This document shows positions 1-64,000 of a stretch of 64,000 nt of DNA, in pieces. The first letter of the stretch is position 1. The number at the start of each line of letters is the position of its first letter. The notes under the pieces are model-generated. The model searched no databases, was not told the DNA's origin, and saw only the letters and a program-made list of their open reading frames with translations. This stretch comes from Gracilimonas sp. (GTDB taxonomy: Bacteria > Bacteroidota > Rhodothermia > Balneolales > Balneolaceae), in contig NZ_JAEPPI010000002.1 in assembly GCF_017641085.1 (NCBI RefSeq), positions 372,001 through 436,000 on the forward strand. Reading direction: 5' to 3'. The translations under genes were made by a program, and so were the position numbers.

Positions 1-162
1 ATTTCCAAGCATGTAAATATCCTTCACGATAACGGCTTTATCACTATCACAAATAAGGGAAGGGAACGTCACTGTTCTTTACACACCGATGGATTTCTGG
101 AAGTACAGCGATGGCTTAGCTTCTTTACCGACTTCTGGAGAAAGAAGATCAGCGACTCATAG
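1..162 (+). CDS. ArsR/SmtB-family transcriptional regulator, C-terminal part (5' end outside window)
   Basis: The first bases are read in frame 1 up to a TAG at 160-162, giving 53 residues with no start inside the window. The piece begins at ISKHVNIL, which fits the recognition helix of a winged-helix domain, then has GRERHCSL, the usual ArsR beta-wing, and ends with a W-L-x-x-F-x-x-F-W segment typical of ArsR proteins of the type found next to SRPBCC (AHSA1) genes. No metal-binding cysteine pair of the ArsR/SmtB sensor type is visible in this part; the single Cys sits in the wing. The usual length is 95-115 residues, so about half is missing. The partner gene would lie upstream and cannot be seen. 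Confidence 0.72.
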   Translation: MSKHVNILHDNGFITITNKGRERHCSLHTDGFLEVQRWLSFFTDFWRKKISDS

Positions 163-199
163 CCATAATTGACTTTCCCCGCTGCAAACAGACTTTAAC

Positions 200-229
200 T
201 TGGGATTAGAAATCATTTTTGTAGATTCG
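200..229 (+). promoter_or_regulatory. possible Bacteroidota-type promoter of the serine hydrolase gene
   Basis: TTG at 200-202 is followed after 19 bases by TAGATTCG at 222-229, which matches the TTG-N19-21-TAnnTTTG pattern at all but one fixed position. The -7 element starts 34 bases before the ATG at 256, the same distance as the candidate elements before the 25905 gene, glgB and prfC. No expression data support it. Confidence 0.3.
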
Positions 230-255
230 ATCATTATCTAACTCAATAGAAATCT

Positions 256-1464
256 ATGCGCCGGTTATTACTGTTTGTCCTGTTCTTTGTCTCCACTTCA
301 ACCCTGCAAGCCCAAAGCTATTATCCCGGAAGCTGGGGTGATTGGGAGAAAAAATCACCGGAAGAAGTGGGCATGAATGCTGAAAAAATTCAGGCAGCCA
401 TTGAATATGCCCTGGCCGAAGAGACCGATAATCCCCGCAGCATGGAAGAAAACCATTACGGCACTTTTGGTCGTGAGCCGTTTGGGGATGGAATCGGGCC
501 GTTTAAAGACCGCGGCGAACAAACCGGTATTATTGTAAAAGACGGGTACATCATTGCAGAATGGGGTGAACCGTTCCGGGTTGATATGACGCACAGCGTC
601 ACCAAAAGCTTCTTAACCACCACCGTTGGGGTTGCCTATGATCGCGGCTTAATCCGGGATGTAAACGACAAAGTAGAGGCTTACATGGCTCCGATTTATT
701 TCATGGAGTGGGATAACAACCAAAACAAAGCCGACCGGCTTAAAGAGCCAAAAGTGTTTGAACCATTCAAAGGAGAACATAACTCCAAAATCACCTGGAA
801 CCACCTGTTACGTCAAACTTCTGATTGGGAAGGAACCCTGTGGGGCAAACCTGACTGGGCCGACCGACCATCCGGCGATCGATCGGAGTGGATGACCCGC
901 GAGCGGCATGAACCCGGAACCGAATGGGAATACAATGATGATCGCGTGAACCTGCTGGCTCTTGCCGCAATGAATGTGCTAAGAGAGCCGCTACCTAAAG
1001 TGCTTCGTGAAGAGGTTATGGATAAAATCGGAGCATCTCCTACCTGGCGCTGGATGGGATATGAAAACTCATGGGTAATTATAGACGGACAACAAATGCA
1101 AGCCGTAAGCGGTGGAGGGCATTGGGGCGGAGGCATGTTTATCAGCGCCCGAGACCAGGCCCGGTTTGGACTGTTAACATTAAGGAACGGCCGATGGAAA
1201 GATGAACAGATTATTTCTGAAGAATGGAATAAAATGGCCCAAACTCCTACCGAAGCCAATTCTAATTATGGCTTTATGAACTGGTTCTTAAATGTGAATA
1301 AAGACCGGCTTCCAAGTGCCCCAACTACCGCTTTCTTTCACCTTGGCGCCGGCACAAACATGGTCTATGTAGATCAGGAAAATGATCTGGTTATTGTCGC
1401 ACGATGGATTAAAGGAAGCGCTATGGATGGGGTTGTAAAACGTGTGTTAGAAGCTGTTGAATGA
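256..1464 (+). CDS. exported serine hydrolase, beta-lactamase/class C PBP fold (PF00144-like)
   Basis: 402 residues with a signal peptide (about 1-20, ending LQAQ). The catalytic set of the serine beta-lactamase/esterase fold can be placed: SVTK at 114-117 (nucleophile Ser114, Lys117), a tyrosine motif Y226-N-D, and H362-L-G364 in place of KTG. The second motif is YND rather than Y-x-N, as often seen in esterase or peptidase members. A Gly-rich stretch (GGGHWGGG, about 287-294) follows. Members include D-amino-acid peptidases, esterases and PBP4-like enzymes, so the substrate cannot be named; true beta-lactamase activity is unlikely. It stands alone, with about 85 bases to the next gene. Confidence 0.8.
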   Translation: MRRLLLFVLFFVSTSTLQAQSYYPGSWGDWEKKSPEEVGMNAEKIQAAIEYALAEETDNPRSMEENHYGTFGREPFGDGIGPFKDRGEQTGIIVKDGYIIAEWGEPFRVDMTHSVTKSFLTTTVGVAYDRGLIRDVNDKVEAYMAPIYFMEWDNNQNKADRLKEPKVFEPFKGEHNSKITWNHLLRQTSDWEGTLWGKPDWADRPSGDRSEWMTRERHEPGTEWEYNDDRVNLLALAAMNVLREPLPKVLREEVMDKIGASPTWRWMGYENSWVIIDGQQMQAVSGGGHWGGGMFISARDQARFGLLTLRNGRWKDEQIISEEWNKMAQTPTEANSNYGFMNWFLNVNKDRLPSAPTTAFFHLGAGTNMVYVDQENDLVIVARWIKGSAMDGVVKRVLEAVE

Positions 1465-1548
1465 TTAATCTTAATTAGCACTACCTTCTTATTTTTAAAT
1501 TAATTACCCTACTCAGGTAAATTTTAATAAGATCATTTAATTGTACCC

Positions 1549-2484
1549 ATGCCTGCATCCAAGTTCAGCGGTTTAGTTCTCCTTTTTTTTGCGCTTACCT
1601 TTTCCAATGTCTTCGCTCAATATGCGGACTTGCCTATTACCATCGAAGTGGAGTATAACGATGAAGGTGAGCCCACTTTTTATGCTAAGAACAAGTCGCT
1701 GACTCCATATACCGTAAGCCTTGATTTCTCGTCGGTAAGTAACGCCATGCCTCCCAATCCAAATCCCTATAAAAAAACAGCGCGCTTTGGAAAGACACGC
1801 CTTCTTGAGATCAAAAAATCAGGATTGTCTGATTCTTATGTAAGGTTTTCATACACCTACTCTTATAATATCGGATGCCTGGATACAGAACCGGATGAGC
1901 TGGAGTATTTACTCCCCGTTGCTACAGGAAAAGCCACTGAAATATTCGGACTCAGCCATATTGGTGAATTGTTTGATAAAGAAACTCCCGATGATTTCTA
2001 TGCGCTCGGTTTCAGGGCCGAAGCCGGAGACACCGTTTATGCAAGCAGGGGCGGAGTTATCACTGATATTGAAGTTGACAACGATGACTCTGAGACAGAA
2101 AATTACTTCACTTCAAATTATAACTATGTACAAATTGTCCATGAAGACTGCACCTTCGGTTCCTACTCTCACTTAAAGAAAGGCGGCATTCTTGTGCAAA
2201 AAGGAGATGAGGTAGTTGCAGGAGATCCGATCGGGATTGTAGCGTCGAAAGAAGACGAAACTGAAATCGGTTTCCGGTTCACCCTTGCCTACAAAAACGA
2301 TGATTACAGGAGCGGTTCTGACGATAAATACTGGAATTATGCCGTTCCCCGGTTTCGTACTTCGGTTGAAAAAAATGCTAAACTTAAGCCCGATCATATT
2401 TACAGGGCCGTACATCCGGTAGATATCATCACCCAGGAAATGGGATGGTTTGAACGACGAAGGTGGAAGAAAAGAAACCGATGA
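1549..2484 (+). CDS. exported M23/LytM-like protein with degenerate active site
   Basis: 311 residues, signal peptide 1-23, a beta-rich N-terminal half and an M23-like (LysM/LytM lysostaphin fold) domain at about 145-250. The fold is supported by the VYASRGGVITDI strand, the YNYVQIVHED strand, YSHL with His208, and VQKGDEVVAGDPIG. The zinc site is mostly gone: the HxxxD position reads as YALGF (no His, Asp replaced by Gly) and the HxH position reads GFRF. Only the YSHL histidine remains. It is therefore probably a non-catalytic LytM-like protein, which in other bacteria can act as a regulator of amidases or as a peptidoglycan binder. The C-terminus is very basic (RRRWKKRNR). The next gene overlaps its stop codon. 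Confidence 0.75.
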   Translation: MPASKFSGLVLLFFALTFSNVFAQYADLPITIEVEYNDEGEPTFYAKNKSLTPYTVSLDFSSVSNAMPPNPNPYKKTARFGKTRLLEIKKSGLSDSYVRFSYTYSYNIGCLDTEPDELEYLLPVATGKATEIFGLSHIGELFDKETPDDFYALGFRAEAGDTVYASRGGVITDIEVDNDDSETENYFTSNYNYVQIVHEDCTFGSYSHLKKGGILVQKGDEVVAGDPIGIVASKEDETEIGFRFTLAYKNDDYRSGSDDKYWNYAVPRFRTSVEKNAKLKPDHIYRAVHPVDIITQEMGWFERRRWKKRNR

Positions 2485-3128
2485 ATAAAACAGCGATCGT
2501 TATTGGTGCTACCGGTCTGGTAGGTTCTCATATTTTGAAGCAGCTTTTGGAAGATGATCGCTACGAAACCGTGAAAGTGTTTCACCGGCGAAATACAAGC
2601 GTTGAGCATTCCAAACTGGAAGAGCATATTGTTGATTTCGACAACATGGAGGAATGGAAACACCGGCTAACCGGAGACGAGCTGTATTCTGCATTGGGTA
2701 CTACCATCAAAAAAGCCGGCAGCCAGGAAAAGCAATACACTATCGATTTCACCTATCAATATGAAACAGCTAAATCGGCAGCTGAAAACGACGTAGATAA
2801 GTTTTCATTGGTTTCCTCGGCGGGAGCAAATGCTCAGTCCCGTGCTTTTTATACCAAGCTTAAGGGTGAACTTGATGAAGCCGTGAAAGAGCTGCCTTTT
2901 GAGGTTATCACCATTCTTCGGCCTTCTTTTCTGGATGGCGACCGAAGTGAAAACAGAGTAGGGGAAACCATCGGTATATATATGGCAAAACTCTTCACCA
3001 AAATTCCTGGACTCAAAAAGTACCGGCCTATCTTTGCGGGAAAGGTAGCTGAAGGGATGATCAACTCGCTGCATAAATGCCCCAAGGGATATCATATCTT
3101 TGAGCTGGACGAGATTTTTTACTTGTAG
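2481..3128 (+). CDS. NAD(P)-binding atypical SDR, HTATIP2/YbjT-like
   Basis: 215 residues starting at ATG 2481, which overlaps the stop of the M23-like gene as ATGA; a GTG at 2463 in the same frame is a weaker start. The Rossmann motif GATGLVGSH lies right after the start (residues 9-17). SSAGAN and an ALGTT motif further on match the oxidoreductase HTATIP2/TIP30-like group of atypical short-chain dehydrogenases, which bind NADPH but whose bacterial substrates are unknown. The overlap suggests translational coupling to the envelope protein before it. The link in function is not clear. Confidence 0.72.
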   Translation: MNKTAIVIGATGLVGSHILKQLLEDDRYETVKVFHRRNTSVEHSKLEEHIVDFDNMEEWKHRLTGDELYSALGTTIKKAGSQEKQYTIDFTYQYETAKSAAENDVDKFSLVSSAGANAQSRAFYTKLKGELDEAVKELPFEVITILRPSFLDGDRSENRVGETIGIYMAKLFTKIPGLKKYRPIFAGKVAEGMINSLHKCPKGYHIFELDEIFYL

Positions 3129-3215
3129 CATACATTAAGAAAAACTAACCCTTTCCCGGCAATCCCCCACATAACCACCGTCGTATGTATAGCCAAACAA
3201 ACTGAAGCTATACTT

Positions 3216-3644
3216 ATGACCGACTATTCCGATATTATTTACCTGATGGCAGCCATGCTGCTTTTTTCTTTGATGTCCACCAATATTTCCAAAAGCTTTT
3301 TGGCAGCTTCCGAAAGCATGGTTACCGCGGGTACTGAAAACAGATCTATTGCCCTCGCCCAGGATGAAATTGAACAGGTTAAACTGCTGAGCCGCGACAA
3401 AGAGGATTATTTAAAAGAAGGGAGCAGCAACTATATGTTCGCTGGTTATCCCAAAAACAAAACCAATGTTTATGGTTCGGATAACCAGTACGAAGAAACC
3501 TTTCGGGTAGAGGCAACTTCCGAACTTATTCAGGAACCTGATCCGCTGCTTAACCGATACCTGGTTACCGTAACGGTAACCAACACCGTTAAAGACTATA
3601 AGTCTGAAGCTACTCTCTTATTCATTAAATCCTTTGAAAAATGA
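3216..3644 (+). CDS. pilin-like membrane protein, PilV-like position
   Basis: 142 residues. An N-terminal hydrophobic helix (about 7-30) runs straight into an amphipathic helix (AQDEIEQVKLLSRDK) and then a small soluble domain with a closing beta-strand pair, the plan of a minor type IV pilin such as PilV. There is no G-F-T-L-x-E prepilin peptidase site in front of the helix; the protein starts MTDYSDIIYL. The stop overlaps the next start by 4 bases (ATGA at 3641). I rely on topology and on the order with the two genes that follow, not on a recognised family match. Confidence 0.5.
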   Translation: MTDYSDIIYLMAAMLLFSLMSTNISKSFLAASESMVTAGTENRSIALAQDEIEQVKLLSRDKEDYLKEGSSNYMFAGYPKNKTNVYGSDNQYEETFRVEATSELIQEPDPLLNRYLVTVTVTNTVKDYKSEATLLFIKSFEK

Positions 3645-4240
3645 ATTTGAATATCTTCACAAGCTTCGTAATCGGCGGCCTGTTTCTGCTCACTTTGCTG
3701 GCCTTCAATAATTTTGTTTTCAACTCAGCTGTTGAAACCACCACGGGGGTTATTACTGAAAACTCCTTCGATACCATCGTTGAAATCCTTCAGAATGATA
3801 TCAACCGCCTGGGCTACAACACCGGCACGGCCGACAATATCCTTACCATGAAAGATGGCGAGTTCAAATTTAAGGGCGACATTTATGATGAAGATGGAAG
3901 CGGAACCGTTGCTGAATACAACACCGTGGAGTGGAAGCTGACATCAAACAAAGCTACTTCCACAGACAACCCGAACGACTATATCCTGACCCGCACCTTT
4001 GACCCCGATCCTTTTTTTAGCGGAGACAGTGAAGACCTGACCTTTTACGTCACTCACCTGGAATTTAAATACCTGGATGCCAACGGGAGCGAAACCAATG
4101 ACCCCGAACTTGTAAAACAGGTTTCCATCGAGCTGGTGCACGAGTCAAAAAACTCCTACTACGTCAGCACCAAAGGGTCTGAAAAATATTACCGCTCGGT
4201 GTGGAACCGAACCATTGTACCAAACAATTTAACTTTTTAA
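3641..4240 (+). CDS. pilin-like membrane protein, PilW-like
   Basis: 199 residues. A hydrophobic helix spans about 5-28, followed by a helix containing ILQNDINRLGYNTG, which closely resembles the Q-x-D-I-x-R-x-G-Y segment of PilW minor pilins. The remainder is a beta-rich globular part with Asp-rich loops (DIYDEDGSGT). As in the gene before it, no class III signal sequence is present; the N-terminus is MNLNIFTSF. It overlaps the previous stop and is 12 bases from the DUF4900 gene, so the three are surely one operon. The role is probably in initiating or decorating a pilus or pseudopilus, if the proteins still assemble. Confidence 0.55.
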   Translation: MNLNIFTSFVIGGLFLLTLLAFNNFVFNSAVETTTGVITENSFDTIVEILQNDINRLGYNTGTADNILTMKDGEFKFKGDIYDEDGSGTVAEYNTVEWKLTSNKATSTDNPNDYILTRTFDPDPFFSGDSEDLTFYVTHLEFKYLDANGSETNDPELVKQVSIELVHESKNSYYVSTKGSEKYYRSVWNRTIVPNNLTF

Positions 4241-4252
4241 GAACCTGCTGTT

Positions 4253-5548
4253 ATGGGACGATCCATGTTAATTTTAGTGGCCGGATTTATGATTATTGCC
4301 GGCGTTATTACAAACTCGAATAATCGCCGGGCTATGATGCTGCCGCAGAAATCTGCACAGAACATCAGCGAGGCACAAGCCAAAAATTCAGCCGTCAGCA
4401 TGATCAAGATGGCCATAGAAAAAATCACCATCGATAATGAATGGGATGGAGAGATTTCGGATGTAAGCGCACTCCCCGGAACAGCTTCTCTCGAACTTTA
4501 CGATTCACAAAGCTCCTCCTATCCCGAAGGAATATCGGTAGGTCAGGGCGGCTGGGATGAGTATAAAGTGCTGCTGTACAGCGAAGCCACCTATGGAGAT
4601 TACACCGCGGTTATTGAGGTGATGATGCGCCGGGATTCTTATTCCAAATACTCCTATTTCTCGGATGAAGAGCGAAGCAGCCTGCTGGGTAACTCAGAAA
4701 TTTACTTCTACTCCTCGGATGTCATCTCCGGCCCCATTCACACGAATGGCACATTCAGAATATCTGGAACACCTACCTTTTATGGACATGTTTCCAGCCC
4801 TAACAACTGGCAAAGCCGAAATTTGTTTGGCGATAACCCTGACTTCCGGAGTACTACTGATTTTAACTCTCCGGAACGCCCTTTACCTACCCAAACCCAA
4901 ATTAATGACCTGAAGAGTGCAGCCACGGCAACCGGCTTAACTTTTACCAATCAAATTGACGTGACCTTTCAGGATGACGGCTCCGTTTCTATTTCGGAAT
5001 ATGATGAGGCTGCGGAAGTTTGGCGGCCGGCTGAGGAATATGCTGCAACCGAACACAACGGGATTATTTCCACTACCAAAAAAGCATCGGTCAAAGGCAC
5101 TGTTTCCGGTCCGTTAACCCTGCACTCAGAAGACGACATTGAAATTATGGGCGATCTGGAATATTTCGACGACCCGCGAAACAATGAGGTGTCTGCTGAC
5201 CTGCTTGGACTGGTGAGTGAAAAAGATGTGATTCTCGACAAAAACGCGCATACCTATAAGGGCTCCGCTGATGTAAACCTTCACGCTTCCATCATGGCGA
5301 TGGGTACTTCATTCCGGGTTGAAAATTACAGCTCGGGAGGCTATCGCGGAAAAATAAACTTACTGGGCGGCATCATTCAAAAGAACAGGGGACCGGTTGG
5401 TACTTTCGGTGGATTCTTTGGAGACACCGGATTTTCAAAAAACTATGAGTATGACACCCGGCTCCGGTACTCAATCCCTCCGTACTTCCCGCGTGAAAGT
5501 GTGTTCTCCATTCTTTCCTGGAAAGACCGCGTAATTGTTAAAAACTAA
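4253..5548 (+). CDS. DUF4900 protein, PilX-like position
   Basis: 431 residues with a hydrophobic N-terminal segment (about 4-20) and a helix rich in Ala/Ser (SAQNISEAQAKNSAVSMIKMA), then DUF4900-type features: a VISGPIHTNGTFRISG strand pair, SEKDVILD, ASIMAMG, a GGIIQKNRG turn and KNYEYDTRL close to the end, finishing with PPYFP. DUF4900 proteins often sit with type IV pilus minor-pilin genes in the FCB group and take the place of PilX. The protein is exported or membrane anchored and most of it is beta-helical. It carries no obvious cleavage motif. It overlaps no gene; the small exported protein follows 28 bases later. Confidence 0.7.
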   Translation: MGRSMLILVAGFMIIAGVITNSNNRRAMMLPQKSAQNISEAQAKNSAVSMIKMAIEKITIDNEWDGEISDVSALPGTASLELYDSQSSSYPEGISVGQGGWDEYKVLLYSEATYGDYTAVIEVMMRRDSYSKYSYFSDEERSSLLGNSEIYFYSSDVISGPIHTNGTFRISGTPTFYGHVSSPNNWQSRNLFGDNPDFRSTTDFNSPERPLPTQTQINDLKSAATATGLTFTNQIDVTFQDDGSVSISEYDEAAEVWRPAEEYAATEHNGIISTTKKASVKGTVSGPLTLHSEDDIEIMGDLEYFDDPRNNEVSADLLGLVSEKDVILDKNAHTYKGSADVNLHASIMAMGTSFRVENYSSGGYRGKINLLGGIIQKNRGPVGTFGGFFGDTGFSKNYEYDTRLRYSIPPYFPRESVFSILSWKDRVIVKN

Positions 5549-5576
5549 ACTCTCTTATCTAATAAAACCTACTTTC

Positions 5577-5975
5577 ATGTATAAATACATCATCAAATTC
5601 ACCGTTATTCTGCTGCTCACCATCACAGGTTATGTATCAGCAGCTGCTCAAACTACCGTTACCTTCAATCTTGATATGAAAAGAGCTCTGCAGGACAGCC
5701 TCTTCATCCCTTCAACAGATAAGGTAATTCTTGTTGGGGATGTTCGTCCCCTGAATGAGATCAATGAAATTTATCTTCGGGATGAGGAACCCATCGACAG
5801 CATTTTTACCGCCGAGGTAACATTTAAACGCTACCTGGATGGAGATCAGATATCCTATAATTTTGTTCTTGATACACAATCAAAAAAATATAAGGAGCCA
5901 CGGCCGCGCTCACTCAGATTATCAGGTAACGACATGATTCTGCCGCCCATTCAATTTGGGGCAACTGCCTGGTAG
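5577..5975 (+). CDS. small exported beta-sandwich protein, starch-binding-domain-like
   Basis: 132 residues from ATG 5577, which puts a clear signal peptide (MYKYIIKFTVILLLTITG) at the start; an upstream in-frame ATG at 5535 would overlap the DUF4900 gene and add a non-signal leader. The mature part has the V-T-F-x-L-D-M-K-R-A-L and F-I-P-S-T-D-K-V-I-L-V-G-D pattern that recurs in CBM20-like surface domains of Bacteroidota proteins, with the usual N-G-W replaced by VRPLNE. The end (PPIQFGATAW) is short. It is the last gene of the pilin-like cluster and is closed by a strong terminator. Function unknown; a pilus-tip or surface binding role is only a guess. Confidence 0.55.
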   Translation: MYKYIIKFTVILLLTITGYVSAAAQTTVTFNLDMKRALQDSLFIPSTDKVILVGDVRPLNEINEIYLRDEEPIDSIFTAEVTFKRYLDGDQISYNFVLDTQSKKYKEPRPRSLRLSGNDMILPPIQFGATAW

Positions 5976-5995
5976 CGTGCTTACTTGTATCCATT

Positions 5996-6025
5996 AAAAC
6001 CCTCTTCCGGAGGGTTTTTTATTTT
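5996..6025 (+). terminator. Rho-independent terminator after the pilin-like cluster
   Basis: A perfect 9-bp stem (5996-6004 pairing with 6010-6018, AAAACCCTC/GAGGGTTTT) with a 5-base loop is followed by a T-rich tail to about 6025. It lies 20 bases past the stop at 5975 and closes the transcript that began with the pilin-like genes. Confidence 0.9.
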
Positions 6026-6082
6026 TGAAAGTGACGGGTAATGGTTACAATCGGATACATTATAAACAAGTCCATTATCCGC

Positions 6083-7381
6083 ATGAAAAAAGTACTCTCC
6101 CTGATTTTCGTTTCACTTTTCACCCTAAGCAGCTTTGCTCAATCCACAGCCGACCTAAAAAAAATTATCGATGAGCGCGCTGATGAGATTGAACAACAGG
6201 TCATAGACTGGCGCCGGCACTTCCACGAAAACCCGGAGCTTTCTAACCGTGAATTTGAAACAGCTGCTTACATTGCTGATTACCTGAATGAGTTGGGCTT
6301 AGATGTGGAAACCGAAGTAGCCCATACCGGCGTAGTTGCACTTTTGGAAGGCGGAAAGCCCGGACCGGTCATCGCCTTACGGGCCGACATGGACGCCCTC
6401 CCGGTTACTGAACGCACCGATGTTCCCTTTAAATCGACAGCAACCGGAATGTATCAGGGCAAGGAAGTTGGGGTCATGCACGCTTGCGGTCACGATACCC
6501 ACATGGCCATCCTGATGGGCGTGGCTAAAATACTGACGGAAATGAAAGATGACCTGAAGGGAACTATTAAGTTTATCTTTCAACCTGCTGAAGAAGGAGC
6601 GCCACAGGGAGAAGAAGGCGGTGGCGAGCTGATGGTTAAAGAAGGCGTTCTCCAAAACCCGGATGTAGATGTAATCTTTGGGTTACATATTAATGATGCC
6701 ACCCCGGTTGGAACTATCCGTTACCGGCCGGAAGGAATTATGGCCAGCGTGAACAGCTTCAGCCTCGATATTAAAGGGAAGCAAGCTCACGGCTCAGCTC
6801 CATGGAATGGAGTTGATCCGATTGTGACGGCCGCTCAAATCATCAACAATGCCCAAACCATTGTGAGCCGGAATATGGAACTCACCAAACAAGCGGCTGT
6901 TGTTACTTTTGGCGTTATTGAGGGAGGTGTTCGTCACAACATCATCCCGGAAAGCATTCATCTTGAAGGAACCATTCGCGCCCTGGATGAAGACATGCGT
7001 CAACTTATTTTTAAACGACTGGAAACCATCGTCCAGAATACAGCAGAAAGCAACGGGGCCGAAGCGACCCTGACCATCCATAAAGGATATCCGATCACTT
7101 ATAACGATCCGGAATTAACGGCCATGATGGCTCCCACCCTTGAAGAACTAGCCGGAGAGGAAAATGCTGTGATTATGGATGCCATCACCGGAGCAGAGGA
7201 TTTCTCCTTTTTCCAGAAGGAGGTGCCCGGGCTGTACTTTTTTATTGGCGGAAAAGCTCCCAACCGGGAGGCTTCCGGACACCACACCCCGGATTTCTAC
7301 ATTGATGAAAGCGGGATGAAATTAGGTGTTCGGGCCATGAGCAACCTGGTGATTGATTATATGAATTCCGCCGGGATGTAA
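6083..7381 (+). CDS. exported M20 amidohydrolase (N-acyl amino acid/hippurate hydrolase type)
   Basis: 432 residues from ATG 6083, chosen because it begins a good signal peptide (MKKVLSLIFVSLFTLSSFAQ); the in-frame ATG at 6041 adds a hydrophilic leader. M20D family signatures are complete: ADMDALPV (101-108), HACGHDTH with Cys135 and His137, FQPAEEG with Glu170/Glu171, GLH with His202, and HHTPDF near the C-terminus. These are the ligands of the two-metal site in bacterial aminoacylases and IAA-amino acid hydrolases. The family removes acyl groups from amino acids or cleaves small amides; here in the periplasm. It is 47 bases ahead of a second exported serine hydrolase. Confidence 0.9.
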   Translation: MKKVLSLIFVSLFTLSSFAQSTADLKKIIDERADEIEQQVIDWRRHFHENPELSNREFETAAYIADYLNELGLDVETEVAHTGVVALLEGGKPGPVIALRADMDALPVTERTDVPFKSTATGMYQGKEVGVMHACGHDTHMAILMGVAKILTEMKDDLKGTIKFIFQPAEEGAPQGEEGGGELMVKEGVLQNPDVDVIFGLHINDATPVGTIRYRPEGIMASVNSFSLDIKGKQAHGSAPWNGVDPIVTAAQIINNAQTIVSRNMELTKQAAVVTFGVIEGGVRHNIIPESIHLEGTIRALDEDMRQLIFKRLETIVQNTAESNGAEATLTIHKGYPITYNDPELTAMMAPTLEELAGEENAVIMDAITGAEDFSFFQKEVPGLYFFIGGKAPNREASGHHTPDFYIDESGMKLGVRAMSNLVIDYMNSAGM

Positions 7382-7428
7382 ACTGTTGATATATCGGAAT
7401 AAATCCCAAAACCAACTCAACCATACTT

Positions 7429-8502
7429 ATGCAAAAGCGACTTAGTTTTCTGATTCTATTCTCATTCCTGACTCTCACTGTCTTTGGGCAGGAAGTGGCT
7501 GTTCAGGCCGACATTGCCGAAGCAGAAAAACTCGTAGAGTCTTACTATCGGCACTATAACATCCCCGGGATGAGCGTAAGTGTGTACCGGGATGGAGAAA
7601 TTATTTGGTCGCGCGGCTTTGGCTATTCGGATCTTTCCACCCGAACGCCGGTCGATCCTGACGGCACCTTGTTTCGGGTAGGCAGCGTATCCAAAACTTA
7701 TACCGCCGCTGCCGTCGGGTTACTGTACCAGCAGGGAAAAATGGATCTGGATGAATCGATTCACACCTACGTACCGGAATTTCCTGAAAAGAAATACGAC
7801 TTTACCGTTGAAGAAGTGGCCGGGCATCTGGCTGGGGTCAGGCATTATCGGGATAATGAATTTATGAGTACCGTGCGATATAACACCGTTACAGCAGGAC
7901 TCGAAATTTTTAAGGAAGACACCCTTTTGTTTGAACCCGGTTCCTCTTATTCCTATTCCAGCTATGGATGGAATTTGGTAAGTGCTGCTGTTGAAGGCGC
8001 ATCAGGTGAAGAGTTCATTCCTTTTATGGAAACCGAAGTTTTTCAACCCCTGGGAATGAATAACACCATGCCCGATTATGCCTACCGTGATATTCCGGCC
8101 AGAACCAAGTTCTACATTTACGAAGACGGAGAAAACGAAGAAGCACCCTACGTGGACAACAGTTATAAATGGGCCGGCGGAGGATTCCTCTCCACAACCG
8201 AAGATATGATCAAGTTTGGGGAAGCCCATCTCTCTTCCGACTTTCTGAATCAGAAAACAAAAGATCGCTTGATGAAGCCTCTTGAAACCGATGATGGAGA
8301 ATCCACAAACTACGGTATTGGCTGGGCAACCATGGAAATTGGCGGCACGGCATGGAAAGGACACAGCGGAGGTTCGGTAGGCGGAAGCACCATGTTTCTG
8401 ATGCATCTCGAAAATGAAGTTATCATCGCCTTTGCCATTAACCGATCAAGTGCGCCAATGAACGAACTTCGAAATGAGCTGGCTAAAATTTTTATTGAAT
8501 AG
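7429..8502 (+). CDS. exported serine hydrolase, beta-lactamase/class C PBP fold
   Basis: 357 residues with a signal peptide (1-20). The catalytic motifs are all in place: SVSK at 86-89, Y176-S-S in a YSYSSYGWN stretch, and H312-S-G314. HLAGVRHY and the GGFLSTTEDM motif are typical of the PF00144 group of D-Ala-D-Ala carboxypeptidase-like and esterase-like enzymes. It is not close in sequence to the serine hydrolase at 256, since shared residues are mostly the motifs. It follows the M20 enzyme at 47 bases and may be co-transcribed. No lipobox and no membrane anchor beyond the signal. Substrate unknown. Confidence 0.85.
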   Translation: MQKRLSFLILFSFLTLTVFGQEVAVQADIAEAEKLVESYYRHYNIPGMSVSVYRDGEIIWSRGFGYSDLSTRTPVDPDGTLFRVGSVSKTYTAAAVGLLYQQGKMDLDESIHTYVPEFPEKKYDFTVEEVAGHLAGVRHYRDNEFMSTVRYNTVTAGLEIFKEDTLLFEPGSSYSYSSYGWNLVSAAVEGASGEEFIPFMETEVFQPLGMNNTMPDYAYRDIPARTKFYIYEDGENEEAPYVDNSYKWAGGGFLSTTEDMIKFGEAHLSSDFLNQKTKDRLMKPLETDDGESTNYGIGWATMEIGGTAWKGHSGGSVGGSTMFLMHLENEVIIAFAINRSSAPMNELRNELAKIFIE

Positions 8503-8597
8503 GCGGGTATTTCCCTATGTAAGCATTTACATAAGAAAATGTGTGAACTGATCTTTATTATAGTTGGCGTTGGCACTAAGTAAAGATCCTATTCATC

Positions 8598-10460
8598 ATG
8601 AAGAAAATTTGTTCCCTTTTTCTGTCCCTATTCCTTTTATCAATACTTGCTCAGGCTCAGACTCCACAAGAAATTCAGGTTGTTGATCCGCCTTTCTGGT
8701 GGGTAGAAATGCCCGTTAATGAACTCCAGCTTCAGCTGTACGGCGAGGAACTTGGTCACTACCGCGCATCCGTTGAATATCCCGGCGTGGAAATTACCGC
8801 TCAGTATGCTGTTGATTCTCCCAATTACCTGTTCCTCTATTTTGATATTTCGAAGGATGCCAGAGCCGGAACCATGCCCATCACTTTAACCCGGGGTGGA
8901 AAAAGCATCACCTTGAATTACGAGCTAAAAACCCGGGAATTTCAGGAAGGTCGCCATCAGGGCTTTGATGCCTCCGATGTAATTTACCTGATGATGCCCG
9001 ACCGTTTTGCCAATGGAGACCCATCCAACGACAGCGTAGAAGGAATGCTGGAAGCAGCCGACCGATCTAACCCCGAACGGAGACAGGGCGGGGATATTCA
9101 GGGGGTGATGGATCATCTGGATTACATCAAAGATCTAGGAATGACCGCCATTTGGTTCACGCCGATTATCGAAAATGATATGAGCGCTGATTATGGGGCT
9201 TATCACGGTTATGCCGCCACCGACTTGTACCGGGTTGACCGCCGTTATGGAAGCAACGAGGAGTATAAAAAGCTGGTGGAAGAAGCTCACCAAAAAGACA
9301 TGAAAGTGATCATGGATATGATTCATAATCACATCGGCGACCGGCACTGGTGGATGGATGATTTGCCGACTTCCGACTGGGTACATGATATCGAAGAATA
9401 TGGAACCACGAATTTTCGGGGAGCCGTGGCCTCCGACCCTTATGCCTCGGAATACGACTCCGACAAACTGATGAATGGATGGTTTGTGAAGGAAATGCCC
9501 GACCTGAATCAGAAGAATGAGTTGCTTGCTGATTACCTGATTCAAAACACCATCTGGTGGATTGAGTACTCCGGAATCGATGGCATCCGCATGGATACCT
9601 ACGTGTATCCCGACCAGCAGTATATGGCGCGCTGGGCGAAAGAAGTGCTGGAAGCCTATCCCAATTTTAACATTGTGGGAGAATCATGGGTGAACACCGT
9701 TCCTGCTGAAGCCTACTGGCAATACGATAAGCCCGGAGTTGATGATGGCTATGATTCAAACCTTCCCAGCGTAACCGATTTCCAAATTGCCAATGCTATC
9801 CGTCAGGCCTTTAATGAAGACTTTGGCTGGCTGAACGGACTAAGCAAATTGTATTACGTGCTGTCTCAGGATTTTGTGTATGCCGACCCCATGCTGAACG
9901 TAAACTTCCTGGATAACCACGATATGGGCCGCATCTACGAAACGGTGGGCAAAGACGAAGACTACTTCAAAATGGCCTATGCTTTTTTGATGACCACACG
10001 TGGAATTCCACAGGTTTACTATGGCACAGAACTGATGATGGGGCACGAAAACCGGGGTGGTGATGATGAGGCCTGGCGACAAACCATGCCCGGCGGCTGG
10101 CCTGATGACGACCGCAGCGTATTTACCGAAAAAGGTCGCACCGACAAGGAGAACGAGATCCTGGATTGGATCAGTGAACTAACCACTTGGCGCAAAAATG
10201 CTGCAGCAATTCATGAAGGGCGGCTGGTTCACTTTGTGCCAGAAAATAATACCTATGTCTATTTTCGGGTTCACGAAAAGCAAACCGTGATGGTGGTCAT
10301 GAATGCCAATGAAGGGTCTTATACTTTAAACAGCACTCGTTTTGCCGAAATTCTAAATGGTTTTGAACATGGGGTAAATGTGGTTTCAGGAGAAAAAATA
10401 GACGTTTCCGGAGATTTCGAAGTGCCAGGAAAAACAACCGGCGTTTGGGAGCTGAGATAA
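8598..10460 (+). CDS. exported GH13 alpha-amylase/cyclomaltodextrinase (SusA-like)
   Basis: 620 residues: signal peptide (1-20), an N-terminal Ig-like cyclomaltodextrinase-N domain (about 23-115), the (beta/alpha)8 barrel (about 124-520) and a C-terminal beta domain (about 530-620). The four GH13 regions can be read: D240-M-I-H-N-H245, G-I-R-M-D333 (nucleophile), G-E362-S-W (acid/base) and F-L-D-N-H-D442. The domain plan agrees with periplasmic neopullulanase/cyclomaltodextrinase enzymes such as SusA. It would cut maltodextrins or cyclodextrins in the periplasm and feed the cytoplasmic MalQ, GlgP and GlgB encoded elsewhere in this window. No susC/susD pair is next to it. Confidence 0.9.
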   Translation: MKKICSLFLSLFLLSILAQAQTPQEIQVVDPPFWWVEMPVNELQLQLYGEELGHYRASVEYPGVEITAQYAVDSPNYLFLYFDISKDARAGTMPITLTRGGKSITLNYELKTREFQEGRHQGFDASDVIYLMMPDRFANGDPSNDSVEGMLEAADRSNPERRQGGDIQGVMDHLDYIKDLGMTAIWFTPIIENDMSADYGAYHGYAATDLYRVDRRYGSNEEYKKLVEEAHQKDMKVIMDMIHNHIGDRHWWMDDLPTSDWVHDIEEYGTTNFRGAVASDPYASEYDSDKLMNGWFVKEMPDLNQKNELLADYLIQNTIWWIEYSGIDGIRMDTYVYPDQQYMARWAKEVLEAYPNFNIVGESWVNTVPAEAYWQYDKPGVDDGYDSNLPSVTDFQIANAIRQAFNEDFGWLNGLSKLYYVLSQDFVYADPMLNVNFLDNHDMGRIYETVGKDEDYFKMAYAFLMTTRGIPQVYYGTELMMGHENRGGDDEAWRQTMPGGWPDDDRSVFTEKGRTDKENEILDWISELTTWRKNAAAIHEGRLVHFVPENNTYVYFRVHEKQTVMVVMNANEGSYTLNSTRFAEILNGFEHGVNVVSGEKIDVSGDFEVPGKTTGVWELR

Positions 10461-10525
10461 TTACGGTCTAAGTTCCTTATTTACCTCATTTTAATTACAT
10501 TCTGAAAAAAACAGAGAGGTAAAAG

Positions 10526-11314
10526 ATGTTGAGAGCTGTCTATTTACTGCTGATTGTGCTTTTTCTTCCGGGGTGTTTTATAGTAGAGGGTATAGAATGC
10601 GGATTTCCTTTTTTGAGCCCGGATATAGGTTCCGTCTCTACTTCTCCAATACCCGATCAATATGTTACTTTGGGAGATACGGTATTCTTTAACACCGATC
10701 CCTATTGGGAATACGACTATGATTGTGAAGGAAACCGCAGAACAGAGCCCTATTTAGAAACTTTTATTACCAATTCTCAGAATGTCGAATTTCATCGACA
10801 GGAAGACTATGTCTTTATAATCGGGAAAAAAACAGGACAATTTGAAGGGGCTATTGTTGGCAGTGCTGATATTAGAAGAAATGACTCAAATGACCTTCAC
10901 ACCGTTTTTCTTCCTTTTAATATACATGTAGTTGAAGAGCCGGTTGAGCGTGGCCGACAAAGAGCCGTTTTTCCTAAAACCGGAAGAATTGAACGTCTTG
11001 AAATCTTAGATGTTGACCCTGAATTCCCCCGGGTTAGATTGCTGACCCATTATTCACCATTGGTGGAAAATATGAACTACACAAACTTTAGCTCTTGGGT
11101 CACGCTTACCCCTACTTTGGATCTAACAGTTCTTCGTAAACAAAACAAATATATCTATGATCTGATAACTCATCTCGGACCTAGAAACGAATTTTACTTT
11201 GTACCTGAAAATGATACGCTGCAAAGCCTGTATCACGGCTACATAGAAATAATAGCAGAAGGAAGAACTTTTGGTAAAACTATTACTCTTGATTTGAGTG
11301 ATTATCTGAATTGA
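10526..11314 (+). CDS. hypothetical lipoprotein
   Basis: 262 residues with a lipoprotein signal (LFLPGC, lipidated Cys17 after signal-peptidase II cleavage). A purine-rich GAGAGG stretch 8 bases upstream could serve as ribosome site. The mature part has several Cys residues (a Cys at 25 and one at about 70) and beta-rich sequence without a family I recognise. It contains no transmembrane segment and no repeats. It stands alone between the GH13 gene and prfC; codon use looks somewhat AT-richer than its neighbours. Function unknown. Confidence 0.65.
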   Translation: MLRAVYLLLIVLFLPGCFIVEGIECGFPFLSPDIGSVSTSPIPDQYVTLGDTVFFNTDPYWEYDYDCEGNRRTEPYLETFITNSQNVEFHRQEDYVFIIGKKTGQFEGAIVGSADIRRNDSNDLHTVFLPFNIHVVEEPVERGRQRAVFPKTGRIERLEILDVDPEFPRVRLLTHYSPLVENMNYTNFSSWVTLTPTLDLTVLRKQNKYIYDLITHLGPRNEFYFVPENDTLQSLYHGYIEIIAEGRTFGKTITLDLSDYLN

Positions 11315-11410
11315 TTGACCCTATATTGAACTTGTATTACAGGTTTAAAATTTTCACCACTTTCCCAGCCACCCGTTGGAAAAGGAAAGCAAATCCTGCC
11401 CGGTAAGTCT

Positions 11411-11438
11411 TCGTGCCGACGCAGAGCGTCCGGCACGA
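11411..11438. repeat. REP-like palindrome, copy 1
   Basis: TCGTGCCG pairs with CGGCACGA around a core ACGC-AGA-GCGT, a 12-bp stem with a one-base bulge (C at 11430) and a 3-base loop. On the reverse strand the core reads GACGC-TCT-GCGTC, the same as in the copies at 33128 and 45554, while the outer arms differ but still pair. Confidence 0.7.
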
Positions 11439-11470
11439 GGTTCAATCAGTCTCAATCACGGGCATACTTA

Positions 11471-11517
11471 TCATCCCCTCCACCACATCACAACATCACC
11501 ATTTCACCATATCACTT
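11471..11517 (-). repeat. GTGATNNN octamer repeat, single arm (site 1)
   Basis: Read on the reverse strand this is GTGATATG GTGAAATG GTGATGTT GTGATGTG GTGGAGGG, five imperfect 8-nt units in register. It lies between the lipoprotein gene and prfC. Unlike the other three sites, I find no opposing arm close by. Confidence 0.6.
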
Positions 11518-11558
11518 ATTCCGAAAATCATTCACTACAAACTTCAAGCAAAAGGCCG

Positions 11559-11566
11559 TATCTTTA
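11559..11566 (+). promoter_or_regulatory. possible -7 element of prfC
   Basis: TATCTTTA 36 bases before the prfC ATG matches TAnnTTTG except for the last base and is identical to the element 35 bases before glgB. No TTG is found at the expected -33 spacing, so this is tentative. Confidence 0.25.
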
Positions 11567-11594
11567 AAGCTTAATCAAGCAGTCAAAAAGTACT

Positions 11595-13202
11595 ATGAGC
11601 ACGGCCACAGCCGAATCAAACATCATCAAAGAGGCGAAAAAGCGACGAACCTTCGCCATTATATCTCACCCGGATGCTGGTAAAACCACCCTCACGGAAA
11701 AGCTGTTGCTGTATGGCGGAGCGCTGCACGAGGCTGGATCTATCCGCGCGAGAAAAGCTACCCGGCACGCCGCCTCCGACTGGATGTCGATAGAGCAAGA
11801 GCGTGGTATCTCAGTGACATCATCCGTACTTCGGTTTGAGAAAGAAGGGATCAAGTACAACCTGCTGGATACACCGGGTCACAAAGACTTTTCTGAAGAT
11901 ACGCTCCGAACTTTAGTAGCTGCCGACTCCGGCCTGATGGTGATTGACGTAGCCAAAGGCGTGGAGGAGCAAACCGAGAAATTATTTGAAGTATGTAAGC
12001 TCCGTGAAGTGCCGGTCATCACCTTTGTGAATAAATGTGACCGCCCCGGGATGGAGCCATTGGAAATTCTCAGTAACATCGAGAATAAGCTGGGGATTGA
12101 AGCCGTGCCCGCCAGCTGGCCTATGGGCTACGGACAGAAATTCCAGGGCATCTATGATGTGATTGAGAAGAAAGTACACATGTATCAAAAGACGGAACAC
12201 GGAGCCAAAAAGGCCGTCACGGAAGTTCTTGATCTGGAAGATGCTATTGAAGCTTCGTCCATGTCGAGCGTGGAAAAGGAAGCCTTCGAAGAAGAGGTGA
12301 TGCTGATTGACGACATGTATGAAAACATGGATCGGGAAGCATATGCAACCGGTAAAGTAACGCCGGTATTTTTTGGATCGGCCCTGCACAACTTCGGGCT
12401 GGATGTGTTTCTTAACTACTTCCATCAGCTTGCCCCGCACCCACAGCAATACAAAACACCCGACGGTGTGGCCCGTGATTTAAACGACGGCTTCTCCGGC
12501 TTCATCTTTAAGATGCAAGCCAACATGAATCCAGATCACCGCGACTGTGCCGCTTTTATCCGTGTGGCTTCCGGTAGATTTGAGCGCGGACAGCAGGTAA
12601 CCATCGCCGGAAACGGCAAGAAAGTGAAGATGTCGACCCCCCATACTTTGATGGGTGATGACCGCCAGCTGCTGGAAGATGCTTATCCCGGTGATATTGT
12701 CTCTATTTTCAATCCCGGTTCATTCCGTATCGGAACCACCATTTTTGAGAAGAATGAAGTTAAGTTTGATGTAATCCCCCTTTTCACCCCCGAGCATTTT
12801 CAAAAAGTAGCCACCAAAGACCCCTTCAAGCGAAAGCAGCTTAGAGAAGGTCTGAAACAGCTTTCTGAAGAAGGGGTGGTTCACGTCTTTGAAGTGCCAA
12901 ACGGAGTAGGAAATGAGCTGCTGCTGGGAACAGTGGGTGTACTTCAATTTGAAGTGGTAGAACACCGCATGCTGACTGAATATGGGGTTGAGCTCATCAA
13001 AACCCCGGTATCCTATCATTGTGCCCGCTGGTTGCCCAACGACCGGGATGATGTGATTGAAAAACTGGAAGCCAGCTATTCCACCCACGTCACCAAAGAC
13101 ATGGAAGAAAATCCCATCGTGCTTTTCGATTCCCAATACGCCCTTTCGCAAGGCGAAGAAAAAGCAGGAGCCGAAAACCTCTACAAATTCAAACAAGGCT
13201 AA
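11595..13202 (+). CDS. prfC: peptide chain release factor 3 (RF3)
   Basis: 535 residues, close to the usual 529. G1 is SHPDAGKTT (20-28), then a RARKATRHAASDWM stretch and the G2-type EQERGISVTSS, G3 DTPGHKDFSED, G4 NKCDR, as in RF3 rather than EF-G. Domain 2 and the RF3 C-terminal domain (LLGTVGVLQFEVVEHRM) are complete. RF3 uses GTP to remove RF1/RF2 from the ribosome after termination, in the cytoplasm. It is transcribed alone; an inverted repeat of 28-base arms follows directly before the convergent metzincin gene and could stop transcription from both sides. Confidence 0.96.
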   Translation: MSTATAESNIIKEAKKRRTFAIISHPDAGKTTLTEKLLLYGGALHEAGSIRARKATRHAASDWMSIEQERGISVTSSVLRFEKEGIKYNLLDTPGHKDFSEDTLRTLVAADSGLMVIDVAKGVEEQTEKLFEVCKLREVPVITFVNKCDRPGMEPLEILSNIENKLGIEAVPASWPMGYGQKFQGIYDVIEKKVHMYQKTEHGAKKAVTEVLDLEDAIEASSMSSVEKEAFEEEVMLIDDMYENMDREAYATGKVTPVFFGSALHNFGLDVFLNYFHQLAPHPQQYKTPDGVARDLNDGFSGFIFKMQANMNPDHRDCAAFIRVASGRFERGQQVTIAGNGKKVKMSTPHTLMGDDRQLLEDAYPGDIVSIFNPGSFRIGTTIFEKNEVKFDVIPLFTPEHFQKVATKDPFKRKQLREGLKQLSEEGVVHVFEVPNGVGNELLLGTVGVLQFEVVEHRMLTEYGVELIKTPVSYHCARWLPNDRDDVIEKLEASYSTHVTKDMEENPIVLFDSQYALSQGEEKAGAENLYKFKQG

Positions 13203-13267
13203 GAACTTCGAACGCCGAACACCCAACTTATCATGTTAGAAGTTGGATGTTCCTTGTTCGATGTTCT
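13202..13267. repeat. heptamer-type inverted repeat between convergent genes
   Basis: Arms at 13202-13229 and 13240-13267 pair at 23 of 28 positions around a 10-base loop. Each arm is made of 7-nt units of the GAACNNC type (GAACTTC, GAACGCC, GAACACC, and CGATGTT/CCTTGTT in the other strand). It probably forms a hairpin at the end of prfC and of the convergent lipoprotein gene. The unit is the same as in the tandem arrays at 45480 and 63781. Confidence 0.7.
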
Positions 13268-13274
13268 CTACAAC

Positions 13275-14063
13275 TTACTTGCCACCGTTAGCTTGTAAGT
13301 CGGCAATGCAGTTTTCATCAAGCGGAGGAATTTGTTCTCCTAAAAACTGACCGAATACACCTGCATTTTCCATGGCATAATACATCAGGCAGCTGTCGTT
13401 ATCACAGTGACGTCCGTGCTCCGTATCCTGATGGTTGGTCTGCATTTCAGTTCCTGATCCGGGAATATTTACCAGTCCAAACAAGTGTCCGAATTCATGG
13501 CGATAAGAGACAGACTCTGTCAATCTTCTTGAGGGCTGATTGAACCCGCCGCTTACTTCTTCATAAGTCGCTCCAAAAAAGGCATTTGAAGTATTGTAGT
13601 AAGCAATACCCAGCACGTTTCCACTCTCAAACTCTCCATCTACGATAATCATGTAAGCTCTGAGCGTGCCGTCTTCAACAGATGTAAACTCATCTCGATG
13701 CTCTTCTTCCAGCGCTCGGATTTCGCTTGCGGTATATGAAGACTGACCGACTGCCGGAATCTCCGTTGGTTCTTTTATTACAACTGATTGTTTATTTAGT
13801 CGTTGCTCTAAAAAAGCCTCAAGACTATCCACCGACTCGGCATTGGGTGCATAACCCTGCATGTAATCTATCTCTACTTCCAGAGAAGTAAAGGTTTCTC
13901 CCGAAAGAAAATCATTGGCAGAATGGCCCGGATTCTCCATGTGAGAGTAAACAATATCCTTGTCATCGTCATTGCCCGTAGAGTTATCCAGGCAACCAGA
14001 ACTAAATACGGTTAATGCTACTATTAGCGTGCTTAGTATGGTCTTAGATGTCAATATTTTCAT
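13275..14063 (-). CDS. lipoprotein with archaemetzincin-like zinc site
   Basis: 262 residues. Lipobox VFSSGC with Cys24, then an Asp-rich linker (NDDDKD). A zinc protease motif HEFGHLFG lies at 189-196, but the next position of the metzincin pattern (GxxH) is not His. About 23 residues on comes H219-C220-x4-C225-L-M-Y-Y, which strongly resembles the H-C-x4-C-x-M part of the archaemetzincin signature, where His is the third zinc ligand and Met the metzincin turn. So the motif seems split by an insertion. It is a predicted outer-membrane-anchored or periplasm-facing zinc protease. Family assignment is by motif only; the upstream part (40-185) is not recognised. Confidence 0.62.
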   Translation of the reverse strand: MKILTSKTILSTLIVALTVFSSGCLDNSTGNDDDKDIVYSHMENPGHSANDFLSGETFTSLEVEIDYMQGYAPNAESVDSLEAFLEQRLNKQSVVIKEPTEIPAVGQSSYTASEIRALEEEHRDEFTSVEDGTLRAYMIIVDGEFESGNVLGIAYYNTSNAFFGATYEEVSGGFNQPSRRLTESVSYRHEFGHLFGLVNIPGSGTEMQTNHQDTEHGRHCDNDSCLMYYAMENAGVFGQFLGEQIPPLDENCIADLQANGGK

Positions 14064-14200
14064 GGTTAATATTTCGTTGTTTTCGGTTCATTCCCTTAAA
14101 TGAATTGTGGGTAGTAATTGTTCCTCCAAATCTTTGCCACTCTTCCGGTTTAGAAAAATTAAACGCTTTTTAATATGAATGCATATGTGTAATTTATGTT

Positions 14201-15289
14201 ATGAGTTCTGAGATACCCATCCGAAAGATTATCCATGTTGATATGGATGCCTTTTATGCCGCCGTTGAGCAGCGGGATAATCCTGATTTGCAAGGGAAGC
14301 CGGTGATTGTAGGAGGTTCACCCAGCGGGCGAGGAGTTGTGGCAACCGCCAGTTATGAAGCCCGGAAATTTGGGGTCCACTCGGCAATGCCTGCTTCTCA
14401 GGCAATCCGGCTTTGTCCGCACGGTATTTTTGTAAAAGCTAATTTTGATGCTTACAAAAAAGCCTCCCGGCAAATTCGCGAAATCTTCTTCGAATACACC
14501 GATCTAGTGGAACCCCTCTCTATGGACGAAGCCTTTCTCGATGTAACCGAAAACCACAAAGACATTCCCTCAGCCACATTGATTGCTAAAGAGGTTAAGA
14601 AAAAGATCTATGAAGTCACCAAGTTGACTGCTTCAGCAGGTGTGGCTCACAATAAGTTTTTGGCCAAGGTCGCATCCGACATCAACAAGCCCAACGGACT
14701 TACCTTAATCACTCCTGATAGAGCTGAAGCTTTTCTGGAAGAGCTGGATATCAAACAGTTTTTTGGAGTAGGTAAGGCGACACAGAAAAAGATGCATGCC
14801 GTGGGTATTAAGACCGGGGCTGACTTAAAAAAGTGGAGTGAAATTGATCTAGTTAAAGCTTTCGGCAAATCCGGGCGGTTCTATTACCGTATTGTTAGGG
14901 GGATTGATCATCGTGAGGTAAAGCCGCATCGGGTTCGAAAATCGTATGGTAAAGAACGAACCTTTTCTGAAGACATCGACAGCCTCGAGTGGATCCACAA
15001 TTTTCTTGACGAGCTGGCGCAAACCATCTCTGAGGGGATGAAGAAGATCAATGCTGCCGGAAAGACCATCACTCTGAAAGTCCGCTATAAAAATTTTGAT
15101 ACCATTACCCGGAGTTATTCCCTGCCACATTATACCAACCGATATACCGACATCACCGAAGTAGTGCGTAAACTTTTGGAGGATACCGAAGTGGGAAGTC
15201 GCCCGGTGCGCTTGCTGGGCATCACCCTGTCAAATTTAAACCTGAATGAGAAAACCGCGTACGAGCAATTGGAGCTTAGTCTGTATTGA
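14201..15289 (+). CDS. dinB: DNA polymerase IV (Y family)
   Basis: 362 residues, normal for DinB. Palm motif HVDMDAFYAAVEQ near the N-terminus and SMDEAFLDV give the catalytic acids; the GVGKATQKKM helix-hairpin-helix and a little-finger domain follow. The C-terminus QLELSLY fits a clamp-binding QLxLxL(F) motif. The enzyme carries out error-prone lesion bypass. No LexA box is obvious upstream. The stop codon TGA is the first part of the left arm of a 21-base inverted repeat (15287-15307). Confidence 0.95.
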   Translation: MSSEIPIRKIIHVDMDAFYAAVEQRDNPDLQGKPVIVGGSPSGRGVVATASYEARKFGVHSAMPASQAIRLCPHGIFVKANFDAYKKASRQIREIFFEYTDLVEPLSMDEAFLDVTENHKDIPSATLIAKEVKKKIYEVTKLTASAGVAHNKFLAKVASDINKPNGLTLITPDRAEAFLEELDIKQFFGVGKATQKKMHAVGIKTGADLKKWSEIDLVKAFGKSGRFYYRIVRGIDHREVKPHRVRKSYGKERTFSEDIDSLEWIHNFLDELAQTISEGMKKINAAGKTITLKVRYKNFDTITRSYSLPHYTNRYTDITEVVRKLLEDTEVGSRPVRLLGITLSNLNLNEKTAYEQLELSLY

Positions 15290-15430
15290 TGAAGTGAGGA
15301 GTGATAAAGTGATTCAGTTCAAATTCATAGCACTCTTTTATTACAAAGTAGGAGCAACCTCAAATCTGATGCTTACAAAAATTCTTCAAATAATTTACTT
15401 ATCACTCCTCACTTCATCACTTTATCAATA
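15287..15430. repeat. octamer-type inverted repeat pair with 21-bp perfect arms (site 2)
   Basis: 15287-15307 and 15399-15419 are perfect 21-base inverted copies, separated by 91 bases of unrelated AT-rich sequence. Both arms consist of GTGA-based 7/8-nt units (GTGAGGA, GTGATAA) and the pattern continues outwards to about 15314 and 15430. The left arm starts inside the dinB stop codon. The pair could fold into a long hairpin in the transcript. Confidence 0.8.
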
Positions 15431-15502
15431 GCCAACTATCATTTTACCGAGATAATCGTGAATTTCCCCACACTACAATCAACCCAAAGAAATTGACATA
15501 AA

Positions 15503-16336
15503 ATGAGTGACGGTTACGGACTACTAAAAGGAAAAAAAGGAATCATATTCGGAGCGCTGGACGATCGAAGCATCGCCTGGAGAATCGCCCTGGCCTGTAA
15601 ACGAGAAGGAGCTGACTTCGTACTATCAAATGCCCCCATTGCATTACGGCTTGGTGCTTTGGATAAGCTCGGGGAAGAAACCGGTGCCCCCATCATCCCT
15701 TGTGATGTAACCAACGATGATGAAATTGAAGAGCTGATGACCAAAACTAAAGAACACCTGGGCGGTGTTGATTTTATCCTGCATGCTATCGGGATGTCCC
15801 CCAATGTTCGAAAGAAAAAAGAATATACCGACCTGAATTACAACTGGTATCAGCAAACACTGGATGTTTCAGCTATTTCGCTGCACCGGGTACTGCACCA
15901 TGCCGAGAAATCCGAGATTTTGAATGATGGCGGAAGTGTTGTGGCTCTTTCTTATATAGGGGCACAGCGTATTTTCTCCAAGTACTCGGATATGAACGAT
16001 GCTAAGGCACTGCTGGAAAGCATCGCCCGGAACTATGGCAGCCGGTTGGCTGATCGCGGCATTCGTGTAAACACCGTTTCGCAGGCCCCTACCAAAACCT
16101 CGGCCGGAACCGGTATTAAAGGCTTTGACGGCATGTACACCTTTGCAGAGAAAATTGCCCCTATGGGGAATCCTTCTGCTGATGAATGTGCCGATTACTG
16201 TGTGACTTTATTCTCAGACCTGACCCGCAAAGTAACCATGCAGAACCTGTACCATGATGGTGGTTTTGTGACCGCAGGTATTTCTGAGGAAATGATTGAT
16301 GACCTTGCCAAGCTGTATTCAAACGACGACGAATAA
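15503..16336 (+). CDS. fabI: enoyl-[acyl-carrier-protein] reductase (NADH), FabI type
   Basis: 277 residues, typical for FabI. The coenzyme motif IIFGALDDRSIAW (14-26) is the FabI form of the SDR glycine motif, and the catalytic pair is Y151 (or the nearby SY)/Y161 with K168 in KYSDMNDAK, matching the Y-x6-K spacing of FabI. It reduces the trans-2-enoyl-ACP double bond in the last step of fatty-acid elongation, in the cytoplasm. ruvC begins 3 bases after its stop, so the two are likely on one transcript. This is the enzyme group targeted by triclosan. Confidence 0.93.
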   Translation: MSDGYGLLKGKKGIIFGALDDRSIAWRIALACKREGADFVLSNAPIALRLGALDKLGEETGAPIIPCDVTNDDEIEELMTKTKEHLGGVDFILHAIGMSPNVRKKKEYTDLNYNWYQQTLDVSAISLHRVLHHAEKSEILNDGGSVVALSYIGAQRIFSKYSDMNDAKALLESIARNYGSRLADRGIRVNTVSQAPTKTSAGTGIKGFDGMYTFAEKIAPMGNPSADECADYCVTLFSDLTRKVTMQNLYHDGGFVTAGISEEMIDDLAKLYSNDDE

Positions 16337-16339
16337 TTT

Positions 16340-16915
16340 ATGCCTGACATAATCCTCGGTATTGATCCCGGCTCCCGAAACACCGGCTATGCGCTGTTGA
16401 CGGAAGAAAACGGAAAACTGATCGCCTTGCGGTGTGATGTAATCCGAATGGCCGATATTGATGATCATGCCGAGCGATTACAGGTGATATTTGACCAGAT
16501 TTCCGGAATCATCCGTTCTAACCAGCCCACATCGTGTGCGGTTGAAACCCCGGTATATGGGGTCGACCCCATGGCGATGCTGAAGCTGGGAAGAGCCCAG
16601 GCGGCCGCCATGCTGGCCATTAAAAATTCCGGCCGGGAAGTAACCGAGTATTTCCCAAAAGTGGTGAAAAAGTCCATTACCGGAAACGGAAACGCCAGCA
16701 AAGAGCAGGTGGCCTTTATGCTGAATAAAATGGTAAAGATACCGGATGAGAAACTATCCAATGATGCCACGGATGCTTTGGCTGTAGCATGGTGTCATTT
16801 GATGAAAGGGCAGGGCATTCCCGGTTCATCTAAAAAGAAAACGCACCAAAACAATAAAAAAGGGGATTGGGCCAGTTTTGTGCAGGATAACCCGGACAGG
16901 GTGAAGGGCCTTTAG
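16340..16915 (+). CDS. ruvC: crossover junction endodeoxyribonuclease RuvC
   Basis: 191 residues. The N-terminal ILGIDPGSRNTGYAL has the first acidic ligand (Asp9), the second acid is Glu in AVETPVYG (about 70), and the later acids are in NDATDALAVAWCH, the classic end motif. It cuts Holliday junctions after RuvAB migration. The C-terminal tail is longer than usual and basic (KKKTHQNNKKG). It is only 3 bases from fabI and 139 bases before ruvA, with a hairpin in that gap. ruvB is not in the window. Confidence 0.94.
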   Translation: MPDIILGIDPGSRNTGYALLTEENGKLIALRCDVIRMADIDDHAERLQVIFDQISGIIRSNQPTSCAVETPVYGVDPMAMLKLGRAQAAAMLAIKNSGREVTEYFPKVVKKSITGNGNASKEQVAFMLNKMVKIPDEKLSNDATDALAVAWCHLMKGQGIPGSSKKKTHQNNKKGDWASFVQDNPDRVKGL

Positions 16916-17003
16916 TTCGTCCAGGCAGACGCTTGAAGGTGCTCTGCATCCAAGTAAGTTCCAACCTGTGCAGGAGGGGCTTAAAATACCAACCCAAACC
17001 GTC

Positions 17004-17023
17004 ATTCCTGCGAAAGCAGGAAT
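17004..17023. repeat. 8-bp perfect hairpin with GAAA loop, GTCATTCC family
   Basis: ATTCCTGC pairs with GCAGGAAT around a GAAA tetraloop. The surrounding GTCATTCC-hairpin-GGAATCTC context recurs at 49585-49610 with other arms, and short GTCATTCC elements of this kind are common as dispersed palindromes in many bacteria. It lies between ruvC and ruvA. Confidence 0.7.
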
Positions 17024-17054
17024 CTCATTATCGATTAAATAATAATTATAGAAG

Positions 17055-17651
17055 ATGATCGCATTTTTAAAAGGGTACATCGAAGAAAAGAAAGACGGCG
17101 TTGTTGTGCTCGACGTTCAGGGCGTAGGCTACCGGGTTGAGATTTCATCTATCACCCAGGAACAGCTGGAAAGCGCCGGCTCGGAAGTTAAATTGCTGAC
17201 CTACCATCATATCACCGATAGCGATGAACGTTTATTTGGTTTTTTTTCTACCGATGAAAAAGCTCTTTTTGAAAAACTGATTACCGTGAAGGGGGTGGGA
17301 CCAAAACTCGGGCTTACCATTCTTTCGGGTCTGCCCGCCGATCAGCTTATTGGTGCGATTACCGGCTCTGATGCAGCCACCCTATCCAAAGTGCCCGGAA
17401 TTGGAAAGAAAACAGCCGAACGCATTATCGTGGAACTGAAAGACAAGCTCGCTGAGTATGCCGTATCAGCCGGTGTAACTCCAACCGGACCGAAAGAAGC
17501 AGGGGTAACCGGAGAAGCTATATCTGCCCTTGAATCATTGGGCTTCAAGAAAAAAGAATCTGAGCAAGCCGTTCTAAAAGCCATCAAAAACACCGGCAGT
17601 GATGATCCTTCTGTGATTATTAAGAAAGCCCTTGCCAGCTTGAACAAATAA
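17055..17651 (+). CDS. ruvA: Holliday junction branch migration protein RuvA
   Basis: 198 residues, near the usual 200. OB-fold domain (residues 1-62) with GYRVEIS, then two helix-hairpin-helix motifs (VKGVGPKLGLTILSGLP and VPGIGKKTAERI), then the flexible acidic-free linker and domain III (EAISALESLGFKKKESEQAV) that contacts RuvB. It binds four-way junctions and, with RuvB, drives branch migration. It ends with a bidirectional terminator 64 bases later. Confidence 0.95.
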   Translation: MIAFLKGYIEEKKDGVVVLDVQGVGYRVEISSITQEQLESAGSEVKLLTYHHITDSDERLFGFFSTDEKALFEKLITVKGVGPKLGLTILSGLPADQLIGAITGSDAATLSKVPGIGKKTAERIIVELKDKLAEYAVSAGVTPTGPKEAGVTGEAISALESLGFKKKESEQAVLKAIKNTGSDDPSVIIKKALASLNK

Positions 17652-17714
17652 AAAGGCTGGTTAATAAGTTTAATTCACTGTCTGTACAGAAAATTGTTTT
17701 TCTTTGGAACATAA

Positions 17715-17740
17715 AAAAGCCCCGGCAATCCGGGGCTTTT
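17715..17740. terminator. bidirectional terminator between ruvA and the nucleotidyltransferase gene
   Basis: An 11-bp perfect stem (AAAAGCCCCGG and CCGGGGCTTTT, loop CAAT) with A-run and T-run ends. It lies between the convergent genes at 17651 and 17766 and would terminate both. Confidence 0.9.
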
Positions 17741-17765
17741 AATTTATCAGAATATGGTCTTACCT

Positions 17766-18770
17766 CTATTCCATATCCAGCGCGCTATGGTCGCCCACAT
17801 CCACTTTGCCCTTTACATTCTTGAGATGCGTATGGGCGCCTATCGTTGAGCCTTCCGTTTCTACATCTTCCAGTGTGGCATGATCTCGGATAATGGTGTT
17901 CTCAACTTTTGAGTTCTTAATCACCGTGTTGGCTTCAATGCTTACCCTGGGACCCACGGTACTGTTCTCAATTTCCACACCTTCCCCAATAAATACCGGC
18001 GGAATAATGGTTGATCCGGGATACTTGCTTTCATCAACACCGTCAAATTCTTTTTCGGTGATGATGCCTGTAGTTTCCAGCCAGGCCGGCAGTGTTCCGC
18101 AATCCAGCCATTCATCAACCGTGGCTGTTTTAAATACTTTGCCTTCTTTAATCATCATATCAAGGGCAGCGGTCAGGAAATACTCACCGCCCGGGCCGCG
18201 CATATCATCGCCGATAACCTTATCGATTTTCTCTTTCAGGGCTTTACCGCTCTTAAAATAATACACCCCGATAATGGCTAAATCTGAGATAAACTCTTTC
18301 GGCTTCTCCACAAAACCGGTGATGGTATCCCCTTCATACACGGCTACACCGAAACGGGATGGATCTTCAACTTTCTTAAGCCAGATCACACTGTCGGCAT
18401 CACCCAACTCAAAGGGTTCTTCGCTGTCAAAAATCGTATCTGCAAAGGCGATGATAACCTCACCATCCAGGTGATCGCTTGCACAGGCAACGGCATGGGC
18501 GGTTCCTAAAGCCTCGGCCTGTACTTCAAAAATGGGCTTCGCTTTGTGGCGGGCACTCATTTCGCGGAGCGGCTGCTTAATATCTTCCCCAAAATCAGGC
18601 CCCAGAATAAACACAATCTCGGTGATATCACGATCCAGGGTACGATTAAACGTCTCTATAATGCGTTCTATAATCATGGTTCCCGCAACAGGCAGAAGGG
18701 GCTTGGGCACAGTATGAGAATGAGGACGAACACGAGTTCCACGTCCGGCCATTGGGATAATTAATTTCAT
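17766..18770 (-). CDS. sugar-phosphate nucleotidyltransferase with left-handed beta-helix tail
   Basis: 334 residues. N-terminal Rossmann-like NTP_transferase domain with PMAGRGTRVRP at residues 6-16 and PKPLLPVAG at about 23-31, the nucleotide and Mg-binding parts. EVIIAFADTIF gives the DSD-like acidic spot and LDCGTLPAWLETT the product-side loop. From about 245 the sequence turns into hexapeptide-like repeats (GEGVEIENSTVGPRVSIEA), a left-handed beta-helix that may carry an acyltransferase activity or only mediate oligomer formation. The group includes glucose-1-phosphate thymidylyl- and uridylyltransferases and GlmU-like enzymes; I cannot fix the sugar. It is single and its gene faces the Mur-like gene head to head at 18922. 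Confidence 0.85.
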   Translation of the reverse strand: MKLIIPMAGRGTRVRPHSHTVPKPLLPVAGTMIIERIIETFNRTLDRDITEIVFILGPDFGEDIKQPLREMSARHKAKPIFEVQAEALGTAHAVACASDHLDGEVIIAFADTIFDSEEPFELGDADSVIWLKKVEDPSRFGVAVYEGDTITGFVEKPKEFISDLAIIGVYYFKSGKALKEKIDKVIGDDMRGPGGEYFLTAALDMMIKEGKVFKTATVDEWLDCGTLPAWLETTGIITEKEFDGVDESKYPGSTIIPPVFIGEGVEIENSTVGPRVSIEANTVIKNSKVENTIIRDHATLEDVETEGSTIGAHTHLKNVKGKVDVGDHSALDME

Positions 18771-18921
18771 ATATTTGGCTGCGTTACTTGAAACAATTTA
18801 ATTTAGTGGCGGTGAATATAGGGGGGTTATCGACCAATTTCGACTTTCTGTTTTGATGATAACCTCTTATTAACGCCCCTGAATATCATATCATCTGCAT
18901 AACTAACTAAAACCAAACATA

Positions 18922-20610
18922 TTGAACTGGTACTATACACTTCTTGATGCCGGCGCTGTTCTGTTTTGCCTCATTTTTTTGCGATATACCTGGTATCGGA
19001 TGCGCTTTTTCCTGCACACTTATCAACAGGTGGGATATAAAAACAACGAGTTCTGGCAGTGGCTGAAAAGTCATTGGGACGAAAAAGTGATCCCGGCAAA
19101 CATCGCCGTTCTCAATGTAATCATCTTTATTTTTATCTGGTTTGATGGATGGTTTCTCGACACGTTCACCCACTCTTCGCTAGCTGTTTTCTTTTTTGTG
19201 GTCAGCTATTTTTGGTTTGGGTCGGTTTCTAACTACAAGCCCGAAAAGGTGAAGAAGCCCCTGGTGTTTACCCCAAGAGTTATCCGGCTGATGATTCCAT
19301 ACGTGCTTTTTTGCAGTTTTTTCCCGGTGCTTTTCACCTACCTGGGTTTTACAGGAATGCTTCCTTTTCTGGACATTCAGCTGCCCAATTATTTTTCCGG
19401 TCTTCAGCGTTTTGACCTGACCATCCTCGTATTCGGCTGGGCTTTTGGCGCTATGATCGTTCCCTTTTTTATTTTCATGGCCGGACTGCTTACCAAACCC
19501 ATCGAGCTTTTTATTCAAAACGGCTTCAAAAAACAGGCCCGCCGTAAACTGGCTTCCATGCCCGATCTAAAAGTGATTGCCATCACCGGGAGCTATGGAA
19601 AAACCAGCACCAAGTTCATGATTCGGGATTTACTGAAAGAGCGCTTCAACGTCTGCTCAACACCCGGCAGCTACAACACCCCGATGGGAATTTGCAAAGT
19701 CATTAATAACGACCTTCAATCGCATCACCAGATACTTATACTTGAAATGGGGGCGCGGTACGAAGGGAATATTCAGGAGCTGTGTGATATTGCCAAGCCT
19801 GATATTTCTGTAGTCACCAATGTCGGTGTTGCCCACTTAGAAACTTTTGGCTCTCAGGATGTTATTGCCAGCGAAAAAGGAACACTGGTGGATAATCTGA
19901 TTGAAGGCGATACCGCCATTCTGAACGCCGACGACCCTCGTGTTTCCAAAATGGGGGCCGGGCGGGCTGAAATCACTCGTATTTTAGCCGGATTGAACAG
20001 CGGTAAAATTCGTGGCTCCAATATTTCGTACGACACCTCAGGAATGGAATTTGATGTTGAAATAGATGGAGAGACCGAGCGCTTTCAAACCCAACTGCTG
20101 GGTGCCCACAATGCTCAAAACTTATTATTGGCTGTAGGAGTGGCGCATCACTTTGGCCTGCGCCTGAAAACCATGGCCCTGGCAGCAGCAAAGATTGAAC
20201 CCGTAGAACATCGCCTTGAGCTCAAAAAACAGGGCGACCTTTATGTGATTGATGATGCTTTTAATTCAAATCCGGTTGGGGCAAAAAATGCGGTGGAAAT
20301 CCTGAGTCAGTTTAATTCCGGCCAGCGCATTATCATCACGCCGGGAATGGTGGAACTGGGTGAGATTGAAGAAGAGGAAAACAGGAAGTTCGGAGAAACC
20401 ATTGGTAAGGCTAACCTGGATTTGGTTGTTTTGGTGGGGGAAGAAAGAGCCAAACCCATTCTGGAAGGTATCAAAAACTTTGACAGCAACGCCATGAATG
20501 TCCGCGTGGTAAACACCCTGTTTGAGGCGAACGAACTCGTCCAAAAACATGCCCGCTCCGGTGATATCATCCTCTACGAAAACGACCTCCCTGATGTGTA
20601 TAATGAGTGA
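18922..20610 (+). CDS. membrane-anchored Mur ligase, MurF-like
   Basis: 562 residues, starting at TTG 18922; the stop at 18904-18906 in the same frame leaves no other plausible upstream start, and no Shine-Dalgarno sequence is seen. Five hydrophobic segments (about 8-20, 59-74, 86-100, 124-142, 167-189) precede a Mur ligase core. The P-loop is ITGSYGKTSTK (221-231), followed by the EMGARYEGNIQEL region, NADDPR and DDAFNSNP, all as in MurF, the UDP-MurNAc-tripeptide D-Ala-D-Ala ligase. Normal MurF is soluble and about 450 residues, so 200 membrane residues are extra. It may be a second, membrane-bound Mur-type ligase rather than the main MurF. Partners unknown. Confidence 0.72.
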   Translation: MNWYYTLLDAGAVLFCLIFLRYTWYRMRFFLHTYQQVGYKNNEFWQWLKSHWDEKVIPANIAVLNVIIFIFIWFDGWFLDTFTHSSLAVFFFVVSYFWFGSVSNYKPEKVKKPLVFTPRVIRLMIPYVLFCSFFPVLFTYLGFTGMLPFLDIQLPNYFSGLQRFDLTILVFGWAFGAMIVPFFIFMAGLLTKPIELFIQNGFKKQARRKLASMPDLKVIAITGSYGKTSTKFMIRDLLKERFNVCSTPGSYNTPMGICKVINNDLQSHHQILILEMGARYEGNIQELCDIAKPDISVVTNVGVAHLETFGSQDVIASEKGTLVDNLIEGDTAILNADDPRVSKMGAGRAEITRILAGLNSGKIRGSNISYDTSGMEFDVEIDGETERFQTQLLGAHNAQNLLLAVGVAHHFGLRLKTMALAAAKIEPVEHRLELKKQGDLYVIDDAFNSNPVGAKNAVEILSQFNSGQRIIITPGMVELGEIEEEENRKFGETIGKANLDLVVLVGEERAKPILEGIKNFDSNAMNVRVVNTLFEANELVQKHARSGDIILYENDLPDVYNE

Positions 20611-20793
20611 TAAAGTGATATGGTGATGAGGTGATGAGGTGACTCTTTTGCCCATTTACCGGTAGCCGCCTAAAAGGGCTTCCTTTTTTCTTTATAGTAC
20701 CGAGTAAAGTATAGCGCATCCAAAAAGCACTGACAATGGCGATGTTAAAGGAATCACTAAGATCACCATATCACTTCATCACCACATCACTCA
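20604..20793. repeat. octamer-type inverted repeat pair (site 3)
   Basis: Left arm 20604-20642 on the + strand reads GTGATAAA GTGATATG GTGATGAG GTGATGAG GTGAC; right arm 20765-20793 on the - strand reads GTGATGTG GTGATGAA GTGATATG GTGAT. The arms are inverted and share long stretches, with about 120 bases between. The element fills the gap between the Mur-like gene and the convergent LolC/E permease gene. The left arm overlaps the stop region of the Mur-like gene. Confidence 0.75.
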
Positions 20794-22013
20794 TACCTAA
20801 CCGCATCCGCGGGCTGAACCTGCGACGCCCGGTGCGCCGGATACCAGCTCGCCAAAATGCACAGCAACAAACTGGCAACTAAAATAATAATCACGTCCAA
20901 AGGACTGACCTGCACGGGATAAGCATCAATGATAAATGCAGAGGAAAGCTTCACCAATCCATAATTCATTTGCAGCCAGCTCAGCAGCAAGCCCAGCGCC
21001 CCACCAATTCCACAGCCAATTAGTCCGATGTATAATCCCTGTTTTCTGAAAATTGATTTGATGCCTGCTTTGCTGTATCCCATCGACATAAGGATGCCGA
21101 TATCCCGCTGTTTTTGAATCACAATCATGGTAAGGGAGCCGATGATATTCAGCACGGCCACAATCACAATAAGAATCAAGATTACAAAGGAGCCCCACTT
21201 CTCCAGGTACATTACATCATACAGCGGTTTTTGAAGATCGTACCAGGTTGAAATCTCAAAATCATCCCCCAGCATAGCCTGAAGTTCTTTCTTAACACCC
21301 TCGGCTTTCTCATTGCTATGAAGTTTAATATCGATGCCGGTAATCTCGTTACGGGCGCGGAATAATCGCTTTGCTGCTTCAATATCTACGAACACTTTTG
21401 GTCCGCCCGCTACTTGCTGTAAAAAGTACGCCCCGCGAAGGTCAAAACGATACGTTTGCGGAACCGTGATTTGCGTGAGTGCATTCTTCATCCCGGCGGC
21501 ACTCAGCAGGGCAATATCTTCCCCGATATTCAGCCGCAGCCGGTTTTTAAGTTCTTCATGCACGATAATGCCCGGGGTGCGATCCCGAACAGAAATATCA
21601 AAAACACCGGTTGTAATGCTTTCTTCTATATCCACCAGCTGAAAGAAAAGGTCCCGCTCCACGCCTTTCACATCCACCACTTCATTTTGAACCCCCTCCA
21701 ATGCCAGCAGCGCCTTTCCTTCAACATAAGGAGAGAGTACCCGCACCTCAGGAAGTGCCTTTATTTGCTCCATCATCTCCTGATTTTGTGCGAAGGTAGC
21801 CGCCCCTGAAGCTTCTATTCTTACATCCGGATCGTAGGAGAGCAGGAAGTTTTTGATCACATCAAAAAACCCATTGAAAACCGACAAAACCACAATTAAA
21901 AGAGCCGTGCCAATGGTAATGCCGGTGATACTGATAAAGGTAAGGGTGGAAATCAGCGAAATATGTTTTCGGGAAAACAGGTACCGCCTTGCAATAAATC
22001 CGGAATTCTTCAT
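20787..22013 (-). CDS. LolC/LolE-type ABC transporter permease (FtsX-like)
   Basis: 408 residues from ATG at 22013 (MKNSGFIARRYLFSRK), preferred over an in-frame ATG at 22034. The N-terminal helix (about 20-45, ISLISTLTFISITGITIG) and a large periplasmic domain (about 50-270) are followed by three C-terminal helices with the FtsX motif region VIQKQRDIGILMSMGYS. This is the layout of LolC/LolE, which with LolD extracts lipoproteins from the inner membrane, though some members are macrolide or cell-division exporters. No ATPase gene is adjacent. It converges with the Mur-like gene; the octamer repeat lies at its 3' end. Confidence 0.88.
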   Translation of the reverse strand: MKNSGFIARRYLFSRKHISLISTLTFISITGITIGTALLIVVLSVFNGFFDVIKNFLLSYDPDVRIEASGAATFAQNQEMMEQIKALPEVRVLSPYVEGKALLALEGVQNEVVDVKGVERDLFFQLVDIEESITTGVFDISVRDRTPGIIVHEELKNRLRLNIGEDIALLSAAGMKNALTQITVPQTYRFDLRGAYFLQQVAGGPKVFVDIEAAKRLFRARNEITGIDIKLHSNEKAEGVKKELQAMLGDDFEISTWYDLQKPLYDVMYLEKWGSFVILILIVIVAVLNIIGSLTMIVIQKQRDIGILMSMGYSKAGIKSIFRKQGLYIGLIGCGIGGALGLLLSWLQMNYGLVKLSSAFIIDAYPVQVSPLDVIIILVASLLLCILASWYPAHRASQVQPADAVRYE

Positions 22014-22082
22014 AGACACAAAATATAGAATCAAGCAATTGAAAGCACTTTAAATGAAGACAGACATTTGTTAAAGTTTTAG

Positions 22083-22090
22083 TATCTTTA
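22083..22090 (+). promoter_or_regulatory. possible -7 element of glgB
   Basis: TATCTTTA starts 35 bases before the glgB ATG and equals the element before prfC. The nearest upstream TTTG (22067-22070) is only 12 bases away, shorter than the usual 19-21, so the -33 part is doubtful. Confidence 0.25.
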
Positions 22091-22117
22091 GCGCCCTTTT
22101 CGAATTCAAAAACACCA

Positions 22118-24319
22118 ATGGGTTCAACGCTTACAAAAGAAATTATTGCATCAATATCAGATGGGTCCCACGGCGATCCCTTCTCCGTACTCGGACTTCA
22201 TGAGGCTGACATTGATGGCAAAACCAAATTGGTGTTGCGTGCCTTTCGTCCCGAAGCAAAAACGGCCACTGTTGTTATAGGTAAGAAGAAATATGAATTG
22301 GATCGTATTTCGGACAAGGGATTATTTGAGCGCGTTTTTGCCCGCAGAAAAAATAAGTTTAATTATGAGCTGGAGATTGTACCTCATAAAGGCAAAAAAT
22401 TTACCATTACTGATGCTTATCAGTTCGATTCTTTAATAAGCGATTTTGACTTACAGCTTTGGGGTGAAGGAAATCACCACCAGGCGTATGAATTTATGGG
22501 GGCCCATCAGCGAACTATTGAAGGGGTGGATGGAACTCATTTTGTTGTGACAGCTCCCAGCGCCGATCGTGTTAGTGTAATAGGTGAGTTTAACAGCTGG
22601 GACGGACGGGTCCACCGAATGCGGAAATTTCATGACCAGGGAATCTGGGAGATTTTCATCCCTCATGTTACAGAAGGAGAATACTACAAATACGAAATTA
22701 AAACTCCCGTTCAGGACCCCCCGCTAAAAAAATCGGATCCTTTTGCATTCTATTCTGAACTACGCCCGGGAACAGCCTCTATTGTTACCGATATTGACAG
22801 CTACAACTGGGGCGATGAAAAGTGGCTCAAATCTCGGCAGGAAAAACAAGCGCCGGATCAGCCCATCTCTATATATGAGATGCATATTGGTTCCTGGAAA
22901 CGTAAAGTAGGTGAGAACCCCGACTTTTTAAGCTACCGGGAAACGGCTGACCAGCTGGTTCCATATCTCAAAGATTTAGGATACACTCATGTTGAACTGC
23001 TTCCGGTGGCCGAACATCCTTACGATCCTTCCTGGGGATATCAGATTACCGGTTATTACGCGCCCACCAGTCGCTTTGGCACTCCTGAGGATTTCATGTA
23101 TTTCGTGGACCAATGCCACCAGAATGACATTGGTGTGATTATAGACTGGGTTCCCGCTCACTTTGCCAAAGACGATCATGGTCTTCGCCGTTTTGACGGC
23201 ACCGGCCTTTTTGAACATGATGATCCCCGCAAAGGCGAACACAAAGACTGGGGAACCTGCATTTTTAATTATGGGCGCACCGAGGTTCAAAACTTTTTGA
23301 TTTCAAACGCTATTTACTGGTGCGAAAAATTTCACATTGATGGCTTTCGGGTTGATGCTGTTGCCTCCATGTTATACCTCGACTACTCCCGCGATGAAGG
23401 CGAATGGGTTCCCAATCAATACGGTGGGCGGGAAAATATTGAAGCCATAGATTTTCTGAGGAGCTTTAATGACTCCGTTCACCATCATTTTCCCGGCGTT
23501 GTTACCTTTGCTGAAGAATCCACTTCCTGGGGAGGCGTTTCGCGGCCAACGGAAACCGGCGGACTCGGCTTCGATTTTAAATGGAACATGGGGTGGATGA
23601 ATGACACTCTTTCCTACATCGAGAAGGACCCTCTTTTCCGAAAATACCACCAGGATCAACTTACCTTTTCGTTGATCTATGCTTTTTCAGAGCACTTCAC
23701 TCTTCCTTTTTCTCACGATGAAGTGGTGCATATGAAACAGTCTATGCTTGCCAAAATGCCCGGCGACGACTGGCAGAAGTTTGCAAATCTCCGGCTCATT
23801 TATTTGTATATGTACACACATCCTGGAAAAAACCTGCTATTTATGGGATGTGAATTTGCACAGTGGGCGGAATGGAGTGAGTCGCGCTCGCTTGACTGGC
23901 ATCTGCTGGAATGGGAAAAGCATCAGGGCGTTCAGCTTTTGATTAAGGATTTAAACGGCATTAACAAAAAAGAGAAAGCACTCCATGAAGTCGACTTTGA
24001 CTGGCGGGGCTTCGAATGGATTGACATCAGTGATGCCGACAACAGCATTATTTCGTTTGTTCGCCGCGCAAAAGATCCCGAAGATTTTGTGGTCGTGATT
24101 CTTAACTTTACCCCCACTGTTCATTATGGATATAAAATTGGGGTTCCCCATGCAGGAGAATACGAAGTGCTGATTAACAGCGACTCAGAATTTTACGGAG
24201 GCAGTAATGCCGGAGACAATAAAATACATGCTGAGTGGGGAGACTGGCATAACCAAAAAGCCAATATTTCAATCACCATACCACCCCTGGCCGGTGTAAT
24301 TTTAAAACCAAAGAGTTAA
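22118..24319 (+). CDS. glgB: 1,4-alpha-glucan branching enzyme
   Basis: 733 residues, the full-length two-domain GlgB type with an extra N-terminal module (about 1-110), a CBM48 (about 115-225: VIGEFNSWDGRVHRM) and the GH13 barrel. Catalytic residues: nucleophile Asp413 in GFRVDAV, acid/base Glu466 in FAEEST, transition-state Asp in PFSHDEVVH. The C-terminal beta domain is complete. The enzyme makes alpha-1,6 branches in glycogen in the cytoplasm. malQ begins 7 bases after its stop, so the two are one transcription unit; glgP is in another part of the window. Confidence 0.96.
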   Translation: MGSTLTKEIIASISDGSHGDPFSVLGLHEADIDGKTKLVLRAFRPEAKTATVVIGKKKYELDRISDKGLFERVFARRKNKFNYELEIVPHKGKKFTITDAYQFDSLISDFDLQLWGEGNHHQAYEFMGAHQRTIEGVDGTHFVVTAPSADRVSVIGEFNSWDGRVHRMRKFHDQGIWEIFIPHVTEGEYYKYEIKTPVQDPPLKKSDPFAFYSELRPGTASIVTDIDSYNWGDEKWLKSRQEKQAPDQPISIYEMHIGSWKRKVGENPDFLSYRETADQLVPYLKDLGYTHVELLPVAEHPYDPSWGYQITGYYAPTSRFGTPEDFMYFVDQCHQNDIGVIIDWVPAHFAKDDHGLRRFDGTGLFEHDDPRKGEHKDWGTCIFNYGRTEVQNFLISNAIYWCEKFHIDGFRVDAVASMLYLDYSRDEGEWVPNQYGGRENIEAIDFLRSFNDSVHHHFPGVVTFAEESTSWGGVSRPTETGGLGFDFKWNMGWMNDTLSYIEKDPLFRKYHQDQLTFSLIYAFSEHFTLPFSHDEVVHMKQSMLAKMPGDDWQKFANLRLIYLYMYTHPGKNLLFMGCEFAQWAEWSESRSLDWHLLEWEKHQGVQLLIKDLNGINKKEKALHEVDFDWRGFEWIDISDADNSIISFVRRAKDPEDFVVVILNFTPTVHYGYKIGVPHAGEYEVLINSDSEFYGGSNAGDNKIHAEWGDWHNQKANISITIPPLAGVILKPKS

Positions 24320-24326
24320 CACATAG

Positions 24327-25832
24327 ATGAGGTTTCCACGCTCTTGCGGTTGTTTAGTTCATCCAACATCATTTCCCGGAAAATATGGGATGGGTGATTT
24401 TGGATTTGAAGCCCGCACATTCATCGATTTTTTAGAACGCACACATCAAACCATCTGGCAGGTTCTTCCACTTACACCAACCGGTTACGGAAATTCCCCT
24501 TACGCCAGCTATTCCGCTTTTGCCGGCAATGTGCACCTGATCAGCCCCGATGTACTTCATAAAAAAGGGTTGCTTACAGAAGAAGAAATTAAAGGCATTC
24601 AATTGCCTTCGGGGCTTAGTGCAGATTATGAGGCTTCATTTAAAAACAAGGACAAGGTTTACAAGCTTGCTTCAGATCGGTTTTACAAGAACCTGAAGAA
24701 AGAAGAGGAAGAAGCCTTCAACGCATTTAAAAAGCAAAACAAGCACTGGCTGGATGACTATGTGCTCTTCATGGCCTGCTCTCTTCATTACGATAAACAG
24801 CCCTGGAACACATGGGATAAAGACATTGCCCAGCGAAAGCCAAAAGCACTGAAGGCTTACCGTGAGAAATTCCATGAGGAAATAAAGCTTCAATACTGGT
24901 TACAATATGAGTTTAACAACCAGTGGATTGATCTTAAGAAGTACGCTAATGACCGGGGAATTCGCATTGTGGGCGATATCCCCATTTTTGTGGATCACAA
25001 CAGCGCCGATGTATGGGCCAACCCAAAATATTTTGAAGTGGATGAGCAGGGAAACCGGCAATTAGTAGCGGGGGTTCCGCCGGATTACTTCAGTAAAACC
25101 GGTCAACTTTGGGGCAACCCCCTATACAAATGGGACGAACTTGAAGTAGACGGTTTTTCTTGGTGGGTTGACCGCTTTAAGCACATGTTTAATGCCTGTG
25201 ATGCCATCCGTGTAGATCACTTCCGTGGTTTTGATGCGTACTGGGAAGTGAAGGCCTCGGCAAAAACAGCTGAAAAAGGGAAGTGGGTGCCCGGTCCCGG
25301 AGAAAAACTGTTTGATACTATTTTAGAAAAATGCGGCGAGCTGCCCATTATTGCTGAAGACCTTGGCTTTGTGACCGAGGGAGTCGAAAAGCTACGCGAC
25401 AAGTATAACTTTCCGGGGATGAAAATTATACAATTCGCCTTCGATTCAGACTCTACCAACAGCTTTCTTCCCCACAACTATTCACAGAACAGCGTGGCCT
25501 ACTCTGGCACGCACGACAACGACACAGCCCTTGGATGGTACAACACCACCAACGCTGAAGAGCAGCACCGGGCACGAACATACACCCGCTCATCCGGCGA
25601 AAACATCCATTGGGAATTTATCCGGCTGGGCATGCTTTCGGTCTCAGATCAGGCTATATTCCCGCTGCAAGATTTTATGGGATTAGACAGTACTCACCGA
25701 ATGAATATACCGGGCACTTCATCAGGCAATTGGCTTTGGAGGTACACCCCGGACATGTTAAATGAAGTTGACGAAGACCAAATTCGACATCTGGCAGAAC
25801 TTAGTAACAGACGATTTAACACCAATTCGTAA
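24327..25832 (+). CDS. malQ: 4-alpha-glucanotransferase (amylomaltase, GH77)
   Basis: 501 residues, the bacterial amylomaltase length without the extra N-terminal CBM modules found in the long plant-type form common in Bacteroidota. GNSPYASYSAFAGN near the start is the GH77 hallmark. Nucleophile Asp297 in IRVDHFRG, acid/base Glu344 in IIAEDLG, and SGTHDNDT complete the site. It moves maltosyl units between oligosaccharides and keeps them in a form that GlgP can use. It is 7 bases after glgB. Confidence 0.95.
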   Translation: MRFPRSCGCLVHPTSFPGKYGMGDFGFEARTFIDFLERTHQTIWQVLPLTPTGYGNSPYASYSAFAGNVHLISPDVLHKKGLLTEEEIKGIQLPSGLSADYEASFKNKDKVYKLASDRFYKNLKKEEEEAFNAFKKQNKHWLDDYVLFMACSLHYDKQPWNTWDKDIAQRKPKALKAYREKFHEEIKLQYWLQYEFNNQWIDLKKYANDRGIRIVGDIPIFVDHNSADVWANPKYFEVDEQGNRQLVAGVPPDYFSKTGQLWGNPLYKWDELEVDGFSWWVDRFKHMFNACDAIRVDHFRGFDAYWEVKASAKTAEKGKWVPGPGEKLFDTILEKCGELPIIAEDLGFVTEGVEKLRDKYNFPGMKIIQFAFDSDSTNSFLPHNYSQNSVAYSGTHDNDTALGWYNTTNAEEQHRARTYTRSSGENIHWEFIRLGMLSVSDQAIFPLQDFMGLDSTHRMNIPGTSSGNWLWRYTPDMLNEVDEDQIRHLAELSNRRFNTNS

Positions 25833-25842
25833 TCTAAAATGC

Positions 25843-25878
25843 TTGATTTCATATACAGACGGTGTTTTTGTATATTTC
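25843..25878 (+). promoter_or_regulatory. possible promoter of the comA-like/glgA-like unit
   Basis: TTG at 25843-25845 and TATATTTC at 25871-25878 are spaced by 25 bases, longer than usual; the -7 element lies 34 bases before the ATG. Weak support. Confidence 0.22.
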
Positions 25879-25904
25879 AGGCTTAGATATTTCAAAAAAT
25901 ACAT

Positions 25905-26726
25905 ATGGCGTTTTCACTAAATCACTTACCAAAGCGAACTGAAAAACCAAGAAATGAAGGCCTTACCATGGGGCTGGATAAAGGATACAGCGTTCGTCAG
26001 GCAGAAGACTTTGTAGAAGCCTGCTCCAACTATATTGATGTTGTGAAGCTCGGCTGGGGTACTTCATATGTAACCCAAAACCTGGAAGAAAAGATTGCTG
26101 TTTATCATGATGCCGGCATCCCCGTTTATTTTGGCGGAACCCTGTTTGAGGCTTATGTACTGCGCGATCAGCTGGATGGATATGTAGAGCTGATGAATAA
26201 GTACGGCATTAAAAATGTAGAAGTATCCAACGGCACCATTTGGCTTTCTGATGAAAGAAAGCAGGCCATCATTAAAGATTTAAGTACAGATTTCACCGTT
26301 TATTCTGAAGTGGGCAGCAAAAACCCGAATGATATCATCCCTCCTTACAAGTGGGTGCGTATTATTGAAAAAGAATTAGCCGCCGGTGCCGAGAAAGTTA
26401 TTTGTGAGGCACGCGAAAGCGGAACGGTTGGTGTTTTCCGGCCCAATGGTGAAGTTCGATCCGGCTTAATAGAAGAAATAACCGACCAGATTCCCCAAGA
26501 AAAGTTGATTTTCGAAGCTCCTCAAAAAGAGCAGCAGGTTTGGTTTATTCGAAAGTTTGGAAGTAATGTGAATTTAGGAAATATCCAGCCGGCTGATGTC
26601 ATTTCTGTAGAAACACTCAGACTTGGCCTCCGCGGCGATACCCTATTAGACTTTTACTCATTGGATGACGATGAGGACCTCAACAAAGTCATGAAAGACA
26701 ATAACGCAATCTCTAACGAAGAGTAA
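25905..26726 (+). CDS. comA: phosphosulfolactate synthase (ComA family)
   Basis: 273 residues. The TIM-barrel motifs of ComA are easy to follow: GLTMGLDKG near 20-28, DVVKLGWGTS at about 46-55, PVYFGGTLFEAY, a SNGTIWLS strand, and the KVICEARESGTVG stretch. The family joins sulfite to phosphoenolpyruvate to give (R)-2-phospho-3-sulfolactate. This is the first step of coenzyme M synthesis in archaea; in bacteria it supplies sulfolactate, or possibly cysteate for sulfonolipids. No comB, comC or sulfonolipid synthase gene is close. It is 19 bases before the glycogen-synthase-like gene, with malQ 72 bases upstream. Members exist whose role is not proved, so the reaction is family-based. Confidence 0.85.
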   Translation: MAFSLNHLPKRTEKPRNEGLTMGLDKGYSVRQAEDFVEACSNYIDVVKLGWGTSYVTQNLEEKIAVYHDAGIPVYFGGTLFEAYVLRDQLDGYVELMNKYGIKNVEVSNGTIWLSDERKQAIIKDLSTDFTVYSEVGSKNPNDIIPPYKWVRIIEKELAAGAEKVICEARESGTVGVFRPNGEVRSGLIEEITDQIPQEKLIFEAPQKEQQVWFIRKFGSNVNLGNIQPADVISVETLRLGLRGDTLLDFYSLDDDEDLNKVMKDNNAISNEE

Positions 26727-26745
26727 TCACTGAGAGCATATATTT

Positions 26746-27549
26746 ATGAAAATTCTTTACGTTGCAGCAGAAATTTCCCCCTTTGCACGCATGACCTATA
26801 CCGCCGATTTGCTTCGGTTCTTGCCTGCATCACTTCAAGACAAAGGATTCGAAATTCGGATTCTGCTACCTAAATACGGTTCCATTAACGACCGGCGCAA
26901 CAGGCTCCATGAGGTTATTCGCCTTTCCGGAATTGAGGTTGAGGTGGGTGAAAATACCGAGAGCATGAAAATAAAAGTAGCCAGCATTCCTAATGCGAAG
27001 CTGCAGGTTTATTTCTTAGATAACGACACGTATTTCAAGAGAAAAGGGCTATTCAAAAAGCCGGATACCGATGAGTTTTATGAGGATAACGATGAGCGCC
27101 TGGCTTTCTACAATAAAGGCGTGCTGGAAACAGTTATTAAGCTCGGCTGGGAACCGGACATCATCCACTGCCATGATTGGCCTGCTGGTTTGATTCCGCT
27201 TTTAGTGCGAACTAAATACAAGGACGAGAAAATCTTTAAAAACACTCAGATTGTATATAACCTGCATCACCCTATTAATGAGGGCGATTCAGACTCAGCA
27301 AGAGTGTTAGAACTTCTCGGGCTTCCGGCCGATACCGATATCGACAACCTGACGGAAGAAGGCAGAGTCGATCTTCTGAAACTTGGATTAAAATACAGCG
27401 ATCATGTGGTTACAGGTAACTACCTCAAAGATGAGTTTGACGACATGTTTGATGAGCTGGGTATTAACCCTACAAAGATTCAGGGTTCCCCGGAAGACGT
27501 ATCTGACAAGTTTGCCGAATACTATCGGTCTATTTCTGACGCCGAATAA
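26746..27549 (+). CDS. lone N-terminal domain of glycogen/starch synthase (GT5-like)
   Basis: 267 residues, against about 480 for GlgA. The protein covers only the starch synthase catalytic (N-terminal) domain: VAAEISPFA (7-14), RFLPASL, DNDTYF, HCHDWPAGLIPL, VYNLHHP. The C-terminal GT1 half with the nucleotide-sugar site is absent, and the next frame is an unrelated lipoprotein, so this is not a frameshift. The K-x-G-G motif that binds ADP-glucose is R15-M-T-Y18. Both points argue against normal glycogen synthase activity. Short proteins of this type occur in other Bacteroidota, from memory also next to DUF4270 genes. The true role may be regulatory or in another glycan. Confidence 0.75.
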   Translation: MKILYVAAEISPFARMTYTADLLRFLPASLQDKGFEIRILLPKYGSINDRRNRLHEVIRLSGIEVEVGENTESMKIKVASIPNAKLQVYFLDNDTYFKRKGLFKKPDTDEFYEDNDERLAFYNKGVLETVIKLGWEPDIIHCHDWPAGLIPLLVRTKYKDEKIFKNTQIVYNLHHPINEGDSDSARVLELLGLPADTDIDNLTEEGRVDLLKLGLKYSDHVVTGNYLKDEFDDMFDELGINPTKIQGSPEDVSDKFAEYYRSISDAE

Positions 27550-27579
27550 TAGATAGAGAACAATTTAAATACTTATTTA

Positions 27580-28794
27580 ATGAGCAGAACAAATAAGGGC
27601 TTTTTTTCCTTATGTATTTCACTGTTAACCTTAGTTATAATTTTTAATGGATGTGAGGATCCCGGAAGCGTTGGCAGCGAATTTGTTGAGCGACCCAGTT
27701 TAACCTTCGATACCTTATCTATTTCACAAACTGAGGCCCTGAGTTACAACGCATATTCCGGAAGGCTTAGCTTTATTCCGGTCGGAAAGTACAGCGATCA
27801 ACTTTTTGGAGAAGTTGACGTGCTCAGCCTGGTTCAACCATCTATAAACCCATCCGTGGATGATTCCATTGAGGTTGATGAAAACTTCCAGCTTAAAATG
27901 CGAATTCAGCTCGACAGCTTGCCCCATTACGGCGATACGCTTTCGCAGTCGAATTTCAACCTTTACGAAATCACTTCAAACTGGCGGGGTCGTTCCATTC
28001 GCATCGATGACGAAATTCAGTATTCCAACCAGGTAGGCTCTTTCACCGTTGGCGATGAGAAAAACATCATTGTGGATTTAAGTCAGGATTGGGTGGATCG
28101 CTACAAAAACTTCTATTTCAATGAAAGCGCCAGCTCCGACTCGCTCTACGCAAATCAAATGAAAGGACTGGCGTTGGTTGCCGATCAAAATAACTCCAGA
28201 ATTTCAATTGCCCGAACGGGAAGTTTTAACTTCATCATTGTGAACGGCGTGCAATCTGACACCACCGATACTGTCACCGTTCCGCTTATGGACTGGGGAT
28301 TTACCATGGAGCGCACCGGAGCTGTAAACTCTCCGAACACATTTCCGCTGCATTCTACCCTTGAGGGCTTGATGAAAATCACCATGCCTAATGATGTGTT
28401 GAAAGAAGAGAGTCAATCAGAGAATATAATCCGGGCCGACCTTGTTTTTTACGAGGCTGAAGACGAGATGAGCCAAAGCCTTCCGGCAAATCACAACCGA
28501 CCTCCTGTCGACTTCCTGAACTTGTATATAGAGCCTGATGTTGAACCGGTTTATGAATATCAATTCGGCGCTACTATAGGAGGCTCCGATTCTGATGTCG
28601 GTGACGGTGTCTTTAAAATCAACGTTACCAATTATGTGAACAGCGTGCTTTTCGGTGATCAATCGGAAGATAAGTTGGTTATTGGTACTCGTAACACCGC
28701 CGCGCAGTTGAGATCAACACTGATCTACGACTTTACCGCACCGGAAAACCTTCGGCCAAAGTTAATTATCACCTCCTTAGCTGATCAACAATAA
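27580..28794 (+). CDS. DUF4270-like outer-membrane lipoprotein
   Basis: 404 residues. Lipobox at FNGC with Cys25, followed by EDPGSVGSEF, the acidic motif and G-S-x-F start typical of DUF4270 proteins. The following repeats of beta strands and the closing LRPKLIITS fit the family, which is found mainly in Bacteroidota. It starts 30 bases after the glycogen-synthase-like gene and ends by sharing one base with the next start (TAATG), so it and the porin below are translationally coupled. Function unknown; a surface or periplasmic carbohydrate-related role is only suggested by its usual company. Confidence 0.7.
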   Translation: MSRTNKGFFSLCISLLTLVIIFNGCEDPGSVGSEFVERPSLTFDTLSISQTEALSYNAYSGRLSFIPVGKYSDQLFGEVDVLSLVQPSINPSVDDSIEVDENFQLKMRIQLDSLPHYGDTLSQSNFNLYEITSNWRGRSIRIDDEIQYSNQVGSFTVGDEKNIIVDLSQDWVDRYKNFYFNESASSDSLYANQMKGLALVADQNNSRISIARTGSFNFIIVNGVQSDTTDTVTVPLMDWGFTMERTGAVNSPNTFPLHSTLEGLMKITMPNDVLKEESQSENIIRADLVFYEAEDEMSQSLPANHNRPPVDFLNLYIEPDVEPVYEYQFGATIGGSDSDVGDGVFKINVTNYVNSVLFGDQSEDKLVIGTRNTAAQLRSTLIYDFTAPENLRPKLIITSLADQQ

Positions 28795-30101
28795 TGAAGA
28801 CTATTAACGGACTTATACTATTAGCTCTTTTCCTTTTACCCGCTAAAGAGTTATTCGCTCAGGTTGAAGGCGCCAGCCAAAGCAGAAGCGGGTCTTTTTA
28901 CTCGCTTTTTGGAGTCGGTTTCCCTACCGACAACAGCAATCCCAGAGAACTCGGAATGGGAATTTTAGGTGTCTCTCTGCATAGTGATGATTCCAACACC
29001 CTTCAAAATCCGGCCTTATGGGGAACCAATGTATTTACATCGGCTTCTTCCGGTTTTAATCTTACGCAATTCAGAGCCTCCAGCGAGTCAAGCAACAGTA
29101 TAAACCAGCTTCTGGAAGCCGGTTATTTGCAGTTTACCTTTCCCATCGTCAGAGAAAAGGTGGGGATATCGGCATCTTTGTATTCCGTAACTCGCTCTAA
29201 TTACCGGTTTGTCACGTTAGATTCTACCGCTACATCACCCACAAATATGCTTGAATATGCGTCCGATATTCGTGGTTCCGGTGGTGTAAATAAGCTTGAG
29301 TTTGGGCTTGGCTGGAAGATTAATGAGAATATTGCCGTCGGTTATGCCCCTTCACTTACATTTGTATCACAGAATAACTCCGAAGACGTGTTCTTCAGCG
29401 AGTCGGGCTACGGAACCAGCAACTCCGATGCAAGAATTACCGGTACCGCTATGGGGCATCGCTTTGGTACGTTACTGACATTCCGTGAGCTGTTTCGCGC
29501 TAATGACCGGATCAGTTTTGGAGCCACAGCTACCCTGCCTGTTACCATAGATGCCAAAGAAAAAACAACCGTTACCAAATTCGTGAATGGGCGGGAGCAA
29601 GAAGTGCTTTTACGGGACCCAAAACAGGGTGAAATTACATTGCCGGTAGAATTAAATGCCGGATTGACTTATTATCCTACCAGTTTAGTGAATTTCTCGC
29701 TTGAGGGCTTGTATGAGCAGTGGAGTGATTACGAATCCGCTTTCGACAGGGGCACTGAATTATCTTATATGAAAGATCGTGTAAAAGCCGGCCTGGGAGT
29801 CGAGTATCACCCTTACAGAACCAATTCCACACGGTTTCTGTCTAACTTCAGATACAGTGGTGGGGTTACTTTTGACTCCGGACACCTTAATATAGAGGGG
29901 GAAGACATAAACACCCTTTGGTTTTCTGCCGGTTTAGGAATAATTTCTCCAAATCCAAGAACACGCTCTTCTGTGGATATCAGTATCCGCTACGGGTTGA
30001 GAGGAACGACGAATAATGATTTAATAAGAGAAAATATTTGGGCTTTAAATTTGTCCATCAATTTGTCCGAACTTATGTTTTTCCGGCAAAAACTAAATTA
30101 A
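28794..30101 (+). CDS. outer-membrane beta-barrel protein, FadL/OMPP1-like group
   Basis: 435 residues with a signal peptide (about 1-22). The mature start has SGSFYSLFGVGFPTD and MGILGVSLHSDD-xx-LQNPALWG, the Y-S-x-x-G-x-G ... N-P-A pattern of the FadL-like/OMPP1 proteins that Bacteroidota carry in large numbers. The body is rich in aromatic-hydrophobic alternation and the last residue pattern (FRQKLN) is not the usual terminal Phe. It shares the stop/start base with the DUF4270 gene, so the two are expected to work together at the outer membrane. Substrate unknown. Confidence 0.7.
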   Translation: MKTINGLILLALFLLPAKELFAQVEGASQSRSGSFYSLFGVGFPTDNSNPRELGMGILGVSLHSDDSNTLQNPALWGTNVFTSASSGFNLTQFRASSESSNSINQLLEAGYLQFTFPIVREKVGISASLYSVTRSNYRFVTLDSTATSPTNMLEYASDIRGSGGVNKLEFGLGWKINENIAVGYAPSLTFVSQNNSEDVFFSESGYGTSNSDARITGTAMGHRFGTLLTFRELFRANDRISFGATATLPVTIDAKEKTTVTKFVNGREQEVLLRDPKQGEITLPVELNAGLTYYPTSLVNFSLEGLYEQWSDYESAFDRGTELSYMKDRVKAGLGVEYHPYRTNSTRFLSNFRYSGGVTFDSGHLNIEGEDINTLWFSAGLGIISPNPRTRSSVDISIRYGLRGTTNNDLIRENIWALNLSINLSELMFFRQKLN

Positions 30102-30124
30102 GCTACAATTTCACTGATATAATA

Positions 30125-30148
30125 ATTAAACTATTTAGTTAGTTTAAT
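30125..30148. repeat. 9-bp perfect inverted repeat before the TPR gene
   Basis: ATTAAACTA (30125-30133) pairs with TAGTTTAAT (30140-30148) around a 6-base spacer. There is no T-run, so it could be an operator or a weak hairpin rather than a terminator. Confidence 0.4.
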
Positions 30149-30177
30149 AGACAAAAGGTATAAACAACACAAGATCG

Positions 30178-31509
30178 ATGAAGCAACTAATAACACTTAT
30201 AGGGATTCTTTTTGTTAGCTCTTCCCTTACACACGCGCAAGCAAATTGTAAACAAACACCTCCTGACGGGCTATCACCGTTGGCAGCTTATTCTCTTTTT
30301 TATTCAAACTATAAAAATGGAGACTATGAGTTTGCCCTCAAATATGGAAAATGGATGGCCTGTGCCCAACCGGAAAAGCTGGACGGTAATCCCCAGTTTA
30401 AGCTGGAAACTCAGTACAACCGGTTAGTAACCATTTATGAAGAAATTGCTCGAGGAAAAGAAGACCCCGGTGTTCGATCTGCTCATCTTGACACAGCTCT
30501 TACCCTTTTAAATGAAAGTCTTGAGCTTTTTGGAACTAATCAGGAAAGCAGATTTGATATTATTTTCAAACGAGGCCGCTTCTACCAGCAGAACTATGAC
30601 TACATAGAAGATGGCTTGCAAAAAGCCTATGCTGATTATGCCGAACTCTTTGAAATCAACCCCGAGCGCGCTATTAATATGGGCGATGGATACTACATGC
30701 GTCAGGCCCTAGGCAACCTTGTGGACAGAGGTAACAAGGAAGAGGCTCAGGCTTTAATAGATATCGTGAAGCCTCTTGTTGATGGCGAAAAGCTTGAATA
30801 TGTAGAGGAACAGCAGCAGGAAATACTGGGATCGCCTGAAGAGCAAATCGCATACTTTACTCCAATTGTAAAAGAAAACCCCGACGATCTTGCGGCCTGG
30901 AAAGCGCTGGAAAGTGCGTATGAGGAGACTGAAAACCGTCAGAAGCGGAAAGAAGCGCTTGTCAAAATCAACCAGCTGGAGCCTACTTATGACTCCGCAT
31001 TACAGCTTGCCGAGCTTGCAAAAGGGAATGCCAACTACAGCGAAGCAGCTAAATACTTTAACGAGGCTTTAGGGCGCGCGTCTTCAGATAAGAACAAAGT
31101 ACAGCTTTACCTTGATCTTGCTGATGTTAACATTAACCTTGAGAAGCTTAGTGCTGCCAAGGGCCATGTGCAAAACGCACTGAAAATTGAGCCTAAAAAC
31201 GGAAATGCGTACATCAAAATGGCAACCATTTATGGCGCAGGCATTACAAAATGTACCAGCGACCGTAAGCTTGAAGCCCAAGACCGGGTTGTTTACTGGT
31301 TAGTGGTTGACTACCTCAACAGAGCCAAAAAAGAAGATCCATCTGTTGCTGCTACCGTAAACCGGCAGCTTCCTAATTATGAGGCTGTAACCCCAACAAC
31401 AGAGGATAAGTTTTTTACCTTAAACCTCGAAAACGGACAAGAAATTAAAGTTGATGGCTCTCTGATGCCTTGCTACAGCTGGATAAACGAGACTACCACT
31501 GTACGGTAA
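30178..31509 (+). CDS. exported tetratricopeptide-repeat protein
   Basis: 443 residues with a signal peptide (about 1-20, ending LTHAQ). The first third contains helical pairs, and from about 225 to 360 there are TPR-type repeats (ENPDDLAAWKALESAYEE, ALQLAELAKGNANYSEAAKYF, VQLYLDLADVNINLEKLSAAKGHV, KIEPKNGNAYIKMATIYGAG). Two late Cys occur (residues about 363 and 435). Such proteins mediate protein contacts in the periplasm. It follows the porin by 77 bases with an inverted repeat in the gap and ends before a terminator-like hairpin at 31566. No partner can be named. Confidence 0.75.
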   Translation: MKQLITLIGILFVSSSLTHAQANCKQTPPDGLSPLAAYSLFYSNYKNGDYEFALKYGKWMACAQPEKLDGNPQFKLETQYNRLVTIYEEIARGKEDPGVRSAHLDTALTLLNESLELFGTNQESRFDIIFKRGRFYQQNYDYIEDGLQKAYADYAELFEINPERAINMGDGYYMRQALGNLVDRGNKEEAQALIDIVKPLVDGEKLEYVEEQQQEILGSPEEQIAYFTPIVKENPDDLAAWKALESAYEETENRQKRKEALVKINQLEPTYDSALQLAELAKGNANYSEAAKYFNEALGRASSDKNKVQLYLDLADVNINLEKLSAAKGHVQNALKIEPKNGNAYIKMATIYGAGITKCTSDRKLEAQDRVVYWLVVDYLNRAKKEDPSVAATVNRQLPNYEAVTPTTEDKFFTLNLENGQEIKVDGSLMPCYSWINETTTVR

Positions 31510-31514
31510 TTGGA

Positions 31515-31545
31515 TTGGGTATCAACAAAAACATTTGTATCTTTT
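31515..31545 (+). promoter_or_regulatory. possible promoter upstream of the rho leader
   Basis: TTG (31515-31517), 20-base spacer, TATCTTTT (31538-31545). Spacing agrees with the Bacteroidota -33/-7 pattern. It sits just before a terminator-like hairpin, so a transcript from here would be stopped or attenuated before rho. Confidence 0.3.
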
Positions 31546-31565
31546 TCTTATCTACTAAATTCAAC

Positions 31566-31597
31566 GGTGCGGATATTTAAATCCGCACCTCTTTTTT
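31566..31597 (+). terminator. intrinsic terminator or attenuator between the TPR gene and rho
   Basis: GGTGCGGAT (31566-31574) pairs with ATCCGCACC (31581-31589) around ATTTAA, then T-C-T6 to 31597. It can end the TPR-gene transcript; because a possible promoter lies directly upstream, it could also serve as an attenuator in the leader of rho. Confidence 0.85.
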
Positions 31598-31678
31598 CCC
31601 TTCCCTCCTTTTCAAGTCACATACACATTTGAATCTCACTTTTCGATTTCGGGAGAAGGATAAATAACACATAAGCTA

Positions 31679-32893
31679 ATGGCACGTAGAAAAAATCGTA
31701 ATAAAAACAAACGAAACCGTAATAATAATAATAAAGGCGGAAACGTATTTATTCCCAAGTTTTACTGGAAAAACAATCAGGGAATTGCCGGGCAGTATGC
31801 CGGAGTCTTAGAAATCAACTCTAAAGGTTGGGGCTTCATCCGGAAGCTCGATTACGAATTTTCTTATCAGCCGAAAGATCCTTTTTTGAAGCCCGATGAA
31901 GTAAAGGAGCTTGATCTCCGTCCCGGTCTGGTGTTAGAAGGAGAGTTTGAAGAAGATAACAAAGGCCATAAGCACGTGGCCTCGGTAGATGTGGTAAATG
32001 GCCGACCGGTGGAAGCCTGGACGAAGTCCAGCCGTTTTGAGCGGCAAACCCCCATCATGCCCGTTGACTGGATTAAAATGGGGCACAATGCAGACGATGT
32101 TGAAATGCGTGTTCTGGATTTAGTTGCTCCCATCGGGAAAGGTCAGCGCTCACTTATTGTAGCCCCTCCTCGAACCGGTAAAACTGTTTTATTGAAGAAG
32201 ATCGCCAAAACCCTCAATGATAATTACTCAGATGATATTCATGTAAGCGTTCTTCTGGTTGATGAGCGCCCGGAAGAGGTGACCGATTTTATTCGTTCAA
32301 CACAGGCCGAGGTTTTTGCCTCCTCTAACGACAAAGACACACAAAGCCATATCCGAATCACCGAAATGGCCCTTGGTTACGCCAAGCGTAAAGCCGAGAT
32401 GGGAGAAGACTCCGTACTTCTGATTGACTCCCTGACCCGACTTGGGCGTGCTTACAACGCCGTTCAATCCAATAGTGGAAGAACTCTCTCCGGTGGACTG
32501 GATATCCGTGCACTCGAAATACCTAAAAAGATATTTGGGTCTGCCCGAAAAATTGAAGGGGGAGGCTCTTTAACCATTATCGCCACCTGTCTGATTGAAA
32601 CAAACTCCCGAATGGACGACCTGATTTTTGAAGAGTTTAAGGGAACCGGAAATATGGAGCTAGTTTTAGATCGTGAATTGGCGAACGACCGAATTTACCC
32701 GGCCATTAATATTGCTGCGTCCGGAACCAGAAATGAGCACAAGTTTATCACCGACTCTCTTGAAGAGCGTAACATGGTGAGAAGGTATTTGCTTAAGAAA
32801 TCTCCAAAAGAGTCTATGCTTGGCTTGTTGAAAGTGCTTAAGAACACCGACAGCAACCAAGAGCTGCTTAACCAAATTGCTGCGCTGGCTTAA
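31679..32893 (+). CDS. rho: transcription termination factor Rho
   Basis: 404 residues. There is a basic Asn-rich N-terminal tail (residues 1-21, RRKNRNKNKRNRNNNN), then a cold-shock-like RNA-binding domain (about 36-105, SKGWGFIR), then the RecA-like ATPase: Walker A APPRTGKT (162-169), Walker B VLLID (246-250), Q-loop region SNSGRTLSGG and the R-loop GSARKIEGGGS. The Rho_N helix domain of E. coli Rho and the long insertion reported in some Bacteroidota Rho proteins are both absent. It stops untranslated or Rho-dependent transcripts. No neighbour is shared; the leader contains a hairpin at 31566. Confidence 0.93.
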   Translation: MARRKNRNKNKRNRNNNNKGGNVFIPKFYWKNNQGIAGQYAGVLEINSKGWGFIRKLDYEFSYQPKDPFLKPDEVKELDLRPGLVLEGEFEEDNKGHKHVASVDVVNGRPVEAWTKSSRFERQTPIMPVDWIKMGHNADDVEMRVLDLVAPIGKGQRSLIVAPPRTGKTVLLKKIAKTLNDNYSDDIHVSVLLVDERPEEVTDFIRSTQAEVFASSNDKDTQSHIRITEMALGYAKRKAEMGEDSVLLIDSLTRLGRAYNAVQSNSGRTLSGGLDIRALEIPKKIFGSARKIEGGGSLTIIATCLIETNSRMDDLIFEEFKGTGNMELVLDRELANDRIYPAINIAASGTRNEHKFITDSLEERNMVRRYLLKKSPKESMLGLLKVLKNTDSNQELLNQIAALA

Positions 32894-32956
32894 TAACTAT
32901 CCTGGGGTTTCGCTAACAATCTTTGCCTGAACTAATTTGGTAAATATTTCACGGCA

Positions 32957-32983
32957 AAGACTCTTCACTTCGTTCAGAATGAC
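32957..32983 (-). repeat. single arm of a GTCATTCTGAACGAAGTG-type intergenic repeat
   Basis: On the reverse strand the sequence reads GGTCATTCTGAACGAAGTG and continues AAGAGTC. This resembles a short intergenic element found in many copies in diverse bacteria (recalled, not searched). It lies between rho and the rhodanese gene. Confidence 0.4.
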
Positions 32984-33127
32984 CTTATAGAGAGTTCGCT
33001 TTTCTGCGGATATTGAATATATCACACCGGTCTTACCATTTATACTCAGAGACTCCGAATTGCATCAGCATCAACGCCTCCCTTTCAAAGAAACAACTGT
33101 TGATCGGCCTTTAAAACCTAACCTACC

Positions 33128-33155
33128 TCGTTCCTGACGCTCTGTGTCGGAACGA
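33128..33155. repeat. REP-like palindrome, copy 2
   Basis: TCGTTCC pairs with GGAACGA outside GACGC-TCT-GTGTC (one G-T pair), with a single bulged T at 33135. The core is the same as in copies 1 and 3 and the outer arms differ but are complementary, pointing to selection for folding. Confidence 0.7.
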
Positions 33156-33159
33156 ACAA

Positions 33160-33480
33160 CTATGCCACCGGAACCGAAGGATCAATCTCAGAAGCCCAGG
33201 CTTTCATTCCGCCTTTAAGGTTCGCCACGTTCTCGAAACCGTTATTTGCAAGGTAAGAAACGGCTTTGGAACTTCTCCCGCCACTGCGGCACATCACGAT
33301 CACTTCTTCGTTCTTTTTGTCTTCAATCTCTTTCATCCGGTTTTCGAGCTGGCCCAAAGGAATGTGCTCTCCATCCAGGTTTGAAACAAGGTATTCCACA
33401 TCTTCACGAACATCTAGAAGGAAGAAGTCCTCGTTTGATTCTCTTTTCTCTTTCAGTTCTTGTACGGTTACTTCTTTCAT
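33160..33480 (-). CDS. rhodanese-like sulfurtransferase
   Basis: 106 residues, single rhodanese domain. LLDVRED (21-27), GEHIPLG (37-43), and the active-site loop MCRSGGRS with Cys64 and a Gly-rich signature are intact. Single-domain rhodaneses carry persulfide sulfur or act as small thiol reductants in the cytoplasm. It is the last gene of the purS-clpS-purQ-lptB unit, 6 bases after lptB. No signal peptide is present. The physiological acceptor is unknown. Confidence 0.9.
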   Translation of the reverse strand: MKEVTVQELKEKRESNEDFFLLDVREDVEYLVSNLDGEHIPLGQLENRMKEIEDKKNEEVIVMCRSGGRSSKAVSYLANNGFENVANLKGGMKAWASEIDPSVPVA

Positions 33481-33486
33481 GGTTGA

Positions 33487-34248
33487 TTATTCTGAGGTGT
33501 AACGATCTAATTTAAATTGTTTTCCGAGGTACAGCTGTTTGGCTTTTTCATCTTCGGCCAGCTTATCAGCTGAGCCTTCCATCAATATCTTTCCTTCAAA
33601 CATAAGGTAGGCGCGGTCGGTAATGGCCAGCGTCTCATGTACGTTATGGTCGGTAATTAGAATACCAATGTTTTGATGACGGAGACCCGACACAATTTGC
33701 TGAATGTCTTCTACGGCAATCGGATCGACTCCGGCAAACGGTTCATCCAGTAAAATAAACTTCGGATCTGTAACTAAAGCGCGGGCTATTTCCGTCCGCC
33801 GCCTTTCTCCGCCCGACAAGCTATACCCTTTGCTGTCAACAACTTTGTGAAGCCCGAATTCTTCAATAAGCTTATCAACTTTAAGGTCAATTTCTTTTTT
33901 AGGGATAGATAGGAACTGGAGCACCGACTCCAGGTTTTCACGAACGGTCAGGTTTCTGAATACACTCGCTTCCTGGGCAAGATATCCAATTCCCATGCGG
34001 GCTCTTTTATACATGGGTTCGCCCGTCAGGTCTTTTTCATTCAAAAATATCTTTCCGGCGTTGGGGCGTACCAAGCCAACCATCATATAAAAGGTGGTGG
34101 TTTTTCCGGCACCATTTGGGCCCAGCAGCCCTACAACTTCACCCTGCCGTACATTAATCGACACATCATCCACAACCGTTCGCTTGCGATAGCGCTTTAC
34201 CAGGCCTTCGCTGTGCAGTTTTAATTCCGGTTGGGTTTCTGTGCTCAT
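33487..34248 (-). CDS. lptB: LPS export ABC transporter ATP-binding protein
   Basis: 253 residues. Walker [10 protein letters not shown] (about 39-47), signature LSGGERRR, Walker [14 protein letters not shown] and the H-loop ITDHNVHE are complete. The pattern [16 protein letters not shown] and [18 protein letters not shown] is typical of LptB, the ATPase that with LptF and LptG lifts lipopolysaccharide from the inner membrane. It has an N-terminal extension of about 10 residues. It is 10 bases after purQ. No lptFGC genes are in the window. Confidence 0.93.
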
Positions 34249-34258
34249 ATCGGTGTGA

Positions 34259-34957
34259 TTAAGCTACGGAAAGAGAATTAAGAATAGACTCAAAAATAGG
34301 TTTTCCATCTTCAGAACCCAGGAGCTTTTCCATGGCTCGTTCAGGGTGAGGCATCATCCCCAGCACATTCCGCCCTTCATTACAAATTCCGGCTATATGA
34401 TCGATTGAGCCATTAAAGTTGGCGCCTTCGGTGAGCTCTCCGTTCGCATCGCAATACCTGAATAAAACCTGATCGTTATCCTGCAGCGATTTCAGTCCGG
34501 CCTGATCAATAAAATAATTACCTTCTCCATGAGAAACGGGAATATCAAAAACGCCTCCTTTTTCCAGCGAATTTGTAAACAGGGAATCCTTAGTTTCGCA
34601 GCGAATAAATACATTTTTGCACACAAACTTCAGCTTTTGGTTGTGCATCATGGCTCCCGGAATCAGACCGGCTTCAAGCAAAATCTGAAAGCCGTTACAG
34701 ATGCCCATTACCGGCCCGCCTTTTTCAGCAAATTTCACCACTTCCTGCATAATGGGAGAGAAGCGGGCAATAGCTCCCGAGCGGAGGTAATCGCCATAAG
34801 AAAATCCGCCGGGAATAATTAAAAAATCGATCCCTGACAGATCGGTATCCTTATGCCATAAGAATTTCACCTCACAACCCATCACGTGCTTCATCGCATG
34901 ATAGGCATCATGATCGCAATTAGAGCCGGGGAATACTACTACGCCAAATGTGGCCAT
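34259..34957 (-). CDS. purQ: phosphoribosylformylglycinamidine synthase, glutaminase subunit
   Basis: 232 residues, usual length. Nucleophile Cys87 lies in [10 protein letters not shown], and the class I glutaminase His/Glu are in [10 protein letters not shown] near the end. It gives ammonia to PurL for FGAM formation in purine synthesis; PurL itself is not in the window. The start follows the clpS stop with a 2-base gap, and the lptB gene follows after 10 bases. The separate PurS/PurQ/PurL form is typical of this lineage and of Gram-positive bacteria, in contrast to the large single PurL of E. coli. Confidence 0.95.
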
Positions 34958-34959
34958 TT

Positions 34960-35289
34960 TTATCCTTTTATTTCGGTAACAAGTTGAATTTCTTTTAACA
35001 CGCCATCAATGCGAAGGCACTCTTCAAATTCGCCTTCATGCACCAGCGCTTTACCTTCGTTGTGGACTTTCCATGTCTTATCTTCAGCTTCTGATAAACT
35101 GCATCCGGTAGCTTTCATCAGCTGGGAAATGACCTCATCAAAGGTGTGAATATCATCATCATATAGAATCAGTCGCCAGGGCGTATCCACCGCATCTTTG
35201 ACTTCTTCTTTCTCTTTGGTTTCTGTGGTTTCTTCTACTTCGGTCCCAGACAACACGAGTTCATCGATATGTTGAGCAAGCAGAAACAT
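34960..35289 (-). CDS. clpS: ATP-dependent Clp protease adaptor ClpS
   Basis: 109 residues. The ClpS core is DTPWRLILYDDDIHTFD-x-V-I-x-Q-L-M, followed by the W-K-V-H-N-E-G-K-A stretch. The N-terminal part carries a long Glu-rich arm (EVEETTETKEKEE, about 17-30). ClpS gives N-end-rule substrates to ClpAP. It is only 3 bases after purS and 2 bases before purQ, so it is placed between two subunits of one enzyme. No clpA or clpP is near. The start is chosen by spacing; a shorter start is possible but would lose the arm. Confidence 0.88.
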   Translation of the reverse strand: MFLLAQHIDELVLSGTEVEETTETKEKEEVKDAVDTPWRLILYDDDIHTFDEVISQLMKATGCSLSEAEDKTWKVHNEGKALVHEGEFEECLRIDGVLKEIQLVTEIKG

Positions 35290-35292
35290 GGA

Positions 35293-35538
35293 TCAGGATT
35301 CGATAGTAATTTCGAAATCTTCCATTACTTCATTGGCCAGCAGCTGCGCACAGGCTGACTCTACAATTTCTTTAGCCGCAGATTCATCCTTTGCATCCAC
35401 ATCAAGCTCAATAAATTTACCAATACGAACTTGCTGAACTTCATTTAAACCAAGATTCTGCAGAGCATGATGAGCGGCTTTACCTTTAGGGTCCAAAATA
35501 GATGGACGGAGCGTTACATTTACTTTCGCTTTGTACAT
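35293..35538 (-). CDS. purS: phosphoribosylformylglycinamidine synthase subunit PurS
   Basis: 81 residues, the usual PurS length. VNVTLRPSILDPKGKAAHHALQNLG at the start and RIGKFIELDV are the PurS signature (few residues differ from other families). PurS is the small subunit that couples PurQ to PurL. It is the first gene of the unit and has about 138 bases of leader before the miaA end at 35677. There is no obvious PRPP-linked operator that I can recognise. Confidence 0.92.
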   Translation of the reverse strand: MYKAKVNVTLRPSILDPKGKAAHHALQNLGLNEVQQVRIGKFIELDVDAKDESAAKEIVESACAQLLANEVMEDFEITIES

Positions 35539-35676
35539 AGTTGGGCTTCGTTTAAGTGAGTGCCAAAGTTAACCTTTCTGCAACTTAGCTGCTAACTCTG
35601 TTTGGGGCAGGCATAAGGAATCAGGACTCAGAAGCTTCTGCTGAATTTTGGCTACTGACTTCTGAGCTTTTCTCTT

Positions 35677-36585
35677 CTAATCAAGCTCTCCCAAAACCCT
35701 TTGTTTCATCTCCTCAACTGATAACTCCTCCGCATCCAGCCAATGGATAAACTCCCACCGCTTAAACCAGGTAATCTGTCGCTTTGCGTATCGTCGGGTG
35801 CTTGTTTTAATTTTCTCCACTGCTTTTTCCAGTGTCCACTCTCCCTCCAAATACTTGATGATCTCTTTATAACCCACCGTGTTCAGTGATTGTAGTTCCT
35901 TCGAATGTCCCGACTCCAAAATTAATTTCACTTCGTCCACCAGGCCTTGCTCTATCATATTATCCACTCGTAGATTGATGCGATCGTAGAGTTTTTGCCG
36001 GGGCCACTTCAAACCAAAAACCAAGGTGTCTTCATCGGGATGAATTTCATCGTTGCTATGAAAACTGCTGAAAGGCTTACCGGTTTGCATCCACACATCC
36101 AGCGCACGGATAATGCGTTGCCGGTTCATTCCGTCCATTTTTTGGGCGTATTCAGGATCCACTTCCTTTAGCATCCCATAAAGTGATTCAAGTCCTTCCC
36201 TCTCTATCCGGCTTTCCAGCTCCTCTATATTTTGCTCATTCGATTCCGGCATCTCGTTGAAAGGTTGGATCAGGCTTTGGAGGTGGAGGGTACTACCTCC
36301 GGCATAAATCACATGCTCCGATTTCTGCAGAATTTCTTTTTCCCATTGCTCAGCCCGCTTTTGAAAGTCCATAGCCGAGTCCTCTTCATCCAAGCCCAGC
36401 AGGGAGATGTTATAATGCTGAATCCTATCTAATTCTTCAGATGAAGGCTTTGCGGTTCCAATATTTATATGCTTAAAGCATTGGCGGGAGTCTGCCGAGA
36501 TAATAGATGTGCTGAGCTTCTCGGCAAGTTGTAGAGAAAGTTCGGTTTTACCGGCCGCTGTTGGACCTAAAAGTATGATTCGCAA
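35677..36585 (-). CDS. miaA: tRNA dimethylallyltransferase
   Basis: 302 residues. P-loop GPTAAGKTELS (7-17), ISADSRQ (30s), the substrate loop YAGGSTLHLQSLI, and the C-terminal GYKEIIKYLEG with RYAKRQITWFKRW are all MiaA marks. It adds the dimethylallyl group to A37 of tRNAs reading UNN codons, the first step of ms2i6A37. It lies alone on the reverse strand, head to head with the histidine kinase at 36750. A 9-bp inverted repeat is in the shared upstream region. Confidence 0.95.
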   Translation of the reverse strand: MRIILLGPTAAGKTELSLQLAEKLSTSIISADSRQCFKHINIGTAKPSSEELDRIQHYNISLLGLDEEDSAMDFQKRAEQWEKEILQKSEHVIYAGGSTLHLQSLIQPFNEMPESNEQNIEELESRIEREGLESLYGMLKEVDPEYAQKMDGMNRQRIIRALDVWMQTGKPFSSFHSNDEIHPDEDTLVFGLKWPRQKLYDRINLRVDNMIEQGLVDEVKLILESGHSKELQSLNTVGYKEIIKYLEGEWTLEKAVEKIKTSTRRYAKRQITWFKRWEFIHWLDAEELSVEEMKQRVLGELD

Positions 36586-36601
36586 AATGTGGAGTTTTGG
36601 A

Positions 36602-36625
36602 ATATTGATTTTACTGAATCAATAT
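36602..36625. promoter_or_regulatory. perfect 9-bp inverted repeat between miaA and the histidine kinase gene
   Basis: ATATTGATT pairs with AATCAATAT around TTACTG. The position between two divergent genes, 17 bases from the miaA start, suggests an operator or cruciform. No protein can be tied to it. Confidence 0.35.
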
Positions 36626-36749
36626 AAAGATAGGAGCTGATAAATAATGTCTATCAATTATTTTTGGGCCTTCTTTTTTAAAGGCTGATTTCAGCCAAAA
36701 CTTGTTTTTATGTACATTCAGTCATAAAAATTTTTTTTATGGGGTCAAG

Positions 36750-39134
36750 ATGGCTATTAGAGCGCTTTTATTATGGATGTTATTTCTTTTGATACCATGG
36801 CAAATCTTGGCTCAGAATCAAAAGAAAAATGCCGTTAAAGATCTTTCAGCCCACAACTTTGAAGAAACCTCTGTCCTTTTTTTGGACGGCGATTGGGCTT
36901 TTTACTGGAATCAGCTCATTATGCCCGGTGAGTTTTCTACAGCCCGTGCAGACAAAAAGGTTGTCGAATATCCATACCTGTGGACAGCGGATGGTTACCC
37001 CTCTTTCGGAGCAGCTACCTTCAGACTCCAGGTTATTCTTCCAACACAGCACCCGGAACTTGCTTTAAGCATTCCTGATGTTTACAGTTCTTACCATCTG
37101 TATGTTAACGGGATTCTTTTCGCTGAAAACGGAACCCCGGCCCTGAAGAAGGAGGCCTATACCCCATATTGGAATCACTCTCTTAAATCAATAAGTCAGC
37201 TGCCTGACTCACTTCCGGAAAATAAGTTTGAGCTGGTACTGCATATAGCAAATTTCGATCACAGCAAAGGGGGGGCATCTCAGCAGATACTATTGGGCGA
37301 AGCTGAGGTGCTGGAAACGCAAAAGCTGAAAGACCAAGCTTATTCATGGATCCTTACCGGGGGGCTGTTACTGGCCGGGCTCTTTTTTATGGGGTTGTTT
37401 ATTTACAGCAGTACCGATCGGAGCATCCTCTATTTTAGTCTGTTTTGCCTGGTTTACACTTACAGAGTAGTAGGTTTTGGGGTGTACCCGCTTCACGACC
37501 TTATTCCCGAAGCACCGTGGATAATAACCCTCCGACTTGAATACCTTACACTGTTTATCTCGGTCCTCTTTTTTGGTTTATATACCTACCACCTATATCC
37601 AAAAGAAGCATCGCGGTTGCTCGTAAACATTCTAAGTGGCATATGCATTGTATTTACCTCAGTAACACTGTTTTTCCCGCCACATATATTTTCTTTAAGC
37701 ATTCTGCCCTTCTTTATCATCCTGAGCTTATATATCACGTACGCTTTTTATATCTATTTATTGGGAATGCTCCGAAAAAGGCCCGGTTCCGCCTTCGCTT
37801 TGGCAAGTACCGGAGTCGCCCTGGCTATTTTTTTATATCAAATAGCCAACTACTTTGGATATGTAAACAGGTATCAAATTTTTGATTACTCAGGCCACCT
37901 GCTTTTCATCTTTCTTCAGTCACAAATTCTCACCTTCCGCTTTACCAAGTCTTTAAAAGAAGCACGTATTAATGCCGAGGCAGCTTCCAAAGCTAAGAGC
38001 GAGTTTCTCTCGACCATGTCTCATGAAATCAGGACTCCTCTGAATGCTGTAATAGGATATTCGGATTTACTTGATGACGGTACTTTGAATAGGGAAAAGA
38101 AACAGTTTGTGAACTCCATCAGGCTTAGCGGTGAGAACTTGCTGGGAATCATTAATAATATCCTGGATTACTCCAAAATTGAATCAGGGAAACTTCAGAT
38201 TATACTTTCAGAGGTTGACCCAAAAGAACTCATTGAGTCCGTATTTGGACTTTTATCACCGGTAGCAAGTGAGAAAAAGATTAATTTGGTTATGGATCTT
38301 CAAAATGACCTTCCCAATCTTATTTCAACTGATAAAACAAGGCTCCAGCAGGTACTTATTAATCTCATTAATAATGCTATTAAATTTACTGATAAAGGCA
38401 CTGTAACCGTTTCTGCCGGACTTAACAGTGACTCTTCAATGTCCGGAAACATTCTCTTTAAAGTTGAAGACACCGGTATTGGAATTGCTGAGAAGGATCT
38501 TAAGAAGTTGTTCAAGCGTTTTTCGCAAGTTGATTCAGGAATCACCCGAAAGTATGGTGGAACCGGACTCGGCCTTGTTATCAGCAAGGAAATAGCTGAA
38601 GCTATGGGGGGACAAATATCCGTTAAAAGCCTTCGGGGTAAGGGAACCACTTTCACTTTTACCATTCAGGCTGACTGGCAGGATAAATACGGATCCACAA
38701 ATAACACCATATCCAAAAACCTAACCCTACATAAATCCAAACCTGTTGATGATTTTAAACACCTGAAGGTTTTAGTAGTTGAAGACAATATTCTTAATCA
38801 ACGGGTCACTCTTAAAATTTTAGAAAGGCTGGGAATTCAGGCAGACCTTGCGGAAAACGGACAACAGGCTGTTAAACGAGCATCCTCCATATCCTACGAT
38901 TTAATTTTTATGGATATGCACATGCCTGTACTAAGCGGGGAGGCCGCTACCCGACAAATCAGGAGTGAAGTGGGAAGCAAATCTCAACGTTCAATCATAA
39001 TAGCTCTTACTGCCAACGCAACTACAAAAGACCGGGAACTTTGTTTTGAAGCCGGAATGAATGATTTTTTAACTAAGCCAGTAACCGTTGAGCAAACATT
39101 CCAGGTTCTAAAAAAATGGACTGATGTAAATTGA
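36750..39134 (+). CDS. hybrid sensor histidine kinase with 7TMR-DISM sensor
   Basis: 794 residues from ATG 36750, the start that gives a signal peptide (MAIRALLLWMLFLLIPWQ); an in-frame ATG at 36702 adds 16 residues. Order: periplasmic 7TMR-DISM-type beta-sandwich (about 35-190), seven hydrophobic helices (about 202-395), HisKA with His425 in SHEIRTPLN, HATPase_c with NLINNAIKF (N box), the DTGIGI (G1) and GTGLGL (G2) motifs, and a C-terminal receiver with Asp722 in FMDMHMP, acids at 678-679 in VVEDN and Lys776 in TKPV. No HPt and no DNA-binding output is fused, and no response regulator gene is adjacent. 7TMR-DISM sensors often bind carbohydrate-like or membrane signals. Confidence 0.93.
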   Translation: MAIRALLLWMLFLLIPWQILAQNQKKNAVKDLSAHNFEETSVLFLDGDWAFYWNQLIMPGEFSTARADKKVVEYPYLWTADGYPSFGAATFRLQVILPTQHPELALSIPDVYSSYHLYVNGILFAENGTPALKKEAYTPYWNHSLKSISQLPDSLPENKFELVLHIANFDHSKGGASQQILLGEAEVLETQKLKDQAYSWILTGGLLLAGLFFMGLFIYSSTDRSILYFSLFCLVYTYRVVGFGVYPLHDLIPEAPWIITLRLEYLTLFISVLFFGLYTYHLYPKEASRLLVNILSGICIVFTSVTLFFPPHIFSLSILPFFIILSLYITYAFYIYLLGMLRKRPGSAFALASTGVALAIFLYQIANYFGYVNRYQIFDYSGHLLFIFLQSQILTFRFTKSLKEARINAEAASKAKSEFLSTMSHEIRTPLNAVIGYSDLLDDGTLNREKKQFVNSIRLSGENLLGIINNILDYSKIESGKLQIILSEVDPKELIESVFGLLSPVASEKKINLVMDLQNDLPNLISTDKTRLQQVLINLINNAIKFTDKGTVTVSAGLNSDSSMSGNILFKVEDTGIGIAEKDLKKLFKRFSQVDSGITRKYGGTGLGLVISKEIAEAMGGQISVKSLRGKGTTFTFTIQADWQDKYGSTNNTISKNLTLHKSKPVDDFKHLKVLVVEDNILNQRVTLKILERLGIQADLAENGQQAVKRASSISYDLIFMDMHMPVLSGEAATRQIRSEVGSKSQRSIIIALTANATTKDRELCFEAGMNDFLTKPVTVEQTFQVLKKWTDVN

Positions 39135-39163
39135 TGATTACCTGTTCAGTTATTCAAAAAACA

Positions 39164-40240
39164 TCAAATATCAAACCGCAGAGAAATGCGATGGGTGAAG
39201 CCTAAATCGCTGGAAGCGCCGGCAAAACTGCTAAAGCCGTAGTCAAGCACAAAGGAGGAAAGCTTAAGGCCAAGCCCGAGAGTAGGAGAAACGGAAAAAC
39301 CTGAAACCGGATCCGTGATGAAGTCGGTAACGCCCGCACGAAAGGCAATTACATCTTTATATGAAACTTCACTGCCCACATGTGGTTCAATACTCATTCT
39401 GCCCAGGTTGAGGTAATAAGCCTGCCTGTTTTCAAAAAGCAAGTCCACATCTGCTGCTGCCGAAACCAAAAAATCAGCCCCGATTGGGAATAATTTTGCT
39501 ACACCCAATTTCACTGACGGAAGCACGAACTCGTTTTGTCCGGTTGGAAGAGAGGCTCCGAGACTGTCGAATTGAGCTTCATAATCACCAAAGGCTGACT
39601 CGTTCACATCCCACATCTTCTGCATGGTGGTAATGTCGTGAACCGTGACCCCAAAACTGGCAAAATCGGCACGGTACTTTGCGCCAATGTCCAGGCTGTA
39701 TCCCCACGCTTCAGCAAAGGGGCCTAGTTTCTGATTGATGATTTTAGCTGAAGCACCATAAGACAACTTCTCGCTTTTCTGTGTAGCAAACGAAAAAAGA
39801 AGTGCCATATCGGCCGCGCTGAACCGGGTAATATAAGATTCCACATCCTGCTTGGGCTGATCCCGTTCACGGTCCCAGGCATTCAGCGTGTTGGCAATGT
39901 TATCCACTCCCTGACGGAAAAAACTGATTGAAACCACCCCGTTGTTTGACTTCAGCGGAAGAGCAGCTGCACCATAGTCATACCCCACAATACCGCTAAA
40001 TCGCTCGGAGTGCATATACATGATTTGCGGAGTTTCGACTTCTGCCAATCCTGCTACATTCCAGTATGCAGAGGTCACATCGGCGGTTAGAGCTGCATGA
40101 GCGCTCCCCATTCCAAGGGCGCGGGATCCGCTTCCTGTTGTAAGGAAATCATTTCCATACTTCGCTTGTGTAGCTTGTGCAAAGGTGAGGGCAGGAATCA
40201 TCACAAAAAGTAAAAGCGCGGGGAAGGATCGGTTCATCAA
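39164..40240 (-). CDS. PorV/PorQ-like outer-membrane beta-barrel protein
   Basis: 358 residues with a signal peptide (about 1-21). The mature start FLTTGSGSRALGMGSAHAALTADVTSAYWNVAGLA is split over the PorV/PorQ family hallmark (G-x-R-x-x-x-M-G, N-x-A-G-L). The family belongs to the FadL-type beta-barrels and includes parts of the type IX secretion system, but many copies per genome have other roles. The C-terminal IS-L-R-F-D-I is a typical barrel end. I do not see other T9SS genes near it. It is 30 bases past the histidine kinase gene on the other strand (convergent) and has about 185 bases to dnaN. Confidence 0.85.
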   Translation of the reverse strand: MMNRSFPALLLFVMIPALTFAQATQAKYGNDFLTTGSGSRALGMGSAHAALTADVTSAYWNVAGLAEVETPQIMYMHSERFSGIVGYDYGAAALPLKSNNGVVSISFFRQGVDNIANTLNAWDRERDQPKQDVESYITRFSAADMALLFSFATQKSEKLSYGASAKIINQKLGPFAEAWGYSLDIGAKYRADFASFGVTVHDITTMQKMWDVNESAFGDYEAQFDSLGASLPTGQNEFVLPSVKLGVAKLFPIGADFLVSAAADVDLLFENRQAYYLNLGRMSIEPHVGSEVSYKDVIAFRAGVTDFITDPVSGFSVSPTLGLGLKLSSFVLDYGFSSFAGASSDLGFTHRISLRFDI

Positions 40241-40425
40241 AAAAACAGCGATATATTAAGAGTTACTGTAGCGCTTTAAACGATATATTCTGTGACTTAT
40301 TTGGGATGAAAATTGCGCTTTCTGCGGTTGCAGAGAGAGCCAGTATTTCTTAGTATAAGCACACTCCACTGAAAGGGCAACTGTTGGTTGAAAATTGCCT
40401 TTTAACCCATTTAAATAATGCATTT

Positions 40426-41541
40426 ATGAAATTTTCTGTATCGAGCAACGAACTCAATAAAGGGCTTTCGGCCGTGATTGGAGCCGTGCCTTCAAAAGCT
40501 ACGCTTCCTATTTTGGAAACCATCCTTTTTGAAAGCGAAGATGGAAAACTCAAACTCACCGCTACCGACCTCGAGATTTCAATCATCGAGTACATCGATG
40601 CAGATATAGAAGAAGACGGAGCGGTTGCCATCCCGGCACGCAGGTTGCTCGAAACCTTACGTCAGCTGCCCAACATCCCGGTTTTCTTTGATGTGGACGA
40701 CCGAAAAAACATCAACTTCCGCACCGATAAAGGTACCTATAAGCTGGTAGGTGATGATGCGGATGAGTTCCCGGAAGTGCCCAACCTTGATGAGGGAACC
40801 AGCATCAATACCACCACGGAGTTGATGAATAATGCCATCCATAAAACATTATTTGCTGTTTCCAGTGACGACCTTCGCCCGGCCATGATGGGTGTATATT
40901 TTCAGATCGGAACCGATGAAAGCAAATTTGTAGCCACCGACGGGCACCGCCTGGTTAAATACACCAACAAAGAAATTACTGCCGACAATGACGTGAATTT
41001 CATTGTTCCTGATAAAGCATTGAGCCTCATACAGAAAACCATTGACGGTGATGAGTGCGACCTGACCGTAACCGAAGATCATGCCCGATTTAAAAGCGGT
41101 GGCACCATCGTTATTACCCGACTGATTAATGAGCAGTATCCAAATTATGATTCCGTTATCCCGCGCGATAACGACAAATTCCTGACCATCAGCAAAGAGC
41201 AGATGCTTTCTACCGTAAAAAGGGTGGCTATCTTCTCAAGCACAACTACCCGACAAATCCGTTTACAGCTGGGCTCCGACAAACTCACCATTCGCGCCGA
41301 AGACCTTGATATGAGCAGCGAGGCGAAAGAAACCATCGAATGCGAGTATTCCAACGAGGAGATGGAAATCGGCTTTAATGCAAAATACCTGGGTGATGTT
41401 CTCAGCAACATCGATGATGAAGAGGTAACTTTTGAATTTTCTTCACCTAATCGCGCCGGTATTGTAAAGCCTTCGGAAGAGAATGAAAACGAAGATATTC
41501 TAATGCTGGTTATGCCGGTGATGCTCAACAGCTATGCCTGA
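40426..41541 (+). CDS. dnaN: DNA polymerase III sliding clamp (beta subunit)
   Basis: 371 residues from ATG 40426, the start that gives the normal N-terminus MKFSVSSNELNKGLSAV; an in-frame ATG at 40384 is too early. Three repeated clamp domains are present, with ATDLEISI (domain I), FVATDGHRLVKYT (domain II) and RAEDLDMSSEAKE (domain III) as the recognised strands, and the C-terminal MLVMPVML closing segment. The clamp tethers polymerases and others to DNA. It overlaps the next start by one base. It is not beside dnaA, which is usual for this lineage. Confidence 0.95.
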   Translation: MKFSVSSNELNKGLSAVIGAVPSKATLPILETILFESEDGKLKLTATDLEISIIEYIDADIEEDGAVAIPARRLLETLRQLPNIPVFFDVDDRKNINFRTDKGTYKLVGDDADEFPEVPNLDEGTSINTTTELMNNAIHKTLFAVSSDDLRPAMMGVYFQIGTDESKFVATDGHRLVKYTNKEITADNDVNFIVPDKALSLIQKTIDGDECDLTVTEDHARFKSGGTIVITRLINEQYPNYDSVIPRDNDKFLTISKEQMLSTVKRVAIFSSTTTRQIRLQLGSDKLTIRAEDLDMSSEAKETIECEYSNEEMEIGFNAKYLGDVLSNIDDEEVTFEFSSPNRAGIVKPSEENENEDILMLVMPVMLNSYA

Positions 41542-42332
41542 TGAGTCAAATAATTACTCTCACATCTGATTTTGGTCTGCAAGACCATTATGTGAGCGCT
41601 ATGAAGGCGGTCATCCTTGGAATTGCTCCCGATGCCCGACTCATCGACATCTCTCATGACATTCCCCCGCAGGATATAATGGCCGGAGCATGGGTTGTTC
41701 GTAATGCAGCCTTTCTTTTCCCGCCCGGCACGGTTCACCTTGTTGTTGTAGATCCCGGTGTAGGCACTCCCCGCCATCCCATCGCATTAAAAGTGGGTGA
41801 TCAATATTTTGTGGGGCCCGATAACGGCATCTTTTCTCTATTCTTTGATGAATTTGAATACGAAGCCGTAAAGATTAACAACAAAGATTATTGGCGGCAG
41901 GAAGGCTTATCCAAAACCTTTCATGGACGGGATGTTTTTGCCCCGGTTACTGCTCACCTCAGCAACGGCGTTTCCTTTGACGAAATCGGGGAGCCGATAG
42001 AAGAGCTGGTTACTTATCATTGGGCCGTTCCCATCGCTGATAAGGATGGCCTTCAGGGCTGGGTTGTTCACATCGACCGTTTTGGCAACCTGATTACCAA
42101 TATTTCTGAGCAACTTTTTGAAGAACACATTAAAAAGAAAGACGTGAAAATTTATGTGGGTAATACCATGCTCAAAAAGATCGTATCTACTTTTGGAGAT
42201 GTTGAAGAAGGAGAACCTGCCGCATTTATAGGCAGTTCGGGGATGCTCGAAATTGGTATCAATAAAGGAAATGCCGGACAGATGTTAAGTGTTGATAAGG
42301 GTGCGCAAATCTCAATCGTGCTTCAGAAGTAG
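41541..42332 (+). CDS. SAM hydroxide adenosyltransferase (DUF62 family)
   Basis: 263 residues. The motifs of the fluorinase-like SAM hydrolase family are clear: TLTSDFGLQDHYVSAMK (8-24), the ISHDIPPQD stretch, VHLVVVDPGVGTPRHP, DNGIFSLF and FHGRDVFAPVTAHL. The enzymes use S-adenosylmethionine and water to form adenosine and methionine. Its start shares a base with the dnaN stop (TGATG), so it is expected to be co-translated with the clamp. The purpose of SAM hydrolysis in bacteria is unclear. The 263-residue length matches the family. Confidence 0.92.
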   Translation: MSQIITLTSDFGLQDHYVSAMKAVILGIAPDARLIDISHDIPPQDIMAGAWVVRNAAFLFPPGTVHLVVVDPGVGTPRHPIALKVGDQYFVGPDNGIFSLFFDEFEYEAVKINNKDYWRQEGLSKTFHGRDVFAPVTAHLSNGVSFDEIGEPIEELVTYHWAVPIADKDGLQGWVVHIDRFGNLITNISEQLFEEHIKKKDVKIYVGNTMLKKIVSTFGDVEEGEPAAFIGSSGMLEIGINKGNAGQMLSVDKGAQISIVLQK

Positions 42333-42351
42333 TCGGTAGTGGAACCCTAAT

Positions 42352-42416
42352 TAACTTTTCCAAAGTTAACAGGAAGCAACGCCAACTACTTTTCCTTAAT
42401 AACTTTGGAAAAGTTA
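42352..42416. repeat. AACTTTGGAAAAGTTA inverted repeat
   Basis: TAACTTTTCCAAAGTTA (42352-42368) and its exact reverse complement (42400-42416) form a 17-bp perfect pair with 31 bases between. Each arm is almost palindromic itself. Repeats of this look are common in Bacteroidota intergenic DNA by my recollection. It lies between the SAM hydrolase gene and the methyltransferase gene. Confidence 0.7.
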
Positions 42417-42487
42417 CTAAGGCATAGAAAGAACCTGTAACACGAGCGGTGATTAAGCGTATTCACCACAAAAAATGATTGGTTTTT

Positions 42488-43294
42488 ATGACTCTTGAAT
42501 TACGCTCCCCCATAGATGAACGAGCAGGCATTTCCATCCCTGATGAAGTTTCCACCCTTTCCACACCGTTTAATGGTACCGTAGGGTCCAAAGAAGGGGA
42601 TGAGTATCAGGTTAAAAACAATATTATAGATCTGCTGGGGAAAGAACCCGAATTCACTTCTATCGCTCAAAGCACAAATCACTGGAAGCTGACCGCTGCT
42701 ATTTATGAGGATATCTGGCGCAAACGCTCTCTCTCTCTTTTATCCGGTGAAGAGTTCCCCATTGAAAAAGAGCATGAGCTTCTCATCGACTGGACTGCTC
42801 CCGAAGAAGATGGCTTTTATTTAGACCTTGGATGCTCGACGGCGCTTTACGGTAGGGCACTGAAAGCTGCACAAAAGAAAGCCAATATTGTAGCTCTCGA
42901 TTTTTCGTACCAGATGCTGGAAGAAGCCCGACTGAAAGCAGAAGCCGATGAAACCGATATGTATTTTTTAAGGGCCGATGGGCGGGAGCTGCCTTTTTTC
43001 TCTAAGACATTTGACGGCATTGTGATGGGAGGAACACTTAATGAGCTTACCGAAGTGTTGAAGGTCCTTTATGAAGCCAAACGCGTTATTAAAGACGATG
43101 GCGTTTTCTTCATGATGCACCTGATTAAATCTGATGCCTGGTACGGCCGGCTGCTGCAAGAATCAGCAGCTATTGGGGGGATTCACTTCTGGACCGTTGA
43201 TGAAAGTAACAAGCTATTTAATCAAGCCGGCTTTAACGTAGAAGAGCAATTAGTAAAAGGCATTGTGTGCTTTACGAAGCTGACGCCGGCTTAA
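42488..43294 (+). CDS. class I SAM-dependent methyltransferase
   Basis: 268 residues from ATG 42488; a TTG at 42479 is in frame but weaker. SAM motif I is YLDLGCSTALYG (111-122), then VALDFSYQML (Asp138 for ribose), FLRADGRELPFF (motif III) and FDGIVMGGTLNEL (motif IV). The N-terminal 70 residues are an extra that starts with Trm112/UPF0434-like look (ELRSPIDERAGIS), perhaps a partner domain. Family UbiE/methyltransferase-11 type; the substrate is unknown. It stands alone. Confidence 0.82.
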   Translation: MTLELRSPIDERAGISIPDEVSTLSTPFNGTVGSKEGDEYQVKNNIIDLLGKEPEFTSIAQSTNHWKLTAAIYEDIWRKRSLSLLSGEEFPIEKEHELLIDWTAPEEDGFYLDLGCSTALYGRALKAAQKKANIVALDFSYQMLEEARLKAEADETDMYFLRADGRELPFFSKTFDGIVMGGTLNELTEVLKVLYEAKRVIKDDGVFFMMHLIKSDAWYGRLLQESAAIGGIHFWTVDESNKLFNQAGFNVEEQLVKGIVCFTKLTPA

Positions 43295-43395
43295 ATTATT
43301 AATCTTTGTACAAACTGGTTCAAGCTTCCGCTTGGACATTACCTTTATAAACCGTTTTTAGTACTAAACCGCACAAGCGGAGAACTAACTCTTGC

Positions 43396-43803
43396 CTAAC
43401 TCTCTAAACGAAAATTTATGGGTAAAGCATACTGAACACAGACCGGTTTACCGTTATGTTTGCCAGGCTCAAATTTAGCTTCTTCAACAGCACTGACAGC
43501 TGCTTCATCTGCTCCGCCGCCAATTCCCCTGATTATCTGAACCCTTGTCGTCTGTCCTAATTTATTTACCACAAACTGAACAGTGACCCTACCCTCAATT
43601 CCTGCTTCCTTTGCTTCAGCAGGATACTCCACACTTTCCTGAAGTTGAGACATTCCGCCTATCAATTGTGGCATTTTCTCCACCACTATATTCACCTCAT
43701 CGCAAAAGCGCGGGTCTGCACTAAAGTCAAAGTACCCACAGCCTGATGCTACAAATAGAAGACATGCGATTAACCCTACGTTTTCATTTATAATTTTGCT
43801 CAT
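43396..43803 (-). CDS. TonB-domain lipoprotein
   Basis: 135 residues. Lipobox VASGC with Cys22; the mature protein is essentially one TonB C-terminal domain (about 45-133: YPAEAKEAGIEG-RVTVQFVV, then ADEAAVSAVEEAKFEPGKHNGKPV, then LPINFRL). There is no N-terminal anchor for coupling to ExbB/ExbD and no Pro-rich linker. A TonB domain held by lipid in the outer or inner membrane is unusual for energising; it may bind TonB boxes, peptides or peptidoglycan instead. The gene is 4 bases after argS (reverse strand), so it may share that transcript. Confidence 0.75.
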   Translation of the reverse strand: MSKIINENVGLIACLLFVASGCGYFDFSADPRFCDEVNIVVEKMPQLIGGMSQLQESVEYPAEAKEAGIEGRVTVQFVVNKLGQTTRVQIIRGIGGGADEAAVSAVEEAKFEPGKHNGKPVCVQYALPINFRLES

Positions 43804-43807
43804 CTGC

Positions 43808-45436
43808 TTACATTTGTTCCGGAGCGGTGATACCTAAAATACCCAACCCATTTCTTAACACTTGCGCTACGGCTTTGGCTAGTTCCATTCGGGCCTGCGC
43901 CAGTTCTTCATCTTCTCCCAGAATTCGGCAGTCGTGATAGAAGCTCGTAAAATCTGAGGCCAGCTGATTTAAAAAGGTGATTACATGATGAGGCTCCCTA
44001 AGCCTGGCCGCTGTCGCAACGGTTTCAGGAAACTTCAGCATGGTTTTAATGAGTGTGATTTCCGCCGGATGGCTGAGCAGGCTTAGATCAACTTCACCTG
44101 AAAAATCATATTCATCTTCTACTTTTCGGAGAATGCTGGAAATTCGGGCATGTGCATACTGCAGGTAAAACACCGGGTTTTTCTCTCCGGCCTCTTTCGC
44201 CTGGGCGATATCAAACTCAAGATGCGTGTTGGGTGAACGCATCAGGAAGAAGAAGCGGGTTACATCGGCCCCCACCTCGTCCATGAGTTCGTCGAGGGTG
44301 ACAAAGTTCGCTTTACGGGTACTCATTTTGAATGGCTTGCCGTCCTTAACGATGGTCACAAACTGGTAAACCACCACGTCCACTTTATCAGGATCGTAGC
44401 CCAGAGATTTTATCCCCGAAAGCACATCCGGATAGGTAGCAATATGATCGGCTCCAAATACATCCACACACAGGTCGAAACCACGATCCAGTTTATTCGC
44501 ATGATAGGCAATGTCCGGGAGACGATAGGTGGGTTCGCCGGTGCTTTTTACCAGAACGGTGTCTTTGTCTTTACCAAATTCAGTGGTTTTAAACCAAACG
44601 GCCCCGTCTTTATCATACGCTAATTCAAGCTTTCGCAGCTTCTCTATAGTTTCCTCAATTTTGCCGTCTTCATAAAGGCTGTGCTCATTGAAATAAGAAT
44701 CCATCTTGATGCCCATCCGATCCAGAGTTCTGCTGATGTCCGCAAAAATTTCTTCTTCGGCTTTTTCTTTGAACGGCTTTTCATCTTCAGCATCAACCAG
44801 GTCCTCTCCGTAATCATCCACCAAAGCCTGGGCGATGTCCCGGATGTATTCACCTTCGTAACCGCCCTCCGGAAATTCGTCACTTTTGCCTAACAGCTCC
44901 AAATAGCGGGCCTGAACACTTTCTCCAAGAACACGCATTTGACGGCCGGCGTCATTAAAATAATATTCACGCTCTACGTCAGCGCCGGTCCATTCCAGGA
45001 GACGGGAAACGGTATCGCCTAACACGGCATTTCGGCCGTGACCCACCGTTAACGGGCCGGTCGGATTGGCACTCACAAATTCAACCAGCACCTTTTTCCC
45101 TTTATAGGCATCTGTTTTCCCGTATTCAGACCCGGTGCCCAGAATTTCTCCCAGTTCATCAAACAAATAATCCTCGGCAAATCGGAAATTAATGAAACCG
45201 GGACCGGCTATTTCAACAGCTGAAATTTTCTTCTCGTCATATTGCAGTCCATCTACAATTTGCTGAGCGATAGCCCGGGGATTATTCTTCAAAGGCTTGG
45301 CCAACATCATCGCTACATTTGTGGAAGCATCCCCGTGTTCGGGTTGATTGGGTTCCTCAATACGAATCTCCGGTTGTTCTTCCAGCTCAAATTGATCCAG
45401 CGACTTACTAAGGATCTCAACTAAATATTCTTTCAT
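43808..45436 (-). CDS. argS: arginyl-tRNA synthetase
   Basis: 542 residues from ATG at 45436 (MKEYLVEIL); an ATG at 45454 adds six residues. Class I motifs: HIGH as VGHGR in SANPTGPLTVGHGRN, and KMSKS as KMSTRK in PFKMSTRKANFVT. The N-terminal Add-1 domain and the C-terminal anticodon-binding DALR domain (EPHHVITFLNQLASDFTSFYH) are present. It charges tRNA-Arg. The TonB-domain lipoprotein follows within 4 bases. Confidence 0.96.
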   Translation of the reverse strand: MKEYLVEILSKSLDQFELEEQPEIRIEEPNQPEHGDASTNVAMMLAKPLKNNPRAIAQQIVDGLQYDEKKISAVEIAGPGFINFRFAEDYLFDELGEILGTGSEYGKTDAYKGKKVLVEFVSANPTGPLTVGHGRNAVLGDTVSRLLEWTGADVEREYYFNDAGRQMRVLGESVQARYLELLGKSDEFPEGGYEGEYIRDIAQALVDDYGEDLVDAEDEKPFKEKAEEEIFADISRTLDRMGIKMDSYFNEHSLYEDGKIEETIEKLRKLELAYDKDGAVWFKTTEFGKDKDTVLVKSTGEPTYRLPDIAYHANKLDRGFDLCVDVFGADHIATYPDVLSGIKSLGYDPDKVDVVVYQFVTIVKDGKPFKMSTRKANFVTLDELMDEVGADVTRFFFLMRSPNTHLEFDIAQAKEAGEKNPVFYLQYAHARISSILRKVEDEYDFSGEVDLSLLSHPAEITLIKTMLKFPETVATAARLREPHHVITFLNQLASDFTSFYHDCRILGEDEELAQARMELAKAVAQVLRNGLGILGITAPEQM

Positions 45437-45479
45437 GAAAAAAATGGGTTTCAAAATTCACCCCAAAGATAAGGGAAAA

Positions 45480-45521
45480 GAACGTCGAATATTGAACATC
45501 AAACACTGAATTTTGAAGGAT
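45480..45521 (+). repeat. GAACATC-type heptamer tandem array
   Basis: Six consecutive 7-nt units: GAACGTC GAATATT GAACATC AAACACT GAATTTT GAAGGAT. The array is in the 5' region of argS, next to the REP-like copy 3. It is 42 bases long, the same as the array at 63781. Confidence 0.65.
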
Positions 45522-45552
45522 GCACAAAAATCTATTTGGTGTACGAGACAAT

Positions 45553-45583
45553 CTCGCTCCTGACGCTCTGCGTCGTAGCGAAG
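45553..45583. repeat. REP-like palindrome, copy 3
   Basis: CTCGCTCC-T-GACGC-TCT-GCGTC-G-T-AGCGAAG: 5-bp perfect core stem, one bulged T at 45561, and outer arms pairing except for one mismatch. Same plan as copies 1 and 2. Confidence 0.65.
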
Positions 45584-45689
45584 AGACCCTACAACTTCAT
45601 TACTTGCTATTTCAAGCACAGTACGGCATAAAAACCACTAAGCCTTTTGTGCTTTCACGATTTAGTAGCAATAAAATCAAAGGAAACGG

Positions 45690-46256
45690 TTACGATTTAA
45701 CCATTGCCTCAATAAGCTGCTTGAACTGCTCAAAGGTGCGCGGGTTGTTCTCCAACTTGGTTCCATTAATGAAGAATGTAGGCGTTGAATTTACGTTCAG
45801 ACTCAACCCTTCCCGTTTATCTGCCATCACTTTTCGCTGCATATCGGCGGAGTTCATATCATTTCTGAACTGTTCCATATCCAGGTCCAGGCTTTTGGCA
45901 TATCCGATAAAAATGGCTTCTGCATTTCCACGGGCCCATTGTTCCTGCCCGGCAAAAATCATGTCATGCATTTCCTGGTATTTGTCCTGCTCCCTGGCGG
46001 CCTCGGCAACCCGTGATGCCAGTTGCGCATATTCGTGCATATTCAGCGGAAAGTGCTTGGTAGTGATGGAAATCTCAGCTCCATATTCTTCCTTCAGCTG
46101 CTCTTCGATGGATACAAAGTATTTACAGGCCGGGCACTGGTAATCACTGTATTTCACAATATTGATTCTCGTTTCCGACTCTCCTGAACCTTGGCTAAAT
46201 GCCGTGCTGTTGAATAAAAGCCCAAATAGCGTGAGTAAGAATAATCCTCGTTTCAT
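45690..46256 (-). CDS. exported DsbA-family thioredoxin-like protein
   Basis: 188 residues with a signal peptide (1-21). C41-P-A-C44 in YSDYQCPACKYF is the redox site, and the cis-proline loop VNSTPTFFINGTKL matches the DSBA-like (PF13462/Thioredoxin_4) form of disulfide oxidoreductases or isomerases. It works on cysteines in the periplasm. The start ATG overlaps the stop of the cysteine desulfurase gene by 4 bases, so both are on one transcript, which is an odd pairing of cytoplasmic and exported sulfur chemistry. Confidence 0.9.
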   Translation of the reverse strand: MKRGLFLLTLFGLLFNSTAFSQGSGESETRINIVKYSDYQCPACKYFVSIEEQLKEEYGAEISITTKHFPLNMHEYAQLASRVAEAAREQDKYQEMHDMIFAGQEQWARGNAEAIFIGYAKSLDLDMEQFRNDMNSADMQRKVMADKREGLSLNVNSTPTFFINGTKLENNPRTFEQFKQLIEAMVKS

Positions 46257-47425
46257 GTCGTCATCCCTTCTTTCTTCTTATGATGATTTACCTTTTCAAA
46301 GTGTCTTTTCAAGATACCACTCATTTTTTCAATTATCTGTGGAATCTGTTCCATTTGATTTTCCTTTCCGAACGATAAACGCACAAACTCCTGGGCTTCT
46401 TGTTCATCTTTTCCAATGGCCGTCATGGTCTTGTTTGGTTTTTCTGAACCAACCTGACAGGCGCTCCCGGTTGAGATTGCCAGTCCGGCCTGGCTGCATT
46501 CCAGCATAAAAAACTGCCCTTCGATACCTGGAAACCGCAAGCCTAAAATATTGGGCACATACTCACGCGGATGCTGCTCTACCACTACCTCATAATCAAG
46601 CTTTGCTAATTCGGCTAATAGCTGCTCCTTAAATTTTAGAATTCGATGTTGTTCAGTCTCGCGGTTTTGTGTGATTAACTTGGCTGCCGTTGCAAAAGCT
46701 GCAACAGTGGGAACATCTGCTGTTCCGGGCTTAAATTTCTTTTGATTATCTGTATCCGGGAACACCGGTTTCCATTCCAATTTGGGGTTCATCCAAACCG
46801 CCCCGCATCCTTTCGGCCCATAAATTTTATGGCTTGAAAGGGAAATGGCGTCCACGTTTAAGGCTTGTACATCTATCGGGATCCGGCCAAAGCTTTGCAC
46901 ACAATCGCTATGAAGCATCACGCTTTTTTCATGAAGAAAAGCACCTATCTTGGCTAAATCCTGAATGGTTCCGATTTCCGAATTCACGTGCTGAATTGAG
47001 GCTAGCACGGTGTCTTCCCGAACCAGGTTTTTCAACTCCTCAAAATCCACTTCCCCAAACTCATTTACAGAAACTACCGATACTTCATACCCTTCCTGCT
47101 TTAGCTTTAAAAACAGGTTTCTCACCGAAGAATGCTCGATGGGTGTGGTAATCAGGTGTCCCGATTTTTCACCCAGCGAATTCAACAATGAATAGATTGC
47201 CAGAAAACTCGATTCCGATGCTCCGGAAGTAAAGAACACATCTTTAGGTCGGGCGTTTAAAGTCCCGGCAATGGTTTTTGCGGATGCTTCCAGTATTTGC
47301 TTTGCCGAAGAGCCTTCATCGTGCATACTGCTGGGGTTACCAAAATAATGCTTCGAGACATTTACGTACACCTCCAGCGCTTTGTCACTTATGGGCGTTG
47401 TAGCGGCATGGTCCAGGTAAATCAT
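46253..47425 (-). CDS. cysteine desulfurase (NifS/IscS family)
   Basis: 390 residues. PLP-dependent class V enzyme: YLDHAATTPIS at the start, the PLP lysine in SLSSHKIYGPKG, and the catalytic Cys in STGSACQVGSEKPN near the C-terminus. It gives sulfane sulfur for Fe-S clusters. It lies divergent from nadC (80 bases), a setting that in Bacillus subtilis marks the NifS-type enzyme dedicated to the NadA cluster. An iscU or suf gene is not adjacent. The dsbA-like gene overlaps its end. Confidence 0.92.
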   Translation of the reverse strand: MIYLDHAATTPISDKALEVYVNVSKHYFGNPSSMHDEGSSAKQILEASAKTIAGTLNARPKDVFFTSGASESSFLAIYSLLNSLGEKSGHLITTPIEHSSVRNLFLKLKQEGYEVSVVSVNEFGEVDFEELKNLVREDTVLASIQHVNSEIGTIQDLAKIGAFLHEKSVMLHSDCVQSFGRIPIDVQALNVDAISLSSHKIYGPKGCGAVWMNPKLEWKPVFPDTDNQKKFKPGTADVPTVAAFATAAKLITQNRETEQHRILKFKEQLLAELAKLDYEVVVEQHPREYVPNILGLRFPGIEGQFFMLECSQAGLAISTGSACQVGSEKPNKTMTAIGKDEQEAQEFVRLSFGKENQMEQIPQIIEKMSGILKRHFEKVNHHKKKEGMTT

Positions 47426-47454
47426 CGACGATCGCTCTTATGTTTAAAAAAAGG

Positions 47455-47462
47455 TATCTTTG
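47455..47462 (+). promoter_or_regulatory. -7 element of nadC
   Basis: TATCTTTG is a perfect match to TAnnTTTG, 51 bases before the nadC ATG in the intergenic space shared with the cysteine desulfurase gene. No clear TTG is found at -33. Confidence 0.35.
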
Positions 47463-47505
47463 TTGCCCTTTGAAAATAGACAAATAAAACGGCTGATTCA
47501 CTTTT

Positions 47506-48336
47506 ATGAACCATCTTGAGCTAAAAGAAATTCTGACCAACGCTTTTCGTGAAGATATTGGAATGGGCGACCTGACTTCCGATTCTATTTTTCCCAAAAA
47601 CCAGCTTGGGAAGGGCGTTTACACCGCTAAGGCTGATGGGGTATTGGCAGGGCTGGAAGTTATAACCGCCGGATACCAAATGTTAGATGAGTCGGCTAAG
47701 ATTTCCCTTCATAAAAATGACGGTATGCCTGTAAAAGAAGGGGAGAAAATAGCCGAAGTTGAAGCCCCTGTTCAGGTATTACTGAAGGGCGAGCGGGTTA
47801 TTCTGAATTTGATTCAGCACCTGAGCGGAATCGCCTCATCTACCCGGCAGGTTATTGAGCTGCTTGGAGATCCCAACATTACCATAACCGATACCCGAAA
47901 AACATTGCCGGGCCTGCGCTCATTGCAGAAGTATGCCGTACGCTGCGGCGGGGGCAAAAATCACCGCTTCAGGCTGGATGACGGGGTCATGATCAAAGAC
48001 AATCACATTAAAGCTGCGGGTAACATAAAAAGTGCGGTTGAGCTGGTACGAGCCCAGATTGGACATATGGTTAAAATTGAAGTAGAAACGGAAAATAAAA
48101 AGCAGGTGCTGGAGGCAGTAAAAGCAAAAGCAGATGTTATCATGCTCGACAACCGCTCTCCGGAAGAAGTAAAAGAACTGATGCAATTAATCCCTGACGA
48201 GATTGTTGTTGAAGTCTCCGGCGGCATCAACCCGGAGAACATCGCCGGTTATAAAGATTGTGGTGCAGATGTAATTTCTCTGGGCTGGCTGACACATTCT
48301 GTTAAGGCCCTGGATATCAGTTTTAACCTCGAGTGA
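47506..48336 (+). CDS. nadC: nicotinate-nucleotide pyrophosphorylase (quinolinate phosphoribosyltransferase)
   Basis: 276 residues, usual length. GDLTSDS near the start, DTRKTLPGLR, YAVRCGGGKNHRFRLDDGVMIKDNH and the EVSGGINPENI end strand mark NadC. It decarboxylates quinolinate with PRPP to nicotinate mononucleotide. nadA follows after 128 bases. nadB (aspartate oxidase or dehydrogenase) is not in the window. Confidence 0.95.
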   Translation: MNHLELKEILTNAFREDIGMGDLTSDSIFPKNQLGKGVYTAKADGVLAGLEVITAGYQMLDESAKISLHKNDGMPVKEGEKIAEVEAPVQVLLKGERVILNLIQHLSGIASSTRQVIELLGDPNITITDTRKTLPGLRSLQKYAVRCGGGKNHRFRLDDGVMIKDNHIKAAGNIKSAVELVRAQIGHMVKIEVETENKKQVLEAVKAKADVIMLDNRSPEEVKELMQLIPDEIVVEVSGGINPENIAGYKDCGADVISLGWLTHSVKALDISFNLE

Positions 48337-48375
48337 GTGGCTTGGCGAAAACGCGAATTCATTGAATTTTTTCTT

Positions 48376-48383
48376 AACTTTGT
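48376..48383 (+). promoter_or_regulatory. -7 element of nadA
   Basis: TAACTTTG is a perfect match to TAnnTTTG, 89 bases before the nadA start. No TTG is seen at 19-21 bases upstream. If used, nadA would have its own transcript. Confidence 0.33.
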
Positions 48384-48464
48384 GGTTGTTCAATAACTTG
48401 AATTAAATCAGCTCGACTTTATCATGCCTTCGGGTTTTGTGACATCGCAGCGAATGTGAGTTTT

Positions 48465-49574
48465 ATGGAAGTTTTAGATGTTTTAGAGATTGAATCCGAA
48501 GTATCCCTTCCCAAGCGATACAGTGAGCTTTCCCAGGAAGAAATGGAAGCTCGTATCCTGGAAATAAAAGCCAAATTCGGCGAACGGCTGTTTATTCCGG
48601 GTCATCATTACCAAAAGGATGAAGTGATACAGTTTGCGGATGCCCGGGGCGATTCCCTGAAACTTGCTCAAATCTGTGCCGAAATGCCCAATGCTGAATT
48701 TATTGCATTCTGTGGCGTTCACTTTATGGCCGAAACGGCTGATATGCTCACCGGACCAGATCAAAAAGTAATTCTCCCTGACATGCGCGCCGGTTGTTCG
48801 ATGGCAGATATGGCCGATATCGATCAAACCGAGCTGGGCTGGGTGAAAATGCAGGAAATTTGGGGTGATACCATCTTGCCACTTACCTACGTCAACTCTA
48901 CCGCAGCCATCAAGGGCTTTGTAGGCAAACATGGCGGAGCCACGGTGACCTCCTCTAACGCCAAAAAAATGCTGGAATGGGCCTTCACCCAAAAAGAGCG
49001 CATTCTGTTTTTACCAGATCAACATTTGGGCCGAAATACGGCTTTCGACCTGGGAGTTCCTCTCGATCAGATGGCCATTTGGGCTCCCATTGAAGGGGAG
49101 TTCATCTATGACGGCGATTTTGAAGATGTGAAAGTTATTCTCTGGAAAGGGCACTGCTCTGTTCATGAGAAGTTTAATATTAAGCACATCGAAAATCTTC
49201 GCAAGCAGGAACCTGACACAAAAATTCTGGTTCATCCCGAATGCACCTATGATGTGGTTCAGGCTTCCGACTTCAACGGCTCCACCAGTTTTATCATTGA
49301 TACCGTTGAAAATGCTGAGCCCGGTACAAAATGGGCCATCGGCACCGAAATGAACCTGGTGAACCGGCTGGCACAGGAAAACCCGGATAAAGAGATTGTT
49401 TCCCTGAACCCGTTTATGTGTCCCTGCCTGACGATGAATCGCATTGATCTTCCACATTTACTGTGGGCGCTGGAGAAGCTGGAAGAGGGAGAAGTGGTTA
49501 ATCAAATAACCGTGCCTGAAGCCGTGGCAAAAAATGCGGTGCTTGCATTAAACCGAATGCTGGAGCGGTCTTGA
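48465..49574 (+). CDS. nadA: quinolinate synthase (4Fe-4S)
   Basis: 369 residues from ATG 48465; a GTG three codons earlier (48456) is in frame. HHYQKDEV near the start binds substrate; the cluster cysteines are in [16 protein letters not shown] and MCPCLTMN, as in the three-cysteine NadA. It condenses iminoaspartate with dihydroxyacetone phosphate to quinolinate. The cluster is oxygen-sensitive, and the NifS-type gene upstream on the other strand may serve it. Confidence 0.95.
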
Positions 49575-49587
49575 TATCAACCCCGTC

Positions 49588-49608
49588 ATTCCACACTTGA
49601 TGAGGAAT
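49588..49608. repeat. GTCATTCC-type imperfect palindrome
   Basis: ATTCC-A-CA and TG-A-GGAAT pair around CTTGA, in the GTCATTCC...GGAATCTC frame also seen at 17001-17025. It lies after nadA. Confidence 0.45.
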
Positions 49609-49771
49609 CTCTGAGCTAAGATCATTTTGTTTTCAATCAGGGAATAGTAGTCTTTGAGACTTCCATTCGCGTTTTATGAGGAACACAAACCAACATTTCA
49701 CGGTACATCTTTTCGTTAGTAAACGCTTAATCCTTCCTATAAAAATTAGTACATTCAGGAAACGCAGTTCC

Positions 49772-51490
49772 ATGATGAGATCAAGACCGCTATTATTTAC
49801 CCTATTTATTCTTTTTTGCCCGATTTTCGCCTTTGCACAGGGCGGACAACAAGGGGCTGATAATTCCCTTTTACCGGAAATTAACCCTCAGGATATTGAG
49901 ATTCGAAGTGAATTCCAGGCACGCTTTCCGGGCCTCAGACGACAGCCGATTTTGGGCTTCAACCCAAAGCCGCGGGTTTTCCAGATCGATCCCAACCGCA
50001 TGCCTTTTATGGAGACGAGGGAAGAAGCCGTAGCCGATATCTCTATCACTCAACTCGGCCGCCCAGCACCCCCTCAACGATCTGTTCTCACCAATCCGGA
50101 TCGCATAAATGCTTACATAAGAGGTGGTTTTGGCAGTTTTATCACGCCGGAGCTGAATGGGTATGGGTTTTATAAGCTGAATGAAAAAAGCCTGATTTCT
50201 GCCGATGTAAACATGCGGGCTTCAGATGGACACTTAGACAATCAGGTAAGCTCCTTTCGATATTTGGATGCCAATGTAAGTTACATAACCAGGGTTCAGG
50301 ATGATCTCAGGCTTACCATTGATGTGGGAGGGCTAAGCGATTATAATGATCTGTTTAACCTCTCCGATAATTTACAGCAGAATTTTATTGGTAAAACATC
50401 CAACAAAAGTTATACCGGAGGCTCTGCGCAGATTTCGCTTCAACAGTCCAGGAATACACTGACCGGATGGCGAGCCGCTTTAGGAGGAAATGTATTTAAT
50501 ACTTCATTAGATGCCGGAAACTCCGGCCTTTCAGGAGATTTGGATGAGCAGATTGGTCATGCTACATTTTCTTACTACTGGCCGGGTAATCGCCTTTATG
50601 AAACCTTTGATATTAGCGCCTCTATTGAAGCCGGAAACTATTCCAACCCTGTATCATCCGATCAAAGCTGGGTAGATGCCGAAGCTTCTTTTGAGTATGA
50701 GCGATTGTTGAACTTCAGTACCAGAATCAGTGGAAAAGGAGGAATTGAGTATATCTCAGATCCAACCACCAGCAAGATCTATTTTACTCCTGAGATCCGA
50801 ATTAAACATAACTTTAGCAACGCTCTTTCTATTTCAGGAACAGTCTTTGCTAAACCTGAAATGCATACTCAGCAATCACACCACCAGTACAATCGATTCC
50901 TGAATGTTCAGAATCAACTTCGTCATGCTTATCACCTTGGGACTACCGGCGAAGTCAATTTCCAGCTGTTTGATGGCAACCGGATTTTTGGAGGAGTTAA
51001 TTACCGTCACGTTAAAGATTATGCATATTACCGGCGTCAGACACTCCCGCCATCCAATACCGCAGGCTTTTATGAAATTAACTATGCAGAAGCTAACATC
51101 TTTGAACTCTACGCCGGAGCCAGCCAGCAATTACTTCCTGAGAAATTCTGGTTTGACGGGAAAGTGTATGTTCGCAGCCCAAAGTTAAGCGGGGGCGGAT
51201 TTATACCTTATGAAGAGAAGCTTGGGGTAGAAGGAGCTATTTCATATAAAGTGATAAAAGAACTTACAATTAACGGTTGGGCAGAATATATTGGCTCACG
51301 GGAAGCGCCGGCGGCAAACTCAGATTTAAGTGCTTACGTACTGCTTAATGCCGGAGTTGAATATCAAATTAATGATACCTTTGGCGTTTATGCCAAACTA
51401 TTAAATCTTTTGGGACAGGAATATGAAATTTGGAATGGATATCAGGAACGACCATTCCAGGTTTTCGGAGGTTTAACCATAAAATTCTAA
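49772..51490 (+). CDS. outer-membrane beta-barrel protein, TonB-receptor-like without plug
   Basis: 572 residues from ATG 49772 (two neighbouring ATGs; the first of the pair is used), giving a signal peptide (MMRSRPLLFTLFILFCPIFAFAQ). An in-frame ATG at 49676 would add a hydrophilic leader. After a proline-rich N-terminal region (about 25-110) the rest consists of alternating strands ending in G-G-L-T-I-K-F, a barrel end of the TonB-dependent receptor type. No plug domain and no TonB box are obvious. It is 4 bases before the HU-like gene and heads the cluster with SPOR, ExbB, ExbD and TonB. Confidence 0.72.
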   Translation: MMRSRPLLFTLFILFCPIFAFAQGGQQGADNSLLPEINPQDIEIRSEFQARFPGLRRQPILGFNPKPRVFQIDPNRMPFMETREEAVADISITQLGRPAPPQRSVLTNPDRINAYIRGGFGSFITPELNGYGFYKLNEKSLISADVNMRASDGHLDNQVSSFRYLDANVSYITRVQDDLRLTIDVGGLSDYNDLFNLSDNLQQNFIGKTSNKSYTGGSAQISLQQSRNTLTGWRAALGGNVFNTSLDAGNSGLSGDLDEQIGHATFSYYWPGNRLYETFDISASIEAGNYSNPVSSDQSWVDAEASFEYERLLNFSTRISGKGGIEYISDPTTSKIYFTPEIRIKHNFSNALSISGTVFAKPEMHTQQSHHQYNRFLNVQNQLRHAYHLGTTGEVNFQLFDGNRIFGGVNYRHVKDYAYYRRQTLPPSNTAGFYEINYAEANIFELYAGASQQLLPEKFWFDGKVYVRSPKLSGGGFIPYEEKLGVEGAISYKVIKELTINGWAEYIGSREAPAANSDLSAYVLLNAGVEYQINDTFGVYAKLLNLLGQEYEIWNGYQERPFQVFGGLTIKF

Positions 51491-51494
51491 TAAC

Positions 51495-51692
51495 ATGACA
51501 AACGAGTTTTTAGAAGCGTTGGGAATTGTGATTCGTGATCAAATAATCATGAAGAATTCCGTAGAAATAAAAGGCTTGGGTACATTTAAAGCCGTTCATC
51601 ACAATCAAAAACAAGAAAAACAGGCCGATGGTACCAATGTGATGATCCCCCCAAAAGACACCGTTGAATTTACAGCAGAAAATAAGGGGTAA
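51495..51692 (+). CDS. small HU-like protein (HU-CCDC81-like domain)
   Basis: 65 residues. The HU/IHF-type pattern appears as FLEALGIVIRDQI followed by V-E-I-K-G-L-G-T-F-K, then the basic-arm region KQEKQADGTNVMIPPKDTVEF. It lacks the full DNA-binding arm of HU. In Bacteroidota, two such HU-CCDC81-like domains usually precede SPOR in one protein; here the first one appears to be its own gene. It starts 4 bases after the barrel gene and ends 3 bases before the SPOR gene. Confidence 0.65.
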   Translation: MTNEFLEALGIVIRDQIIMKNSVEIKGLGTFKAVHHNQKQEKQADGTNVMIPPKDTVEFTAENKG

Positions 51693-51695
51693 GTC

Positions 51696-53378
51696 ATGCA
51701 TATAGATCATCAAAAACTGGTAGAGCTGCTCACCGAAACTTCGGGAATTGAAAAAGAGACGGTTGAAAGTCAGCTCGAAGAACTCGTTGAAGAAATTAAA
51801 GAAGCCATTACCGAAGGCGATGCTTACGAAGTATCCGGGCTGGGGGTTTTTAGCGGAATAGGAAATAATATTCTCTTTATCCCTTCGGATGATTTTGCCA
51901 CCGAAATAAATTACAAGTACGTGGGCATGGAGCCGATAGAGATGGATGACGCGGCTCCGGAAACCACCGAAGAAGCCCCTCAACCAGAAGAAGATGAAGA
52001 TGCCTCTGAAGAATCGGATGAGGTTGTAGCTGATGCCGGTGAGGATGATGATCCTTTTGGCGGACTCCTTGAAGATGAAGGCGAGGAGGACGAAGAACCC
52101 CCTTCTTTTGAGCTGGATGACAGCGACGATGAACCAATTGATGAAGACACCTCCGAGGACATTGAAGAATTTGCCGATGAAGAGGAAGAAGCACCTTTTG
52201 ATTTTGCTGATGAAGACCTTGAGGACGACACGGAAGAAGAAATTTCGGATGCCGAAGAACCCAAACCGGGTCCCGATAAGTGGGGAATTGATACCTATAA
52301 AGATGATTCGGCAGAGCGCACTTTCTCCGGCTTATTAGGAGATAAAGATGATGAGGAAGCAGAAGAATCCTCAGAAACTGATGATTCTGACCTGGCGGCT
52401 GAATTGAACAAGCAACTGTCTGAAGGAGACGATGAAGACGATTCTCTGGATGCTCTGTTCGGGGATGCCGATGTAGAAGAAGAACTGGATGACGAGAGTG
52501 GCGGTGAAGACGATCCTTTCGCTGCCCTTGCCGGAGATGAAGAAGAATCGGAAGAAACCCCGGACGAGCTTATAGATTCAGATGTTATAGAAGAGGATCA
52601 GGATGAAATCATCCCGGTTATTACCAACCTCGCCTCTGAAGAAACCAAAAAGAAACGCGCTGAACAGGAAAAAGAGCAGCCCGATCAAAAAGAAGAAGAG
52701 ACGGCTGAAAAGGAAGACGAATCCTCCAAGAGACCGAATCGCCCGTCTACATCGAGGGACTCCCAGGGAGCACCGGTACTGCTTTGGGTATTGTTAATTA
52801 TCGTTCTGCTGGCCGGAGGAACTTATGGGCTGGGATATTTCGGAGTGGTAAACATTCCGGGAATCACCCCACAAGCACCTCAACAGGCTTCCGCAACTCA
52901 ACCTGATCCGGTTCCACTTCCTCCTGCTGATGAAACCCCGACTCAGCCCGCTCAACAAAACAATCAAACCAACCAGGGGCAGGGTGATTCTGAAACATCG
53001 TCTGATGACGAACCCGCCCCACAGGAAGCTCAAAATCCACCTCAGGAACAAGCAACTGATAATCAGGTATCACAAAGTGAAGCGGTTCCTGCCGGACAAC
53101 CTATGTATGGGTTGAATGGTGTCGTAAACCCGAATGCTAATGACGGCTATACCATCGTGGTTTACTCATTGAGCAGCGAACGCAATGCCAAGTCCATAGA
53201 GAAAGAGTTAAGCGATGACGGTTATCGTGTGCTTTTGGCCACCATAACTTCACAACAATATGGACGACTTTGGCGCGTAAGTTTAGGGCAGTTCGAATCG
53301 ATGCGTAATGCTGCCATTGCCGCAGAAACCCTCGATTCACCCCTTTCAGAAAATTATTTCATAACCAAAATTAACTAA
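51696..53378 (+). CDS. HU-like/acidic/SPOR transmembrane protein
   Basis: 560 residues. An HU-like domain (about 1-80, with EVSGLGVFSG) leads to a very acidic region (about 85-310, mostly Asp/Glu), a Lys/Glu-rich stretch, one membrane helix (about 359-380, VLLWVLLIIVLLAGG), a Pro/Gln-rich linker (390-470) and a C-terminal SPOR domain (about 484-558, GYTIVVYSL to NYFITKI). SPOR binds denuded glycan at the septum, so the topology would be HU-like part inside, SPOR in the periplasm. This fits a cell-division or envelope protein. Start codon position fits the spacing of 3 bases from the small HU-like gene. The acidic block is strongly biased in composition. Confidence 0.85.
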   Translation: MHIDHQKLVELLTETSGIEKETVESQLEELVEEIKEAITEGDAYEVSGLGVFSGIGNNILFIPSDDFATEINYKYVGMEPIEMDDAAPETTEEAPQPEEDEDASEESDEVVADAGEDDDPFGGLLEDEGEEDEEPPSFELDDSDDEPIDEDTSEDIEEFADEEEEAPFDFADEDLEDDTEEEISDAEEPKPGPDKWGIDTYKDDSAERTFSGLLGDKDDEEAEESSETDDSDLAAELNKQLSEGDDEDDSLDALFGDADVEEELDDESGGEDDPFAALAGDEEESEETPDELIDSDVIEEDQDEIIPVITNLASEETKKKRAEQEKEQPDQKEEETAEKEDESSKRPNRPSTSRDSQGAPVLLWVLLIIVLLAGGTYGLGYFGVVNIPGITPQAPQQASATQPDPVPLPPADETPTQPAQQNNQTNQGQGDSETSSDDEPAPQEAQNPPQEQATDNQVSQSEAVPAGQPMYGLNGVVNPNANDGYTIVVYSLSSERNAKSIEKELSDDGYRVLLATITSQQYGRLWRVSLGQFESMRNAAIAAETLDSPLSENYFITKIN

Positions 53379-53393
53379 ACGAATATCATCTAC

Positions 53394-54101
53394 ATGCACT
53401 TATTGCTGATTTTTTTGCAAGACACGGCCTCGGTTGATTCTCTGATGGCCATGCAGGAAGAGACCGTCACCTTTTTCGACCTTTTGATCGAGGGTGGCGT
53501 TTTAATGATCCCCATCTTTCTTCTGTTCGCCATCTCGGTTTATGTAATCGTTGAACGCTGGAGCGCGGTGAACCGGTCTCATGTAGAACCGGAAAAATTT
53601 CTTTCCACCATCGAAAGCATGCTTAAATCCGGAAAAGGGGGTGCCTCTAACGCTATGGATTATTGTGATGAGTTTGATAAGCCCATTGCCCGAATTATTA
53701 AAGCGGGTATTAAACGGCTGGGAAGGCCCCTTCGTGATATCGAGGATGCTATTGATAATGCCGGAAAGAAAGAGATTTTCTTCCTGGAAAAACGCATGAA
53801 CTGGCTGGCTACCGTTGCCGGTGTGGCGCCGCTGCTGGGATTCACCGGTACCGTAACCGGTATGATCGAAGCCTTTATGGATATTCAGTCGCTTCAGGGA
53901 AATGTAAACCCGAGCGTGCTGGCCGGAGGTATATGGGAAGCCTTGATTACCACCGCTGCAGGACTGATTGTCGGTTTGATTGCCTACGGCTTCTACAACT
54001 TTCTGCTGGGCAAAATAAACCGTTCTATCTTTGAATTGGAAAATGCTTCGGCTGATTTCCTTGATCTGCTTCAATCACCAGCAAAAAAAGAGAATAACTA
54101 A
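53394..54101 (+). CDS. exbB: MotA/TolQ/ExbB proton channel protein
   Basis: 235 residues, three helices at about 34-56, 131-160 and 185-210. The conserved ExbB/TolQ signature GFTGTVTGMIEAF is in the second helix, and the third has ITTAAGLIVGLIAYGFYN. With ExbD it forms the proton-driven motor that drives TonB or Tol functions. It lies 15 bases after the SPOR gene and 2 bases before exbD. TolQ cannot be excluded, but the TonB-domain gene after it favours ExbB. Confidence 0.9.
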   Translation: MHLLLIFLQDTASVDSLMAMQEETVTFFDLLIEGGVLMIPIFLLFAISVYVIVERWSAVNRSHVEPEKFLSTIESMLKSGKGGASNAMDYCDEFDKPIARIIKAGIKRLGRPLRDIEDAIDNAGKKEIFFLEKRMNWLATVAGVAPLLGFTGTVTGMIEAFMDIQSLQGNVNPSVLAGGIWEALITTAAGLIVGLIAYGFYNFLLGKINRSIFELENASADFLDLLQSPAKKENN

Positions 54102-54103
54102 TT

Positions 54104-54517
54104 ATGTCGCGCGATTTCAGACGTGGAGATAAAAAGCTGCCGCCGCTGTCGCTGTTCTCACAGTCGTCGCTGACGGATATTGTACTGTTGCTGCTTATTT
54201 TCTTTTTGTTGACCTCCTCTTTCGTTACCAATTTTGGTATTCGTGTTGAAGTACCCAAGGCAGAAAGCAGCGCGGCAACAGAGGCTCAATTCATATCGGT
54301 AGCCGTTACTAAAGACGGTGAGTTTTATGTGGACGGTGATTTAACCGCCCGCGGATCGCTGGCAACGGCTATCCGAAACGCCCGAAATAATAAGCCCCAG
54401 GGAACCGTTGTATTGAGAGCTGACAAAGATGCCAAAGTTGATGATGCCGTTCGCGTTATGAATGTAAGCAAGGCTTTGAATCTTAAAATTATAATGGCCA
54501 CCGAACAAGGCTCATAA
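54104..54517 (+). CDS. exbD: ExbD/TolR biopolymer transport protein
   Basis: 137 residues with one N-terminal helix (LTDIVLLLLIFFLLTSSF) holding the conserved Asp25 that takes up protons. The periplasmic domain ends in the typical VDDAVRVMNVSKALNLKIIMATE strand-helix. It starts 2 bases after exbB. The standard partner of ExbB in the same motor. Confidence 0.92.
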   Translation: MSRDFRRGDKKLPPLSLFSQSSLTDIVLLLLIFFLLTSSFVTNFGIRVEVPKAESSAATEAQFISVAVTKDGEFYVDGDLTARGSLATAIRNARNNKPQGTVVLRADKDAKVDDAVRVMNVSKALNLKIIMATEQGS

Positions 54518-54524
54518 TCACCCC

Positions 54525-55337
54525 ATGAATTTCACGGAAGACGATCGCTTAGCATTGTACGTAACCTTCGGGTTAAATACGGCTTTATTGCTGTTCTCCC
54601 TTTGGTTCACCTTAGATATGAACCGAAATGCGCGCCCGTCTTACATTGAAGTGGAATTCGGAGAGTTTAAAACCGGCCAGCTTGCCGAGTACTCAGAAGT
54701 GAAGAATGAGCAGGTTGCACAGCGTCCCAATCCCTCCGAAACAGAACCCGAAGAGCCGGTTGAAGAAGCGCCGGAACCGGAAGTAACCCCGCAGGAAACA
54801 ACCGAAGAACAAACTAAGGCCGTTGACCTGTCTGACCAGGTAGAAGACGTTCAGGAAGATCCGGTTTCAACCCCGGAAACAGAAAAGATTGACCCAAATC
54901 AGGAAGAAAACAAACCTGAGGAAGAAGAGGTGGAAGTGCCGCCTGTAGCCAAAGAGAATGAGACATCTACCGATGGTGCAAAAGAAAGCGGTGATGTGGA
55001 CGGTGCCCGTGGCGATATGAATTCTGACCAGGGAATTGGTAATGATGAAGAGAAAACCTCTCCTTATGAACTGAAGTGGGAGGGAGAAATTGACCGCTCA
55101 CCGATGGTTCAGCCTCTTCCTGAAAACACCTCCAATACCGAGGGCGTAATTACCGTTCGGTTTGAAGTTCGTCCCGATGGCACCGTTGGACGAATCATCC
55201 CCATCAAAAAAATGAACCCGGAATTAGAGAGAGAAGTAATGAGTACGCTCCGTACCTGGCGCTTTTCACGACTACCGGGCGGTGTGCCACAGCAAACCCA
55301 GTGGGGTACTATAACTTTTCGTTTTGTGTTTGATTAA
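54525..55337 (+). CDS. tonB: TonB-family energy transducer
   Basis: 270 residues. N-terminal membrane anchor (about 10-30), then a Pro/Glu-rich linker (about 60-150, repeats like EEPVEEAPEPE), then a TonB C-terminal domain (about 195-270, with EGVITVRFEVRPDGTVGRI and TLRTWRFSRLPG). It carries energy from ExbB/ExbD to outer-membrane receptors. It begins 7 bases after exbD and ends the cluster; the inverted repeat at 55362 follows. The barrel gene at the head of the cluster may be one of its clients. Confidence 0.85.
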   Translation: MNFTEDDRLALYVTFGLNTALLLFSLWFTLDMNRNARPSYIEVEFGEFKTGQLAEYSEVKNEQVAQRPNPSETEPEEPVEEAPEPEVTPQETTEEQTKAVDLSDQVEDVQEDPVSTPETEKIDPNQEENKPEEEEVEVPPVAKENETSTDGAKESGDVDGARGDMNSDQGIGNDEEKTSPYELKWEGEIDRSPMVQPLPENTSNTEGVITVRFEVRPDGTVGRIIPIKKMNPELEREVMSTLRTWRFSRLPGGVPQQTQWGTITFRFVFD

Positions 55338-55361
55338 CATTTAAATCCCACGACATTAAGA

Positions 55362-55475
55362 GTTGTCACACTGAACTTGATTCAGGGTCTGAGGGGGATA
55401 TCTGTCCGATATATTGAGAATCTTTCGCTAACTGCTCACCCTTTTCAGATGCTGAATCAAGTTCAGCATGACAAC
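55362..55475. repeat. 30-base inverted repeat pair (GTTGTCAxxCTGAACTTG family)
   Basis: Arms 55362-55391 and 55446-55475 are inverted and match at 26 of 30 positions, with 54 bases between. The arms carry CTGAACTTGATTCAG. It sits between the convergent tonB and mscS genes and could act as a two-way terminator or as a mobile palindromic element. Confidence 0.75.
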
Positions 55476-55511
55476 AAAACAAGTGACTTCTGTAGAAGTG
55501 TTGACCTCACC

Positions 55512-56540
55512 CTAATCTTCCCCTGATTCTTTCTTCGAAGTTTTGGAGTCTTCGGAGCCGTGTTTAACATCATCCTTGTCAAAATTCAGTCCCGAGCGTA
55601 CATGTAAATCTCTTTGCGGGAAGGGGATCTCGATATCGTATTCGGCAAACTTTCTGACGATCGCCTGATTCAACGAATTCTGAACCTGATACCTTTTCTT
55701 CACATCCGGGATCCAGGCCAGTAATTTCATGTCCCAGGAGGAATCTCCAAAACTGCGGAGCTGCACTTCATGATTGGGGGTTTTAAGCACATCCTCGCTC
55801 TCTTCGGCTACTTCATTGAGAGCCTTCAACACATTATCAAGATCTGAGGAATAAGACACGCCTACATTGATGCCTAACCGATAGGTGGGATCACCATGGG
55901 AAAAGTTAATCACATCTTTGGACACAAACTCTGAATTCGGAACTATGATGGAGATGTTATCCAGCGTTTTTACTTTGGTAGAGCGGATATTTATTTCCTC
56001 TATATCCCCTTCAATATTATTAACCATCACGCGATCGCCGACTGAAATCGGACGTTCAAAAAGCACAATCAAACCCGAAATGAAATTTGAAGTGATGTTC
56101 TGTAATCCAAAACCAATACCAACCGACAGGAAACCAAAAATTACCGCCAGCCCCGTCATGTTTATACCCAAAAACTGAAAGGATATAAACACCCCTATAA
56201 CTACCACCACATACTGAGACATCCTCGACAGGGTGTAACGAAGTCCGCCATCTTTAACGAAGCGGGGCAATATTTTGCGGTTCAGCATTCTCTTTGTGAA
56301 AGACGCCAGAAATGAAAAGCCCACCAGAAGAAGAATGAAAATAATCAGCTTCAGAAAGGTAACCGGCGTATTCTGAATAGAAAACAGCTGTACCTGAAGC
56401 AAGTCCCAGATATAAATAAAAAATTCAGACAGAGAGTAATCCGTCGGGTTGGGGATATTTACCGAATCTGCCTGTATAAGACCGCTGTCGGGAGCAAGAG
56501 AATCGATTTGAGAAGGCGCTGTTGTAGGAAGTTGATTCAT
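55512..56540 (-). CDS. small-conductance mechanosensitive channel (MscS family)
   Basis: 342 residues from ATG at 56540 (MNQLPTTAPS); an ATG at 56615 adds 25 residues but is a less likely start. Hydrophobic helices occur at about 55-90, 100-125 and 128-150, then the MscS pore helix and the beta domain with VGFGLQNITSNFISGLIVLFERP-type sequence and GDRVMVNNIEGDIEEINIRST. It opens on membrane tension and guards against osmotic shock. The C-terminal tail is charged (DDVKHGSEDSKTSKKESGED, residues about 320-342). It converges with the tonB gene. Confidence 0.9.
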   Translation of the reverse strand: MNQLPTTAPSQIDSLAPDSGLIQADSVNIPNPTDYSLSEFFIYIWDLLQVQLFSIQNTPVTFLKLIIFILLLVGFSFLASFTKRMLNRKILPRFVKDGGLRYTLSRMSQYVVVVIGVFISFQFLGINMTGLAVIFGFLSVGIGFGLQNITSNFISGLIVLFERPISVGDRVMVNNIEGDIEEINIRSTKVKTLDNISIIVPNSEFVSKDVINFSHGDPTYRLGINVGVSYSSDLDNVLKALNEVAEESEDVLKTPNHEVQLRSFGDSSWDMKLLAWIPDVKKRYQVQNSLNQAIVRKFAEYDIEIPFPQRDLHVRSGLNFDKDDVKHGSEDSKTSKKESGED

Positions 56541-56642
56541 AGAGCCAAATGTAATGGATTGAAACAAAAAACCCACAAATATTTTCAATGTGTAATCGAA
56601 GGCCGGGCCATGCAAGCCATAACCCGGCTTTCATTTTTTTAC

Positions 56643-59120
56643 TTATTTATCGAGGCTTACTTTCGGTGCCTTCCAAATTTCATCGTTGTAATCGTTGATG
56701 GTTCGGTCGCTCGAAAACTTCCCGATATTCGCCGTATTCAGGATGGCCTTGCGGTTCCATTCGTCCTTATCTTTGAATAAAGCCGACACTTCTTTCTGCT
56801 TATTCACATAGGCTTCGTAATCAGCAAGCACCATGAAGTAATCTCCCTCATGCAGCAGCGCATTAATGATCGGCTGAAAAAGTTCTTTATCGCCATTACT
56901 GAAGAAGCCATCGCGGATTTGATCCAGCGCCTGCTTCAATTCTTCGTTGGCGTTGTAGTAATCCCACGGGTTGTATCCCTCGCGGCGCAGCTGATCGATA
57001 TCCTCTTCTTCCAGCCCAAAGATGAAAATGTTCTCGTCGCCCACTTCTTCTTTGATTTCCACATTGGCGCCATCCAGCGTACCGATAGTAAGGGCACCGT
57101 TCAGGGCGAACTTCATGTTACCTGTTCCGGATGCTTCCATTCCCGCTGTTGAAATTTGCTCGGAGAGATTGGCTGCCGGAATCAGTTTTTCTGCCAGCGT
57201 TACGCTGTAGTTCTGCAGGAATACACACTTCAGTTTTTGATTCACTTCCGGGTCGTTATTCACCACTTCGGCAATGCTGTTTATTAGTTTAATGTGAAGT
57301 TTGGCCATGGTGTAGCCCGGGGCCGCTTTTCCGGCAAAAATCACGGTGCGTGGAGTCATATCCAGGTCCGGATTTTCTTTCAGGCGATTGTACAACGTAA
57401 TTACATGCAGGGCAGCCATCAGCTGACGTTTGTACTCATGAATCCGCTTAATCTGAATATCGAACATCGACTCAGGATCTACATCCAGGTCATTATGCTC
57501 TTTAATGTATTCAGCCAGATGCTTTTTGTTCTCCAGCTTAATCTCTGCGAACTTCTTCCTGAATTTCTTGTCGTCGGCAAACTTGTTGATTTTTTTCAGC
57601 TCATCGAGTGCCGTAATCCAGTCGTCCCCGATTTTGTCTGAAATGAGATCAGACAGGGCGGGATTGCATTGCTTCAGCCAGCGGCGGGGTGTAATCCCGT
57701 TGGTCTTGTTGGTGAATTTATCCGGATACATCTCGTCAAAATCACGGAACATGGAATCTTTCAGCAGGCGGGAGTGCATCGCCGCCACGCCGTTTACTTT
57801 GTGAGATCCTACAATTCCCAGGTGCGCCATATGAACCACCGGCTGTTCGCCTTCGCCCACAATACTCATGCGACTCTGACGGTTTTTATCGTCCCCCAGC
57901 TTAATCTTAACATCGTCGAGGAAGCGACGGTTAATTTCGTAAATAATATTCAGGTGGCGGGGCAGCAGGTTCCTTACTAAGGAAACCGGCCATTTTTCGA
58001 GCGCCTCCGGAAGTAACGTGTGGTTGGTGTACGCCATGGTATCTACGGTGATATCCCAGGCTTTATCCCAATCCATGTGTTCTTCGTCCAGCAGGTAACG
58101 CATTAGTTCCGGTATCGCCAGGTTTGGGTGGGTATCATTACACTGAATGGATACTTTTTCCGGGAACTTGGTGAAATCAGATGACTGCTTTTTGAAGCGA
58201 CGGATGATATCCTGCATGGATGCCGAAACCAGGAAGTATTCCTGCTTAAGGCGTAGCTCTTGCCCTACAAATACTTTGTCGTTCGGATAAAGTACTCGCG
58301 AAATATTTTGCTCCAGCTGGTTATCACGAACCGCATCAATGTATTGGCCCTGGTTAAAGCTCTTCAGGTCGATCCCGGCCGATGATTCCGCTTTCCATAA
58401 TCTCAGGTAGTTAACAATGCCATTGTCGTATCCCGGGATGGGCGTATCGTAAGCCACTGCTTTAACACGATGCGTATTTTCCCATCCGTAATGAGTATTT
58501 CCATTGCTGGATTGTAGGGTGGTCTGATTCCCATAAAATTCTACAGGGTACTGCACTTTAGGCCGAACCGTATCCCAGGGGTTGCCATATTTCAGCCATA
58601 GATCCGGCCGCTCAATCTGGTAACCATCCTTAATTTTTTGATAAAAAATTCCGTAATCGTACCGTATGCCATGACCTATTGCCGGAATCCCCAATGTTGC
58701 CATCGAATCGAGGAAGCAGGCTGCAAGTCTTCCAAGGCCTCCATTTCCAAGTCCGGCATCCCATTCCTGATCCCGTATTTCTTCATAGGAAAGGTCAAGG
58801 TCGTCGAGAGCTTCGGCTACAAGGTCGCGCACGTCCAGGTTTACCAGCATGTTGTCCAAGAGACGACCAATCAGGTACTCCATGGAAAGATAGTACACCC
58901 GCTTAGCATTGGATTTATAGAAGTGCTGCTGGGTTTTCAGCATCCGGTCGTTCAGGCGATCCATAATGGTAAGCGCCACGCTTCTGTACTTATCCCAGCT
59001 GGTGGTTGAAAACTCATCTTTAGCCAGGGTATGACGCAGGTGCAGTTTAATATCTTCGCGAAGCGAATCCTTATCCATCCCGGATCTGATATTCACTCCA
59101 TTTGTTTTTTTGGTACTCAT
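56643..59120 (-). CDS. glgP: glycogen phosphorylase
   Basis: 825 residues, the length of GT35 maltodextrin/glycogen phosphorylase. The PLP lysine is Lys670 in GTGNMKFALNG, with EASGTGN and GANVEIKEEVG beside it; the N-terminal LGNGGLGRLAACFLDS and the KFTNKTNGITPRRWL motif are the other marks. It releases glucose-1-phosphate from alpha-glucans in the cytoplasm. It stands alone, far from glgB-malQ. An AAGGACC ribosome-site-like stretch is 8 bases before the start. Confidence 0.96.
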   Translation of the reverse strand: MSTKKTNGVNIRSGMDKDSLREDIKLHLRHTLAKDEFSTTSWDKYRSVALTIMDRLNDRMLKTQQHFYKSNAKRVYYLSMEYLIGRLLDNMLVNLDVRDLVAEALDDLDLSYEEIRDQEWDAGLGNGGLGRLAACFLDSMATLGIPAIGHGIRYDYGIFYQKIKDGYQIERPDLWLKYGNPWDTVRPKVQYPVEFYGNQTTLQSSNGNTHYGWENTHRVKAVAYDTPIPGYDNGIVNYLRLWKAESSAGIDLKSFNQGQYIDAVRDNQLEQNISRVLYPNDKVFVGQELRLKQEYFLVSASMQDIIRRFKKQSSDFTKFPEKVSIQCNDTHPNLAIPELMRYLLDEEHMDWDKAWDITVDTMAYTNHTLLPEALEKWPVSLVRNLLPRHLNIIYEINRRFLDDVKIKLGDDKNRQSRMSIVGEGEQPVVHMAHLGIVGSHKVNGVAAMHSRLLKDSMFRDFDEMYPDKFTNKTNGITPRRWLKQCNPALSDLISDKIGDDWITALDELKKINKFADDKKFRKKFAEIKLENKKHLAEYIKEHNDLDVDPESMFDIQIKRIHEYKRQLMAALHVITLYNRLKENPDLDMTPRTVIFAGKAAPGYTMAKLHIKLINSIAEVVNNDPEVNQKLKCVFLQNYSVTLAEKLIPAANLSEQISTAGMEASGTGNMKFALNGALTIGTLDGANVEIKEEVGDENIFIFGLEEEDIDQLRREGYNPWDYYNANEELKQALDQIRDGFFSNGDKELFQPIINALLHEGDYFMVLADYEAYVNKQKEVSALFKDKDEWNRKAILNTANIGKFSSDRTINDYNDEIWKAPKVSLDK

Positions 59121-59160
59121 AAATGCTGGTCCTTAATAAATAATCTTAAATCTTTTTTCG

Positions 59161-59254
59161 GGTGATGATTAATGAAGTGATGAAGTTTTATCTGTTAATA
59201 ATGTATCCCATTCATAATATGGATACTTCATCATTCGTCACTTATCACTCTCAC
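59161..59254. repeat. octamer-type inverted repeat pair (site 4)
   Basis: GTGATGATT...GTGATGAAG (59161-59190) and, on the other strand, GTGATAAGTGACGAATGATGAAG (59223-59254) face each other over about 32 bases. Similar GTGAT units are found at 11471, 15287 and 20604. It lies between glgP and ispE; the right arm touches the ispE stop. Confidence 0.6.
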
Positions 59255-60126
59255 TCTTCCTTTACATAAATGCCGGTATCAGGCTCAAACTTTGGCCGGG
59301 TGAGATTCGCCGGAAATCCGAGCTTATGAAACGACTCATAGGCGTTAATTGCAACAAAATCCTGCTGAAAAACGCCAAAAACACTGGAACCGCTTCCGCT
59401 CATACTGGCATAGTCGGCGCCGAACTCATACAGTTGATCTTTCAAATTCCCAACCAGGTGGTGACGGGGGAATACAGCAGGCTCCAGCTGATTCATCAGC
59501 AGGTAACGCCATTCTTCCGGCTCTTCATCAAGAAGCACGTTTTTAAGGGAGAATTCAGGCTCCGGATTGGGTTCACAAAACTGATAGGCTTCGGCCGTGC
59601 TACTTTCAATATCCGGGAAAACGGTTACAACCCAGGCATCGGGCTGAATGTCCAGCTCTTCAATTTCTTCTCCGATTCCCGTTGCAAAACCAGGCTTCCC
59701 CTTGATAAAAAAGGGAACATCAGCGCCCAGCTTTTTCCCGAGCTGCATTAAGTCATGCTCATTCAGGCCGAGATTTGCAATCTTATTCATCATGCGAAGG
59801 GTAGTGGCCGCATTACTGCTTCCGCCCCCCAAACCAGCACCCGCCGGAATGTTCTTTTCCACCTCTATATAGAACTCATCTTTAAGGCCCGCTTCTTGTT
59901 GCAGCAGCTTGATGGCTTTTACAATCAGGTTGGAATCGTCCACCGGAATTTTTTCATCACTCATCACCAGCTCCATGCGGGGGGCGTGTTTAACTTCAAA
60001 ACGGTCGTTCCATTCTATAAAACAAAAGCCGGTTTCAATGGTGTGATATCCATTTTCCAGCCGCTCGAGTACATTCAGCCCGAGGTTAATTTTTGCGTGT
60101 GAATTTGAAATCCAGAGTTCTGCCAT
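59251..60126 (-). CDS. ispE: 4-diphosphocytidyl-2-C-methyl-D-erythritol kinase
   Basis: 291 residues, usual length. GHMP-kinase motifs: SHAKINLGLNVLE at the start (motif 1), PAGAGLGGGSSNAA (motif 2, ATP loop) and YASMSGSGSSVFG (motif 3). It phosphorylates CDP-ME in the MEP isoprenoid pathway. The start shares one base with the stop of the CCA gene (60126), so it is translationally coupled to it. Confidence 0.95.
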   Translation of the reverse strand: MAELWISNSHAKINLGLNVLERLENGYHTIETGFCFIEWNDRFEVKHAPRMELVMSDEKIPVDDSNLIVKAIKLLQQEAGLKDEFYIEVEKNIPAGAGLGGGSSNAATTLRMMNKIANLGLNEHDLMQLGKKLGADVPFFIKGKPGFATGIGEEIEELDIQPDAWVVTVFPDIESSTAEAYQFCEPNPEPEFSLKNVLLDEEPEEWRYLLMNQLEPAVFPRHHLVGNLKDQLYEFGADYASMSGSGSSVFGVFQQDFVAINAYESFHKLGFPANLTRPKFEPDTGIYVKEE

Positions 60127-61535
60127 CAGTTCAAAAAATCTTCTTTATGTTTCATCATATAGTCAAACGCGGCATCGTGATCGTTGGGAATATCGCCATT
60201 CAGGATCGCCTCCTTCACCGCATCTTTTACATCACCCACTGTGCGACTGGGTTCAATATCGAGCGCCTCCATGATTTCCTCCCCGGAAAGCGGGTTCTTC
60301 CAGTTGCGGATGCGGTCTTTTTCTTCTACTTCTTTAATGCGCCGCTCCACATAATCAAAGTTCTTTTGGTAGCGCTCTTGCTTGTAATCGTTCTTTGTGG
60401 TCACATCAGCCCTGCACAGTTTCATCAGATCGTCAATGTCATCACCAGCCTCATAAATTAAGCGGCGTATCGCACTATCCGAAACTTCATCTGAAACCAG
60501 GGCAATGGGACGCAGATGCAATCGCACCAGCTTCCTCACATAACGCATGCGTTCATCCAGCGGAAGACCCAACCGGCGGAATATTTTTTTGGTCCACTTG
60601 GCTCCCAGGGCATCGTGACCGTGAAACGTCCACCCGACCCCTTCCTGAAAGCGCTGAGTTGGAGGTTTGGCGATATCGTGCATGATGGCCGACCATCGCA
60701 ACCACAAATCTGCATCCATCTCAATCACATTGTCCAGCACCTTAAGGGTGTGCCAGAAATTATCTTTATGGCGAACGCCCTTCACTTCCTTCACGCCATG
60801 CAGGTTGTGCATTTCAGGGAAGAACTCTTTCAGCAATCCCGTTTTAAAAAGCATGGTGAAACCCAGCGAGGGATTATCACTCATAATAATTTTATTCAGC
60901 TCTTCAATGATGCGCTCTTTGGAAATAATGTTGATGCGCTCCGACATTTCGGTAATGGCATCAAAGGTGTTTTCCTCAATCCGGAAATTCAGCTGAGAGG
61001 CAAAACGAATGGCCCGCATCATACGCAGGGGGTCGTCATCAAAGGTTTTTTCCGGGTCGATGGGAGTGCGGATGAGCGCCCGTTCCAGGTCATCCATCCC
61101 GCCAAAAGGATCGTTCAGCTCTCCAAAGTTCTCCCTATTCAACGACCACGACAGGGCGTTGATGGTTAAATCGCGCCGGAGCTGATCGTCTTCCAGGGTT
61201 CCGTCTTCCACAATGGGTTTGCGGGAGTTCTTCCGGTAGCTTTCTTTTCGGGCGCCCACAAACTCCAGCTCCAGATCTCCGGTTTTAACCTGTGCGGTTC
61301 CAAATTGCTTATATACAGCCAGCGAGGAGCCTTTTATCTTTTCCGAAACTTTGCGGGCCAGCTTAATCCCGGACCCAACTGTAACAAAGTCGATATCTAT
61401 CTCTCCTTGTTTAGAGCGGTTGAGATAATAATCTCTAACGTAACCGCCAACCACATACACCGGACAGTCCAATTCCTGTGCAGCATCGCTGATGATAGTA
61501 AATACGTTTTGATGTTCGGGCGGTATGTTTTGCAT
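60126..61535 (-). CDS. CCA-adding enzyme / tRNA nucleotidyltransferase-poly(A) polymerase family with HD domain
   Basis: 469 residues from the ATG at 61535 (MQNIPPEH); a second ATG three codons up gives 472. Class II polymerase signature: VGGYVRDYYLNRS and the D-I-D metal ligands just after, then the RRDLTINAL motif. A C-terminal HD domain (MHDIAKPPT) makes it a CCA-HD type rather than PcnB. It adds or repairs CCA ends of tRNAs. It overlaps ispE by one base. Which of tRNA nucleotidyltransferase and poly(A) polymerase it is cannot be told from sequence alone, but CCA addition is needed in a genome with tRNA genes lacking encoded CCA. Confidence 0.88.
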   Translation of the reverse strand: MQNIPPEHQNVFTIISDAAQELDCPVYVVGGYVRDYYLNRSKQGEIDIDFVTVGSGIKLARKVSEKIKGSSLAVYKQFGTAQVKTGDLELEFVGARKESYRKNSRKPIVEDGTLEDDQLRRDLTINALSWSLNRENFGELNDPFGGMDDLERALIRTPIDPEKTFDDDPLRMMRAIRFASQLNFRIEENTFDAITEMSERINIISKERIIEELNKIIMSDNPSLGFTMLFKTGLLKEFFPEMHNLHGVKEVKGVRHKDNFWHTLKVLDNVIEMDADLWLRWSAIMHDIAKPPTQRFQEGVGWTFHGHDALGAKWTKKIFRRLGLPLDERMRYVRKLVRLHLRPIALVSDEVSDSAIRRLIYEAGDDIDDLMKLCRADVTTKNDYKQERYQKNFDYVERRIKEVEEKDRIRNWKNPLSGEEIMEALDIEPSRTVGDVKDAVKEAILNGDIPNDHDAAFDYMMKHKEDFLN

Positions 61536-61650
61536 GTGTTTCAAAGCATGCCAAAGATAGGAATGTTAGCGATTGCTTTCAGAGGAGAACTAAGATATTT
61601 TCAAGGATATTAATTCATACATTAAAGACCGTTTAACAAATAAATAGTCT

Positions 61651-62052
61651 ATGGGAAATGCAAAAAAGTGGGTAATTGCTACCAACGGTACAAAATATGC
61701 CAGTGCGGCGGTTAAATATGCAGCCGAGCTTTTTCGGGATTTACGCACCGAGCCGGAAGTTTACATTCTGGTGGTAGCCATCGATGATAACTCCCTCACC
61801 GAGGCCAAAGCTATTCTGGAGATGGCCAAATACTCTTTTGAAGACATCGCCGGCAAAGAGGGCCCGCTTACTCCTTATGTGGAAACGGGCGAGCCGGGAA
61901 AAGTGATTGTGGAGCAAATGCAAAAGCTGAAAGCCGATCACCTTTTTATAGGAGGAGCCGATTTTAAGTGGGATATCAATGACGAAGGTCCCGGCGGAAT
62001 CAGTAATTATATTATCGAGAATATTTCCGGCGGGGTTACGCTGATTAAGTAG
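61651..62052 (+). CDS. universal-stress-protein-like (Usp) domain protein
   Basis: 133 residues, slightly short for Usp. VIATNGTKYASAAVKYAAEL fits the first Usp strand and helix. The ATP-binding pattern G-x2-G-x9-G-S/T is changed: after FIGGADFKWD comes EGPGGISNYI with an Asp/Asn-rich insert. It may be a Usp without ATP binding. It is 107 bases downstream of the CCA gene's divergent start. A small hairpin follows. Confidence 0.75.
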   Translation: MGNAKKWVIATNGTKYASAAVKYAAELFRDLRTEPEVYILVVAIDDNSLTEAKAILEMAKYSFEDIAGKEGPLTPYVETGEPGKVIVEQMQKLKADHLFIGGADFKWDINDEGPGGISNYIIENISGGVTLIK

Positions 62053-62071
62053 GGCATCGATCTTTTTAGTT

Positions 62072-62086
62072 TGAGGCAGAGCCTCA
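62072..62086. repeat. TGAGGC-AGA-GCCTCA hairpin after the Usp gene
   Basis: A 6-bp perfect stem with a 3-base AGA loop, 20 bases past the Usp stop. Its AGA loop and short G/C stem resemble the REP-like copies. The tail is only partly T-rich, so termination is possible but not sure. Confidence 0.4.
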
Positions 62087-62197
62087 TTTAATCTATGAGT
62101 TCGACTCTAAGTTTTTTTCCAAAAAATCCCATTCCCCTTTTAGTCGCTATTCTTCTATTTTAGCTTTTGTTGTTAGCAATCAAATAAATTTCCGTTC

Positions 62198-63034
62198 GTG
62201 ACTTTAGACCTGTTTGAACCCACTGCCATCACCCAAAAAGAGCGGGTAAACAAAGCCATGGGAGGGGAGCTTCCTCCCCATGAGCCGGGCGTTTATACCA
62301 TGTACGACAAGCACGATCAGGTTCTCTATGTGGGAAAGGGAAAAGACCTGCAGCAGCGCATTACTTCGTACCGGTATTCGAAGTCCAAAAAAGTACAGCG
62401 GATGATTGCCCACCTGGAGCGCATCAGCTACGAAGTGTGCAATACGGAAACGGATGCCATTCTGCTCGAAAACCTGCTTATTCGTTCGTTACGGCCGCCC
62501 TTTAATCACGCCAATAAAAAACCAGAGACCTATTATTATATTTCCACGGCGCGGAGAGGTAATAAAAAGGAATTTCGGTTATCGATGCGGGTGCTGGATG
62601 ATTATCCGGAAGTGTACGGCTGCTTTAAAGGTCACCTTAAAACACGTAAAGGACTCGGCGCCCTGCTAAAGCTGCTGTTTGTGCAGGAAACGAGCATCAC
62701 CAGCGCTCATTATCTGCCCAGCCAGCTTTTAAACCGAATAACCCCGCAAAAATTTCAGCTTCGGCTGGATGAGAAATCCGGATTTTTAGTAGATCAGTTT
62801 CTGAAAGGGTCTTCCAGCCTGCTGGCCGATCAATTGGAGGAACATATTCTGAGCCTGAACTTCAAGGACCGGTTTACTGAAAATTATTTTGATAACGAAC
62901 TGGAACTGCTTCGGATGTTTTTCACCCTGGGTCCGCAACGAAACTACCGGATGAAGAACGAACTTGGGCTGCGTTCAGCGTTGATCAATCAGGATGAAAT
63001 TGATGACCTGCTGGCGCTAATGAATGAAGGGTAA
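62198..63034 (+). CDS. GIY-YIG nuclease, UvrC-N-like, stand-alone
   Basis: 278 residues, GTG start at 62198. The GIY-YIG domain is at about 29-110: G31-V-Y, Y44-V-G, Arg54 in DLQQRITSY and Glu91 in LLENLL, the catalytic set. It matches the N-terminal domain of UvrC, or of Cho, but lacks the UvrBC and RNase H parts. The C-terminal 170 residues are not recognised (motif FKGHLKTRKGLGALLKL). Likely a DNA endonuclease acting in repair. Its C-terminal end (DDLLALMNEG) is repeated, decayed, at 63717-63779. Confidence 0.82.
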   Translation: MTLDLFEPTAITQKERVNKAMGGELPPHEPGVYTMYDKHDQVLYVGKGKDLQQRITSYRYSKSKKVQRMIAHLERISYEVCNTETDAILLENLLIRSLRPPFNHANKKPETYYYISTARRGNKKEFRLSMRVLDDYPEVYGCFKGHLKTRKGLGALLKLLFVQETSITSAHYLPSQLLNRITPQKFQLRLDEKSGFLVDQFLKGSSSLLADQLEEHILSLNFKDRFTENYFDNELELLRMFFTLGPQRNYRMKNELGLRSALINQDEIDDLLALMNEG

Positions 63035-63111
63035 GGGGAATCATTCATTGTTGAAGTGAGGGGGTAGAGTTGCTTCTTCCAGTGTATTAGGGCTCAGTGG
63101 TATTAGTTATA

Positions 63112-63137
63112 TGTTCCGCCGCGGAGCGATCGGAACA
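63112..63137. repeat. TGTTCCG/CGGAACA inverted repeat, REP-like variant
   Basis: TGTTCCG (63112-63118) and CGGAACA (63131-63137) flank CCGCGGAGCGAT. The arm sequence is similar to the outer arms of copy 2 (GTTCC...GGAAC), but the inner core differs. In the 206-base gap after the nuclease gene. Confidence 0.4.
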
Positions 63138-63192
63138 AGAGCGGGGGTTAGGAGTTTTTGATGAATTTAGACCATTGTTGCTTCACTCAAAA

Positions 63193-63221
63193 TCTCGGTC
63201 TGACGTTCTGCGTAGGAGCGA
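63193..63221. repeat. REP-like palindrome, degenerate copy 4
   Basis: TCTCGGTC-T-GACG-TTC-TGCGT-AGGAGCGA has the same plan as copies 1-3 with a G-T pair and outer mismatches. It looks decayed. Confidence 0.45.
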
Positions 63222-63239
63222 ATTCTGTATTTTGGCTTT

Positions 63240-63476
63240 TTAATGCAGAAAGCCTTCAATTGATAAATCTTCGTCAAGCTCTTCCCAATGGATGCCAACC
63301 CCGCCGCCTATAAAACGCCATTCATTCAGATCCTCTTTTTTCGCATCTCTTAATTTTGGATACCATTCTAAGGGCACAGCAATCTCTCTTCCATCTTCAA
63401 GAAGCGCATACAACTTGCTATCATCGAACCAAATTTCCGTTGCCCTGGTAGGTTTATTTTTTACTAAAGTATTCAT
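63240..63476 (-). CDS. DUF2442 protein
   Basis: 78 residues from ATG at 63476 (MNTLVKNKP); an ATG at 63515 adds 13 residues inside the upstream gene. The ATEIWFDDSKLYALLEDGREIAVPLEWYPKL segment, with residues up to 20 shown as TEIWFDDSKLYALL, is the DUF2442 hallmark. It overlaps the DUF4160 stop by 23 bases. DUF4160 and DUF2442 pairs are common and have been proposed as toxin-antitoxin-like modules; neither role is proved here. Confidence 0.8.
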   Translation of the reverse strand: MNTLVKNKPTRATEIWFDDSKLYALLEDGREIAVPLEWYPKLRDAKKEDLNEWRFIGGGVGIHWEELDEDLSIEGFLH

Positions 63477-63693
63477 TCCATGCCTCCTCGAGATGTTCTC
63501 TATGTTCCTCAACAAGTTTCCTGATCTTATTTAACTCAGTAGAGTGATAACCAGTAGAATATGCAATGGAAACAGGGTTAATCCAAAACTTACAGTATCC
63601 ATCACCACTCTCAATATGAACATGAACGGGTTCATTTCCTTCGTTGCTAAAGAAAAAGAACCTGTATCCGTCTATTCTTAAAACCGTTGGCAT
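63454..63693 (-). CDS. DUF4160 protein
   Basis: 79 residues. VLRIDGYRFFFFSNEGNEPVHVH is the DUF4160 hallmark, followed by the ISGDGYCKFW-like strand (ESGDGYCKFW) and a C-terminal helix rich in Glu (VEEHREHLEEAW). It is the first gene of the reverse pair with DUF2442 and has no upstream promoter that I recognise. Possible partner in a toxin-antitoxin-like module. Small modules of this kind are often acquired and lost. Confidence 0.82.
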   Translation of the reverse strand: MPTVLRIDGYRFFFFSNEGNEPVHVHIESGDGYCKFWINPVSIAYSTGYHSTELNKIRKLVEEHREHLEEAWNEYFSKK

Positions 63694-63716
63694 ACCCTTA
63701 TATTACAAAAAAAGTT

Positions 63717-63779
63717 AGAAACTCACTCTGCGCTGGATCGGAAAATGATGACTTGCTGACCTTGATTAAGGAAGAGTAA
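63717..63779 (+). pseudogene. decayed 3' end of a second GIY-YIG nuclease gene
   Basis: The + strand in frame with TAA at 63777 codes RNSLCAGSENDDLLTLIKEE, which aligns with the C-terminus of the nuclease at 62198 (KNELGL...DEIDDLLALMNEG). The last 41 bases match at about three quarters of the positions including the stop codon, with one gap of about 12 bases further up. No further upstream homology could be followed by eye; the DUF4160 gene lies there on the other strand. Confidence 0.55.
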
Positions 63780-63780
63780 A

Positions 63781-63822
63781 GAATATCGAACATTCAATAT
63801 TGAATATTCAATGTTCAATATT
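63781..63822. repeat. GAACATC-type heptamer tandem array
   Basis: Six 7-nt units: GAATATC GAACATT CAATATT GAATATT CAATGTT CAATATT. The last units are complementary to the first, so it can also fold on itself. Same unit length and array length as the one at 45480. Confidence 0.65.
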
Positions 63823-64000
63823 CTATAGCTTAACCCATTCCATGTAGTCTGTCAGGTTTCCTCTGGCGTCTGTGTTTTTGCCGGGTTTGGTTTGAACGGA
63901 ATCGGGGTATTCGTCCGGGAATAAAAAGACGGCACCCAGCAAAATTTCCTGCTTGGGAATTCCTAAAAACTCCATCACTTTAGGTTTTCGCAAGCATCCT
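63823..64000 (-). CDS. unrecognised gene, C-terminal part (5' end outside window)
   Basis: Reading the - strand from the window edge gives about 58 residues (ending LTDYMEWVKL) and a stop at 63823-63825. It contains VMEFLGIPKQEILLGAVFLF and a PDEYPD stretch. I do not recognise the family from this piece. It is intact in the part visible. The heptamer array lies directly at its 3' end. Confidence 0.5.
   Translation of the reverse strand, partial: GCLRKPKVMEFLGIPKQEILLGAVFLFPDEYPDSVQTKPGKNTDARGNLTDYMEWVKL

Follow-up and report, generated by a model that had tools for sequence, protein, structure and literature searches.

The window analysed here, a stretch of 64,000 nucleotides from Gracilimonas sp., contains three consecutive genes on one strand (positions 3216-5548), here called V, W and X, which resemble a set of minor pilins and in which no prepilin peptidase site is evident. 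The question raised by this locus is whether such genes can encode subunits of a pilus and, if so, how the subunits are processed. A first-pass annotation of the DNA had described three genes of 142, 199 and 431 aa followed by a small exported-type protein, and this description is accurate (Table 1). It is highly probable that the three genes encode minor pilins, acting in priming or at the tip, of a type IV filament, and that its major and minor pilins alike are encoded without a class III leader. It is also likely that prepilin processing has been lost throughout one branch of type IV filaments, in that all its pilin genes encode the mature protein, neither a prepilin peptidase nor N-methylation is involved, and its minor-pilin tip sets are now movable cassettes.

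Table 1. Genes and 3' flank of the V-W-X unit (positions in the window)
Feature	Position	Strand	Remarks
V, putative leaderless minor pilin, PilV/GspI-like by position	3216..3644	+	142 aa; N-terminus MTDYSDIIYL
W, putative leaderless minor pilin, PilW/GspJ-type predicted fold	3641..4240	+	199 aa; predicted model
X, putative large leaderless minor pilin, DUF4900; PilX/GspK position, tip candidate	4253..5548	+	431 aa; MGR N-terminus
S4, small protein whose start resembles an ordinary export signal; accompanies long-form X cassettes	5577..5975	+	start is ATG 5577
Intrinsic-terminator-like hairpin and T tail, 3' of the unit	5996..6018	+	stem of 10 pairs

The V-W-X unit and the pilus machinery

The start codon of W overlaps the stop codon of V (ATGA), and S4 follows X. 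A scan of positions 2900-6100 found 5 terminator-like sites (mean of 2.8 in shuffled sequence), of which the hairpin behind S4 has the longest stem; a promoter scan found 3 candidates against 4.9 expected. X matched DUF4900 (PF16241) at 31.2 bits, just above the Pfam cut-off of 29.4 bits, in agreement with the earlier assignment, and 3 of the 15 members of its family alignment matched DUF4900 at E up to 0.1. For V, W and S4, Pfam and NCBIfam yielded no family even with E values as high as 10 allowed, and none of the 13 members of the W family alignment matched a Pfam family at E up to 0.1. When solved structures were searched, the sequence of X found tachylectin-2 alone (E 0.072) and the profiles of V, W and X gave no credible match; a ComZ-like tip, one lead for X, did not appear.

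Structure prediction, proposed at first pass as a check for the lollipop fold, gave a pilin lollipop for W, with a helix at residues 3-55 followed by a beta sheet. The model matched ten pilin or pseudopilin entries at Z 11.3-12.1, the best being 5bw0_C (Z 12.1, rmsd 3.3, 138 residues), and the next entry, an unrelated one, scored Z 3.6. The nearest folds are mostly minor pseudopilins of type II secretion systems (T2SS; XcpW/GspJ), with TTHA1219 of Thermus, a type IV-like pilin, tying with XcpW, and residue 1 of W is placed on residue 2 of 9a1f_S, one of the subunits in the model of the XcpGHIJK filament. As modelled, W has the GspJ-type minor pseudopilin fold.

PilB, PilC and PilQ had been reported missing from the surroundings of the unit, and they are indeed absent from the window; however, the machine is encoded on another contig of the same genome, and the cassette merely lies away from it. 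This machine comprises T2SSF (PilC), T2SSE with MshEN (PilB), a second, PilT-like T2SSE ATPase, PilO and a secretin (outside the window, PF00437 reached 333 bits, PF00482 96 bits and PF00263 97.7 bits), and both T2SSE matches come from a single operon, one being PilB and the other the PilT-like protein. The genome contains three V-W-X sets, including that of the window, all away from the machine. A chaperone-usher identity for the neighbours of the second cassette received no confirmation from Pfam. The best reading for this genus is that the V-W-X sets are tip cassettes detached from the machine, and the three sets probably act as interchangeable tip complexes.

In relatives, the operon has the order A-PilC-PilB-V-W-X-PilT-PilMN-PilO-PilQ, in which A is the major pilin, PilM/N are recognised weakly, and many operons include a cNMP-binding protein. 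In the best 80 of 435 relatives obtained by a contig search with the major-pilin alignment, A, PilC and PilB occurred together in 42 loci and A, PilB, V, W and X in 13, always in the order V, W, X (13/13); of the 44 loci with PilB, 26 lacked V, W and X altogether in the examined stretch. The conserved order and the predicted fold of W support the minor-pilin identity and gene order first proposed. An earlier contig scan with the window's X had given 25 pattern matches and 0 confirmed relatives. Co-occurrence with pilus motor genes, the other check that had been suggested, gave a consistent picture: X relatives were present in 31 of 57 related genomes, a T2SSE ATPase scored above the cut-off in all 31, and none of the 14 genomes without such an ATPase had an X relative (31/43 genomes with PilB versus 0/14 without, Fisher p 1.3e-6, for genomes that are kin and not independent). 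Given this distribution of X relatives, the three-gene unit is not a product of chance. Furthermore, a strong T2SSE ATPase was found in 86 of 87 genomes of the class with a leaderless pilin, G174 being the exception.

The pilin nature of A is suggested by a model of the major pilin of one relative (locus L106; pLDDT 94.3, helix 2-55). Foldseek returned no significant match for this model (best E 1.2, unrelated), and in the VIA comparison rows 1-11 were type IV pilins and row 12 a pseudopilin, at Z 8.0 and below, a range common for long helices; residue 2 of the model lies on residue 1 of PilA4 (6xxd). The major-pilin profile matched geopilin weakly (E 0.003), ComP, a pilin, was weakly matched by 7 of 44 major pilins (best E 0.0016), and comparison of the V or W profile with that of the major pilin was not significant. 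MacB_PCD was matched by more major pilins than any pilin family was (18/44 with E no higher than 0.1, the best match having 2.4e-4), at scores below the Pfam cut-off in the two major pilins for which scores are shown; this identity was set aside because the operon and the predicted fold indicate a pilin.

The preponderance of pseudopilins among the neighbours of W would also fit a short, periplasmic T2SS-like pseudopilus that is assembled from leaderless subunits for secretion, with V, W and X handling cargo. We regard this product as possible but rather unlikely, since the operon encodes a second, PilT-like ATPase, which T2SS are not known to have, type IV pilins precede any pseudopilin among the VIA matches of the major pilin, and TTHA1219 equals XcpW as a match to W.

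Absence of a leader from minor and major pilins

The listed starts of V, W and X are the first ATG, GTG or TTG after the upstream stop codon, and each gene opens directly with the membrane helix. One open codon precedes the start in W, four in X and 29 in V, the last without any ATG, GTG or TTG. Therefore, a leader initiated at one of these codons is impossible for all three proteins. A motif search found no class III cleavage motif in V, W or X, in keeping with its absence noted at first pass. The major pilin, which begins MGQQQLLL, is leaderless as well and lacks the usual Glu5; among 123 major pilins, the class III pattern gave 1 match, to a string spanning the start codon. PF07963, the family of the class III motif, had no match in the Gracilimonas genome. 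Six of the 57 relatives had it, and among these six G011 and G056 were without PF01478, the prepilin peptidase domain. If the initiator Met of the window's V is removed, an acidic residue stands at +5.

Upstream stops were counted in relatives for genes fitting a start pattern (M then G or A for A, MG for X, MN or MD for W, an acid at residue 6 for V), with 2 A, 15 V, 11 W and 4 X excluded. An in-frame stop lay fewer than 6 codons upstream in 92/121 A, 30/44 W, 38/55 X and 18/38 V. Counts of the second residue and of residue 6 from this subset would be circular, because the patterns fix the first residues; the second residue was therefore counted in all 123 A, 53 V, 55 W and 60 X. It was Gly, Ala or Ser in every major pilin (Met-Gly in 119/123) and, in X, Gly in 56/60 and Ala in 1/60, two of the remaining three being fragments. 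W carried Asn in 41/55, which does not fit Met removal, and mostly begins MN, while V mostly begins MS, MN or MT. In V proteins over 120 aa, the acid was at residue 6 in 40/53, at residue 5 in 5 and at another of the first ten residues in 3, and was missing in 5. The start pattern landed on an internal Met in the W of L007 and L159, the longest frame of the L141 W adds a nine-residue basic extension, and the N-terminal pattern was without a match in 4 of the 80 loci (L128, L165, L173 and L176). The first 25 alignment columns are the best conserved part in A, V, W and X alike (in A, 81% identity, against 46% in the next 30 and 29% in the rest), the reverse of the exported S4 family, in which the start is less conserved (19% versus 38%).

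Distribution of prepilin peptidase

Neither PF01478 nor PF06750 had a match in the Gracilimonas genome (98.4% complete), and PF01478 revealed no Tad/Flp-type TadV peptidase there. PF01478 was present in 4 of 57 relatives, and PF06750 was over the cut-off in 0/57. Among genomes with a leaderless pilin, PF01478 was undetected in 76/87 of the class (at least 90% complete), 37/41 outside the class and 90/102 of the phylum; the class and phylum samples overlap, and in the union of the samples it was undetected in 113 and present in 15 of 128. In 9 of the 11 carriers in the class sample that have PF01478, the distance between the peptidase and an additional ATPase, the one with the highest score, is 4.9-6.3 kb. 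The search found PF01478 in 12/14 controls and is imperfectly sensitive, because it missed the Lactococcus control, which PF06750 found.

Leaderless pilins were found in Balneolota/Rhodothermia, where most sampled carriers lack the peptidase, and on contigs labelled Kryptonia, Ignavibacteriae, KSB1 and Marinimicrobia. In a check of named genomes that drew on 45 of the 80 loci, PF01478 was found in 5/5 labelled KSB1, 2/2 labelled Marinimicrobia and 0/3 with contigs labelled Kryptonia and Ignavibacteriae. Three cultured relatives, Fodinibius sediminis DSM 21194, F. roseus DSM 21986 and Gracilimonas mengyeensis DSM 21985, likewise combine a leaderless pilin with the lack of a PF01478 match. Since PF01478 is present in KSB1 and Marinimicrobia, pilins may still be processed there, although it perhaps serves other systems. 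The earlier suggestion that processing of these proteins must differ from the usual route is supported by the leaderless major pilin and by the lack of detectable PF01478 in most sampled carriers.

A peptidase outside the Pfam A24 models might still trim the pilins, for instance after Met-Gly, and the structure would then be a normal type IV pilus whose leader has two residues. Nearly all A and X begin with Met-Gly, the canonical site follows Gly, and the PF01478 search missed one control, but several observations make such trimming improbable. PF06750, which is able to find Lactococcus, had no match over the cut-off in the 57 relatives, and the MG start is not general, because W and V mostly begin otherwise. 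In ten operons, the unlabelled frames of at least 100 aa between A and PilO/PilQ are limited to a 136-aa frame on the reverse strand (L135) and, in four operons, a Wzy_C protein; a frame of ~500 aa between the pilin and PilC (L140, L142-L144), a candidate for an unrecognised peptidase, proved to be Wzy_C in 4/4. Furthermore, published leaders have 6-26 residues according to the accessible text of a review (PMC4471445). That V, W and X are a membrane-anchored scaffold, as the first-pass annotation had offered as its second possibility, or signal-peptide proteins unrelated to pili, is hardly credible despite the lack of Pfam pilin matches for V and W, given the predicted fold of W, the location within pilus operons, the restriction of X relatives, among the 57 related genomes, to those with PilB and conservation of the N-terminus opposite to that of the S4 signal-peptide family.

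Relation to known filament systems

In the leaderless type IV filament that we favour, the pilin genes begin within about 3 residues of the usual prepilin peptidase cut site of ordinary pilins. The proteins may insert into the membrane through the N-terminal helix without a leader, losing at most the initiator Met via methionine aminopeptidase. Their assembly would need no proteolysis and would be carried out by PilB, PilC, PilO, the secretin and a PilM/N-like protein, the genes of which lie elsewhere in the genome. The large DUF4900 presumably forms the head of X, with V-W-X at the tip, and the filament could act in twitching, DNA uptake or another function.

The predicted filament system shares with the type IVa pilus (PilB-PilC-PilM/N/O-PilQ, PilT) the families to which its ATPase, platform, PilO and secretin belong, a second ATPase, the V-W-X set and, as modelled, the pilin fold. 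It differs in that its pilins have no class III leader, most sampled carriers lack PF01478, the major pilin lacks Glu5, PilM/N are recognised weakly, and a cNMP-binding protein is frequent. The GspI-GspJ-GspK/XcpV-W-X tip complex is likewise a three-gene minor set with a large third member and a close match to W (Z 11-12 with XcpW/GspJ), whereas the present set is leaderless, carries DUF4900 on X, and occurs as several cassettes per genome, here far from the machine.

According to the accessible parts of the sources, the mitochondrial T2SS is a filament-type machine without the prepilin peptidase GspO, has no minor pilins, and its pre-GspG carries a long extension at the N-terminus, which a different protease is thought to remove (PMC10128026). 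In the present system, prepilin peptidase is undetected in most sampled carriers, but the pilins have no such extension and a minor set exists. In Cytophaga hutchinsonii, of the same broad bacterial group, the T2SS-like cluster chu_3191-3202, with a homologous GspD/E/F/G-type machine, is described as encoding a Peptidase_A24 protein (PMC5553014, in part). Prepilin peptidase is stated to be undetected for the filaments of Nanoarchaeota, which are archaeal and for which leaderless pilins are not reported in the available text (PMC4471445). Cleavage by a dedicated prepilin peptidase is generally taken to be a universal step. As far as these excerpts go, one review presents the class III leader as a feature that filament subunits have in common and that sets them apart (PMC4471445), and another regards prepilin peptidase activity as essential in bacteria and archaea (PMC10128026). 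A search of the open-access literature found no report of a leaderless type IV pilin system.

If the present reading is correct, a natural and widespread system works without leader or peptidase, and the processing step would be dispensable. This would explain why searches based on the leader would overlook these pilins, and would provide a simpler system in which to study pilin insertion and extraction. It would also become testable why other bacteria retain processing, and what substitutes for Glu5 and N-methyl-Phe in these filaments.

Window genes and predicted folds

The first-pass annotation described three consecutive genes, V, W and X, as minor pilins resembling PilV, PilW and PilX without prepilin cleavage sites, and the lack of a cleavable leader held for all three as far as ordinary starts (ATG, GTG or TTG) are concerned: the starts listed in the table are the first possible after the upstream stop, and therefore no leader is encoded from ordinary start codons. 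The open codons 5' of the start number one for W, four for X and 29 for V, the last stretch containing no ATG, GTG or TTG. The X product exceeded the DUF4900 cut-off (31.2 vs 29.4 bits), and V, W and the small protein following X, S4, had no Pfam or NCBIfam match at E values up to 10. S4, which may resemble carbohydrate-binding beta sandwiches and has no Pfam match, is less conserved in its signal-peptide-like start than in the remainder (19% vs 38%). Among the loci compared for S4, it follows X frames of 412-500 aa, plus one incomplete X in L042, and never follows an X shorter than 400 aa; one 433-aa X (L036) is not accompanied by S4.

Features of the window and pilus machine genes of the same genome
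Feature	Location	Position	Remark
V, 142 aa	window	3216-3644	same strand as W, X
W, 199 aa	window	3641-4240	same strand as V, X
X, 431 aa	window	4253-5548	same strand as V, W
S4, small protein	window	ATG 5577, end 5975	after X; ordinary export-signal-like start
Terminator-like hairpin	window	5996-6018	after S4
PilC (PF00482)	own genome, contig C1
PilB (PF00437 with MshEN)	own genome, contig C1
cNMP-binding protein	own genome, contig C1
Second ATPase, PilT-like	own genome, contig C1
PilM/N-like protein	own genome, contig C1		only sub-threshold PilN match
PilO (PF04350)	own genome, contig C1
Secretin (PF00263)	own genome, contig C1

For W, structure prediction supported the suggested pilin lollipop: the AlphaFold2 model (13 sequences; mean pLDDT 87.0) has a helix at 3-55 followed by a beta sheet, and its top ten VIA-align entries, among them XcpW, TTHA1219 of Thermus and the EpsI:EpsJ and GspK-I-J complexes, are all pilins or pseudopilins (Z 11.3-12.1; next entry 3.6). 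The top five Foldseek matches, at E 0.0012-0.0068 and none reaching E <=0.001, are XcpW or XcpVWX chains. The predicted major pilin of a related locus, L106 (44 sequences; pLDDT 94.3), consists of helix 2-55 and a small sheet, and VIA rows 1-12 are filled by type IV pilins (eleven, among them PilA4 at Z 8.0 and PAK pilin at 6.8) and a single pseudopilin. Foldseek alone gave this pilin only weak matches to unrelated structures, and the result for W is therefore the firmer of the two.

Gene order in relatives and the pilus machine of the genome

V-W-X belong to a pilus machine of the type found on contig C1. Of 57 related genomes, 31 contained relatives of the window's X, and each of these also had a T2SSE ATPase above cut-off; none of the 14 related genomes lacking such an ATPase contained X (Fisher p 1.3e-6, kin genomes not being independent). 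Among the best 80 of 435 major-pilin relatives, each fetched as one stretch, 44 loci contained PilB; 13 of these also had the major pilin gene, V, W and X, five had some of V, W and X, and 26 had none of the three within the stretch. V preceded W and W preceded X on the same strand in 13/13 complete loci, inside the pilus operon of related families, the order noted in the window being found there alongside pilus motor genes. The set lay between PilB and a PilT-like gene in all 12 complete loci whose stretch included the latter, the usual order being A-PilC-PilB-V-(cNMP)-W-X-PilT-PilMN-PilO-PilQ, where A is the major pilin gene. The cNMP-binding gene is 5' of V in L153 and L172 and missing from six of the 13 complete loci.

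Several other features of these operons were observed. A protein with a cyclic-nucleotide-binding domain is common in the pilus operon, as at L059:11121-11627, where it matches PF00027, and in operons of L106-L175; it was labelled in 30 loci of the best 80 of 435. Three tandem X paralogues occur inside one operon (L145:15406-19138). In four loci with the label Fodinibius or Aliifodinibius (L140:10520-12013, L142:10511-12040, L143:10528-12009 and L144:568-2064), the leaderless pilin and PilC are separated by a Wzy_C (O-antigen ligase family) gene of about 500 aa; its product could glycosylate the pilin, a role associated with this family. T2SSE matches in G103, G105, G111, G120 and other genomes of the same class fall inside open frames of ~1000-1290 codons, twice as long as PilB usually is; these may encode fused proteins or be just long open frames.

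The remark that no PilB, PilC or PilQ surrounds V-W-X is correct for the window, which is 64 kb of a 3.49-Mb genome (7 contigs, 98.4% complete); the machine itself was found on C1 of that genome (see table). The two pilin genes of G002, a genome of the same genus, match those of Gracilimonas amylolytica in L108 in length and in the leading residues compared, which makes Gracilimonas the probable genus. C1 carries, at a second place, two further V-W-X sets plus one S4. These lie in L031 (C1:788001-807000, at 717-18990). On one flank is a T9SS-tailed Invasin_D3 protein (at least 1704 aa); on the other are four DUF4402-like proteins, of which one exceeds the cut-off, together with proteins of 275 aa and 1171 aa, the latter with a SPOR domain; judged by gene size, a similar layout recurs in several relatives. 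Three leaderless pilin genes were located at C1:619011, 1061378 and 1061925, two of them some 13 kb upstream of PilC, the third far from it; that at 1061925 starts MGKREL, not MGQQQ.

Leaderless N-termini and distribution of the prepilin peptidase

The gene 5' of PilC encodes MGQQQLLLVILVTIIVGIATVVAIN..., and across 44 diverse members its mean identity is 81% in the first 25 columns, 46% in the next 30 and 29% in the remainder. In 92 of 121 major pilin genes the Met is preceded by an in-frame stop fewer than 6 codons away (fewer than 10 in 105), and therefore a leader of 6-26 residues, the range given in a passage of PMC4471445, is impossible in those 92. For sequences fitting the start patterns, the corresponding counts (<6 codons) are 30/44 for W, 38/55 for X and 18/38 for V. 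The only match to the class III pattern was a string that ran across the start of a single major pilin. Judged from alignments, the genes appear to start no more than three residues from the point where ordinary mature pilins begin: residue 1 of W aligned to residue 2 of chain S in 9a1f, a model of the XcpGHIJK filament. In the major pilin, residue 2 aligned to residue 1 of PilA4, residue 4 to residue 1 of two other full-length pilins (1oqw, 1ay2), and profile position 10 to residue 7 of geopilin (2m7g). Once its initiator Met were lost, V would carry an acidic residue at the canonical +5 in 40/53 sequences; the major pilin has none there. The second residue is Gly in 119, Ala in 3 and Ser in 1 of 123 major pilins, Gly in 56/60 X and Asn in 41/55 W.

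The peptidase domain PF01478 had no match in the window's own genome and was found in 4/57 relatives; PF06750 exceeded its cut-off in 0/57, with one sub-threshold fragment (G037). The class III motif family PF07963 was present in 6/57 and absent from the own genome; of the six, G011 and G056 (each <90% complete) were without PF01478. Among 117 genomes of the class, all tallied as >=90% complete, 87 carried the leaderless pilin and 13 PF01478, which was missing from 76 of the 87 carriers; a strong T2SSE ATPase was present in 86. Pilin and peptidase were both present in 11 genomes: in nine of these an extra, highest-scoring ATPase lay 4.9-6.3 kb from the peptidase, and in the remaining two it was at 24 kb or on another contig. 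At phylum level, 296 genomes, some of them shared with the class-wide sample, included 102 carriers, 90 without PF01478; of these carriers, 41 lie outside the window's class (37 without). PF01478 was about equally rare among non-carriers (27/194), and the leaderless pilin and the peptidase are therefore unlinked rather than mutually exclusive. PF01478 was missing from 30/45 genomes reached via named loci of the best 80 of 435, among them those of cultured Fodinibius, Gracilimonas and Rhodohalobacter species and of Candidatus Chrysopegis kryptomonas, and present in 5/5 labelled KSB1 and 2/2 labelled Marinimicrobia. In control genomes PF01478 was detected in 12/14; Lactococcus, missed by PF01478, was caught by PF06750.

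Relation to type IV pili and a proposed assembly route

Passages of a review describe the class III leader as common to filament subunits and report co-occurrence of prepilin peptidase, ATPase and platform across surveyed phyla, Nanoarchaeota excepted (PMC4471445). Excerpts of other papers describe a mitochondrial T2SS without prepilin peptidase (PMC10128026), MSH loci without their own peptidase, which may borrow that of another system (PMC6668835), and nanohaloarchaeal clusters mentioned as lacking it (PMC9563170). No report of this leaderless system was found in titles, starts of abstracts and selected passages of the open-access literature. Machine and fold, known here from genes and predicted models, are common to this system and the type IV pilus, and it appears to work like one; however, two class-defining features are missing, the leader and, as judged by PF01478 in most carriers sampled, the peptidase, and it is therefore not an ordinary member.

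Methionine aminopeptidase removes Met when residue 2 is small. The N-terminal helix would insert into the membrane without a charged leader, the aminopeptidase would take off the Met of the major pilin and X, whose residue 2 is small, while W, with mostly Asn, probably keeps it, and the PilB/PilC motor would extract subunits already mature. V-W-X may prime or cap the filament in the manner of GspI-J-K. The sets detached from the machine in this genome could be interchangeable adhesive tips, which fits the position of V-W-X, at one locus, beside T9SS-tailed Invasin_D3 and DUF4402-like proteins.
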